Shown one piece after another: positions 1-64,000 of a stretch of DNA of 64,000 nucleotides. The stretch is from positions 1-64,000 of the forward strand of contig JAQGDQ010000073.1 of the NCBI GenBank assembly GCA_030141605.1, read 5' to 3'. Each line of letters begins with the position of its first letter. The first letter of the stretch is position 1. Source of the stretch: Tubiluchus corallicola (taxonomy: Eukaryota; Priapulida; Priapulimorpha; Priapulimorphida; Tubiluchidae). The position numbers were made by a program, and so were the translations under genes. The notes under the pieces are model-generated. The model searched no databases, was not told where the DNA came from, and was given only the letters and a program-made list of their open reading frames with translations.

Positions 1-282
1 TGAAAATTGAATCGAGAAGAGACCGTCGAAAGCTGCGTTATGGTTAGGTCTCTTAGACTTCGCAAGCAAGTTGCACGACTGTAATAGCTAGAGAGAGTCG
101 ACAATAACAATCGTAATCCAGCGAGCTTTACAAGCTAAACAAATCTGCTTTGATTGAATTATTATATAAACTAGAAAAAATGCCAAGTAACAAACTTTCT
201 GATTTTCAGCTTTTAACCACGCTAGAACTTATAACTGACTATCAATTCATAACACGTAAAGACTAACTACGGTTGAGCTGTA
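1..282. other. Left flank, no gene recognised
   Basis: I see no coding exon, RNA gene or repeat that I can name here. The inverted-repeat-bounded element described next begins near 283. Confidence 0.5.
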
Positions 283-3200
283 GGGAGCGGAATGCGCCAA
301 TAGCCGCAGTAGGACAGTTCCGCAAATGCGCATGTGTTAAATTTGCGGGAAAAGCAGTGTCGTACATGGGCAGCCCAAGTAGGGCGCTGACGATTTCTGT
401 CGAGAATCGAGAATTATGACATGATAAAACATAAAACTAAATTTGTTTTGGACAAAAAGTAATTTCATAATAATGATGGATATCCCTTGACAATTCACAG
501 ATGTTTTTCTACAATAATATCATCATTATTATCATCATAACATTAAACTAAGTATTTAATGCTTTAAAGAGAGAAATTATGTAGGCACATAGCTCAAAAT
601 AAGATTCTTTTATTTTATCAGATAATAATAAATTATTCAATGTGTATTGATGTTTTCAAATCTTATTATTAAATATACAAAGACAACGGATGTGTTCCTA
701 TATGATTAAGACTCGACATCAAACATATTGGTCTGTCGCTCCGCCCCCGCAACGTAAACACGCTCAGCAGCATTTGGGAGATTATTAAGAGACAACAATA
801 TTTCAAGTTCAGAGATAGGATAAAAGAAGACAGATTTATCATTTGGAGCATTTAAGAAAGATTGGTAGGTCTTCAAAGTGGGTGGGATTTTATTGGCCAG
901 ATTACTACCTACAGACTGGAAGAATTTATTAAATGCATTAGCAATAGAGAGATCGTCACTTGTGGTATGACCATTGTTATCTAAATAGGAAGGGGCAACT
1001 TGTGTTTTACTTTTAATTTTCAGTAGGCTATTAATCGTACTCCATTGCTTCTTAATATTATTTTTGTTTACAGCAAATAAATGGTCATAATATTCTCTTT
1101 TGGATTTTTGTTTAACGTGATTTAGTTTATTTGAATAAGTCTTATAATAAGTCTTTTTGTAAAGCGAATTAGAAAGTTTGTGAGATTTATAGAGTTTGCT
1201 TCTAGTTCTGATTGATTTTAAAATTCCGGGTGTTATCCAGGGTTTTCGAAAGGATATTGTTTCTCTTTTACTAAGTGTTCGAATCGGGGCATGTTTATTA
1301 AGGGTGGTTTCAAATGATTCCAAGAAATTGGAAAAAGTATTATTTACATTAAGTTGACTATTGAAAATGTTAGAAAGTGAATGTCCCAAATCGCTCAGAA
1401 AATTTGCAGGAATAAATCTTTTAGTATCTCTTATTTGTACTTGAGACTTACTTTTGCATGCATAGGAAGAATTAACAATTGCAAAGATAGGCAGATGGTC
1501 AGCCAGTTCATACTGAATGATGCCAGCAGTGATGGGATTTTGAAACTCATTAGTATAAATATGATCAATTAAGGTTTGTGAGTTGTTAGTAATGCGAGTT
1601 GGTTGAGTTATAACTGGATGAAACCTATTTGAGAACAACATATTTATGTAGTTGGCAACTGAAGAAATGTCTTCATGTTGAAGTAAATTAATATTTATGT
1701 CCCCGCAAATAAAAGCTGTCCTACCTGACGAATTGATAAAGTTTAAGATCTTTTCCATTTCTTCATTAAAGTGACTGACAGATTTGTTGGGGTGCCTGTA
1801 CACGACGCCAAATAATATAGGTGCTTTATTTCTTGATGTTTTTATCTCGACCCATATATCCTCTACAGCTATTCTGCTAACAGTGTGAGGTAAGTTGGAT
1901 GTATATTTTTCGCAGTTAAACTGAATTTCATTAATAACTTTATATTCAAGATTTTTTTTAATATATAGACCTACCCCACCTGCAGCAGTAGGCGAATCTT
2001 TTCTAAGAAAAATGTACTCTGGTATATTGTAGAAAAAGGGTGTATTATCATGTAATCTTGTTTCTGAAATCGCTATGATGTCCGGAGGATTTTGAAAATG
2101 ATCCACTGTTTCAAGCACCTCACAAAAATAGCGGCCAAGACTGCATGTATTCATGTGCACAAAGCAAAAATCATTTGTATTGTTTTTTAATTTGGTGTCA
2201 TGTTTTAGTGCATCTAAAGAATAATACTTACTAGAGTACTGTACTATATAATTGTCTGGATCTTGAGAATCTTCACATATGGGTGACAGAAATGAAGAAA
2301 GATTAGTATAAGTAGATAAGCTTATAGTAGAAACACTCGTGCTGAAGATAGTTGAGAAGTCCTCGTCATCGCAGCCCTGAAATGGAAGTAAAATGTTAAT
2401 ACAGTTTATACAGTAGTAAGGCTCACTACTATTGCCTAAATTACGAAATTCTAAAAGGGACAACGTTGAACATTTTAAGTGTCTCCAACAGAGACAAATA
2501 TTACATTGAATAGCACATTGAGTCGGCTTGCATTCATGGTTACAAAACGAACAAGGAAATTTTGCCATAAAGGACTTGAATTAAGTTTCAAAGATATTAA
2601 AATATGAGACGGCCTATATATCAGCCAGGTCTTGCTCAGTTCGCGCAGGATAACAACAACAGCAGTTCGCGCAGGATAACTGTCTAGGCTAAACTAAACT
2701 AAGCTAAGCAACATGACAGTCACAACTAATGTCTAATCAGCAGACAAACTGATGCGCTTTTTCATAAACACAAATTTGCGAAGCAGCAGCTATTTCAACA
2801 TGAAATTTACTCTTAAAGTAGCCAAAAATGACTTTTCAACTTAAATAGAATGTAGAGACAAAGTTTCAAAGCACTACAAAATACAGAGACATAAATATAA
2901 TAAAGAAAGTAAGCCAGTTAGCCTTGCTTTACTATTAAGTCTCTCTTGCCTTTAAACATGTGAACATCATGCCTGCAATGTATTTTTCTATATTAACTGA
3001 CATGTGCTCGTCTACAAGATTTATTAAGTTTTTGTCAGGCTATGGAAATGGAATAAATTTGACTGTTCCATTTTAATAGACCACCCTAATATTGAATGCC
3101 CGAGTCACATAAATCCCAATGGCATCTTTTAATCTTGATTATAACCAGTAAAACAGCATATAATTAGCTAATATTACATTGATGTATAATATAAGTTTTG

Positions 3201-3743
3201 ACCACATTTGAATTAATTTTGGCTGTGAAGATTTCATTGAGGTTTATAAAAACTGGCCAGAAAGAAAACATTTTGTTTTGTCCTTATTTAAAGTTAATCA
3301 AATAGTTGTGTTTATCTAACTTGCAAACCATAAACTAAACTAAACTGCATATTTTCTTGACTGCAAAATGGTTTAATCAGACACGTCATCATCATCATGG
3401 ATGTAAGCATTGTGCATTTGTTCCTGTAAACGAAACTAGACTATATATTTCCACCAATTCACTTGCAATTTCAATTTATAATAATAAAATCAAGAACCAG
3501 GCTAATATTTCTCCCGCTAACTAATGAAAAGTTGCCATTTTTCATGACAGTGTTAGACGGAGCTGTAGCTAAATGTCCCGAATGTACCTGCTGCAGGGGT
3601 GTGTGAAATAACTTGCAGGCTGATTGGGCAGTCAACGAAAATGATTGACATTATGTTAGACGTCACTTGGGCACTACGCGTCCTACTTGAGCTAGCCCAT
3701 GTACGCCCATTGTCCTACTTCGGCTAGTGTCTTACTCTGCTCC
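283..3743. mobile_element. Putative composite element with imperfect terminal inverted repeats around a LINE fragment
   Basis: Reading inward from the left (283-391) the sequence begins gggagcggaatgcgcc and contains tagccgcagtaggaca and cgtacatgggcagcccaag. Reading inward from the right on the complementary strand (3743 down to about 3662) it begins gggagcagagtaagac and contains tagccgaagtaggaca and cgtacatgggctagctcaag. The order and spacing of the blocks agree except for about 39 extra bases on the left. No clear target-site duplication is visible. Between the repeats lie the LINE open reading frame (706-2568), a short direct duplication of a cagttcgcgcaggataac-like unit near 2638-2681, and about 1 kb with no coding signal. 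It may be a non-autonomous DNA transposon that gained LINE sequence, or two copies of one repeat facing each other. Confidence 0.45.
706..2568 (-). mobile_element. Non-LTR retrotransposon (LINE) fragment: PHD-like finger plus APE-type endonuclease, reverse transcriptase missing
   Basis: A 620-codon frame without internal stops. Residues 6-57 form a Cys/His finger (CSFC, CNICLCWRH, YYCINC), as at the N-terminus of many jockey/CR1-like ORF2 proteins. Residues of about 130-360 carry the apurinic-endonuclease-like signatures in order: AISETRL, GGVGLYIK, GVVYRHPN, FICGDIN, DHIYTNE and ADHLPIF. A basic linker (KPWITPGI, YKTYSNKLNHVKQKSKREYY) follows, as found before the RT palm. The protein ends about 20 residues after ISELEILLSLNNLP in unrelated sequence, so the RT domain, including any YADD box, is absent. 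LINE copies usually lose their 5' end; this one lost its 3' end, so it cannot move by itself. The finger and endonuclease look intact. The clade assignment is uncertain. Confidence 0.85.
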
Positions 3744-6602
3744 CAACACAGCGAACTTACTCAATCACGGAAATCAATATTACTACTACCACTACATGTT
3801 TTCATTTGTTTTGCCTTTGTTACTCAACAAATTTTGTTTTTTACTTTTACCTCCTCAATACTGTGGTTTATAAAATTTGTTACATTAACAAAGTTTAAAA
3901 TCATAGATTGCCTGGTTTAGTACTACTGGCCACAATCCTTCATTATTATGCAGACCGACAGTCCTTGGTAAGTCGGTAATATGTGAAAGTTAAACGCATT
4001 AAAATTTTTAAACATCATGGACATCAGTACAATTAATAACATACTTCAAATGAAGTTAATCCTAAGAAAAAAAAGTCGTAATTATTTAAATGTCATATAA
4101 GACTGGGCGGGTATGAAAGAATTTCTATTCTCACGAGTAATAAATTATTGGAACAGACTTCAACAAGCTGCAATGTGCTGTAAGCATAAATATGGACCTG
4201 TGGTGTTGTTGCTTCATAGTTATCATAGGTGACTGTGATGGCAAAGCATCTACGATGAAATGTCAAACATGACAAATAAAGATGTGTAATAATCATAATC
4301 AAACAATTCAATGATCCAAGCTCCAGCTAAGCCGATTCCTACTGTGTGTTCCTCCATCATGTATTTCATAGGTGCACTTCAGTCTTAGATACTAATGTCG
4401 GTATTAGTTTCAACACCACAGGACCATACATCAAAGACCTGGAGCATGTAAATTTGGAATAGTTATGTTGCGGTCGGCAGTACTGGTACAGTTAGTCTTC
4501 ATCTATGGGCCTTTATACTGGGCTCCTGCACTTAAAGACCATCCAAAGAAGTTTGAAGAATCTTGAAGGTATGTCAGGTATTTCCAGGTAAATAAAATGA
4601 GAGAGAAAAATATTTATTTATGAGTGTCATTATACTTGTAAATAAATTGAATATTAGTACATATAAAATTGTTACTATGGAATGGCCTTGTCAGTTTACA
4701 GGGTTGATGGACAGGTGTGTTTTTCATCTCAGTACCTGTCCTATGATGACAGTTGACTAGCATGGAGCTCAATGGACTAATTATCTGGCATATTACTTGC
4801 ATTTATAACTTCACTTTATTTCGCACATTTTGTCATTTTTGGAACAAGTATCAGAACCATCATTCGGTCAGCATTACACTGGTGACGAGAGCAGTGGCAG
4901 CAGTCCTAAGCTGCCTCCAGCGTATCGGAACCGGGCAAACTTAGATCATCAGCAGCACAACCCCAACCCACTGCAGTGATATTGAACCGCCGGAAAGGTA
5001 TCTCAGTATTTGAGGTCTGTGTGGGTTTTAGGACAACTTTATTCATCTCAGTCGGTTTTTCAAAAACTGGAGCTCTCAAGTCTGCTTTGGCCAGGTATGT
5101 TGGAGGATGGTATGTGCCTTTCTTCTGTGGCTTCATAAATTACTTGTGAGGATGCAATTCTTGTATGCTGCATGACTATTTTCTGTGGTCTTGTAGAGGA
5201 ATGTTTACCTGCAAGGATATAGTTCTTGTACAGTGTAAATAATGTCGGTTTTTAAGTGTGCCGTACAAAATGTGGTCTGTAGCAGCACCTGGACTGTTAT
5301 TTTAAATTGTGATTAAATCTTAGGTAAAGTTTTGTCGATGTGTAGACGTATCGTGATGACTATTTCCATAATCACTGAGTGCCTCATTACAGGCTGCACT
5401 TACTTGGTTTGAAGATGGTGTTGGCAATATAGATGTCATAGCCCCAGTCTAACAATTTGCCAGGTTGATACACTTGAAGGAGTAGCTACGTGAAGGAATG
5501 ACGAGAGTTTCCTGATCTGATATATTCTCAATGAAATGAAATAATGGTGCTATGTTGGTTTGTGCAGTGCTTACGAGCCCGCGGAGTTACTAGAGCCATC
5601 TGGTTGAGGAACATCCTCATTGCAAGTGTGACACACATGCTTGATTCGTCAACTCTCATGGCAAGTTCAGCCCTGACAGTCTCCATGCAAAAGGCCGCCT
5701 GCTCAATCTGACTCACATGGAGCCAGTCCTTCCAGCCTCAGTTAAATTTACTGTGAATTATTAGTGTTTTATCCTTCTCTGTTAGTCTACTGGGTCTCGT
5801 AATTATTGGTATAAATTGCTATATTGGTTTAGTAATTAATTTCTCAATTTTCAATTTTTTATTAGTCATAGTTTTTTAGAATCGATATCTGTACGGTTAT
5901 AAACCTATAATAGCGTCAAAAATGTATGTTGCGAATTGATGAATCGTTGGTAATGTAGCAAATCAGAAGCAGTTCTGTACGCGAATAAAGTTCTAACTTT
6001 TCTTGAAATTAGTCAGCTGATCGCGGAAGGTGTTTGTCTGGACGGTTTTTGTGTATATTTGTGAAGTTATTTCACATTCGGACGCGGTTGCGTAGTTGCG
6101 TAATGCAATAGAGTGCATAGTAGTTAGACAAAGAAAATTATCTGTCTCAGAACGTGATACGAAAATTTTCAAAAATTATGTAGTACGATTTGAGAGGACT
6201 AAGTTGACCTTTTTACTTTAGTTTTACTCTGGTGTTGCTTCAATACTTGATTTGATTCAAGATCAACATTTACACTACCAGTCGAGCTAGGTTTGTACAT
6301 TATGTGGTGCACTTTATCATTTTTATGGTAGCATATATTTTTCTATAAATACACAAGACTACCAAGTAAATAAATGTTCACATCAAATTCAATGTTTTCT
6401 CTCGTGTGTGGACAAACGAATTCTGCAGTCTTTAATATTAAGTCACTCAAAAAGATTTTGCTTTGTTTAGATGTAACTGTTAGAAGCTGTCCAAGGAATC
6501 AAATATGAAAATTCTTTATCATAATTTCAGTTGAAACATTTCTAGTAAGACCTTTAGTGGGTTTATAAAGTGATCACAATGTTATGCTTATTTTTCAGAT
6601 TC
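3744..6602. other. Intergenic region and 5' untranslated region/intron of the TBC1D gene
   Basis: No coding exon is convincing. The only long frames (for example 4906-5136 on the minus strand) match no family I recognise. A pyrimidine-rich tract ending in ttatttttcag at 6587-6598 is a good 3' splice site four bases before the TBC1D start codon. At least one upstream non-coding exon should therefore lie in this interval or further left. I could not place it. Confidence 0.5.
6587..6598 (+). other. 3' splice site in the TBC1D 5' untranslated region
   Basis: The tract ttatttttcag directly precedes attcATGGATTC. It decides the start codon by placing the ATG at 6570 in an intron, and it implies a separate 5' non-coding exon upstream. 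Confidence 0.6.
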
Positions 6603-9600
6603 ATGGATTCTGCATCTCTGACTACTGTTTTCAAGGTTGTGTACCTTGGCCAGTCACAGCTGGACCGCCGATACACACAGCCTATGCTGCCCTGGGTCAT
6701 TGCAAACATTCGTTCTGAATCCCAACGGCGAAGCATCATTCTTCAAATAACTAGCTTTAGCGTGAAAGCTTGGGCTTTACCAGCCGGTGATCTCAACTTA
6801 GAACAAGAAGATAGGGAAATGTTGTTTGAGCATCGACTAGAGAACATATCTCGGTTTTCACGGTCATCTTTGCATCACTGCTGCTTTGCATACCTTCATC
6901 GCTTGTCAAATGATGCCCGTCTCACTTGCCATGTGTTCCAGTCATTTGAAGAACACCAGGTTTTGGAGTTGTTTAACAGTCTTCGAAATCTGACAAAAAC
7001 GGCACTAGATCCTGCTATATCTGGCTGCACGTCAATGGAAAATGTTCTTGGTTATTCACACTTTTTTGAGGTTCTGTATACCGGTAAAGTGAAGCTGCCT
7101 CAGAAGAAAGCACCACCGACATTTATTGATGACACTGTGGAAAGATTTCGACAACATGATGCAAAGAAACAGAAACAACTAGAAGCAGACTGGGTTCTCC
7201 AGCGACAGCGTCACGCCAGTGCTTCTAGCATCTCTGGGAAGCCATCTGGTGGTTTTGAAGCCAATGGCATTCATGACAACCAGTTAGCAAATCAGTGTGC
7301 AAAATTACAGCAGAATGGTGCTAGAAATAATGCGGCCTCCAATAATGGTTTGATATACCAGAATGATAAATCCCCATGTAAGCTGTCACTTACAGGGTCT
7401 GTTGACACTTTAGCTGAGGTTAAAGTGAAAGCAGAAAGAAATAGAACTATGCTCATGCAGATAGGAAAAACGGAAATTAGTTTAATATCCCCTGATAGAA
7501 AGTCGTCAATATTGGAAAAAAAGTTTAAAGACATTTCTTTCTGTTCTCAGGGTATTAGAGAACCTCAGTATTTTGGATTTATTTGTCGAGAGGAGCATAG
7601 CGAAAATTATGTTTGCTATGTGTTTCGTTGTCAGAATGACTCTGTTGTAGATGAAATTATGGGTGCATTAAAGCAAGCGTTTAGCTCTGCTTATCAGCAG
7701 GCGACCAAGTATCACATATGTGATGTTTGTCCAATGCAGCAATTTCACAAACTGTGCATTGAAGTGGAGGGCATGTCTGCAGATAGAGCACATTTGGCTA
7801 TGATGAAATGGTTAGAGTCGTTGTCCGATAATGAACAAACAGATGTTATGAATACGCTCGCAGAGTCACAGTTGGCTGGATATCAGGAAAAAAATGAAAA
7901 ACTTATGGGTCTTTTGTATAAAAAAGCTCAGGAAAGACAAAAACTGCATGTTCATACTAGTGATCTTCACATTAACATGCATAAATCTGAATTTACCTTG
8001 TCTGATGGAAAAAAAGTGGTGACAAACACGATCGATCAACTGAGGAATAAAGCAAAGAAATCTTTAACCATGTCCTTTGATCAGTTTCTTCGCAAAAAAA
8101 TTAGCAAAGAAGAAAGTCGTGATGCATTTCGCAAAAGAAGTGCGACATTCGATTCCAGTGACAGGGAAATAACCCCAGAATTATCTCCCTGTGGTACTCC
8201 GACACAAAAAAAGGAATTTAGTAAAGAGCTTTCTGATTTTGCAGTATCACCAATTTCTCCTCAGCGACTTCAAGTACCAGAGAGCCGTCCTAGAAGTAAC
8301 ACGTATGCCGCGGGCATGTCCAGTTCAGCTAGGCACAAAAAACCAGAACAGCTAAAAGAGGTGGACGAAAGCCGAACGTCTCCTACGCCAATGATTAACA
8401 CGTTTATGAAGTTTAATACCCCAAAAAAGAGTGATGCCACTACACCTCCAGTGACACCAACAGATGGCTTGTCCTACCGTCGTGAGATATTTAATAAGGT
8501 TGTTACTCCTGTACATGGGCCAATGGGAGAAGACCAAATTGACCATCCATTGAAAATGTTTTCGACAACTAATAAACAAAATGGCATTAAGACATCTGCA
8601 CAATATCGAGCATTGTGGAAGAAGGCCATCACTGAACAAATTTTGTTAAATCGCATGGCAAAGGAAAATGAGAAAATCAAAATGCATCAGAATGCGTTGA
8701 AAAACTTAATGAAACTCGATTACGAAGATCTCAATCTTTGCTTAAAGGAATCAACGGAAATCTGGAAGGAATTGTTAGCTAGGTCAAACAATCTTTCGCT
8801 TTCTGTTGATAAACAAGCCATTAGTAATGCTGTGAAAACTGGGGTACCTAAACAAAAACGAGGTGATGTTTGGGAATTTTTGATGGACCACCATTTGTTG
8901 TTGGATCACAATGGGATGTCAGATGATGTCTCTTACTCAGATTTACTTAAAAAGTTGACTTCACATCAACATACCATATTAATCGACCTCGGTCGTACTT
9001 TTCCTAACCACCCATACTTTGGTAAACCATTAGGAAGCGGACAATTGGCCCTATTTAATATCTTAAAGGCTTATTCACTTTTAGATCCAGAAGTTGGTTA
9101 CTGCCAAGGACTTAGTTTTGTTGCCGGTATTCTCTTACTTCATGTGGGAGATGAGCAGAAAGCATTTGACATGCTCCGCTACGTGATGTTTGGTCTAGGT
9201 TGTCGCCGACAATACAAGCCAGACATGACAGCACTGCAAATACAGATGTACCAGTTGTCTCGTCTACTGCATGATAAATGCAGACAACTGTACAATCATT
9301 TTGAGGAACATGAGATAGTTCCTTCATTATATGCTGCTCCTTGGTTCCTGACGATGTTTGCATCACAGTATCCACTCGGATTTGTGTCCCGTGTCTTTGA
9401 TCTCATATTTTTACAAGGTGTAGGAGTCATCTTCAAAATAGCTTTAGTGTTGTTATGTGAACACAAGGACTTAATACTGGAGTGTGACAGTTTTGAGACT
9501 GTCGTGGACTTGATAAAGACAAAACTGCCGTCCATTAGTTTTCCGGAATTAGAGAAAGTTGTAAATAAAGCATTTGATTTAGACATAAGTAAACAGTTAC

Positions 9601-10106
9601 ATGCATATGAAGTTGAGTATCATGTGTTGCAAGAAGAAATAAACTGCACTCCAGCTCGTGCCGATGGACTACAAATTGCACAATTAGAACAGGCCAATAA
9701 AAACTTAAAACGTCAGAATATGTCGCTTTTGGAGAATTTGCAAATGCTTCATGGCACTGTCCATCGCATGGAGGACACTATTTCTAGTAATCATGGAGTA
9801 ATTAGCACAATGAGATCTCGCATCAAACAACTGGAACAGGAACGTGTTGTATATCTAAGCTATATCACACAGATTAAGGCTCTGCTGCCTGATGGTGTTG
9901 CTCCAGAAATGCTGGAATTGAACAACAGCATAACAAATTCTGGATGTAGCATTCCAAAGAATGCTAGTGATGTATCACTAGATCTTGAGAAGGAAACTGG
10001 GTCAACAGTGATGTCAGGTCAGTTTCATCCTCTGCGCCGTCTGAGTGGTGATAGCCAGTCGTCCGGTGGCTTGGATGGCAGTGAAAGTCCCTTAGTTGAC
10101 AATTGA
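6603..10106 (+). CDS. TBC1D1/4: TBC1D1/TBC1D4 (AS160)-type Rab GTPase-activating protein, coding region in a single exon
   Basis: 1,167 residues, close to vertebrate TBC1D1/TBC1D4. In order: phosphotyrosine-binding-like domain 1 (about 8-150); a basic linker; PTB-like domain 2 (about 280-370); the short conserved segment before the GAP domain (YRALWKKAITEQILL, about 668); a Rab-GAP TBC domain (about 745-975); and a C-terminal coiled coil (about 1024-1097). The arginine finger is in LIDLGRTFP (about R798) and the glutamine finger in GYCQG (about Q835), so the dual-finger catalytic set is present. Family role: hydrolysis of GTP on Rab8/10/14-type GTPases, restraining GLUT4-like vesicle traffic until Akt phosphorylates it. 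Three R-x-R-x-x-S/T Akt-type sites are visible: RQRHAS, RKRSAT and RPRSNT. I chose the ATG at 6603 because a 3' splice site ends at 6598; the upstream ATG at 6570 is intronic. Vertebrate genes of this family have many coding introns, whereas none interrupts this one. Confidence 0.93.
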   Translation: MDSASLTTVFKVVYLGQSQLDRRYTQPMLPWVIANIRSESQRRSIILQITSFSVKAWALPAGDLNLEQEDREMLFEHRLENISRFSRSSLHHCCFAYLHRLSNDARLTCHVFQSFEEHQVLELFNSLRNLTKTALDPAISGCTSMENVLGYSHFFEVLYTGKVKLPQKKAPPTFIDDTVERFRQHDAKKQKQLEADWVLQRQRHASASSISGKPSGGFEANGIHDNQLANQCAKLQQNGARNNAASNNGLIYQNDKSPCKLSLTGSVDTLAEVKVKAERNRTMLMQIGKTEISLISPDRKSSILEKKFKDISFCSQGIREPQYFGFICREEHSENYVCYVFRCQNDSVVDEIMGALKQAFSSAYQQATKYHICDVCPMQQFHKLCIEVEGMSADRAHLAMMKWLESLSDNEQTDVMNTLAESQLAGYQEKNEKLMGLLYKKAQERQKLHVHTSDLHINMHKSEFTLSDGKKVVTNTIDQLRNKAKKSLTMSFDQFLRKKISKEESRDAFRKRSATFDSSDREITPELSPCGTPTQKKEFSKELSDFAVSPISPQRLQVPESRPRSNTYAAGMSSSARHKKPEQLKEVDESRTSPTPMINTFMKFNTPKKSDATTPPVTPTDGLSYRREIFNKVVTPVHGPMGEDQIDHPLKMFSTTNKQNGIKTSAQYRALWKKAITEQILLNRMAKENEKIKMHQNALKNLMKLDYEDLNLCLKESTEIWKELLARSNNLSLSVDKQAISNAVKTGVPKQKRGDVWEFLMDHHLLLDHNGMSDDVSYSDLLKKLTSHQHTILIDLGRTFPNHPYFGKPLGSGQLALFNILKAYSLLDPEVGYCQGLSFVAGILLLHVGDEQKAFDMLRYVMFGLGCRRQYKPDMTALQIQMYQLSRLLHDKCRQLYNHFEEHEIVPSLYAAPWFLTMFASQYPLGFVSRVFDLIFLQGVGVIFKIALVLLCEHKDLILECDSFETVVDLIKTKLPSISFPELEKVVNKAFDLDISKQLHAYEVEYHVLQEEINCTPARADGLQIAQLEQANKNLKRQNMSLLENLQMLHGTVHRMEDTISSNHGVISTMRSRIKQLEQERVVYLSYITQIKALLPDGVAPEMLELNNSITNSGCSIPKNASDVSLDLEKETGSTVMSGQFHPLRRLSGDSQSSGGLDGSESPLVDN

Positions 10107-10775
10107 AAGGTAAATTTGTTTGTAACAAAAAATTTCTTGTTAGTAAAAGATTTTGTTTGTGGTAATTTCAGAAAAGCTATATAGCAAATCACATGCACAC
10201 ATGAGGAAAAAATTTGTTGTAATAAGTTAATAGCCAATTTTTTATTCTCTGTAATAGTCAACTGAAAAGAAGTATCTGTGTTGGAGTGTGTCACATTTTA
10301 CAGATATTAACAGTGTAAATGTGCTTTTACAAAGTCTTTGGCTTCTGCTTAAGAGCAAAATCTGTTTTTGAGATGTCCACACATTTATAGAAAAGTTGGT
10401 GAAACTGTCATAACATATAACATAAATGTTTTTCCCCATGTGATTTGCCATGCATGTATTTTACCCAACTGATAATAGTATTCTATGTAAGTGATTATAT
10501 GTTTGTATTGTAGTATTTTTGTGGCAGTTGCAATTGATTTGGCTCACTGACACTGGAACTATAATGAAATTGCCACATTTGAAACATTTCATAACTTAGT
10601 CTTTAGTCCATGATAATATACTTAATTCATAACTGATTTGGATGTAAGATCTTGATTTAGCTAATTACCCCGTATGTACCATTTGCCTGATTGGACCATT
10701 AGGGCATTTTTGTAGAAAGTAAGTTAAAGTTCTACTGTAGTATCTATGTAATCAACCTTTTGCTCAATTCTGAGT

Positions 10776-10985
10776 ATTACAGCTGTACTGTTAATTTAAA
10801 CTTCAATTACATGGGAAGCCTTGTTGGGTTTAATTAACTTTCTTAGGTGGGTTCTTTGTTGGTTATCTTAGTTTAATCACATTACAGCTGTACTGTTAAT
10901 TTAAACTTCAGTTACTTGGGAAGCCTTGTTGGGTTTAATTAACTTTCTTAGGTGGGTTCTTTGTTGGTTTTCTTAGTTTAATCAC
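10776..10985 (+). repeat. Two-copy tandem duplication, 105-bp unit
   Basis: Copy 1 is 10776-10880 and copy 2 is 10881-10985. Both start attacagctgtactg and end cttagtttaatcac. I see only a handful of substitutions and no length difference, so the event is fairly recent. It probably lies in the TBC1D 3' untranslated region. Confidence 0.9.
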
Positions 10986-13675
10986 ATCTCAATTCAAGAA
11001 AGGTGGACATTTTTTTACGACATTTTGTTGGCCTTGACACTTTTCAAAATAAAATATGTTATTGTTTGTGCAAGTGTTGCTAGAATGTAAACTAGTGTGA
11101 GCACTCATCCTATCACTGTTACCGAGCTTGATAATGTATGAAACTGTTTAAGTACTTTCAGTCTGATTCATCATTTTTAATAGGCCTTTTTTCTTTGTGT
11201 ATTTATGTATAGGCTTAGTTGTTTTCTTATAATGAGGTCTGGGCTGAAAAAATGTGCAGAGCTGATATTCTGTTAAAAGGCCACATACATGCATTGTAGT
11301 TTATTTTTTATGGAATTGGTTTGTGTATTCCATATGGTACATAAAAAATTCAATGCCTTTTTATTTGTCCTACGCCTGTTTTATGCACTTATTTTTATGG
11401 GCCAGGTTCAGGAAATTTTTGTGCTGACCTAGCAATGATCTGTAGCTGAGACCTGGTTGCCACATTTTAGGAAAACACTTCCCAGGGTCAGTATCCGTTA
11501 AGCTGAGTTTGCGTAAATCTCGAGGGCGGATCCATGATTGTGTTTTTACCAGCAAGAGTTCGCTTGTTTATTTTAAAATTAACAATTTTTTCATCGGCAT
11601 TGTACGTTGTAGGCAAAACTAGTATTTAGCATATCACAGTATAATTATATTGTTTAGCTTTCATTGTTTTGATTTGAATTGCTAACGTTTTTTCTGATAG
11701 ATACGGCTTCTTTCGGCCTAGTTCACCCAACAACTTGTTTACTTGTGTGAAGTAAAGTTCAGATAGATGTACAATCTGGCTTCATTTTGAATGACTTCCT
11801 TATTTTTGAGGGAAATAAATATTTTTGTACATATGGTTCTGACTGTTGATCTACGTTTCGATAACTAGTGCATTTTTAGCAGGCTTGCTTACTGCTGCAC
11901 TTATGGATTTACAGGCATTTTATTAGATACTGCTTGTTTGCTAACAATAAAAGCGATATTTAGTTGTGCTGTATATAAGTGTATATAGTTTAATGCACAA
12001 ACAGTGTATAGTGCACTTTAAGCTTGCATTCTTGCAATAGGAATTCCTCGAGAACTAGGTTATTTTGTACATCTGTCCCCTATACATTAGTAATTTGGAT
12101 TAGTTCCATGAACTTATAATACTAAATTCCAATATGTAGCTGTCACTAAGTCTTGTAATTCACTAAGGGTATTTAGTCTCTTCTTTGTTTTACATTGATG
12201 TTATTAGGACATACAGTATTTATTATATAACTGAAAGATTTAGTTTCTTACTTGTTTGATTTTCGTATGACCACACCCATATCGAGAGTTAGTCAGTCCA
12301 AGGCTTTATACTAGTATGAGCCAGTTTTGGCTGATGGGTTACTAAGTACGCAAGCTGGTTATTATACATTTAGCTTTTTAGTTTTGTTTATTATGAACAA
12401 ATTGTGCATATATTTGTTGTTAGTTTTTATGTTTCTTGACATTATTTTCGATCTGAGAGTAAAATCTGTTATACCTTGTTTTTAGATCTTTATTTTCTTA
12501 ACTGTAACTAGCATTATGCTGTAGTTATCTATTTGGAAGTATAATATATAGCAACGTTATAATATTAATAACTAGACTCAAAGGTATCTTTTTCTAGCAC
12601 TATTGCTTATATTTATGTTAGTTTTGGTAGCATGTTTAATTTTCTGTAGAGCAGAATTATTGCAGTTTAAGCACAAAATTACATATGGTGTAAGCAAGGT
12701 ATTAAAGTTCTGTATACCATTCTTAAGTTTCTGTAAGATTTACCACAAATTCGTATAAATGTACATTGTAAAATAATCCAGAGGCAGAACAAACTTTTTA
12801 TAACCTTAAAAGTAATCTAGCATTCCTTTTGATTAGTATTTGTGATTTGCTATTAATAATGAAAATTTAAAGGTATGTTTAAATTGACCATGTATGATCA
12901 ATGATCGTTAGTGAAAAGTGTGCTGAAATGGCTTCATTTCATTAAAATAAAGAATGAAGTTGCTGATTATGTTGTGACAGTTTTGACAATTTAGGGAAAT
13001 ATGCTTTAGTGACACTGATTGAGTTTTAATAATGTGCGAGGAATTTTTGGTAGGTTATCAATGATTCGTATTTCATTGTGAAGTACAGGTTTATGATACA
13101 AGTTGTATTTAAGTTATGTTAATAAATTACAATATGAGTACTGCATAGCAGCTTGCGATTTAGGTCTCGGCTTAATTTTGTAGTACAATGGATACAAGAT
13201 TATCCGGTTATTAGTAAAACTAAAAAAACGGCAATGCTTTAAATTATGATCAAGATTAAAAACAGTTCATGTACTGAGTTGTTTACCATCATCGCAGATT
13301 CAACAAAATGTTTACACAAATGCAAATAATCTAACTGTCCAAATACAAACTCCATTTCTAGCCAAACAAACCAGATGGCTAATGCATATAATAGTACCCA
13401 CTATATCCATTGTAAAATGTTGATTTTAGTGCATGCATATGTATGATGTCTGTAAATATAACATGCATATGTATGACTAACAGTACATTCTCCCATAAAT
13501 GTGTTTTGAGGAAAGTAATTTGATTAAGAGATTGATATTGCATTACTTGACTTGAAATACTCGTGGTTTTGTCTGATTTTATCAAAAATGTAACTTGCAA
13601 GAAAATCACTCGTGTCAAGTAATGCTAATAGCATAAAATCTCAATGTACAATCTTCTCTGTGTATATTCTTTGAC

Positions 13676-13745
13676 CTGATATCTCAGCTGTTACAGTGAC
13701 TGACGAGCACATTGGACATGTTTAGTTCAAGTCCTGTTTGGGACT
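13676..13745 (+). repeat. tRNA-like (SINE head) remnant
   Basis: An A-box-like tatctcagctgttacag is followed about 35 bases later by a B-box-like agttcaagtcctg. The remaining cloverleaf does not fold, so it is at best a relic of a tRNA-derived SINE. Confidence 0.3.
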
Positions 13746-14995
13746 AAATTTTTATTGCTTTGCCTGCTAATGACTTTTACTGAAAAGTAGTAATCTGGTA
13801 ATGCACACCTAAAAGCAAAAACTCGCATTTACAGTTCGTATGAATTCAAAAAAAGTATAATTTACAGCATTCCCAAAAAACTGTTCACTACAATTTTTGT
13901 ACATGATATTGAATAAAGAGCAAACAATAAAATTAATGGTGATAAGTTATAATGATAAAAAATATTCAAAAACACCATAATTAAGAACTAATTAACAGCA
14001 TAACACATGAACTGACATACAACTATCAACACAACCTTTTTGATAAAAATGGAAAATGTGAAGATCTTGCAAGGTGATGTTAATGAATGAATAATGACCA
14101 ACTGTAAAACAACAAAAATGATACAAAACAAAATCTTGCAGCTATTGTTCTCAAAAATTTAAAAACACATTATATTAATATCTATAAAACAATGCTTGCA
14201 ATAGAAAAATTAGAGGCCACCATGAAAAACAGCAGTCTACAAATTCCTGTACATGGTTATCTCTGAAAATGTTCCTTAGAAATTACAAATTGTGCGTAAC
14301 ATAATGTAGTCTTTCCTTCAGCATGTAGGTGGAGACACTGTCCAGTACCCACTCTCTGTGTACTACGGGAACACCAAACTTTTGATATAGTGCTGAAAAG
14401 CAAATTTACAAACTATAGGGATAGATTCAAAATGCAGAGCCGTTCACTACTCACATGTGGTCACATATCGTCACACACAACACTAAATTTGGCTGTTTTG
14501 TATTTAACTTACATACATTTGTACTAAATGAACATCCTATAATAACCCAAACAAGAGGTCAGGCATTTGAAATATTGTTTTGTGATCCAGAAATACTTAT
14601 CTTTAACCAAGCAAAAATAGTTTCCTGTCCTCCCAGTCACTATGTTGCTAAATAAATATACTTTAAATACTAAAATAGCAGTGTCTTATAAAAACAATGC
14701 ATGTCCTTACTATACTCTACCCTGCCGTAAACGTGCCAGGGTGTAGTGAAAGCTCCACCAGCAGTTATTCTTTTCTTTACATATTTGTGAGTGTACTACG
14801 TGCATTTACAGGTATTATTTGCACAGGGATTTTTTGCATATTAACAGCTTAGAATACAATATCATCGAAAACACAATTGTGATGCATTTAGATCTTAGCA
14901 ATGATTAAGAAGTTACATTACTTTTCTTCATTATTTAATACTGTACATAAAAATACTTCTACACTACTGTATGTGTTAGTAGGATTTGCAGTTTG

Positions 14996-17900
14996 CTATT
15001 GCAATTGAAAAGTGTCTATGCCTGATGATGTGAATAAATATGTAGCAGAAATACACTGTACAAGAGATTGGTTCACAAATGCAGTTGGAATAAGACTAAT
15101 TTGATGAATGATTGTTTTACCAGAGTTCTCTTGATTGTCGTCGCTGTTCTTCTCTACTATAATCACAGGTGTCAGACTGGCATATTCCTTGAGAATCTCC
15201 GGTAATTCTACTACAGTTGCACCACAGTACCGCAGCAATTCACACAGCTGATCTGCAAATAGTTTGATATTCAGAAGATAGTCAGACTAATTATAATAAC
15301 AGAAGCGACAATCGGAAAACAATCACTCATAATTGCAAAAAGTAAAAATCTCGAAAACGAAAGGGGTTTGAGTGAGTTAAAGAATGAAGTGTATAAAATG
15401 GTATTTCTGGTGCCACATGATGTATGCGTATATTGTATATTTCAAAATAATTTGCTAAAGATAATTTTGGTAAAAACAACTGAATTGTAATTTTTAGTGA
15501 AATCATGCCAGCCATGTTAGGTAAAGCTGAAAAATAAAAATGAAGATGACATTTTGGTGAAAAAAAATGAAAATTAGTATTCCCAATGCTTGTTCTAATG
15601 AAAGTTTTCTGTGCTTTTTTCATACAACGATAGAAATTGAAGTGCCAAGGTCCCCGTAAAAACTATTTTTACTATAATTTTGTCATTAGTCAAGACAGTA
15701 TGTAACCACAAAATCTATCCAGCCATTTTCAACTTTTTCTGAGATGCTGCATCTTACATTTTACTTTGTTTATATAATTAGAGGGAGCTTGTCGAGTACT
15801 CACATTTTTTGGATTATACTTATCAGGAAAATTTTTGTATCCGCATACTCAATTTGAATAATTCACTTCTCTAAGAAACATTCGAATATTAGCTTGCTAC
15901 CACTATAGATGTGTATCATGAATGTGGACAGCTATTGAACATGTTGCCGCAAAAACCTAGGGCCGGTTTCAGAAAGCTGTCACTAAGCCATTGACGTCAT
16001 TATTACGTTCATTTAACTATTAATAACGACATCATCAAATTAGCGATGGCTTGTGAAACTGGGCCCTGCGTTTGATCTTCAACAAGAACAATCTTTAAAC
16101 ACAGTTCTCTTTATTTGTGTTAGATTCAGGTATTTATGATCAGATATTTACACAAACCTTGGACAGACAGTTTGCACATGAGTAGTAGAAATCATGGGCC
16201 AGGTGCTAGAAAATATGAACTGAGTCACTTGGGTTATAAACTGCACTTGTTAGTAAAACACCGAGGAATTCAGCATTAAAATTATATTAAACAATTAAAA
16301 GACAAATTTTACCTCTGGGCAACATAGTAGTGAACGAACCAAAACAGTAGGCCACAATATTCTCCATCAACAAAGTAGTGGTTTGACGTGCTCGCTCTGG
16401 ACCGTAGTGGCTCCGCCCGTTCATAGTATCTCCACGTATTTCGTAGTCGACCTACAAGAGTTTAAACATTTGTATTTACAGTCACACTTTATAGAAATAT
16501 CAATTGTCAAGTATTGATTTTCAGGCAATGATAGGATGTCTTGGAGCTGAACCGCAACTCTAAGAAAATGGCTTTTTTGTAAATCACGGAAAATGATTAG
16601 TTCCCAAACTCCAGAAGATGACTAATGTGCCGCTAGCAAATTTAAAAAGCTATAGTCTTCTGCTAATAAACTTTTTCAGAGCTGTCTGAGCTTAGAAATA
16701 GGTTCCAAATCTTTTCGCGAATCGCGGAAAATGATTAGTTCCCAAACTCCAGAAGACGACTAATATGCTACTAGCAAATTTTAATGAACTAATGATGTTG
16801 AGTAAGTTGCAAAGCAAATTTAAAAAGCCATAGTCTTCTGCTAATAAATTTTTTCAGATCTGTCTTAGCTCTGAAATAGATTCTGAATCTGAGTAATTGG
16901 CCTTAACAGTGAGGCAGAGTTCTAAAATCTTGAATTAGAGGACTTTACTGTCTAATTAGAACATAGAATACTAAGTTTCAGAATACTGTTTTCATTGTTG
17001 AAATTTATCAGGTGCAGGCCCTTTGAACAAATATGCTTTTACCTGATATCGGCAGGTAATTTCAAGCATTGAACGAAATTGGCATTGACAGGAGCATAAT
17101 AAAAAAATCAGCTGCCTCATTCATCAGATTATAGAGTACAGATGTACACCAAAAGCTATGAGATACGCGGCATTATGCACCACGCGTTAAAAAGTTGCAA
17201 AAGCCAAAAATGCAAATTTCATGAACAAGTCTACAACAGTAACAATTGGTTAATACATTATTGTACGTATAGAATATTCAAACATTGCACCGAGCTACTT
17301 ACACACTGAAAATTCTCGGAATTTGCAAAATGAATTAGATTTGTTATTTCTCGTCAGTGAGTTTACAGTAGGATTTTTAATCAGTGAAATATCTTTATGA
17401 AATAATAATTTCTTACAACAGATTTCATGTTGTACTGACCTCTGATAACAGTCTGCCGACACTCAAAGAATCCTCCACCCACTGACATGAAACAACCCAC
17501 CTGCGAGCTGCAATACCTTGAAAGTATTTGAGAGTTCTGTCACAAACTCGATCCTCATCTATATAAAAAAAAACTGCAAATGCTAAATTCTGACAACTTA
17601 CTACATATATATATATATATCATTTTTATTTGAAATCGTGGTACAGTTATATCAAATAAACAAACAAATTAACAAGTAAAATAACATTAATTAAGAAAAC
17701 TAGTAAGCAACGTGAATATGCAATTAAGTGAGAGTAAGATATGTTAATATGGCACACAACTCATTCCTGTCAAAAAAATCAAAACATTTACATTCTAGAG
17801 CCCATATAACTTCTTTAATGAAATTTTACAATTTGTATTTGTCCTTTACTAACATAACTACTTACATCTGATGTACAGGAAAGAACTTCAGAAAAAAATT

Positions 17901-20900
17901 TCCATTTGTGTAAAAAGTTTTGTTCTCGTTACAGATAGATAAATTATAACTCATTGTAGAAGATGCTTGAAATCGAGAATTGTAAAGAAATTAAGAAAGT
18001 AAGTGAACAATAGGTTACAATAACATTGTGTGTGAATACTATAAAAATGTAAACTGACCAAGAAGAAATTTAATTGACGAAAATTTTTTATAAAAAGTAA
18101 TACGTAAATAAATCACAAATTTACCTTTTAGTTGCTAAATTTGAAACTTTCATGATTACCATAAATTATCGCAATATAAACAACGATTATATAAACAAAA
18201 TAGGTTGTATTCGCATCGGAACATGGCTGTCGCATCGTAGAGTACTATCCTCGATAATGAACTGCAGGCTGGTCCTGCCACAATAATTCAACATTAAAAA
18301 AGAAGTCCTGCAGCTGACTTTGGTATTGTAAAACTGACCTAAAATTATCACATAATTACAATAAATAACTATTAATGCTGTTTCAAAGACTGTTATCTCA
18401 CCAGCTTTAATAATTACGTGAGTAGTTGCCAGGGTAAACTTTGGCACAATTTCTGCTCCGATTCTCTCTGCAAATGCTCGCACAGTAAGCTGCAAGGAAA
18501 ATATGTTTCATTTCAGACACAGAAACACGGGCATGCTACTTTACTCAATGTTACAGTTAAATTTTAACACCTATTAAAGTCAAACGTTAAAAACCTACAA
18601 GTGTGAAACTTCACTCAACACATATTTTCAATGTAGTGCAGCAATACTTGAACTGTTAAACTTAGCAGACCAGTAAGTTATCCAAACTTGTATAAAATTG
18701 TCTACCATAATTCAGCCTGTGAGGGAAATCTAAAAGTAATAGCCTATTTAAGTTTTTTCATAAATAAATTGAAATAAGTAAAAATGAACTTACAGCCTGT
18801 TTCTTCATTAAGCCGGAGGTGACAAACACAAAACGAGGTTGACTTTTCTCAAAATCCTTGCAATACTGCACTTGTGAAGCAGTGCACCTCTTTCCACTTT
18901 GAGAAGCTTGTATTAGACTGGCTGGTTCAATGTGTCCTTGAACAACATTTTCTTTATTTGCTACAAATGCTACAGTTGTTTTCTGTCCAGGTGTCATTAA
19001 AACTCTTTTCTCAGAAAGGGGTGAAATTCTCCAGATATTCATCAAGTGTGGGGAACTGGAACTAACAGTGCTGCTATAATTTTCATGTTGTTTCAAGACA
19101 TTGGTCGCAGGCGTATTTACAACCAAAGGTGATTTGCTTTTCTGCAAACATGTTGTTTTAATACCTGCAGGAGTACTAGAGCCATGGAGTTGAATTCCAG
19201 GCGAGATAATTTGTTTAAATTGTGGAACTGCCCTTGGACTACTATTTGGTAGATATGGTGAACTTAGGCCGATTTCTGTTGTAGAGAATCGTTTTTCTAA
19301 TGCCTTGAGTTTGCCATTAGACGAACTCTCCATCAGGTCTTGCTCCTGTAATGTACTAGCTCCTGGTGAAGGATCTGGGACAGGATTTTGCCCAGAGATC
19401 GCTGAAGACAAATCAGGTATCAGTTGGTATGACTGCTGTTCTGAAACCAGTGGAGTTTGTGCATGTCCATCTGCATCTGAACTTTGTCGTTTTTCATTAA
19501 TAACAGCAGTCTCAAGTTTTACATGTGATAATGTTTCAGCTGGCGATGGCTTGATTATTTGTTTGTTCAAAGCCCTTCCTAGGGTGAACGCCAATGGCGA
19601 ATCATTTAAGTGGCAGGACTGCTTCTCTGACCTGTTCGGTAAAGATAAACGATGATGAATGGAGGGCGACATTGCTGCTTTAACACTTGAAACAGATGTG
19701 TGGCGATACTGCTCTGTACGATCATCAGCAGTACTGGATTTCAATGTAAAACTTCCTTGTTGGAAATTTTCTCCTGTGGACTTACAACGAGGTGACCATT
19801 CACCTGTGTCACTGACCCTGCCTGGAGATTGTTTTACAAGTGGATGAGTTTCTTTTTTTTCCACAATCTCAACAAACTGAGAATCTGTTAAGTTATAAGG
19901 GTCATCCTGCCGTTGACTGAAGTCTTTTCTTTTATCGGCAGCACCCTTATTGTTTTCATCTGTTTGAGGAAGTGTGTTTTCTTTCAGCGACTCTGCACCA
20001 CTATTCTTCCATGGAGACAAGGCTATATCTTCCAGTTCTGTCTGTTCTTCCAAAGCATCTGTCAACTCTTTATCACTAGAGGTTATGGTTTCTTGTGTGG
20101 TCTCAACTTCTGCTGCATTTTCCTTTTCTTTACTTTCTCTAAACTCACTTACTAGAGAAGTCGTGAAGCCATTACCTTGCTTATGAGCTCCTTTCTTTTT
20201 GGTTCCTGTAATAACTTTCTTAGGAGTCTCTGCCACGTAGTGGAAATCAGGGGTTGCTGACTTCATGACTGAGCTGGTGGACCTGTGCTTTCCTTCAAAT
20301 GAAAAGTCAGGTGCATTTGGCTCTATGTCCACATCAGTCAGCAAACGAAGAGCTGTAGAAGCTGGAAACTCATGAACAGGAGAATTTACAAACAAATCGA
20401 CTTCGGTGGCAATGACTTCATCTGCATTATTACCAGTTTTATCATTATCAACATTGTCTCCGGCAACTGCATCTACATCAGTCATGTCTGCATCACACAA
20501 TTCAGGTTCACCATCATCAAAGTCCAGCCCCTTCAAGAGCTCTTCAGAATCTTCTTCGCTTGAATTGCTACAATTAAGCTCCACTTTTGAAGGAACATTT
20601 GCAGTCTGCAGAGCATCGTGAAGATCATGGTTTTCTGTAGATGACATTTTTTCAAGGCTTACATCTTGGTGAAAGTTAGACAGATGATCAGTTTCAAAGC
20701 CATAATGATCATTGTCTTTGGCATTTGCAGCAGCAAGATCATCATCTACAATTTCGTCACCTTCAGTAAAATAACTTGTGGACAGAACACATTCATTTAG
20801 GTTTTTTACGGACTCACTACTTTTATTCTCTCTCATAAAAAGATGGCCGTCTAATGCTTCACATAAGACTTTCTGACTTTCTGGACCTTTTTCAAGAAAG

Positions 20901-23900
20901 TCATTCATTGGACTACAGTCGTTAAGTTTGCTTTCCTCAGAGATTACAGCAGCAAGTTCAGCATCCGTCATATCATCGTTTTTATCAAGATTTGCAACAG
21001 ATGTATTAGCACTGATCTTCGAATTAGAATTCGTATGCAGATCAGGATCTTTAATGTGCAATGTCCGGTGTTGGGAAATTTTGCTTTCAGAAACAGTAAC
21101 AGCAGCAAGGATATGGTTGCTTAGATTACCATTGCCATTTATGATACTATTGTTCACAACTTTGCAATCACTGGTACCACTATTAATAGTGTTCTTTTCA
21201 TTTTCCCTACGATTTTCGCCATATTCAGTAACCAAAATATCATCATTGTTATTAAATTTGTGCTTTACATCACACCGTGTTTGTAGTTCAGTGCCTGCAA
21301 TACTACTGGCATCAGAAAGATTGCTATCAAGTGTGGCAGGACTTTCAAGTTTTACAGGTGAGATAAAATTCATGTCCAATATGCAAACTGGATTAATGTT
21401 CGACTCCTTGGATTCGTTTTTTTGGAGACGTGAGCATATGCTATTAACATGAGTTTCAGCAAGCTTAGCATTGATATCTGTTTCCGGAACACTGTCGCCA
21501 AATTCTGCATCACATATATCATGATCATGCAAATTATCTGCCATTAGCTCAATGCTATTTGCCTTTTCAAATGCAATAACCTGCTTTCTATCATCCGACT
21601 TCTGAGAACTGTTATCACTTTTCTGTTTTTTGGTCTTCTCCTCTGTGTGGTTGCAGTGAGATGTAAATTCAAAGCTAGAACCATCTTTTAGATCACTTTT
21701 ACAGGCATTTTGATTTTTAGTTTCATTATCAAAAGTGATATTTTTTCCTAATGAAGATGGATGATGTACCGTTTCTTTAGTTTCCTCTGAAGCTACACTG
21801 TCACCAAACCTAGTTTTGATAGTCTGCTCATTGTGAAGAATAGGTTCATCAACAGTTTTGCTGATTTTCTTAATCTGTCTGCTAGGGTCATTTGCATCAG
21901 CGTCACATTGATATTTACTTTGCAACTGCTCTTGAAGCAAGTGTATTTGGGCTTGCAGTAAAGTGATTTGTGCTTTTAAAGCCTGCTTTTCTGGATCGTC
22001 TGTACTCAGAACTTTTGGAACTATCAAATCCTGTTCTTTGGAACAAATTTCCATTTCTTCATCACATTCACCGAAAAATGGAATTAACTTTTTACTAGAA
22101 GACTGTTTCGAAACTGATGTCAGGTTGTTCATAGCAGTGCCACTATACTTATCACTCTTGTCTTCCAAATTGAAACCCATTGATTCCAACTGTTGCGGGC
22201 AAGAAAGTTCCTCGACCAAGAAAATTGGCTGCTTTCCTGAACCCTCTTGATCTGTATTTTTTAAATTTTCCTGTTCAATTTTTACTATTTCTCCTGAAGA
22301 GAGTGTTTGGATGATTCTGCATGAAGGCTCTTCTAGAACTATTTCATGGTGTATTTGTTCACTTGCTGTGCTGTTAATACCATCATCTATGTATGGGGTA
22401 GTGAGAGCATTTTCTTCAGCATTATCACAGACAAAAGCATCAGCCTCGTCATCATTAATAGTCGGTACTTCTTGTTCTTTTTTACACTTTGGAGTGCTTT
22501 TAAGTTTGCTGCTTCCGTGGTCTTCAAAATTGAGTTTTTTAGGTGTTGGCACCCCGGTGACATCAGCTTGAATGTTTGCAAAGATTCGAGCCATCATTTC
22601 TGGTGTGTCTAGAACATTTGCTGGTTTAAGCAGAGATGACGAGTCTGTGTCTTCATTTTCAAATCCAGTGTTACTTTTGGCAACATCAACTTGAGCTGCT
22701 GTAAAAAAATTCCAAAGAAAAAATAAAAAAAGTGGAAATGTTAACAAAATGTAATAATCGTGCTGATAAAGCAGAACAGAAAATGTAATAAAAGCTAAAC
22801 AAAGCAAACTGTTATTCTAAAATTATTACGAAACTGTGCAAGTCATAGAGAGCCTCTCGTAAAAAACTGTCGGTTTTAGTGCGACTCCTTTATAGTTTTT
22901 CATAATGCAGTAGGTCTTATATTTTTTCAAAAAGCTATGTCTACAAATACATAACTTGCTAATAAACACAGTGACCTTAACTAACCTTTATGGGCACCAA
23001 GCTGTAGCCGCGTACGCTTTGGGTCAGAACGTTGAGCTCGAGGAGTAAATGAGACTTCTAGAGGAGACTTTTTTCTGCAGCTAATGTTGATGTTGTTGTT
23101 TTTTCGAGACGAAAATGAGCAAGTACTACTTGGCGTAGCTAGGTTTTTCCTGATAAAAAAACATTTTCGTGTTACTGACAATCTTACATGTTAGATAATA
23201 AACAAAATCTTACAATGCTAAAGACTGCAATAAGAACCTAATGCTATCTACATCGAAAGTGAATGCTTGCAAAGTAATCCTCAGAAAATAAACACGTCAC
23301 TCAAATAAAAATTTTTGTTTTTAAAAAAATCAGGCCACCATGTAGCTAAACAACTCTTCTCCAATTACATGATAGAAGCACTAAAAATAAAATACTGATA
23401 AACTAACCTTGGTGAGTCATCTTCGATGTCTTCTGTAGGACTGAAAAGCCATGTATGAGGTAAAACTGCACAGATGTCCACTGACAATTCTGCAGGTGAT
23501 TCTGGTGATTTCAACACGTCTGGGGTCTCAGAAAGGGCAACAACTGGCATCAATGATCTTACCCCCTTTGTCAGCCTCCTAGGTGACAGATCAGGCAAAT
23601 CTGTTGCCATCTTCAGCTCATCAGAAGTGTCTGCATTCAGGGAACTGTCAATTGCATCAGCTCTTTTAACACTCAACACATCTGCTATAGCTCGACAAAA
23701 ATCTGTTTTCTGAAAGGTGGTGGTCACTATATTTTCATCTACCAAATCTAGTGAGAGATCAATTTCTTCTGAAGATGTTTTATTACGCTTTCTGATCACA
23801 TCAATGCTATCCCTTGTCCCCAAGTGTCTGACTGTTCCTGATTTTCTTACAATACTGCCTTCAGAATTAGATGATCCTGGAACTTCTTTGTCATTTTTAT

Positions 23901-26900
23901 CCATCGTGCTTGCTGGTTTTACATTATCTAATTTTGTCCCCATGACTCGAGCCCTTCGAGTAAGACCTCGGACAGTTCTGCGGCAACTTGAAAATGAAGC
24001 ATCTTTGGATTTTTTATTACTGTTGGTTTCTTTTTCACCAAAAATTGAAGCTGTACTTTCTGGAATTTCTTTCTTCCTTTTCTCTGAGAAATTGCTAGTG
24101 CTAGTTTTCTTTTGACTAAGAGATAAATCAGACCTCTCAAAAATGTCTCCAGTTTTCATAAAATGTATGGATGTTTGATCAACACCTTTGTGAGGCAGAA
24201 CATGCGTTACTTCGCACTCATTTTTGGCACTGGCTTGACTTGAACTTTTATGACGTGTCCTCAAAGATGGAGTAGGAGAAATTACACAACTTCTCGAATC
24301 TGGTGAGCTGGTGCAGCTTTGTTCCACTACTAGTTCGTTTTCAATATTAACATTCTCCAAACCAACTTTCAAAGATCTCTGGCTCTTGACTGGAATGCTA
24401 GCTCGATATTCATCAGTCACCATCACAATTTCGATGTCAGGCTGCTCACTTGCTAATTGCTTTGGAGGAAGTGGTTCTCTTTCTGCTGACCCTGAGTGGT
24501 TTAAAGTTTGACCTGTTGCAGAAGGTTCCTGCATGTTCACCAGTGCATCATTACTTGATGTTTCAGTTGAAGATAATGTTACAGTAGAGCTGCCACTTAC
24601 TGAATGATACAGTTTTTCATAATCACTGCCTTTTGATTTGTTACTAAATCCAATTGGACTTTCAGTAACTTGAGGCTGGCTTTTCTCAAGTTTACTGGTG
24701 TAATCTGTTTCTTCCTTTTTGATACTGGGAACCGTTTGAGCAGGCATAGTTGTTTGCAAATTTTTTTCTTGTACTGACACCATAGGATCCAAAGTAATTT
24801 TCATCTCATAATTTCTGGGCTCTTTCCTTTTTTGATCGGTTGACACAGAAGATGAACTTGAACTCAGTGCAGCCGGACATAGTTGCTCAGATGCCAGTAA
24901 AGCAAATTGATCCTTTAGTACAGCATCTGTGTGAACAGCAGCATTGTTTAAATTGCTGTTAGTAGGTGGTAATACTGACAGCTGTCGATTTTGAATGTTA
25001 GACACACTAGGAACAACATAACCTACTGTATTGGAATTAGATGGCACAACTTCCTTAATATGAAAGCCAGACTCCCGCTTCAAGCTCTGTTCTTGCACCG
25101 CAGTGTTGTGTAGCTGCTTAACGCGACTAATTTCATTGGTCAACAAAGTGGGATCACTTTCGATATCACGTTGTTTTTTAAAACGACTAGGATGGAAAGA
25201 AGATTTCTGCATAAAATTTAGGAATGGAATAACATTTCTCATTGGTTGACACAGAGTACTTGTAAAACTGGTAGTATTTTTGGTAGAAGAAATTGCTTTT
25301 GTACCCTCAAGGTGATTCTGTGAAGAGCTTAAATCATCACTTTGATAAAGAGTTGATTTACTCGTTTCACAAGGTTGACTTTGCTCACAATGCGCCAAGG
25401 AAGTTTCTTTCCGCTTTTCGACATCAGGAAAAACAACTTGTGGTTCTGCTAGAGAACATTCTGCTTTCACCTTAGTACTTCCATCACTAGCTTGATTATC
25501 AGTAACATGTTGATGTCCATCACACAACTTTATTCCAAAGTCATCCAATGCAATTTTCACCTCATCATCTCTGGGCTCTTTCTTTCCTCGCTCATTTGAT
25601 ATAACATTACGAATGGAAGCAGAAGTCACTTCCGGATCATTAGTATTTCCATCACTAGTTTGACAATTAACTATATTAATATGTTGATTTGCATCACACT
25701 GCTGGTTTTCACAGTCATCTCGACGTTGAAAAATGCATTCAGTTACTTCTAAGCTGGTTTTAAATGGATGTAGCTCTGCCCTGCCTGGCTTTATAAGCAA
25801 CTCTTCTTCCGAGTTTACCTGCTGACTAGTAACTTTTTTAAACCTTCGTCTCAATGATTTTCTGTCTTTTCTTTTCACCTGCAAACACTCATCAGACGAA
25901 AGATGTTCACTGCCACTTAGTTCACTCATCATAGAGTTGCTGGCATTATGGCTATCCTTTCTATGTTTAAAAAGAATTGGAGCAGAATAGTCAGTACTTG
26001 GTGTACTTCTACTAGGTGATACGAAATCATCGGATGACGATGAAGCATTCATCTTTTTACTGGAAGATTGTGGCTGCTTGTCTAAAAGCTTTTCTGACAT
26101 CTTCAGAGATGTGTCTGTCATTCTGGAATCATGTGAAGTATTTAACTTTGTTTCAATGTCAGTAATTGCTTCTGAATTAGTCTCCTTCAATAATATTTCA
26201 GCCTTTAAATTTCTGGACTGCTGTTCCATGATATCACCAATCTTTTGCACTTCTTCACACACTGTCTTTAAAGATGCTCCTTCTTTGCCAACATTTTTCT
26301 TTGCCATTTTGCCACTAACTTTGCTTACACATTCCTGTTTCACATCGAACTTCGTGTTGAAATTACTGTTAATACTTCCAGAAGGAAAATGAGCAACACT
26401 ATCTGCAATAATGTCTTCTACTTCCACAGAAGCTCTGCCACAACCTTCTTTAATCTGATTGTCATAAGGAGTCAATTTTTCCTTAGGAATCTCTAATAAA
26501 GTATCATGTGTCCCAGTTATGGATGAAGGACTAGAATCTTGTGGACTCTGTAAGCTACGACATATGGTTCGTTCTTCCACATCTTTTGCATACATTTCAT
26601 CAATGTGTGCCACAACTTCACTTACAAAGTGAAGGTGATTTTCACAAGTGAGATCAGAAACAGGTAGCTGCCTTTTTGTAAGTTCAAAGTCAGTGTCACT
26701 TAAATGACATTTGTTTTGTACCCGTTGTACGGATGGTGCAATAACATCATCACTTGTTCCAGATGATTGGTCTTTCTTTTCTTTATCCAAAATTGCCGAA
26801 TCTACCAGACAGCTCTCTTGCATACCCGGCAATGATGCATCACAATCAGCATGAGAAATATTTTCAATGAGACGTAATCTACATTTTCCATATCCTTTAC

Positions 26901-29900
26901 CACTAGCAGATGTCATCAAATTTCTATTAGCATCCACATTAAGTTCTTCACTAAAATTGACCCTTTCCATCTCTTTATTATTGGCCAAAGCAGCATTTTT
27001 CTTTCCACTCACATTGTTAATGCCAGCATCATTCAGTTGTTCAACTGAAATCAAATCTGCTGTCTGATGCCAAGATTTTAGTGTTTCATTTTCTGCACGT
27101 CCAGTTTTCCCTTCAGCCGCAACTCCTTCAACTGACGATAAGGCATTCATTTCTTTACCCGAAGATTGCGTATGTTTCTCTGCAAATTTATTTGGGGTAC
27201 AACATTTGAGCACTACTGAAGGACGCACTTCTTCTGCCTGTTTGACAATGCTGTTTGACGCATCTTCGACTGCAGTCGTGCAGAAAGATTCAGTATCTAT
27301 GTCAATACATATATCAGATTCTACATCATTTTCCTCACCAGAAGTCAAGCTACCTACCGCCTTAACATCTTTCACATTTTTCTTTGTTTCAACAGAAATT
27401 TCTAAGTACTTGCTTTTTACGTGAAATTCTTTGGCCATTTCATCGGTATTTAGCCACTCACCACGTTTGTGTGGCATATCTACAGCCCCAAGATCTTGTA
27501 AAGTTACTTTGTGTGTAGAAAGATGGCGTTTCCGCTTAGATCTTTTTGTTACACTGTAAGTTCGTATGTTTTTAAAGCAGCTGTCTTCACAATGACTGTC
27601 AAGTTTCTTTACAGCAATCTTGTCGTCAACAGTTTCTGCATTTACATCAGAAACAGGTAGCAAAGAATGATCTTTATTTTCAACATCTTTGTCTTTTTCT
27701 GCACGATAATAGTGCTGTACAATACAATTTTCACTATGAGAATCATTGTCATTATTACTGTCACTTTCTGCACATTCTTTAGCATTTGGCTCGGATGACT
27801 CATCTTTATTATCTGTTTTCTTGAACGAAATCTCGTTATTCAAACATTCACCACCAGAAACACCAGACTGCTCACTGACAACATGATTAGGTTTGGTGCA
27901 GACTGAAAGACTGTCATGGTCATTACTGTATGTTTTTTGGCCATCCGTCAAATCAATGATATTATCATCATCGTTGTCACTATCATCATCTTCCTCGGAA
28001 CTTGTTTGTTCTTCAGAATATTGCCCAGTTTTATTTTTATTTCTTGTTGATCTTCTAGTTGGGATTTTCTTGTAGGAAGATCTCTTCTTGCACTTTTTTG
28101 AAAAACTGCTATTGGTTGAAGATTTTGTCTCTCTTTTTAAAGGAGATTTTTGACTAAGTGGAAATGCATAAGGATCTTCTTCAATATCATCAACTATAGT
28201 TGTGACAATTGTGGGTGTGACTTTAGGAGTGACTTTTCTATTTTTCTTTTTTCGACTGTTTTTCACTATTTTTCTTTTTCGACTTTTCCTCACAGGTCCC
28301 AGACTATAATTGTAAATTTCCAATCCACGATTTGCTTTTGGGAAACCGTTGCCTTTAACTTCATTATCCAATTGTGATACAATCATTGCATCTGCACTAT
28401 CAGTGGAACTATTGGCATTTTTCTTCAGTTGACATGCATCATCTGGAGTTGCTGGAACAGCTGTGGTTTTCTTGTCATTTATTGCTTCCTTTTTTGCCAA
28501 AGAATATTTAGCAACTTGTTTTTCTGCAGTAGTGTGTGTAATTACTTCAACAGGTTTAACTGTTTCTGATTCTGCAGACAGGCATTCAGTCGCTTTCTTG
28601 TTTGTAGCAAGATTTCTAGTGGCTTTCTTGCCTACAGTAGGATATTTAATAATGACTTCCTTCTTTGCAAAAGAACATTTAGTTGCTTGTTTTTCCATGT
28701 AAAGGCATTTACTTATTTCATCTGCTGTAGGACTTGCGTCAGTATTGTTTGAATCTGTTGCAGAATTGCTGCGATGAACATCTACTGCAACTAACAGTTT
28801 CTTGGGTGAAGAGACTGAGATATCATCAGGCAATTTATGGCTGGCACTTACAACACAGGAAGAAGCATCTTCATTGGAAACAGCATTAAATTCTGACCCA
28901 TTCGAGGAGTTTTGAATCGTGAATTGGGCTGGACAACCACTATTTGAAGATGTCATGTGAATTGTTTTGTCATCATGTGCCACGCATCCTTTAGCTCTTA
29001 CAGTAAATGTGCTACTATTTTCTACCACTGCCTTTTTTGTGCTCACATTATTTATTGTAATATTGTCTCTCAGAGAAAACCTCACAGTTTTAGTTTTTGC
29101 TTTGGTAGCTTTTACTTTCTTATCCTCAGGGCCTCGTTTCTCTACTGTAGCCTGTAGAGCCTTCTGTACCACATTAGACTTTTCTTGGACAATTTGGCTT
29201 GCCACTGGCAAGCTGAAATTTTCTGCATCGGAAATTTCATTTATTAGCTGTTTCAGTTCTTCTGGTGTTGTCACCCTTTCTTCTTCCTGTTTCTTGTGAA
29301 CCACCAAAGAGTATGCACGGTGTTTTTTTCGTGTGAGACCCAAAGACGACCTTCGGTTAAGATGTTTCTTCATGGTTTCAGGTGTTCTCTGACTCAGAGG
29401 CATTTTATGTAAACCATTATCTTCTGGTAGGTCTCCATAAGCAGAATACTTAGTCTCCAAAGAATTGATGGGGCCAATTGCTTTTTCTTTGTCAAATTCA
29501 ATCCTTTCATTATCAGTGGATTCATGTAAGTCAGTTTGATCTCCATTTCCTAGCAAAACAGCTTCCACTTGTAATGTACATCTTGTTTCCGTATCACTAC
29601 CAAGTTTGTACTTATTTTTCTTGTCTGCAGGATGCAGAGTTTTTAAACTAGGTTTTGTGTTTGGTAAAGAATCTACAGTTTTGTTATGACTGCCAGGTAA
29701 CAAGGTTTCGAGTTTCTTCTCGAGTGCCGTTAACTTGTCGTTTGCGGAATCACTACTCTCAGCTGCTTGTTTCGAGACTCTTACGGGCTCTTCATTCACC
29801 CGACATGCATTGTCAATTTCAGTCAAAAAGTCGTTACAGGTATTATGTTCTAGCACAGATGCACACTGAACCCTATTTTCTAAAATAAAAAAAATCAACA

Positions 29901-32900
29901 ACACATTATTAAATACACCTGAAATAAATCTACCTATCAACGTGTTAGGTGCAATTGTAACATATTACTGGATCATTTTACAGTTGTGCTTCTGATGTGA
30001 AATAAACGCCAACCGTTGCACCGCACATGGGTGTTTGGGAAGTGCCACAGAACCACAAGTGACAAAAGCTGCCAATGGGAGTAGGTATTACAGATGTACA
30101 GTTTAAAAGCACAATTTAGAGGTCAAACACAAGTAAGATAAAACATATACTAAAACACAAATTATCATCATCAAAATTACCATTACTGTGAAATAAAATA
30201 TGATAGAACAGGCAGTAATATATTAAATTATTTTTCCATAACCTAAGCATGACACCTTTTGAAGAACAGCAACAAATACTAGAGGTGTTGAGTTCCTACC
30301 TTTGTTTTCTTGCAAACGCCGTGCAACCGGTGCTTTACTTCTCGTTATGGACGACACACAATTTGCTGCATTTTTTCCTGGATGACTGGGTGACCGTTTG
30401 CCACGTACTGACTTTTTTCTTGCAGCTTTCGGAAAACCAGAATGGACATTCGTGTTTGTTGAAATTAATAATCGTTGGTCGGTCTGCTCTTCCACATCTA
30501 AATATAATGATTAAGTTTAATTAAACCGTCTAATTAATTAGTAAGTCATTTGATGTAGGCAGGTATGAACCCCGAACAGACATGGGGCTTCTCATGCAGG
30601 AATGAATATGCTAGAATGTAAGATTTTAATCAGTTACACCGAAAGGCAATAAAAAAGCAAATATAATAATAACGGATCTGCAAACAAATCATCTAAATAA
30701 GTAAAATAATAATGTTAGCATACATGTTCCGAAACAAATGCAAAAAGAAAAGTGGTATTGCTTACTGAATGGTTCTACATGAAGGGACTATTAAAACATT
30801 ATAAATGTATAGCAATTATTATCGGACGATCAACTCAGCTAGATGAAATCAACCAAACTCAAAGGATGACATGACATTAAAAAAAAAGAAAAAACACAGA
30901 GCAAAAATACAGTGAAATTGGGGGGGGGGGACAAATTTCAAAATCTAAGCAGTTGATGAGTGTGTCGAGAATCCAAATGGTTAACTTTCCAAGTAATGAA
31001 CAGAATGGGATAATAACAACAATATATGTGAGAGGCAAAGTAATGAAGAATTTACCTGGATCAGCAAAGATAATTACGCCATTCTCTGCTTTCCTACGTT
31101 TTGCCTGTCTTAGATTCTTTCTATTCTTTCCAAAAATGAAAGATGAATCGTCCTAAAAATAAATGACATCTCAGAAGTTTTAAATCTGTACAATTGATTT
31201 AATAACTCTTTGACAAAGACTAAATAAATGACTAATACCACAGAATTCTATCCAGAAATTAGAAGTTCAGTAGAAAATACTGAATCTGTGCTTGGCGAAT
31301 TTTTATTAGCTCCATGTGTAAAATAACTGTGCCAAGTGGAGAGCTTTCTCGGAGTTCGCAATGCTAAAGAACAATCACCTTCAGTAGATCAGCAATAACC
31401 TTTTGAGGGATTCTACTCGTGGTGTGAGACAACAAAACTAATCTCAACCATGGAAATATATGGAAATAAATGATAACAGTGATCAAAATTTTCGATGGAG
31501 ACAAACAATTACTAAAAAATTAATTTCTCAAGAACCGTAACCTTACCAGAATACTTGCTTAGAAAGTAATGCTACAAGTGCTATCAAATTTGTACTATAT
31601 GAAATATCTAATGTACTTACACTATCTAATTCTTCAACTCTTCTTTTCTGTGAAAACTTTGTTGGTTTGTTGGAGTGATCTTTGGCATCACTATCAAATG
31701 TATTTAACAGATTTTGATAAACCAGTAAAACATCTTGAAGGTCGCTGTTACTCAGACTTCTAAATTGCAATCGCAAAAAAACACAGTTAACAATCAGTTT
31801 TGTAAAAACAGACAAAAAACTCAGATGCATAAGTGTTGTCCACTGAAGATCCATGAGATCCATTAAATCACACTACCTTGTGGCTTAATTTCAAATAAAA
31901 ATATCTAATGCTTACTTATCAAAGCACCTTTGACGAAAGTATCATTAAGATACAATAAACATAATACAATATTACATAACATAATATAACATGTACATTA
32001 TAATATAATATAAGGACATTGACAACACAGTGGTAAATGGCCAAGCATTATTTTTATATTAGACCTAATTATGACAGAAAAACAATTGTGTCTAATAGGA
32101 TATAGAGAGATTTGAGACTTTAAAAATGATGCTTCACACCTATCTATCAAGCATGGGTAAATGAGGTAAAAATGGTGTAATGGAGTGTTATGAAGAATTT
32201 ATTATTTCCAGCACGTAAATGACAACTAGTTCAGAGCACATGTACAACAAGAAATCATATGTGTAATATCCCGTGGCGGGCAATACTTCTGACTTCAAGT
32301 AATCGCGATTACCGATTACTGTCAGTCAGTAACCGTTACTGAGATCACGCAGCAGTAATTGACCCAGCAGGGACGTATATAGAGATCTGTGCTCCCGGCA
32401 CCCAGAAATGCAATGAATAAACACTCGTCTTTAGCGAACTTGCCCATAACAATCAGCAGTTTATACTTTGGTTTCTATAGGCCTTGCTTATAATAAACTA
32501 TGAGACTTTTAATATTTAAAATAGCATCTTTAAGCAGAGTTTTAAACCCATCCGTGTTTATAATTAATCATATTCATTCAGTGCAGCATGTTATGCTGCA
32601 ATTAGTGTTTTTAAAAAAGTAAAGATAATTAAATAAGTCCCGTGGTAATTATGTACGATTCAAATGTGTTATTAATTTTAGAGCAAAATGTACATGTACT
32701 TATAGACCAGAAAATGCCCTTTCAGCTGATGTAGTCTGACATCATTATTAATCTTTACTGTTCTATAATCGAGGGATACTGAGGGGAGTTCATTTTTTAC
32801 AATTTTCTGAAATTTATTTGACACAAAGTTCTGAAGTTACCTACATTAAATGCTTAACTGTGCCTGCAAATGATTTTTTGCTCCATTAGTAACATGCAAT

Positions 32901-35900
32901 TTGGTTATTGTGTGATTGAGTCACACAATATCATAGTTAGGTGTTTATCAAATGACACGCTGTCTCATAGAACAGCAGCAGCAAGGACAGGCTCAGTTTT
33001 TCATTGCCGAGGTAGAGAAGTGTGACCAGCAGAAAGGTACAGAGTCAGCGCTTTTGCCAGATCGCCTACAATGCCTGTACATGCATATTAAAGTTCAACT
33101 AAAGTCGCCATCAAAAGGTGGAACTATGCGAGATTTGTATTTGAGAGTGTTTAGTGTTCACGTCCGCAATTTCTCCGTCCAAATTTTTCCTTTTTTGTAT
33201 TTCAAAATTTATTATAAAATCTTAGACACAAAAGTAATCGATTACTTAGGAAAGTAATTGATACTAAAGACTCGCGGGTAAGTAATCGAAGTAAACGATT
33301 ATGCCCACCACTAATGTGCAATAATACACTTGTTCACCTTTTTGTTATGTCTCTGTAGCAGATTGGGCAAGGAAGTACCCGTTTTTTTCTGTGATAAGAA
33401 AATGCATTCATGATGCAACATCTGCAAGAAAACAAGCACGATAAAACAGAACAGTTTACAGCAATCAAAATTAAATATGTAAATAAATTACTTGAGGACC
33501 AACAAGGTGATCACAGTGTGAGTGATCTTCATAATCAAAATTAAACAGTATTGAGCCAGGTCAGTAAGTAGATATGTGACTTTCAAGAAAACTACTTCTT
33601 TGTAGTTTTACCTATTATATTGATCCCAGGTATTTACCTCCTTGAAGAAGGATTCAAGTACACGAGAACCTGACTACTACATCTCTGACAGTTCAATGTC
33701 TTAGTGGATTATACATGATAATGAATCAGTTCTACCACAACTATCTGCATGCACATTAAATAGGTCTTGTTGTTGAGTGTTGGTCTCAATCCGCAGAGTG
33801 CTGAAGTGTATGTAACAGCTGAATAATGTAGAATGACATGTAAATGCAGTCATTAAAAAATAACACTACTACCACCACTGTTACTACTGCTAGTACTACC
33901 ACTACCACTACTACTGCTGCTGCTGCTGCTGCTACTACTACTATGATAAAAAGCCCAATCATACTACACACAGAATTATGCATTATAGTTTCTATGCAAA
34001 TCTCAGTGGGTGAAGAAAAGTACTGCATATACAATGTTCTCAATCTCTTGTTGCCGTGAGGATGACACCAATTATGTACCAAAGCACTACAATGTGTTTT
34101 CAATAATACTGTACTACAGCTTACGTTAGGTAATTTAATTAAATTGTCATTAATTAAGCATTCTACATTTATTCAGGTCTGTGTGCTGACTGCCAAACAC
34201 TTGCAATGCAAAAACACTAGCAAGTGACAAAGAAGAGTGTAAATTTAAGCAAGATAAGTCTATTTAGCCTATATCTATGCTCTTGAGAGCTGAAATTTCA
34301 TTTCAGGTTCAGTCCATGTACCCAGATAGTAAGAGTGGTCTCTTACGCTCAACCAGAGCCTTGTTATGTTTAGTAAAGCATTTGCTATGAATCGAATAAT
34401 TTTGTAAACAGTAAAGTTGTACCTGCAGAAATGGTGTTCACACTCTGTAGCAACTGGGTCCTTTATTATATCCAAACTGCAAAAAATGTAAATAAATTTT
34501 AGTAATAGACATTGAGAAAATGTGTGAAGCATATAAAATCTACTCTGTGAATCACTAAATTTACAGCTTACTGAATTGCAAAAACAACATTACAAATGAT
34601 TTAATCAGACTTATTAATGCAGCATATAACAATTTGTTCAAGGCTTTTATCTAGAAAACTGCAGGTGCTTGGAATCTGTAATCAACTTCATGCTTGGACA
34701 GAGAATTCATTAGCAACAGACCACAGAGTGAGGGTCGATGAGTCAGTATCGTAATGAGCATATGTCCTCAGTGGAATTCCACAAGGTAGTGTGTGGCATC
34801 CAGTGCTGTTGATATGTTATATCAATGACCTACTTGATGTTGTGAACTCACCATACAAATTATTTGTTCAAAACACAAAACTGTTTAGAAGCATGAGTGA
34901 TGCTCATTAGTGCCTGCAAGATGCAACAATAACCAGCTGGTAAAAAATGGCAACTAGAATTCAGTAAAAACAAATGGGGTAAAATACAGAATACCACATC
35001 TTGGTTTGGAGGTTGACGACAAACGTCTGGCAGTTGAATTTAAAAATCTGAACGTTGATTAATATTACATCATGCGAAAAGAAAAGCTAGCAACTACAGT
35101 GAAATATTGTCCTTACTTATTTGACAATACTGTAGCAAAAGTCCATGTTGTTCTGTCACATTTATGGTGATTTTAAATGGATTTCGTTAATGAGTCCAGA
35201 TTACAGTGTAGCAAGAACAAATGCCCAGGCAGAGCAACAGCAGTAGGGTTTTATTTTACTTTGCAACTTGCTTTGCATCTGCATTTCTCAGGCGAAATAT
35301 AACTTGTGGATCAGTAAAATAAGTCCGAATCCACTAAGTCTAGATACTGTACTTCATTTAAGTCACAAAAAGCTGTATCTTGCAGACCAATTAAGGCTTA
35401 GTATAATGATTTACTTGAAAAGATGTTTAAGTGACGAAATACTTGTTTATACCTAGTTAAGTAATCCAGTCTCTTACGACAAACTTAGATTACAGAAAAA
35501 TGTAATTGCCATGTGTGCTAGGGTGCCGATTTTTATCAATACTTGAAAATATTATGAAAATAGACATTTGACATAAGCGGCCATGAAAACTAGTCTGTAT
35601 AACCGGGTGCTGTTTTTAGACTTTGATTGACCGAAAAGAACGAGCTTTCACTGTAGCCAGTGTTACAGCGTTTAGTAGTTTCTCCAGCTTGCCTGAGCAT
35701 GTGGCATGGGAATTTCTTGAAATCTGTGCAGACAATCACAAAAAAGCTATTTGTGGAGTATTATAATTGAGAACTCTATTAAATTAGAAAATGAAAGACA
35801 AAAAGACAATTGAATTGAATTAAACTAGGCAACTACAGTCAAGTCAAATCAAATCAAATCATTTATTTTTTCCCCAAACATAAAAACAGGCAAAAGAATA

Positions 35901-36723
35901 CAATTCATAAGGACAGCAATGTAATAAATACTTAAAACACTTCATAAGTTTTTAACATGAAGTATTTGTAAGTTATTGCAATGTACGTTAACAATTTTAG
36001 AAGTTTTTTTTAGTTTTAAGCTCTGATTCTACTTAAACACTGTAGACAAATTTAAATGAAAAACCAGTTTAGATCCGGATCCATATGCAAAAATCCGGAT
36101 CTGGCAAACATGGATTGTCTAGATGTACGATTCGCAACACGTTAGGACAATTATAGACTGGTTATATTGGGATGCGAGTAGAGATACGCGTTAAATCTAA
36201 AATACTTGGCTCGCTATTAGGACCTTATTCAAAGAAATAAGAACTTAGATGTAAGCAAATAAATACCTATACCTTTTAGTACCCTTCGGCTACCCTGTTC
36301 TTAAATAGTCGCAGTTGTCCTTCACATGTGGATAGTTTCGATGTGTAAAAAACCCTTCAGAGTTATATTATACATACTATTTAGTAATTTGATTTGTTTG
36401 CGCTGACACAACACATAAAAACAAAAAAATGATTTAACGTATTTACATTAATTATTATATTAGTATTATTACATATATATGATATAGTAATTAGTATACT
36501 ATAAAACATAGGAGCTGATAGTTGGTGGTTTATGGATGGAGCTAATAGTCCTAGCATATTACCGTAATTATAGTAGAAAGGCCAACATGAACAGTCAAAG
36601 CATAATTTTGGAAGAAAATAACTAGAAACCTTGTGGGTTGTACATCAATTACACTTACCACACAGGACATTCCAAGTTTTTCTTCAGCGAACGCAGGTCC
36701 TCGCGAAATTTAACATCAGTCAT
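14996..36723 (-). CDS. BRCA1: BRCA1 homologue: RING E3 ubiquitin ligase with tandem BRCT domains, 13 coding exons, about 3,926 aa
   Basis: Coding exons from 5' to 3' (plus-strand coordinates): 36659-36723, 34423-34476, 33338-33421, 31621-31759, 31056-31152, 30300-30497, 23408-29879, 22986-23149, 18794-22698, 18402-18489, 17440-17558, 16313-16451, 14996-15252. Every junction is GT-AG, all phases agree, and the total is 11,781 nt, divisible by three. The N-terminal C3HC4 RING and C-terminal BRCT pair align closely with vertebrate BRCA1. No ankyrin repeats are seen, which argues against BARD1. Family role: a nuclear E3 ligase with BARD1 that acts in homologous recombination and checkpoint signalling. 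Human BRCA1 has 1,863 residues; the excess here is in two giant exons encoding disordered, Ser/Lys/Glu-rich sequence. A non-coding first exon may lie upstream, because ttattttcag precedes 36757. A missed in-phase micro-exon cannot be excluded. Confidence 0.93.
15253..16312 (-). other. BRCA1 last intron
   Basis: It holds the palindromic MITE at 15960-16066. The frame at 15327-15623 has no recognisable similarity. I see nothing else. Confidence 0.6.
15960..16066. mobile_element. Short palindromic MITE with GGGCC termini, about 107 bp
   Basis: The left end reads gggccggtttcagaaagct and the right end, reversed, gggcccagtttcacaagcc. The arms continue with matching blocks (tgacgtcattat against gatgtcgttat), so the element folds almost completely into a hairpin. 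It lies in a BRCA1 intron. The superfamily cannot be decided; no clear target duplication is visible. Confidence 0.65.
16581..16890. repeat. Diverged tandem duplication in a BRCA1 intron
   Basis: Two copies start at about 16581 and 16719. They share cggaaaatgattagttccca, ctccagaag, gactaat, ctagcaaat, tagtcttctgctaataaa and ttttcaga. The second copy carries about 35 extra bases (tttaatgaactaatgatg and following). The period is about 138 bp. Confidence 0.85.
17559..18401 (-). other. BRCA1 BRCT intron
   Basis: Contains a (TA)n run at about 17604-17621 followed by catttttatttgaaatcgtgg, which looks like the reversed 3' tail of an old LINE. No coding potential is seen. The intron just downstream in the gene (16452-17439) holds the tandem duplication described separately. 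Confidence 0.4.
18794..22698 (-). other. BRCA1: BRCA1 giant exon 2, 3,905 nt, with candidate coiled coil and start of BRCT1
   Basis: About residues 2425-3726. Near its 5' end (21910-21998, about residues 2658-2687) lies a leucine/isoleucine heptad segment, LKAQITLLQAQIHLLQEQLQ. This fits the position and character of the BRCA1 coiled coil that binds PALB2 in vertebrates. Then come about 1,000 acidic, disordered residues with recurring short motifs (AELAAVISEESK, HILAAVTVSESK, DDDLAAANAKD). The last residues, FVFVTSGLMKK, are the first BRCT strand. The 3' boundary is GGCT|gtaagt, in phase 0. In human this stretch is split over several small exons. Confidence 0.9.
22986..23149 (-). other. BRCA1: BRCA1 164-nt linking exon
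   Basis: Flanked by tttatcag and G|gttag. It joins the AG left by the previous exon (AG+G gives Arg) and leaves one base for the next. It encodes about residues 2370-2424, with basic stretches such as SSRKNNN, CRKKSPLE and SDPKRTRLQ. No domain is recognised. Confidence 0.85.
23408..29879 (-). other. BRCA1: BRCA1 giant exon 1, 6,472 nt (counterpart of vertebrate exon 11)
   Basis: An uninterrupted 2,157-codon stretch, about residues 213-2370, bounded by ttttattttag at the 5' side and AG|gttagt at the 3' side. Human BRCA1 also has an oversized central exon of about 3.4 kb. The product looks disordered: Ser, Lys, Glu, Asp and Asn dominate. Visible elements are a strong basic cluster KSRKRKIVKNSRKKKNRK (about 28240-28296), a likely nuclear localisation signal; KRSKRKRH near 27520-27545; an acidic run ending in IIDLTD (27943-27960); and scattered S/T-Q and S-P sites. 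Several segments are degenerate copies of each other. The apparent methionine further upstream at 29940 is intronic. Confidence 0.9.
30300..31759 (-). other. BRCA1: BRCA1 post-RING region (three exons)
   Basis: Exons 31621-31759, 31056-31152 and 30300-30497 encode about residues 69-212. The first continues the RING C-terminal helix (SLSNSDLQDVLLVYQNLL), which in human packs against BARD1. The next two are basic and low in complexity (KNRKNLRQAKRRK, RSKAPVARRLQENKG) and I recognise no domain in them. Their membership rests on splice sites, matched phases and continuity. Confidence 0.8.
31760..33337 (-). other. BRCA1 intron after the third RING exon
   Basis: About two thirds of this intron is the hAT-like element at 32267-33313. 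The rest shows no feature I can name. Confidence 0.6.
32267..33313. mobile_element. hAT-like non-autonomous element, about 1.05 kb
   Basis: The left end reads ccgtggcgggcaata followed by repeated aagtaatcg, cgattacc and gattactg motifs. The right end, reversed, reads tagtggtgggcataatcg followed by tacttcgattactta. The TRGTGGYGGGCA terminus with GTAATCGATTAC-rich interior is the familiar look of hAT MITEs. Near-identical octamer-like strings, atgtgtaat before and atgtgcaat after, may be the remains of the 8-bp target duplication, although a few extra bases sit at the left junction. The frame at 32952-33257 inside it is not transposase-like. Confidence 0.65.
33422..34422 (-). other. BRCA1 intron between second and third RING exons
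   Basis: Apart from the trinucleotide microsatellite at 33863-33944 nothing is recognised. Confidence 0.5.
33863..33944 (+). repeat. Imperfect (ACT/ACC/GCT)n trinucleotide microsatellite
   Basis: About 82 bases of act, acc and gct triplets, including six consecutive gct units. It lies in a BRCA1 intron and creates frames such as poly-Thr/Ala on one strand and poly-Val/Ala on the other that are not genes. Confidence 0.9.
34690..35150 (+). mobile_element. Decayed LINE reverse-transcriptase fragment
   Basis: From 34764 one frame reads VLSGIPQGSVWHPVLLICYI and then NDLLDVV and KLFVQNTKLFRS. This is the RT palm signature (SGIPQGS, YINDL, F-x-DDTKLFR) with the catalytic FADD changed to FVQN. After a frameshift, KWQLEFSKNK at 34944 matches the WQLEFN-NKC box. 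Stops and shifts break the rest. It sits antisense to BRCA1 in its first coding intron. Confidence 0.75.
35838..36060 (-). mobile_element. LINE 3' tail remnant with (TGATT)n end
   Basis: On the plus strand gtcaaatcaaatcaaatcat is followed by ttattttttccccaaac. Read on the minus strand this is an A/G-rich 3' untranslated end closing in a pentanucleotide repeat, typical of CR1/L2-like elements. No coding part is recognised. Confidence 0.4.
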
Positions 36724-36966
36724 TGTCACCTTAAAGTTCAATAGAAACAGCGGCCTTCTGAAAATAACTTATAATTATATTTTCACTTTCTTATCACAAA
36801 AGAACAGAATTGCAAAAAAACTCCCAAGTTGCGTATTTTTACCATTGCTTTCGTTTTTCGCGCAGTTTAAGGTTTGGTATATTTTTCGCCATCTAGTGTT
36901 AATGATAGAGAAAATTGGTGAAGCATGGGTTTTCTACGACCATTTCCTACTCTAACAAGTAAAGGC

Positions 36967-37319
36967 TTAAGGACTAGCATAGAATGATTCGAACGATTTT
37001 TTAAATTCGAATTCAAATCCTTAAATTATAGATTTAATCATTCACTAATTCAACTTCGAAATTTCTTTATCATTAAAATGTCAGCTGCACTTTCTATGCA
37101 CAGTTTTCAAACAAATTATTATGTTTTTATTGTAGAACAAAATTACTACTATGCTTTATCTTTGCAAGCTGCTTTTTATTAATGATTCGAAAATTTTTAA
37201 AACTAAACTTGAATGCGATTTGGATGCGAAATATTGATCTTCGGTTTGACACAAGTTCGAAAGTCAAAAATTCCATTTAATTCGAACTCACTTTCTGATA
37301 GAGAATGCTCACCCCTACC
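36967..37319. mobile_element. Possible hAT-like MITE
   Basis: The right end, reversed, reads taggggtgagcattctc, and the interior is rich in attcgaattc-like motifs. The left end taaggactagcat is only partly similar. No target duplication is seen. A second terminus of the same style, reversed gtggggatgagcatac, occurs at about 39838-39855. Confidence 0.35.
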
Positions 37320-37399
37320 ACAAATTGAATTGACATCACATCAAATTTCAAAATTATGTAGTATTGTAAAATTTTTGACTGAAATAAATATTTAAAACC

Positions 37400-37500
37400 A
37401 AACTTGGAATGTCCTGTGTGGTAAGTGTAATTGATGTACAACTACAAGGTTTGTAGTTATTTGTCTTCTTAAAATTATGTTATGACGGTTCACGTCAAAT
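37400..37500 (+). pseudogene. Inverted copy of the BRCA1 first-coding-exon 3' end, splice donor and intron start
   Basis: 37400-37442 is a 43-base exact reverse complement of 36637-36679. On the plus strand it comprises 20-21 exon bases (aaacttggaatgtcctgtgtg) followed by the donor gtaagtg and intron sequence. Beyond the exact block, similarity with small differences continues to about 37500 (opposite 36584-36636). It stops abruptly on the exon side. Because intron is included it is a genomic inverted duplication, not a retrocopy. No open frame leads into it, since a stop at 37393-37395 precedes it. Confidence 0.9.
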
Positions 37501-38283
37501 ATACTGCATGCAAAGGCCTGAAATTGGTTTAAAGTACCTTTTAAAGTAATACAATTTCGCTAGTTAATGTATTTACAATTTTTTGTTAGGATTGTGCATG
37601 TTGTTTGATTTTTTTACATAATTATTGTAAACTGATAATTACAACTGCATGATGGAATGTTTTCCATATTTTTATTTTATATAGAAATATATATCTGATG
37701 ATATAATGATATTAATTATTATATATATTAGTTACTGACTGTATCCACAGATTGGGATACTGATTATGTATGACTTTTTCTTTTACGATCGTCTGAGCAT
37801 GAAATTAAATTGCATGTAATATTATTTTCCCTAAGCTCATTGAGTCATTAATTAACGTTGATCTGTAGCATGATATCATAAACAGTTATATTTTCTTATT
37901 TTTTCTACTTGAAATGAATTATTGATATTTAAGTCAAAATTATAGTAACAATTTTGTTAGTTTCTGGTAATTTTATTTTCGTTTTCTAGTTAAAAATTAG
38001 ACAATTTTATGTATAGAAAACACAGGCAAATGTAGTACGTAATTAATTTCTAATAATTTTTTTAATAGTTACTTCTTTTTTAATATTACGGTTTATATAC
38101 ATATAATAGTACATATATTTACCGTTTGTAATGTATAGGTATACTTCAGTTTATATACAATTAATATGTATTTACAGCACTGCATAATATTAATTTAATA
38201 CTCAGCTTGGGGTGGTTGATTCGATAACTAATGTTTTTGCCACCCTTTTGAGACTACTGATATGTTGATTTGCATGCCTTAAA

Positions 38284-39209
38284 TCGCATGGAGATGGAGA
38301 CATTTTTGACCTACGTCGACTCAAAGCAAGGACGAAGACACGAATGATGTTCCTGCGTGAAGCGCAATATGCCGATGACATAGCTATCTTCTCTGACAAC
38401 CCGGAAGACCTTCAGGATCTAATCAACATTTACAATGAAACTGCAAAGAGAATGGGACTGCGCATTAACAAAAGGAAGACTGAGACAATGAGTGTCGGAT
38501 CTAGCGACAGTGTCAATTTTACCATTGACGGAGAACAGCTTGGAAGTGTGCAACGGTTCAAATATCTAGGAAGTTGCATCTGCTCAGATACTCGATTGGA
38601 TACTGAGCTTCATGCAAGAATTAATGCTGCAGCTCTTTCGGCTGTATGAGGAAACGTGTCTTCGATAACCATGACCTTACCATCGCCACTAAACTGCAGG
38701 TGTAATAGCAATGCATCATTCCACAGCTTACCTATGGTCAGGAAACGTGGACGCTCTATCAAGATCAGGTCAGGTCTCTCCGTGCGGTTCAGCAGAGACA
38801 TCTGCGTCACATCCTTCGTATTCGCTGGGACGACTATGTGCCAAACGAAGATGTGCTGGCTCGTGCCAAGATGGAAGATATCGAGGTTACGCTTACTAAG
38901 GCTCAACTTCGGTGGTTTGGGCATGTGGTCAGAATGAACGATAAGAGACCGACAAAGGCCCTTCTCCATGGAGAACTAACCAGTGGCTCTCGTAGTGTTG
39001 GTCGTCCTCTCCTTCGCTTCAAGGACAAGGTGAAGTTCTCTCTGAGGAAAGGTGGAAAGTTGGACAAGCTGCCTTTCGCAGTTCACGACCGTCCTGCATG
39101 GAGATCCCTAGTCAACAACTGTGCCAAAAAACTCGATGAAGAAAGACGGATGCTTGGATACGCAAGAAGGTTCAAGTCGTGGATAAGAGATGGTTTCATG
39201 GGCATATGA
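38284..39209 (+). mobile_element. Inactive non-LTR reverse-transcriptase fragment (palm, thumb and C-terminus)
   Basis: The frame starts near DIFDLRRLKARTKTRMMFL and includes the catalytic box QYADDIAIF, then KRKTETM and RFKYLGS. At about 38645 a one-base shift changes frame, and after MRKRVFDNHDLTIATKLQV two stop codons in a row follow. It continues with LTYGQETW, LRHILRIRWDDYVP, LRWFGHVVRM, GRPLLRFKD and WRSLVN to 39209. The same order occurs in RTE-like/BovB-type and similar animal LINE proteins. The endonuclease part is absent, so this is a 5'-truncated, dead copy. Its G+C content is visibly higher than its surroundings. Confidence 0.85.
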
Positions 39210-40200
39210 CTCGCACTGATTTAGCCGTATCGGCTTCGACGTTGTACTGTACTACTTAAATTGCACATTTTATTGCACATCTTGTAAGTATACCTATACC
39301 TCATTAAACTTAAGCGACACGAAATTAATACTTGCTGAATTACAAGCCATGTAACAAGGCAAAAAAGCTTCTAATACGTTTGCTCAATGCTGATCAAATA
39401 ACTGTCACTCTGACTACTTTTTTTCATTTTGTAGCAGCTCACAAAGAATTCGTGTAATTATATGACATTGTTTTGTGGTAAAACTGGCATTAAATAATAT
39501 TAGTAATAGTGGAAGGCGATGCTGCCAATTTCGAGTGCTCGCGATTACCATTTGTTTTTTCTGCAATCAATTATTGCTAAGACCGCACTTGGATCTGGTG
39601 AACAGCGAGGCTGGTGATAAAACATTCGATGCCCATCCTTATTAATTTTATTCTGCAGCAAAAACATTAAAATAATTTGTTTAAAAATTGTGCACAGAAA
39701 TTAGAGCTAAACTATGCACTTGCATGATGTGTTAAACGTTTTACTGATGAAATACGAATGCATTTGAAGTGCTAAATTATTCAAATCAATAACACTTAGT
39801 TGAATTCGATCCGCACATTTGAATTCGTACGAATGTCGTATGCTCATCCCCACAGTTTACAGGCATTTGCACCTAACCTAAGCAAGAATTATTAAATTAT
39901 TTTTTATAGAAAACACACTACTTTTGGGGCTTTGGCATAACAGATAATATGAGATACAAACGATAAAATTATTACATTTATATGAAATATATATATGAAA
40001 TTCTATTAACCATTGTTTTTATTGTGCGTACCTATACTGACAAGGGGCTCCATAAGTCGATCTCCGTAAACAAGTATATGCGGTAACTATACGATAGTCA
40101 ATTCTGAAATATTGTGGTAATAATTTTGCTAAAATTTGATAGGTTCGTATTCTCTTGTGTGTTCATCTGACGTAGTTTAGTAAATATCTCAAATGGACAT

Positions 40201-40291
40201 TATTATGCCTTCCGTAGGCTGGTAGTCCCAGCACTATATAATAAATATTGTTTTTATAAAGCGAAAATAAATAAACTAAGCTAAACTAAAC
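40201..40291 (+). mobile_element. LINE 3' tail-like segment
   Basis: gtaggctggtagtcccagc is followed by ataataaatattg, aaaataaataaactaag and ctaaactaaac. A conserved 3' stub ending in a CTAAA-type microsatellite is typical of non-LTR elements. Similar ctaaactaaac runs occur near 2690 and 3335. Confidence 0.3.
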
Positions 40292-41598
40292 ATAATTTAT
40301 TTAGGTTGTCCATTGTGCACCCGCACCAACCCTTGGCCATGGCACAAAATCCATCAGCTCAAATTTTCACGCGAAGAGTTCTCATATAGGTAATATGAGA
40401 AAGACAAGTTTTGTCAATGTTCGCATTTTTCGCAATTTTGTCTGAAGTTTTTAGTTTGACATTCGCGAAATTATTGTGTGGTCAGCTTTTTCCGGTCAAA
40501 GTGTATTAAATTAAAACATTTACAGCAGTGTAAACATTTACTGTAAACAGTTACAGCAAGTTTAGTATAATGGAGGGGCAAATAGCACATTTGCCAATAC
40601 TTCTATTTCTGGATAATGCCCGTGTCACACAGAGCTGGACATAATCCGTAAGGTGTAAACCAAGCAGCAAAAGGCGCTTTACAAAAAAATGAATATGCAC
40701 TGATCAATAGGCCCTGTCACGTAGATGATCCATTTGCTGCCTTTCGCGGTTTGCCTACAAAGGCGTATGCCATAATCCGCGGTACACTCCTTAATTTTTC
40801 AACAACAGTTCATTGTACTTTATCTTGGCTGGTGTTGTAATGGGGTAAATTTATTATGTTAAATAGACTTTTGGCACAGCAGATGCATTGGTGGATGGCA
40901 GTAGGCGAGGTTGGCGGTATTCCCAAATATTTAATATATTAATTATTATTATTACGGAAATCTGGTCTGGACAGGGCAATAGTTGGCATTATGGTGAGGC
41001 TGGCATTATACAGTAACAATTAACTGTGGTTTCTATCATTATTAAAATATAGTAGTTTTGTGCCTCTGTTAGTTATATGCTAGTAACACAGAGCAAGCCG
41101 CATACCACGGATTATGACATGTACCTTATGGAAGACACCTTATGGCTTTACCTGAAATTGTACAGCTTTCATTTTAAAATTTTCTGTGATATTACACATA
41201 CTGGTGTACTTGCACACCTTTTTGATACAAAGTAATTTATATAATACATATTGTGTTTTGGAGCAAATTCTTACCTATACTTTGAGTTTTATTTTGTTTA
41301 TTGCAGTTTTGTTCGAGCTGGTAATTTATTTAGTGTGAAACATTTGGTATTGTTTCAGTTCTGAAAGAGCTCTTTCATGACCATGGAACTGTGCAGGAAT
41401 CACCTGAATTGTTGTTGAGCGAAAAGGATTTTTATCTGTCTGTACTGACTCACTGTGTACAGCACACTGTGTATGTGGTATGAGTGAGTGTATAATCTCG
41501 ACCTATTATTGTTCATTCTTGAGCTTTCAAATGGATTCGCCTATGATATTTTTTTTAATCTGTTATTATTACTGCATTAAATACTAGTTTAATATGCA

Positions 41599-44500
41599 AT
41601 GGATTCAAAAGCGTTGAGCGACTTGTTAGAATGCTCAGTTTGTCTTGAAGTACTAGATGCAACAAGCAAGGTACTACCATGCCAACATACATTTTGTCGA
41701 CGCTGTTTAGAGGAGATCCAGCAGTCACATGGGGAGCTTCGCTGTCCAGAGTGCCGCGTCTTGGTTGACACTAACATTGAGGAACTGCCAGCAAATATTT
41801 TACTGATCCGAATTCTTGAAGGCTTAAAAACAAGTGAGGTGGTTAAATCAATTGGAACGTCTAAAACACATGCACGACAAACCGTGATTCCATCTAGCGG
41901 GGGAGTGCAAGCTCACTCTAGCCTTTCTTTTACTTCACATGGAGATTCTATAACAGCTACATCTAGAACAAATGCATCTACTAGTGGGTATCGACCGTGG
42001 ATACACACATCTCCCAAGCTGGGTATTTCTGCAACTCAGGTCAGTCCTAGTCATAGACCTTTGCCGAATAAACCGATTCTTACCCCTCATCCTTGTGCCA
42101 AAGCTATGTACCAATATGATGCAAAGGAACACGGAGACCTTTCATTCAAAGTGGGCGATATAATCACTCTTCGCAAGCAGATTGATGATAATTGGTATGT
42201 TGGAGAATTGAATGGAAAAAATGGTTTTTTGCCAGCTAGTTACATTCAGGTCATAACGCCACTTCCCACAAACATCCCGAATGCTCGAGCACTCTACGAT
42301 TTTGAAGTGACTGATCAAAATGATAAAGATTGTCTGACTTTTAAAAAGGACAGCATTATCCATGTGATTCGACGTGTCGATGAGAATTGGGCAGAGGGTC
42401 GTCAAGGTGACCACATTGGCATCTTCCCAATCTCATTCGTGGAAATGAACAATGCAGCAAAATCGTTAATAAAATTCTCTTCTGGTAAACCAGGACCATC
42501 TCGTGTAGTACCAAAAACGCCAAGCACATCCGATACATCGGAAAGCGAAGGAAATCCACCGACTCCTACCCACACGAACTGCATCTCTCAGCAGTCTCAG
42601 CTTCCTCGTCTGCAATCGCGTGAGGTCGTTAACAAGCGGCACTCTATATCAGCTTTGCATACAAGTCCATCACGAGTGCCACCTCAGTCTCACAGACACT
42701 CATTAGAAATGCCAAACTTTGATCCTCTTCAAGCTTGTCCCACTTCGTCTGTAGCACACACACCTTTTAGTAATGAGTCGGTAACTGTACCAAGTACATC
42801 TCACGCAGAAACCACATCAGCCACCACCGTTACCATGGGAATGGGTTCTGCGAGTGCCGTCAGCAAACTGCAAGTGCCAGTAGGAAAGCGTATGATTCAC
42901 CCAGTACTATTTGTTGCAATGTATGCATATAAACCAATGAAATCTGACGAACTGGAACTTAGAAAAGGAGACTCCTACAGTGTAACAGAAATGTGCCAGG
43001 ATGGGTGGTATAAGGGGTCCTGTCTGCGTACAGGAAGGACAGGCGTATTTCCTGGAAATTACGTGCAGCCATCTGATCTGTCAACTTCATTGCAGCTTAC
43101 CAAATCAAGTGCAACAGTGCCAGGAAGAACTAGGCTCACTCCTTCACATCCCCGACATTCGACAACGTCCGCAACATCCTCTGCAGGTGAGTAAATTATA
43201 TGCTTGTTAAGCTAAAGTGTCAAAAGGTTTGGTGTTTGAGGGATCACATTTCTTTATTTTCTAGGAGCTGTGCCTTGAACTTGCTCAGCCTTTTAATTGG
43301 CAGAGGTTGTAACTCTTTCCTATAGTTGGTTTAGCAGATAGTAACTACTGTAAATACCTTGCAGATTTACAAACACCGGAACACTTTGTATTTGATTGCC
43401 CTTTGATTTCATGCGACACTAAACCTTCTATGCAAAATGCTTTATCTTCACTAAATTTAGAATACCTGTATATTTTTCTCGATGCATCTGCATATGTAGC
43501 CTTCATTGATATTGTACAAGAGATCTCAGTTAAGAAACTAGTATCATATAACATGTAGCAATTTTTTGCAAGTTTCAAATTTACCAGACGATAATTTTTC
43601 AAAATTCATAGCACATTCAGTCATATATTCATTGTGTATTAATTTTGTTATATATGTATATTTGGGTTTATATGTATAGGTAGTTTTAATATATAGTGCA
43701 TTTTGTATGTATTAGTGCACTCTTGCTCTGCAAATGGAGGGTTTTGTTTTATTTATTTTGAAAATAAAGGAGATTTAATAAATAAATAAATATGCCTTGA
43801 AGCATTGCATCTCAAAGCATCACTAATTATATCTAGGAAATTTAGTATCTATATATAAAAAAATATTACTTGCAGCTGAATTAATTAAAAACAAATTTGA
43901 TTTTGAATAGCCAGGAAAACAAGCCTTTATTTTCTTTAATATTTGCTTTGCAAGATGTTATTTGAAAGGTATTAGAAGGTATCCAAAATTTTATAACTTT
44001 GACCTTTCATAAATTTTGTCATTATAGTCTATTTACAAAAACTGTATAATGCGCCTCATAAAAATGTAGTTGCACATTAGATTCTTGCAAAAACGGAGTA
44101 ATATTAAAATCCATCATTAGTAGCGAATGAGCATTAAATGTTAGAGAAATGTTATGTGAAAAAATTAATGCGCTTCATTTGCCTTTATTTGCTTTGCTGA
44201 CACGAGTTTTTAAAAGGTCAAAATAAAAATGAAGTAAAAAAACAGTACAAAGTTATCCACAAGTCCTATTTTTTGCACTTGCATAGTGTACCACATGATA
44301 TTTGTTGCAGGTATCTTAAACTTTATAGAAAAGTATATGGTTTACTTTATTAAGATGCTTGGTAAACATTGCCATCCAAGACCTATAATAAAGTTTCACG
44401 TAAACTGTACTTGTAAATATGCATGTTTCCAAAATTTTAATATCTAGATGATGACACTAAATCTGCAGTGTGACTTCATTTTTTGCCTCTTCCTGTTAAG

Positions 44501-45259
44501 TATTAGTGAATTCAAGATTGTAAAATTCTTAAATGGTATGTGGGTGCAACATGTGCATGTTAAATAATTTTCTTAATTATAAGTATATTTGCAGGAATAG
44601 CTGGTGCTGAACCGAACATAGTTCGAACCTCAATGCGTTCCGGTGGAACAGTGGCCTCAGGGCACCAACGTCCTAACATAAAAGCAAGCATTGCAGTGCC
44701 AACATCATGTCAAACAGTGTCATCAATACCAAATGTCTCCTTGTGTCCAGTCACTACTTCTGCTACATCAAAGCAAGAAAAGGTAAAAGGTAAAGACCAA
44801 CGAACTCGAACAGCGAGTGGCCTTGTCCGACTGTTGACTGGTGGTGGCAAGAAGAGAACTGTCGCAGGTGTCACACTGCCACCACCAGCAGATGTCACAC
44901 ACATTGTGGCATCCAGCACAGATTCTCGTCCGCGACTCAATAGGTCAGAAAGTACTGGCAGCAGTTCAAATTCCGCTGCTAGTTCTCCTTCGCGGGGGGA
45001 TCTTCAGCGTGGGACGTCGGCTCCCGCAGGTGTGCCACCATCACGTGGCGGTCCGACACCTGTACAGCCTACGCCACTTATACGCGAACGATTCCGCTGC
45101 ATTGTGCCTTACCCACCACAGACGGAATATGAACTAGAGCTGAAAATTGGTGATGTCGTGTACGTGCACAAAAAACGCGAAGACGGCTGGTATAGAGGAA
45201 CTTTACAAAGAACTGGCAAAACTGGACTTTTCCCTGGTAGCTTTGTGGAAAGCTTTTAA
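41599..45259 (+). CDS. POSH: SH3RF/POSH: RING finger scaffold with four SH3 domains, two coding exons, 750 aa
   Basis: Exon 1 is 41599-43186 (donor CTGCAG|gtgagt) and exon 2 is 44595-45259 (acceptor ttatatttgcag); the phase is 1 and together they give 751 codons. RING C3HC4: C12, C15, C28, H30, C33, C36, C49 and C52. SH3 domains lie at about 166-220 (AMYQYDAKE...NWYVGEL), 229-286 (ARALYDF...NWAEGR), 437-493 (AMYAYKP...GWYKGS) and 694-750 (CIVPYPP...GWYRGT), each with ALYDY-like, W and P-x-x-Y/F positions. The protein ends right after the fourth SH3, as in the family. Family role: an E3 ligase scaffold for Rac-GTP, MLK and JNK that also acts in vesicle traffic. Without splicing, exon 1 would run into a stop four bases beyond the donor's gtga and lose SH3-4. 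Human SH3RF1 is about 888 residues; here the linkers are shorter. Confidence 0.94.
43345..43791 (+). mobile_element. LINE 3'-terminal fragment: end of ORF2 plus 3' untranslated region
   Basis: From 43346 the frame reads [20 protein letters not shown], the zinc-knuckle-like C-terminus (E/Q-T-P-E-H-F-x-F-x-CP) seen at the end of many jockey/CR1/RTE ORF2 proteins. It runs on to a stop near 43556. It is followed by about 230 bases ending gttttatttattttgaaaat and an (AATA)n tail. It is 5'-truncated and in the same orientation as POSH. Confidence 0.6.
43978..44170 (+). repeat. Dispersed repeat, copy A (about 190 bp)
   Basis: Shares ccaaaattttataac, ataaaaatg, atattaaaatc, cattaaa and gtgaaaaaattaa-like blocks in the same order with 46571-46748. 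The copies are strongly diverged and in direct orientation. I do not recognise the family. Confidence 0.65.
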
Positions 45260-45471
45260 TTATTGAGAAGATGATACGATTGCCTTATATTTATCAAGTT
45301 AATTTGTAATTTGAAACAAGCTTGAGTATGTTACTAGTTAAATTTATGGTATTTTAAACATTTATTTGGTTAATCTTTTGTTAGTTGAATATAACTTCCA
45401 CATAGCACTCCACATATTTTTTTAATTAAATGTAATTATGTGGGCTTACTGAAGGTTACCACTAGATGTAC

Positions 45472-46329
45472 GTTTTACACGTCAAATGTAGACACAGGAA
45501 AGTTCAAATGTGACTTAGGTAAGTCAAATGTAGACATAGGAATTTCGAATGTGTTTTGGTAACTCAAATGTGACTTAGGTAAGTCAAATGTAGAAATAAG
45601 AATTTCGAATGTGTTTTGGTAACTCAAATGTGACTTAGGTAAGTCAAATGTAGATGCGGTACTTTGAATAAATCGGTATTTAACTCATTTAAGTGCAAGT
45701 TACAAAAAGATAAAACCAAATTAAAATTATATTTTATGGTCATGGTGCTATCGGCAGCATCAGTTTTTATTATATTTAATTAATTTGCAACTATTTGTAT
45801 GGACGTTAATATATTTTTCAAATGTAAAGAAAATGTTTATTTGATAAGAACACTTGAAAGTGTTGTACATAAATAAGTTAACAATTATACAATTATTAAT
45901 ATATACACCAATTATACATTTTATTTGTCAACGTTTTATAAAAAATGTCGGCAGAAAAGAATAAATCGGTTCCCACTTCCCAATGAACAGTGAATCACTA
46001 ATTAGTTTTTTAAGTAATGCATTAGCACTGCATTAATGAATTAGTTTCTCTCAAGAAACATTATTTATTTTAAGAATGTATTGTTTTCTCTAACAGTTCC
46101 AATGGTATGTAAAGTTTGCAGAATATAAGTGAACCTATAACATTGTTATTTTAACTTAAGAGCAATTATTAAATTGAAATTAAAGAAGATTAAATCTAAC
46201 ATCCTTAAACTTTACCACCTATCCACATTTGAGATACCAATGTCACATTTGACTTGACGTACCAAAAACGCTTAAGATTTCTTGAACACATTTTGAGTTA
46301 ACGCAAGTCTACATTTGACATGTAAAACC
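45472..46329. mobile_element. MITE-like element with tandem-repeat-bearing inverted ends, about 860 bp
   Basis: The left end reads gttttacacgtcaaatgtag and the right end, reversed, ggttttacatgtcaaatgta. Inside the left arm a unit of about 60 bp (aactcaaatgtgacttaggt followed by aagtcaaatgtagaaat and gaatttcgaatgtgttttgg) is repeated nearly three times to about 45668. The right arm holds a single degenerate reversed counterpart (46205-46329: ccacatttgagatacc, atgtcacatttgac). No transposase frame and no clear target duplication are seen. Confidence 0.65.
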
Positions 46330-46570
46330 TATATAATGTTATAGGTTAATAATAGTATAAAACCAGTTACTGAATCTTGAAACCATGTGATTGAGTCCCT
46401 GTTTGCCTCAGTTCATATCCTGCTTATTCCAAACTTCTTATTTCATGCTTTTTGGCTCAGTTTGGTTACAGAAATTCAATAATTGTCGATTGAACTCGAT
46501 TCTTTTCACCAATTACGACGTCAGTATCCACTGTTTGCATGCATGACGAAATAGGTGTAAGGCATTGCTA

Positions 46571-46748
46571 GGCACCCAAAATTTTATAACCCTGTAAACT
46601 TTTTTCAAGTTTTTTCATTATAAAGTATGTATGACGGGCCTTATAAAAATGGAATTATAAATTTTTCCAAAAAAGTTATATTAAAATCTATATTTACTGG
46701 TGTGACTGAACATTAAACATTAGAAAAAATATTGTGTGAGAAAATTAA
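46571..46748 (+). repeat. Dispersed repeat, copy B
   Basis: Direct-orientation, diverged relative of 43978-44170; it begins ggcacccaaaattttataac and ends gtgagaaaattaa. The two copies flank the last POSH exon. Confidence 0.6.
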
Positions 46749-48820
46749 GGTGTAAAAAATTTTTCACGTGTGTCACATATGATAACATGCTTACATGTTT
46801 GCAAAATTACAGTAGAACTTAGCATATGTGTATTGCACGCCTAATTTTAAAACAAGGTTATCAAATCATGTACTATTAGTCATTTAGCAGGTAAATTATT
46901 GGCATTTTGAATTTTGCTGATATCTAGGTGTCTTTCAAAAAGTATATTCACTATGTAGGAAAAATCTGATAAAGCTTTATAAATATTGGCTTCCTTAATG
47001 AATTATTACAATTTTTGTCAAGATTATTATTAATGATGGAAGAAACCCACGATTAATTAAATTTTGATATCAAACTTGGCGAACAGGAAATGTGAATTGT
47101 TCAATCATTGGCGTCTTTTATATTGAATTGCTAATTTAGCTGGGGGAAATGTGTAGTTACCAATTTCTTTGTACATCCGTAGTTACTTCTATTAACTTTA
47201 GCAACAATCAGATACGTGCACAACCCAATCATAGTAAATTTGTTTATAGTGTGGTTATTTACGCTAAGACGACTTGTGAAATATATACAGCGAAACCTGA
47301 AACTAGATTTTCTGAAAGATACTAGTACTGATATCAGTGCAGGCTGAACTGTACAGAACTTAAACCAAGTAAAATAATGAGGATTGTTTTTATATAAAAC
47401 TGTCATGTGAAAACCTGGTTTTTCCCCTTTCTGCTGGGCATAAACTTTGAGCCCTATTATAATTTCAGCCACTAATAATGAAAACGAGGTAATAAAAATG
47501 TATATGATCTGAAATTACATGATTACATTGACAGATTTGTTTTAGTTGCTAATGCTCCATTAAATAGCTGTGAGCCATAGCCTAAATTGAAGTGTGATTA
47601 AAAGTGTCACATTACTTCTTTTTGATGACAGAGGGTGTGTTGTTGCGTGCATTCTTACATTGGTGCATGCAAATCACTGAATTCGATAGCACAGAGTCTG
47701 CACGACATTTCTGCGGTAGCTGCTTAACTGTTCACGCACTCGTAAAGGCTTGTTATTTTTAATTTAAAAAGTACTTTCTTCAATGTACAAGTGCACTATG
47801 TTATTGATAACACTTTGCTATTGCTATATATAAGTTTATATTTGTAGATTTACTGTACACATCTATGCAAAATGCTATTAGCTATTACTATACAGTATAC
47901 TATCAGCATATTAGCTAAGCAGCAATGATTAACATAATTAATAATTTATATCCTAGTGTAAAAAGAACTAAGTAAGTCTACTTGATTGTAATTGCAAAAA
48001 ACAAAGATGTAGTTTGCCATTATTATTGCATGTGAATAGGATTGCTTACACTTTGCCGTGCTATAGTTAATTAATGAACCAAATTAAGTATGTTAAAGTT
48101 CTCTAATGAAGTTGTTCTTTGAAAGATTAATAAAAGTAGTTAGAAATACTTGCATTTTTTGTTCTCATTATACAGTGATAGCTATTAATTGTACAAGTAT
48201 TTAGTTTTTGCTTTAATAAAAAATCAGCTGTCCCACGGAGTTTTCAGGGAACACTGCACAGCCACAATATTGCGATCTGCATAGGGTTTTCGTGCATTTT
48301 TCAGCTCTGTGTTATAGTTAATGAAGGTCACACAAACGGTACTGGATGTAGTACAAAATCATGTGGTGAGCTGTTGGTGCACTGAATGCTGGTGCAGTGT
48401 TCACTAAAAACCTTGCATGACTGACACTAATTCACGAAAATTGCTATTACAAAGCTGTATCACATACTTTCGTATATACATGAATTTTATTTTTACTTGA
48501 GGCACTGAACTGACATGACAGCACAAAAAATGTTATCAATCAACCTGTGTTTGAAGAACATTTCTAATTTATACGCAGTTAGAATTAGTTGGTATAAAGT
48601 GCATTACAAGTTGTACTTACTGTTAAAATTATGTAGTATGACTCACATTTCCCATTGACCAACTTAATATTACCAACTGAATGATTTTTATGCATATACA
48701 TTAATATGTTAACATTAAAAAGCTATTTACAAAATGCAATTTTGATCTAGCATTATTCAATAAATAAAACTAAATCAAAACTAAAAATAATTTACAAAAA
48801 ACTATGTTAAAAAACCTCTG

Positions 48821-51800
48821 CTATAACTGATCGTTCAGCCTGAGTGCTCTCTTCATTTGTTGCTGGTTCAGTTGAACTTGTCCCAATCGTTTTTCTTCAC
48901 TTTTGAATGCTCTTTTGTTAACTTTTTTCTCAGCTCTCCGCTCCTGGAAATTGGATATTATAAATTTCAGCATAAAGATTGAAATGTTGTGTATACTGCA
49001 GAAGAAATGGCTTTTAATTTTTATACAAAATGACTTACTAAAACACATTACTGAACAAAATGGTGTCCAAAATGGGATTTGAACAGGGAATGCACACCAG
49101 GACACTAGTTTATGCGAGTAATGACAATTCCACTTAGTAGAAAGAAAGTCCTGTGTTACATGCATATTGTTTTATTGTAATTGTTGTTTTTTATCCTCGT
49201 TAGTTTTTTGGCAGTGTGTTTACATAAGAGAGAGTGTGCGTGGTGAAAGCAGATGAACTTTTCTAAAGAAAAGAGAGGAATGGCTATTTACAATAACCTT
49301 AGTTTGAAGGCTGTTACAAAAGCAAATACGTCATACAAATTACAATATGTCATTTTGAATTACTATTCCATCAAATAGTCAAACGATAAGCATAAATTTC
49401 CGAGAAATTTCAAGGCTTCCCAAGATGACTCACTTTTGCACTTTTTTAGTATTTGATTGAAGTATTGTCATTCGGGAAACTCTTACATCGCCATGTGTTT
49501 TCCCATTTAATCTTTAGATCATTATTGTACCCTTTTGAAGGAAAAGAAAATGATGTGGCCCTGATTTCAATAAAATATCAAACAAGGAGTTTAAAAGGAG
49601 GATAGCGTGAAAGACATTTATTGTAATAAGATCATGGCATACTAAAGGATCACACCCATACTGACACCTACCGTCATCTGATCCACGTTAGTCTAAAGTT
49701 ATCAGTGTTGCATTGTGAAAATTGGCACTAAAATTTTTACTGAAACTCAAGAATGGGATGAATTAGCACATAGAGCTATTTTAATTCTGTCAGTTACTTG
49801 CTCCTCGCATGCATACATACATACATTCATACATATATATGAAATTTAAGGAAATTTTAAGTGAATATTTAGTTATCCCATACTTTAATACACCAATCGA
49901 CTTAGTACTCATGACAAGTCTGAGCAGTTACATGTACTAATTAAGTTCTAAGGAAGCACTAATTAATACTAGCAATCGAACAGAAAATTTCAAATCCAAA
50001 TCAAATTTAAAATTTTTCTAATTGAACGAAAATTTACAGAAGTTTTTTTCAGAAATTCTTTCCATTTAAACTAATCCAAGATTGTGAAATTTGGCAGTCA
50101 GATACATGCAAGCTTTACCGCCTTGATATACAGAAAATTCATTTAGTTCAGGTTGGGAATGCGACAAGTACTTGAAGCTAGCACAACAAGACCAGCCATC
50201 TGTAATTCTGCGCTAACGACTCATAATAAAATAATAACGGTGTGATTCGTTGCGACTGTTTTGCGGCAGCAATGGCATGAATTTCTCCAGTTTTGGAGAC
50301 ATAGTTGAATAAAATTGAATGTTTTTAATGCCAATTCAAATGGGACATTTTTACATAGTGCCAGTCCTAATAGCATTACTGTAATAATTTGCTATTGTGT
50401 TAAGTCAGAAATCTGTAATATCAGTACTATGACGACAACAGGTGGACTAGTGGCTTGGAGCATTTGTTATCATTATTTAATTCAGAAAACTCTGCAAAAG
50501 ATTTTTACTAGAGTAACATCTCACCTTTCTATGTTGCTTCACAGCAGACTTTCTTTCTCTTTTTTCTTCTGGTGTTTCACTCTTTGAGCGATGCCAATTT
50601 ACCTTTTCCTTTCCCTGTTCCTGATTTTTTTCCATTTCGACAAGTTGTCGTTGTGTCAAACCACGTCTCTTTAAGACGTTGTCAGGTATGCCTAAACCTT
50701 TGGTTAAGCGAATAGGATCATGCTAGAAACATTGGATAAATCTGTTAGTCAGTTCTACTAATAAATACAGCAAAATTTATTACAGCAAGATGATTTTAGG
50801 TGCATAGTAGTGGTGGGATCGATTAATCAATTTAAAAAATTTGGGTTTTTATTTCTGATCTTTGATTATATTTTTCAGCTACCGATGCAAATCAATTGCA
50901 TTACCAATATTATTTGCACTTATTTTTCGGAAAAACTACAAAAATCGCACGATAAACATAACCATCATTGCGGTGATATAAAGTAAAATGTCACTATCTG
51001 TGCACAGTAGCTTATCACCCTAAAGATGCAGCTTAGAAGCAAAAGTTTCTTATATGTACAAGCACTTTTATGCAGAGCCTCTATTTCTGTAAAATAGCAG
51101 AAAACGGTATTTCCTATTTTGGCGGCTCCACGGCAGTTAACAACAAAGGCTATACACGCTCACTGGTCAAAAGGCTATACATGCTCACTGGTCAAAAGGC
51201 TATACACGCTCACTGGTCAAAAGGCTATACATGCTCACTGGTCAAAAGGCTATACACGCTCACTGGTCAAAAGGCTATACATGCTCACTGGTCAAAAGGC
51301 TATACACGCTCACTGGTCAAAAGGCTAAATCTTTTTTCTACATGAGCCCAAATAAAAAACTGAGAATAAAACTGATGGCCCATCACTAGTGGATAAAGAG
51401 TAGGCTACTGAATTTCTGCAGACATACATCTCTACTAAAAATACAAAAGCATCATCACTGGCTTTAGTATCCTCACATGTTGTCATCATAATATAATACA
51501 TAAATATAATGAAATTTGTGTGGCTTTACATACAATAAATAAGACAAGAAAAATGAATGACGCACAAATAAATTCAAACAGTTACAACACAAGTGCTTTA
51601 GTTAAATGCATAATGTGAAGATATTACAATTTTCTGAGCTAACAAGCTGTTAATAGTGTGAACTACAACACGATAGAGGAGTTTAGAGTCCGTGTGATTT
51701 TTAGGCCATTATTACAGTATTTACAACCAGAGGGGAGCATTTCAAAAAATTTATACCTCGATGAAATTCATCACTAACAATAGCTTGTACTCTCTTTATG

Positions 51801-54800
51801 ACCATTGTTTTGTACAAGCTTCCCAAATTTTATAATTTTTATATCTTTTTTATAATATTATTATATTTAAAGGATACTACATGATAATGTTGACAGGGTT
51901 ACTATAGTTACCTTCTTTGGTTCAGTGATAAGTGTAGGATGATTATATAGTGTTGAGTAAGTACTGAGCACCGACTCACAGTCCCATTTCTCTTTTACCG
52001 GCTCTTTTATCTGTATTAGCTCTTCGTCAGAGGATGAGTCAGTCTCTTCCAGGTGTGGCTTGTCATTCAAAGTGGTATTTTCAAGTTTCCTAAATGTAGC
52101 AAAATAACACATTTTGTTACCGTACATGTAGTAAACACTTTTACTACATTAAGTAACTTGAATCACACATATCAAAAATAGTACAAAATATGTTTAATGC
52201 CATAACACAGAACCTTTGCTAAAGTGAAGTCAGTATGTTTTTGTTTTAAAACTAACAGCATTGTCAGCATGCTTTACTTACTAATTTAACTTATTTTCTG
52301 AAGCTATCACTATTTGAAATTGTCGTTACTTAACGCTACTGCATCAGCTAGTAATTAATGGTGCTAATGGCAGTAGCTGTCAAACGACTCATAAATCAGA
52401 ATGAGCATGGATTTTCTGTTAAATAATTGCTACTACATATATAAATTGTCATCAAAACGTTTACTGTCTGTCCACAGAAAAGCCATCCAAAGCATCTGTG
52501 AAAACTTAGCACAAATTCTCTAGCATTAATGCTAACAACCATGTACACATTTTCAACTGGATCAAATGAAATAATTTCTAAATAAATGACATTATGATAA
52601 TTTGCCAGCATGTAATTTGTTTCTTTTTAATGTAAACAATTTTGTTAAGACCAGAACTACATTATGCAAAAACTTTTAAAAACTGAACAGTATGAATTTA
52701 TTCATCATCCAATAAATGGCTTATTCAACAATTAACCAAAACCGTAATAGTATACTTCAAACAAGGATAAGTCATTGTAATTACTTCAGTGCTTGCTGTC
52801 TTTCAAATTCTGCTAAGATGCTGTTGAAAATTTCACTATCAGGTTTAATTCGACCTTCAAAATCTTCAAAATCTAATGATCCAATTTCTTCTGCATTGTA
52901 CTCTTCATACATCTGAACGAAAACATCAAAATAAAAAAATGCTTTTAAAACGCATAAATGTATCCAATAAACCTTTCCTTTGAGGTTCTTCGTTCCTCAA
53001 AAATAGTTCATTTTAAGAAAGCACTATTTTCTGGCCAAAATTTCTCGAAAAATATTGTTACAGAAGCTGCTGGCTGTGCTTAGAATCATTACTCTTTTAC
53101 CAGATTTTTAGCTGAAAATCCATAGTGCTATTAATAAAAAAATTGATAAAAGATAAATGCCAGAAATAATAAAAACTCCTTTTCATTGTTAAGCATCAAA
53201 AAATTCCAGCATGTTTAAGAGGTAGATAATTTTTAAACCACAAATAACAATTCTTCATTATTTATTAGGCATGGGAGCATGCCCTTATGTGCCGAACAAT
53301 TAGTAAAATTACCCCACTTCACTCTTGTTTGACATTAGACTCGAGTCAATTCATAAATATATGAAAATCTTAAGCAAATTGAAACCAATGAGAGTTTTAG
53401 CTCTATTTAATGCCATGTGAACATTCAATTTTACAAGTTTTGCAGATTTCAATAAAATAATTTAGTAACATACTTTACCTTCTCAAATCGATCATCGAGA
53501 AGGGTGAGGCCCTCATTTCTCGGCAGAACAGAAGAAGTCATTGAATATTCCGTAAACCGCGACGATTTTATTTCATCTCCCCAGAAATTGTAATCAATTC
53601 TCTTTTCGTTATTGTCCTCGTCGTCAGTGTAGTCAGCTTCATCACTAGCAGCGTAGTTATCAGAATCATCTTCGTCATAGTCTTCATCCCTAGACCATTC
53701 AAAATTTTTTTTAATAATGATATAATTCAAAGTTTTCAATTTTCAATGAGCAAAAGATAATTTTTAGCACCGGTGTTAGAAAGAGGTCTAAAGCATTAAT
53801 TTTAAGGATTGCATGCTTAATAAGAAAGTTTAGTTAAGAAATGTAACTTAATGGATAGCGTAGTTCAATGGTAGCACGTTCACTTCCAACCCGAGAGGTC
53901 ACGGGTTCAATTCCCAAATGAGTCACACCGAAGGCCAAAAAATGGTACCGGTGGTTGTTCAACCAAGCACGCGTGTTTATCGAAATAACACGCGAGTAAT
54001 AACAATCGGGACAACCTTGGAAGTACGTATTGCAGTACTTAAGGTGTTTTCCCTGGATTATGTCTAAACGAAATTGCTATTATTATTATTATAAAGTATA
54101 GTAAATCAAAAGGACTTATACACTTTCAAAAAAGTAGTGTGCTAGTACAAAATACAAATTATATTAATCGACCAAGCAATTCTCTACGGAAGTTTTATAG
54201 CTGCATTTAATCAAAAGATTTAAAAAAAATGAAGCAAAAATTCTAAATTTCAACCTTAATTTAGAAACTTTAAGTCATTTTACGTGTTTGTTGTGACTTG
54301 CTAAAATGGGATTACACCACTAACAAATAAAAATTACAATCATGATGGCAAATAAATATGCAATGTGTGACAAATATTTTCAAAGTATTTCTGTCTGCAT
54401 TTGTGCCATATCTTCTTTTGTAAAAACTTGAGTAAATGCCTTAATTACCATTAGAATAGTAAGAAATTAAAAAAAACGAATATGTTCTCAGCTTTATCTT
54501 TTCATTGCTTCTCAACAAAAAACAAAATTGCATACTAATGGACAATTTGCATTGCTCTTTTGATTTAGTTTGTCTAATCACTAAGCAATAAGGTTGCAGT
54601 TGATTTAGCAAGTCTCTTTTTAAGACATACAATCTAGAAATACATATCCTAGCTGTAAACTATATTTGTTAACCTTCACATTAATAAATACTTGCATTTG
54701 CGAAAGCTGGCAAATTCGCAGTTGACTATCACCTGTCTTGATACTAACAAAAACCACCTGTTCAGAATAAGTGCTGGGTAACTTGATAATTAAACTGCTA

Positions 54801-57800
54801 TTAAACTAAATTCAAATGTAACTGTAAATCCTGTCACATTTTACACAAGACGACAATTCTTGGACTGCTAGTTAACTTACACTAGACCAGCAAAAAAAGT
54901 AACAAATCATGTTTCTATGACAGCCTTGAAAGCAGTGTAGCATATTTGGTATAACCAGGTAGTATAAAGTGTACATGGTGTAGTGATTAACAATATAAAC
55001 GATATTAATATAACGTATAATAATAGGCAACACTTACATGAGCCCATCTTTCTCATCGGCAGGTTCAGTATTTGCTTTCAACACAAAGTCATCTTCAAGC
55101 TCATTTTTTGAATCGCCAAAATCAAAATCATCATCTAGTGCTGCTACGATGTCCGGATCCCAATCTGGTTTTGGTCCGCTATGTGGTGCTGCTTTGTGCA
55201 GCAAACCAATTGTCTGTTCGACATCAGACGCAAACACAGAAGATGGCAGATTAAGTTTGGGCTCCCGACTAGTGGACTTTTCACCAAATGGAGCTTCGGG
55301 TGCAGGCAGAAGCTCAGATATTTCACCAACTTCTTTGAGATGTTGCAGGTAATCATAATCGTCTTCAAAATAGATGCCATATTTCTGCTGTTCCTGAATT
55401 TGCTTTTCCTATGTGTGCAAAAAGCAAAATAGCAAATCAATGAACTAATATATTTTTTATTACTAAATACTATTAAATAGATGTATATCACAAAAGCAGT
55501 CAATAATCTTGTGTAGTATAATTTCATATGAAGTGTATGTTAAGTTGCCTAAAAAACCCTAAAACATATGATGATTCAACTCTGTTCAATTGAATTCAGC
55601 AACCAGACAATTAGCTCTTGTGAGTTTTTTTTCACTTATTTCTTGTATTGTTAATTTTTGTCGTACTAAAATGAGTATTTAGTTATTTTAACTTATTTAC
55701 TTTCTTATTTTCAATTGGAAGATTAGAATAGTTGCATGACGGAAAAACTGAATAATGCAAACAAATTTCACTAAAGAAAGAGAGTCGTGAAACGATACAC
55801 ATGCCTGGCCAGCAAGAGTATATCAGTCAGTATCTCATACGTAACTACATTAATGACAACATTGGAACAAAACAACAAATTTCGTGTTTAACTTTCACAA
55901 TTTTTTTATGAAAGACATACTTGTAAGCTAAATTCAGTTTAACAAAAACGTTCCACTGTATCAGCCCAAGCACTCTAGTTATGAAGGTCTGTGTTCTAAA
56001 GCCTCTAAGTGTGCAAATTCTATACAATTCTTATTGTAGAAACATTCCACAGACATTAATAATTAACCAAACCAAAATAAACTGCTATTTGACACAATAT
56101 CACGCTGGAGTAAAAAGCCACTTTCATAAGCAATACATAATAATTGACTTATTTAATTATTATTAACATCATTTATTTCCGAACATACACATGCACAGTT
56201 AAGTTACATAAGTGATTCAATTGAAAGAAATTAGTAGACTAGTAGTATTAATAACTTACTGCAGATGATCTGCTACTAGTATAAACAGAAAAGCTACTAC
56301 CTATATATTGCTACATGAATGGGAAAATATTCTATGCCAACATATTTTTATCGTTGAATTTTTTGGTGCTGCATTCAGAAATATAAACAATACCTTCGCT
56401 TCCTTGTCACTGCAAATTTGGCTGCCTTTTTCCAGTAACACATGCTTGCTTGCAGACTCGTCTGCTTGTAATGGATCCTGCTGACTCCGGTGCACCACGT
56501 GGAAGACAACTGCATTTTTCTTATCAATAAATGGTTTCTTTTTTCTAGGCTAAAAACACATCCAAAAAGTGATTTTAGTGCAGTTTAAAAACTGAAATGA
56601 AACTGTTTGATCTGTGATCACTTGAGCAACAATCATTCTAATGTTATAGATGCATACTGCTCTTTGCAATATTGGATCGTTCTGGAGTGTCAAGCAAGGA
56701 CATTTTCTTAATCTAACAAGACCCATAGGATCTCTTAAAGTTGTATTATCACTTGGTTTATTCTGATCCTATCAAACTTCAAATTTTATCAGGTTACATC
56801 TTTAAAAATCATCATCATCAGTAATTGCTAATCAATTTCTATTTTGCATAGCAAACGAGTTTTATGTGGTGCATTTTAAGACAAGCAAACATGGCTATTT
56901 CTGCTTATAAACTTGCACTTATTATTAGATGCTATAATTTTCAATGATTGGTTATTATTGCATGCATTAATTAACGCAAAAAATGCGAGCACCTAAAACC
57001 AACTTTAATTATATAATTTACTCAATAGGTTATTTGAGATAGTCCTGCAACAGTCTTAAAGCAACTTTAAAGAATTACGTAAATGAATAACATTTGCCCA
57101 AAGACGCTTTCAAGCGGTTCTGTGTTTTCTTAAATATATAGCAATAAAAATGCAATTCATATTTAAACTGCATAGCAGTCACATTTAGTAGTAATATTGT
57201 TATACCAGATAAAAGTTTTGTGCTTTTATGCTTAAAAATGCACACTTCCGAATTTTTGTGCAAAATAAGAGCTGCACATGAAAATCACCACTAAAAACAA
57301 AATATATTCATGCATATAATGACGATATGGTAAAAATCAAATTACAGCCAGTCTTGTAATCTTTTTAAGTGCAAAACAAAAAATTTTTTCATTAGTCATC
57401 TCAGAACATATGAATTACTGTACTATATTGTTACACCGTTAATGTCATTATTAAGAATACAGTGTTCCCTCGCTACTTCGCAGTTCGTTTATCGCAGACT
57501 CGCTGTTTCGTGGGTTTTCAAAAATATTAATGTAAAATATTTATCGCCGTATTTTCGCTGTTTTGCGGTACTCCGTCTAAAGTATTTTTGCACATGCGTA
57601 GTACGTATTGTACAGTAATGTATAGATTTGATGAATTTTGCATGGTTTTTAGTCGTGTGACTGTACAGCTGTACGACTTTTCAAAATTTAAGTATCGAAT
57701 AATGCAATACTTAGTACGTATTATCCCTTTTAAATTCATGACCACCTCGCTAGTATTCATGTCACGGATACACTATTGCAAAAGACTAAAACCTATTTTC

Positions 57801-58022
57801 ACATTAGCCGCTTAATAAACTAGAGCAGATGTCTTGCTCGCGGTTCATTGTGCTGCAGTATCTACATTTAAAAAATAAAAGGTAATTAAATTGGTTACTA
57901 ATAATAATACGAACCAAACTAACTGTTTTATTCTCAAATAAAACAGTATCCAAACAATTTCACAAGATCAAGAAATACTTTTGAAGCAAAAAGATTATGT
58001 AATCTTGAAATATACGTACCAT
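48821..58022 (-). CDS. LTV1: LTV1, 40S ribosomal subunit assembly and export factor, 8 coding exons, 455 aa
   Basis: Exons (5' to 3'): 58020-58022 (ATG only), 56394-56549, 55038-55408, 53479-53689, 52785-52912, 51912-52089, 50525-50722, 48821-48943. All junctions are GT-AG with matching phases, and 1,368 nt gives 455 residues (human about 475). Signatures in order: PRKKKPFIDKK, VHRSQQDPLQADES, KYGIYFEDDYDYLQHLKE, LPSSVFASDVEQ, WDPDIVAALDDDFDF, SRFTEYSMTSSVLPRNEGL, YNAEEIGSLD, EKWDCESVLSTYSTLYNHP and basic C-terminal helices (EERRAEKKVNKRAFK-like). Family role: binds pre-40S particles near Rps3/Rps20, and its phosphorylation-dependent release allows final maturation. The initiator exon is inferred from ATG|gtacgta facing the phase-0 acceptor of PRKKK; it is the least certain part. 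Confidence 0.93.
48944..50524 (-). other. LTV1 last intron
   Basis: Contains a weak tRNA-like relic (49055-49140) and a catacatacata/tatata microsatellite near 49812-49843. Otherwise featureless. Confidence 0.45.
49055..49140 (-). repeat. tRNA-like SINE relic
   Basis: On the minus strand an A-box-like ctaagtggaattgtc is followed by a B-box-like ctgttcaaatccc. It does not fold as a full tRNA. Confidence 0.3.
50723..51911 (-). other. LTV1 intron with 25-bp satellite
   Basis: The array at 51145-51326 is the only feature. The flanking sequence is A+T-rich without recognisable elements. Confidence 0.6.
51145..51326 (+). repeat. 25-bp tandem repeat, about 7.3 copies, with 50-bp dimer structure
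   Basis: The unit is tatacacgctcactggtc followed by aaaaggc, starting at 51151, 51176, 51201, 51226, 51251, 51276 and 51301. Copies alternate strictly between cacgct and catgct, so the array evolved as a 50-bp dimer. Copies are otherwise identical. It leaves long open frames that are not genes. Confidence 0.97.
52090..52784 (-). other. LTV1 intron, nothing seen
   Basis: No repeat, RNA or coding signal is recognised. The neighbouring intron 52913-53478 is likewise empty. Confidence 0.5.
53853..54092 (+). mobile_element. tRNA-Gly-derived SINE, about 240 bp
   Basis: The 5' part, agcgtagttcaatggtagca, contains an A box, cttccaa reads as an anticodon loop with UCC (Gly), and gggttcaattccc is a B box. 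The region after the tRNA-like head is unrelated to tRNA and ends in an (ATT)n tail, so this is a SINE and not a gene. It is antisense to LTV1, in the intron between its third and fourth coding exons (53690-55037), which is otherwise featureless. Confidence 0.8.
55409..56393 (-). other. LTV1 intron, nothing seen
   Basis: A+T-rich. No mobile-element signature, RNA gene or coding exon is recognised. Confidence 0.5.
56550..58019 (-). other. LTV1 first intron
   Basis: Contains one end of a pogo-like element (57460-57600). Small frames on either strand between 57527 and 57815 arise from that element and are not genes. Confidence 0.5.
57460..57600 (+). mobile_element. pogo/Tigger-like MITE, one end
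   Basis: Begins cagtgttccctcgctacttc directly after a TA dinucleotide and continues cgtttatcgcagactcgctg, tttcgtggg and ttttcgctgttttgcgg. The CAGTGnTCCCTCGCTAnTTCGCGGTTC type of end is widespread among Tc1/mariner-pogo MITEs in animals. The opposite inverted end is not found, so the copy is truncated or the other end has decayed. Confidence 0.6.
58020..58022 (-). other. LTV1: Proposed LTV1 initiator codon immediately followed by a splice donor
   Basis: On the minus strand tttagtaactATG runs straight into gtacgtat. The next exon begins exactly at the Pro codon that follows Met in LTV1 proteins and has no ATG of its own in that position, so the Met must be spliced on. Other upstream ATG-donor pairs cannot be fully excluded. 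Confidence 0.6.
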
Positions 58023-61000
58023 AGTTACTAAAAAATCAAAGTTAGCTAAGAAACGTTTTTCAGTCAATAATTTTTACACAATAAACCAAAGGCACGTGGT
58101 TATTATAACAGTGCCCTCTTTACGTAAATAATGCAAACATTGTGAAATGTCGGCAAAATTTTCAAAAGCTTTACACAGTAGGTGGCAGCACAAACATAAA
58201 AGCTTGTATTTATACAAATTTATTGCGAAATAAATGGTATATATTACATTCTCTGTTTACAGTAATCTCTCTTGTATTTAACATAATTTCAATATCCAAA
58301 ATTAAAGTTAGCAATACAGAATTTTACATTTTAAATTTTCATTGTCTACACGATGCTACAATTTTGTAATCAGATGAATGGCAACACAAAACACTTAAAA
58401 TTTACATAATTGCAGTGATCCAACAAAAAATTGTTTCTGAATTACGAGCATCTGCAATCAATAAGTTTTAATCCGTGATCAGAGGATTTTAACAGACATA
58501 GAACCCATAATTATGCTGATTTTCCATTTCATTATTATGTTATGCTTCGAATTATAACTCGAAAAATATAAAATAATTATTATTACAAAACTTACAAGGT
58601 AGACAGACAGCTGTAGAGTCTCAGCTTTAACTATGGCATGATTAAAAAGAAGGGATTGAAGGGCCCGAGAGAGGAGGAAAGCTTAGAAAAATTAGAAACT
58701 GACATCAGTCACACATGAGCGTAATAATCAACAGCTTTTAACGTAAGTACACCACACCATAGATTGACTACACAGCAGTATAGGCATAATCAAGTGATAA
58801 AGACCGTTACGCCCGTGGATTCGGATCTGAATTCGTACACTCTTGTTATGAATGAATGTCCTATTAATCAGTACTTTATTCAATCAGTGTTAATAAATTC
58901 TACAACACTGATTTTTCCATTCAACAGAATTTTTCTACAACATCAACAATTTAATATTTTTAGTCAATTCAAAGTTAAAAGATTAGACCATCAAAAGTAA
59001 CATATTTTACTATTAATTTACAGCAAGAAATGGTAAAACATTGTTGAGTATTATTGTTAGACATAATTTTTAGGCTTTCTAGAACGACTATGAACGAATT
59101 TTGTAAAATTTTATCTAATTGAAAATAAAGAAAAGAAACATCTCAGAAAAATTATTATTTTAACAGAACTGTATTTCACAACAAGTTTAATTTTTATTTA
59201 CAGATACAGTTGCACAATTTATGCCAACAAAGTGGGTTTGAATAAAAATTCATAACAATAATTATTCCTGTTAATTTTGAATGAGAGCTCAATGAATAAT
59301 TTCATTAAAACAACTAACATACATAGGCCTATTTCAAAACAAAATGAAAAAAATGGAAAAGACAGGTATGGACATTTAGATAGTGAAAATTATAAACTTT
59401 TACACAACAGGTAAAAGTTACTTTGCAATATTTAGCAGTTGAAGTAAAAGACCACAAAACATTTAATACAGTGGCATAATACTGAACAGTTGTAAATTCA
59501 TCACGTTATTTATGCAGACAATCGTTCCGATATTAAAATATCATTTTCAATGCTAAAAATTGAGCTGCAAAGCATTTTGAGAAATTTTCAAAATAGAGAC
59601 AAATTAATAAATTCATTGTGCGCACTTTACTTATTAGGCAAACACTGACTTAAAAGTTTATTAATGCCGCAGACCAAGTTAATCTATACACAGAAAAGAA
59701 GAACTAATAATTTCTTTAGTTAATGAAATTACAATAGCTGCGAAAGCATGAGAAAGTTTTTTATCACACTTTAAACAGAATTAACAACATTTGCCTAAAA
59801 TACTGAAATAAGTTATTTTAAAACTAATTTTCAAACGTTTAAATTAACAATACAATTGGTATATTAAACAGAGTTACATACATGCAATTATTTATGATAA
59901 CATAACAACAGCTGAGGCAATAAATGGAATAAGAGTAATAATAACATAAACAAAAACTTAGAACTATACATTACAAATTACAAAATTTAGTAAATCAGTA
60001 AAACAGAATGTAAAATTCAATAAAATCTAACAACACTTCTGCTTCGTACATTTTAAAAGACCTTGTGCACCATCAAATATCCGATTTATTTTGGGTTAAA
60101 ATTCTGAAAAAGCACTTACCATGATGCACAAGTTTTTGACTCATCATTTAACACTTACTAAGCTTAAAAATTAATCTGTGCAGGTAATAAATATTTTATA
60201 AAACAATGAACTCAATTAAATTTTTGAAACAAATCTGAGCCTATTAAAATTAGTAAGGAAGTTAAGGAAGTTGTGACTGAGCTTGGATTTGAACCAAGGA
60301 CTTTCGGGTTACAAGTTCATGCCATGACAGCTAGACCAGACCCTTTTGATCATTAAATTCAATCTTAATGTTTCACCCTCAATAACCAATCCAACATTTG
60401 CAAGTGTCAGTTTGCTCACACTAGAGCAATTATAAACTCATTACTAGCTTACAACCTCTATTATTTCACCAACAAGTCAAGAATTACCCAACAATAGTAT
60501 TACTATTTATAAATAAATATAATAAGCAATTTACACAATGCTGAAAATAAGGTGTAACAGATAAACTTATGATGTGCATGTATGTGTACACATAACATGC
60601 AGTGTATATAATAATATTATCATTCTCATGCAAACGCCTCTTAAGCACAAAAAGATGCTTTTTGAAGAAATAGCAAAATCTGTTTTATTTGCTTGCTTTA
60701 TATCATTTCATGCACTCAGTTACAGCAATCAACTAATTTTTTGCCTTGATGCTCCACTATATTACACATGTACTGTGTTCTACAGTACCATGGCGGCTGC
60801 AAGGCATTTTTGCACACAGGAATCATTTCTTCGTATTCAGTCTATAATATTTTCTGTAAATACACATGAGAGATACTTTGTTTCAAACTGCATTTTTCTC
60901 TTTACTTAACTTAGAAGCATATGCCATATACCATTATGTGCAGAATATTTCCAACTAACATATAAGTTAGCACAAAAACAAAATTTCAAAGTATATCATA

Positions 61001-61047
61001 ACACATGCAGTTATAGTGTGGAGTACACAGTGAGTATCTGTCAATAT
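58023..61047. other. Intergenic region upstream of LTV1 and downstream of the PRRT-like gene
   Basis: Should hold the LTV1 promoter and 5' untranslated region and the PRRT-like 3' untranslated region. A tRNA-Thr-like relic lies at 60273-60345. Short frames (58142-58369, 58764-59000, 60574-60909) show no recognisable similarity or splice support. Confidence 0.5.
60273..60345 (-). repeat. tRNA-Thr(UGU)-like relic
   Basis: The minus strand reads tctagctgtcatggca (A-box-like), cttgtaa (anticodon-loop-like, UGU) and cttggttcaaatccaag, a perfect T-arm with B box. The acceptor and anticodon stems do not pair, so it is a tRNA pseudogene or a SINE head, not a working tRNA. Confidence 0.45.
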
Positions 61048-63727
61048 CTACACTGGTGCTTCACTAACAGCATCATTTCGAAACCCAGTAACTGCTACTG
61101 TAAACTGAGAAGGAACTTCGTTACCGTCTCCTTTTATTATTGGCTTATCATATACATGTCTTTCATCGGGTGAACCGATTGGGAGCTTGCAGTATCCCTT
61201 TGTGCCCGGTGTCCATGATGACCTAAACGTACTTTGCTTAGAAATATCGTTATTTGGAAGTGGTTCCTTTTCACTGATGCGGTGCTTGCCAAATGTCAAA
61301 CCTGCTGTATGTTCATTCACACGGTCACTGTCTAGACGTATTGGCTTCCTGTATCCGAGTCGGTCGTACTCGGTAAACGATTCCGGCTGAAAGTGAATGA
61401 CAGGCTCTTTTAAAGTGTGATCACCGACTGACAATTTTTGGTAATTACTTTTCCAAGGTGGTGCACTACTTTCAGGCAGGACACCAAATGGAGACAAGCC
61501 TGTGTTAATGTCCCCGTCACCAGTGAAACGTCCATCTTCGTGGTTATGAAACTGCACAACAATTTCACCATAACCTGACACTGGACGAGAGGAAGTCTGT
61601 GCTGAAGATCCCGCACTGCTGGAGATCTCAGAAACAGGTCGTAAGTGGTCCAAGGGCTCTCTTGTGTGAAGAGGAACCTCATCATCTGAGTGAGTGTGCA
61701 CATGATCGCCGCCGTGGTAGTATCTACACGTCATAAAGAAACACAATAATTTAATTTACATGTACATCACAAACTAAATTAAATGTAATTATTCATGCAG
61801 AATTAATAAACTTTTCTGAAAACTACTCTACGCAAAGAAGACGATGTATGAGCAACTTGACTTTGCTTATTTTGTGTTACATTACTTAGCATTCAGAATA
61901 CTCCCATTTTGTTTCCTCTGGTGATTGTGATTAAAATTATGATACTAAAGTTGCACTGACCAACAAATAATCATTTAGCGTACAATATTTGACGAAAGAT
62001 CTTAAGCTAGTTCCAAATGAATATTTGTTATGCAGTTAGCGAAGACAGCTTAAAAACATCTATCCAGATATGGAATATTTTGAAAAGTTTGCAAGCAACA
62101 GTTATGAAAACAATTTTTGCTCATTATGCAAAGATGCCACAAATATTACACGGTTAACTATGATAGTTGTTAAAATTTTTCAAGAAAGGAAGATTCACCT
62201 GTCAGCGACTACATGAGCCGAGTTATCTACCCAGTAAGGATTCTCCGTAATTTCTATCTTTTCTCGCTTAGCGCAGCAGCAGCAACAGGTGTATTGTTTA
62301 TCTTTTTGATACAATGGCCGTGTTCCGATGTAGCTCAGCAGTAAACACATAAGAAGCTCACAGACACGCGAAGCTAGCTGATAGCCCCACCAGGTCCACG
62401 GTTCAGGATCCCCACTGTCAACAGCGTACACAAGAACAATTGAAATAGTCTGCAACCCAGCACAAAACAAGCCAAACACAGCTGCCAAGATAGTTACGAT
62501 AACGGCTCGACTTAACCTCACACTTGCTCCTCTCTTGATAGTTTGTACACCAGAAATAGTCACTTCAGTAAAACTGTGTCTTTTTATCTGTTTTTGCCTC
62601 ACAAGGGCAGCACCATGTAATCGGGCAAACAATGCTAAATATGCCAGAGTTAAGGCAACTGACCACACAACGTAGACTACTTGGCAGACAAAAAGTAACA
62701 CAACAGCAGTCGAAAGATATCCTACTAAAAAGTCAGTAGACAGCACCAGCAAGAAATGTAACAGAATTGTCACAACAAGCACAGGAACATTCAATACTGA
62801 TGTCATAACTGACATGCGCGTAGTCCGCAACAATGCTAAAAACAAAATGCTAAAAGCTGAAGTCAAACAAGGAAATGATATACTCATACAGTAATAAGAC
62901 AACCACGCTGGTAGTTTGCCTTCCACATTGTATGCGTCAAACAACAGATAAAACGTCCTTGAGGCACCAAATATGAATAGTATCACATTTAACGAAATGA
63001 AATAACCTCGTCCAATTACAAACAATCGTCGGATAAGGCAAATGCTGTAGAGCGAATAAAGTGCTAATAATGCAAATAATGCACCAGTTATATATATATG
63101 CAAATACCATCCTATACTCCATACTTTCATAGCCTCTTCCCAATCAGGAGTCGGCTCTGCAAATGCTGCATCTAGGAAAGGATTTCCACCGGGCGTCGGT
63201 GATGTTTCTGGTTCTGGTTCAGCTGGCGATGGCTGTGGCTCTGTAAAGACATCCGGATCAATGTCTGTGTTGGTGATGCCATCGGTGTGTGTTTCAGAAT
63301 CCCTCTCAGCTGTTGTCGTTTCCCGAGTCTTTCTCTGGCTTGTTTTTGTTTCTCCAGTGCTAGAGTATTCCGTCTCGGTTGTAGTGCCATAGGATTCTAT
63401 TGTTAAATTTTTGTTGGTAAAGAAACCCGAGGAGCTAAATGTAGTGTTTTTATTTTCAATATTAGTCTGCACAGTATTCACATCAGTAACATCAAGTATG
63501 GTAGTGTTAACTGAACTATCTCCTTTGCTGTTTGCAGATATATTATCAATAATTATTTGAGTACTAGTCAGATCTTCTTCAATTTCCTGAGTAGTTTTAT
63601 CCCTGCCAAGAGCATCACGTCCAGAATCCACCTTTTCTTTTGCATGAGTATCAATCTTCCTCTCATGTTTGCTCTCCACGCAGATAAATATTGCTAACAG
63701 GTAAATAAGGTGGAAATTTACAGCCAT
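61048..63727 (-). CDS. PRRT3/PRRT4-like multi-pass membrane protein, two exons, 734 aa
   Basis: Exon 1 is 62199-63727 (donor GACAG|gtgaat) and exon 2 is 61048-61723 (acceptor gacgtgtag); the phase fits and 2,205 nt gives 734 residues. A hydrophobic N-terminal stretch (FHLIYLLAIFICVES) should be a signal peptide. It is followed by a Ser/Thr/Glu-rich extracellular part (about 20-200) and a Pro/Glu linker. After WEEAMKVWSIGWYLHIY come about seven hydrophobic segments (about 205-485). I recognise this block as the membrane domain of proline-rich transmembrane proteins 3 and 4. A run of five cysteines, YTCCCCCAKREK (about 490), may be palmitoylated. The cytoplasmic tail of about 240 residues is hydrophilic. 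The function of this family is poorly known and I assign none. Confidence 0.82.
61724..62198 (-). other. Intron of the PRRT-like gene
   Basis: 475 bases, A+T-rich, with canonical GT and AG ends. No feature is seen inside. Confidence 0.7.
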
Positions 63728-64000
63728 AATTAATGGAATTAACGACAGCTATTAAAAATGGAAGCAAGCGTACACTTATAGTAACGCAATTAGTAACAAA
63801 ATATGTTTGTGATTTTCGGCCATTAGGTTTTAACTGAAGAATTCAATGAATGTAGAACATAGCTTTCATTACATGCCAGTTCTGAAGCCAAGTTCATATT
63901 ATCCAAAGCACCACAAACTCTAGCAGCATAACACTGCAATAATTAACAACCTCTGCATCCATGGTATAAAATCTGCACGTCATGTTTGCACGAAAAGCGG
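63728..64000. other. Upstream of the PRRT-like gene
   Basis: Contains its 5' untranslated or promoter sequence. No motif that I can support. Confidence 0.4.

Follow-up and report, generated by a model that had tools for sequence, protein, structure and literature searches.

The window analysed here, the first 64,000 nucleotides of contig JAQGDQ010000073.1 of the priapulid Tubiluchus corallicola, very probably carries an intact and apparently single-copy orthologue of the DNA-repair gene BRCA1 that encodes about 3,926 residues, with standard ends and a long, predicted disordered tether between them. The gene lies on the minus strand, from 36723 to 14996, and was rebuilt as 13 coding exons that add up to 11,781 nt, that is, 3,926 residues and a stop codon (Table 1). 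All 12 introns, 258 to 2,182 nt long, are of the GT-AG type and their phases are consistent throughout; the exons, junctions, phases and protein length proposed by an earlier sequence-only reading were reproduced at identical coordinates. Introns 1, 2, 3, 9, 10, 11 and 12 are anchored to human BRCA1 by homology. For introns 4 to 8, and for the short exons 5, 6 and 8, in which no homology was found, placement relied solely on phase, an open frame and splice signals. Beyond exon 13 there is one signal of the AATAAA/ATTAAA type, beginning at 14939. At the other end, an acceptor-like TTTTCAG is found at 36758-36764 on the minus strand, 34 nt upstream of the start codon, which points to a probable additional 5′ untranslated exon; human BRCA1 also has a 5′ untranslated intron.

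Table 1. Coding exons and a candidate structural element of the Tubiluchus BRCA1 gene (positions in the window).
Feature	Coordinates	Strand	Content
Exon 1	36659..36723	-	Start codon and first part of the RING; ends in Cys22 (human Cys27), phase 2
Exon 2	34423..34476	-	RING
Exon 3	33338..33421	-	End of the RING; ends in Arg68 (human Arg71), phase 2
Exon 4	31621..31759	-	Beginning of the post-RING region; RING alignment extends to residue 76
Exon 5	31056..31152	-	Short; splice signals and phase only, without homology
Exon 6	30300..30497	-	Short, 198 nt; in-frame skipping possible; without homology
Exon 7	23408..29879	-	Giant, 6,472 nt, about 2,157 residues, most of them predicted to be disordered
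Exon 8	22986..23149	-	164 nt; 55 residues with 3 Ser/Thr-Pro sites
Exon 9	18794..22698	-	Giant, 3,905 nt, about 1,302 residues; its 3′ end lies within BRCT1, matching human c.4986
Candidate coiled coil	21908..21991	-	Within exon 9; residues 2661-2688
Exon 10	18402..18489	-	BRCT1
Exon 11	17440..17558	-	BRCT1; RTLKYF phosphopeptide-pocket motif
Exon 12	16313..16451	-	BRCT linker and beginning of BRCT2
Exon 13	14996..15252	-	Remaining BRCT2 and stop codon

The identity of the gene is established by its two ends, in both of which Pfam finds the expected families on the spliced sequence (RING, and BRCT at 8.3e-16 in two stretches). When residues 1-139 were compared with solved structures, the top four matches were BRCA1 (1.7e-17 to 8.1e-17, within the best 60 of 68 matches), led by 1jm7_A (1.7e-17), and the next protein among the matches listed is TRIM30 (2e-10). 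In the alignment to BRCA1 chains that we take to be human, all eight zinc ligands of the C3HC4 RING are kept and 30 of 65 residues (46%) are identical in the aligned part; human L51, K65 and I26 are replaced by A, Y and V, respectively. With the last 232 residues, which hold the tandem BRCT, as query, 27 matches were obtained, headed by 18 distinct BRCA1 sequences (2.6e-38 to 8.7e-35), and the first matches to other proteins are microcephalin (1.2e-7) and then BARD1 (3.5e-5). Identity to human BRCA1 is 38% (70 of 183 residues, with the gap placement of HMMER), and the seven residues checked, S1655, G1656, R1699, T1700, K1702, F1704 and M1775 in human numbering, are all kept. We take these to be residues of the phosphopeptide pocket, and the roles of the RING residues named above are likewise assumed. 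The human residue names in the available text of one study (Cys44, Cys64, Arg71, Asp1692 and Cys1697) agree with the numbering of the aligned chains (PMC6772163). The alignment to the human BRCT stops near query residue 203 of 232, so the final part of BRCT2 is, judging from this alignment, diverged.

BARD1 has the same fold, a RING with a tandem BRCT. BRCA1 is far closer: the BRCT match to BARD1 is weaker by many orders of magnitude, the BARD1-type RING model zf-RING_6 reaches 28.2 bits, under its cut-off of 35, and no ankyrin repeats, a feature of BARD1, or any other Pfam domain were found in the giant frames at E values up to 0.1. In the reciprocal direction, the human BRCA1 BRCT searched against the 343.5 Mb genome found exons 12 and 11 of this locus best (2.9e-6 and 6.1e-6), with a sole other match at 0.28. 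A plain BRCT family scan of the whole genome gave 10 places, none inside the 64-kb window, because the BRCT of this gene is split over several exons. Both the assignment to BRCA1 made from the letters alone and the remark that resemblance is clear only at the ends are borne out by these comparisons.

The exon structure provides further evidence of orthology. Seven of the 12 introns fall inside the parts that align with human BRCA1, and in all seven both codon and phase are equal to those of the human gene. The matching human positions are c.80, 134, 212, 4986, 5074, 5193 and 5332, taken from the names of splice variants in the available text of PMC6772163, where 134 and 5332 are inferred from c.135-1 and c.5333-6. 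The Tubiluchus gene and human BRCA1 have in common a RING, a tandem BRCT and seven intron positions; the shared introns suggest that the split of the domains into exons is older than the divergence of the Tubiluchus lineage from vertebrates. The two genes differ in that the Tubiluchus gene has fewer BRCT introns; by the human positions as we take them, it lacks two or more additional introns that the human gene has within the BRCT alignment.

The extra length had been attributed to exons 7 and 9, and both proved to be open and coding along their length. Exon 7 presumably occupies the place of human exon 11. Neither giant exon contains an in-frame stop, although base composition predicts about 7% stop codons; from composition alone, the chance of a stop-free frame is about 10^-69.5 for exon 7 and 10^-39.5 for exon 9. 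When the six frames were scored with the codon usage of two other genes in the window, the coding frame was the best in all 16 scoring windows (10 of 10 in exon 7 and 6 of 6 in exon 9), so that no long hidden intron is visible in the 9,600 of 10,377 nt covered. Exon 9 leads without a break into BRCT1, at the boundary that corresponds to human c.4986.

Several sources of this length were considered. Gene fusion was rejected, since no Pfam domain was found in the giant frames at E values up to 0.1. Capture of a transposon was also rejected, because the queried stretches are single-copy: a DNA search of the 343.5 Mb genome, which omits simple repeats and very common words, found no second copy of 3,801 nt taken from exon 7 (the part 23408-25999 of this exon lying outside the query) or of the whole of exon 9. 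As for large tandem or recent duplication, BLAST of the whole protein against itself returned the self match only, 20 overlapping pieces compared with the whole gave 18 short off-diagonal matches at E values up to 1 (the best of 22 residues, 0.006), and the only tandem repeats found in the giant exons are a pair of two-copy arrays (21 and 27 nt). Since these self-similarities are only short and weak, the length was not made by large recent duplication, while old and strongly diverged duplications may have contributed. The added residues seem to be an enlargement of the tether, which is disordered to judge from its composition.

By a simple charge-hydropathy index, 68.6% of the 51-residue windows of the middle are scored as unfolded, compared with 15.3% of those of the RING part and 0% of those of the BRCT, in line with the disorder ascribed to the giant exons by the sequence-only reading. 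The counts of 14 distinct motif patterns were compared with shuffled sequences, and only two stood above them. Ser/Thr-Pro dipeptides occur 54 times in residues 213-3711, where 30.1 are expected and none of 1000 shuffles reaches 54, while the reversed Pro-Ser/Thr occurs 31 times for 29.9 expected; S/T-P-x-K/R motifs number 11 for 3.8 expected (1 of 1000 shuffles). Read from the site list by eye, the S/T-P sites appear grouped at 2311-2525 and 3197-3660. This excess is an independent sign of selection on the protein, and it supports a translated and regulated tether. An excess of S/T-P is common in disordered nuclear proteins, so it does not prove control by CDK. The SIM-like pattern leans low (52 of 1000 shuffles as low). 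SQ/TQ sites, whose ATM/ATR-type cluster is a feature of vertebrate BRCA1 that we do not take as defining for BRCA1 across animals, are not enriched as they are in the human protein: the middle has 21 where shuffling gives 29.4 (38 of 1000 shuffles as low), and no cluster was found upstream of the BRCT, with a maximum of 3 in any 100 residues. The best heptad window of the whole protein is the candidate coil at residues 2661-2688, a score equalled or exceeded in 66 of 200 shuffles. Against solved structures it gave weak matches to other coiled coils (best 0.18), none of them BRCA1 or PALB2, and Pfam returned coil-like models, including FlxA, below threshold only. It is possibly the counterpart of the vertebrate coil that binds PALB2, a reading without statistical support.

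According to a further, tentative and rather unlikely reading, the middle has been rebuilt as a tether controlled by cell-cycle kinases, with proline-directed sites in place of the vertebrate ATM/ATR cluster, in a genome in which PALB2 was not found. The exon-level genome search for PALB2, which is a weak one, gave one place (0.446) that by eye we take to be a CDC20-like WD protein. BRCA2 is present, with three exon matches above the cut-off on C730 (best 2.2e-14). BARD1 was not found by similarly weak exon-level searches with the RING model PF14835 and the human BARD1 BRCT and ankyrin queries. PF14835 gave eight places at E values up to 1 (best 0.067), of which the best two were read, and the best is by eye presumably a TRAF-like gene; the BRCT gave one place (0.02), which appears by eye to be an MCPH1-like gene; and the ankyrin query gave 144 places (best 7.2e-31), of which the best one was read and is, we assume by eye, an ANKRD11/12-like gene. 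That neither BARD1 nor PALB2 turned up speaks against the BRCA1 reading, though searches this weak do not demonstrate absence. In searches on the lineage of the animal, neither cox1 nor a molluscan haemocyanin domain was found; the control for the latter likewise gave no match. PALB2 itself arose late, before the emergence of vertebrates, according to the available text of PMC3969565.

A main product shortened by alternative splicing is unlikely. It would arise either by skipping exons 7 and 8 together, which are jointly divisible by three and whose loss would keep the frame and leave 1,714 residues, or by splicing at a site inside one of the giant exons. Vertebrate BRCA1, including the human gene, is known for isoforms in which exon 11 is skipped. 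Nevertheless, skipping exon 7 alone breaks the frame, and the coding signal and the S/T-P enrichment extend throughout the giant exons, so the full-length protein is probably produced in at least some cases. That the locus consists of two adjacent genes, one with the RING that stops after exon 7 and another with the BRCT that begins near exon 8, is very unlikely. If exon 7 is read beyond its donor, a stop follows within about 15 codons, and the middle offers no homology that would bridge both ends; however, each end matches BRCA1 first and has human intron positions, introns 7 and 8 (258 and 287 nt) leave scant space for one gene to end and a promoter to follow, the phases are consistent across both, and this arrangement would require a split inside a BRCA1 orthologue. 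A pseudogene or an assembly artefact is hardly credible in a window without any N, for a frame of 3,926 codons without a stop in which every splice site, every zinc ligand and each of the seven pocket residues examined is intact.

A single, full-length BRCA1 gene being the preferred reading, its size can be set against known proteins. Like the Tubiluchus gene, human BRCA1 has a large central exon; its protein has 1,863 residues, so that the Tubiluchus protein is indeed about twice as long, as had been claimed relative to vertebrates. The middle is about 2.4 times longer (10,541 nt in exons 7-9 for 4,316 nt in human c.671-4986, where c.671 is the start that we took for the human middle). Among the orthologues of one published survey, in its available text, BRCA1 ranges from 612 to 2,942 residues, with similarity at the ends only, and the longest is that of the owl limpet Lottia gigantea (V4AQT9, 2,942 residues; PMC8483008). 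The limpet protein is likewise an enlarged invertebrate BRCA1 conserved at its ends only; by length and published description, that of Tubiluchus is longer by some 1,000 residues, about a third (PMC8483008). No mention of a BRCA1 above 2,942 residues was found in the literature searched, chiefly titles and abstracts. The suggestion that this protein is among the largest BRCA1 proteins fits that one survey, as far as its available text goes, without giving it a rank among all BRCA1 proteins. Since an invertebrate BRCA1 of 2,942 residues is already published, the size is less surprising than first implied, and the Tubiluchus protein is, on the survey as available, a larger representative of a type already described (PMC8483008).

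The remainder of the window contains other genes and remains of mobile elements. On the plus strand, close upstream of BRCA1 and in opposite orientation, one frame with a RING and three SH3 stretches (41593-43194) is followed by a further SH3 downstream (44564-45259), all by Pfam; we take them to form an SH3RF/POSH-like gene. An intronless frame of 1,182 residues at 6558-10106 (+) carries PTB/PID, DUF3350 and RabGAP-TBC domains (Pfam) and is presumably TBC1D1/TBC1D4-like. The best other genome match of a 266-residue piece of it is just 28% identical, so this frame may be the sole copy of the gene, with intron loss or replacement by a retrocopy as possible reasons for its lack of introns. LINE-type remains are seen at 706-2580 (-), with an endonuclease domain (Pfam), and at 38269-39209 (+), with reverse-transcriptase-like frames recognised by eye, of which the scanned frame 38709-39209 has no Pfam match. 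Frames at 55037-55539 (-) resemble by eye what we take to be the ribosome biogenesis factor LTV1.

If the protein works as its parts suggest, the N-terminal RING would pair with a BARD1-like partner to form a ubiquitin ligase on nucleosomes, and the tandem BRCT would recognise partner proteins with pSer-x-x-Phe motifs. Between these domains, some 3,500 residues from exons 7 to 9, a long disordered tether by their composition, probably hold RING and BRCT together at break sites and, because of the strong Ser/Thr-Pro excess, probably carry cell-cycle phosphorylation sites. In human BRCA1, no region is less well understood than the middle. In the distant Tubiluchus orthologue, whose ends are standard, this region is more than twice as long, which makes it a natural experiment on whether its length, charge and phosphorylation sites count there, rather than its sequence.
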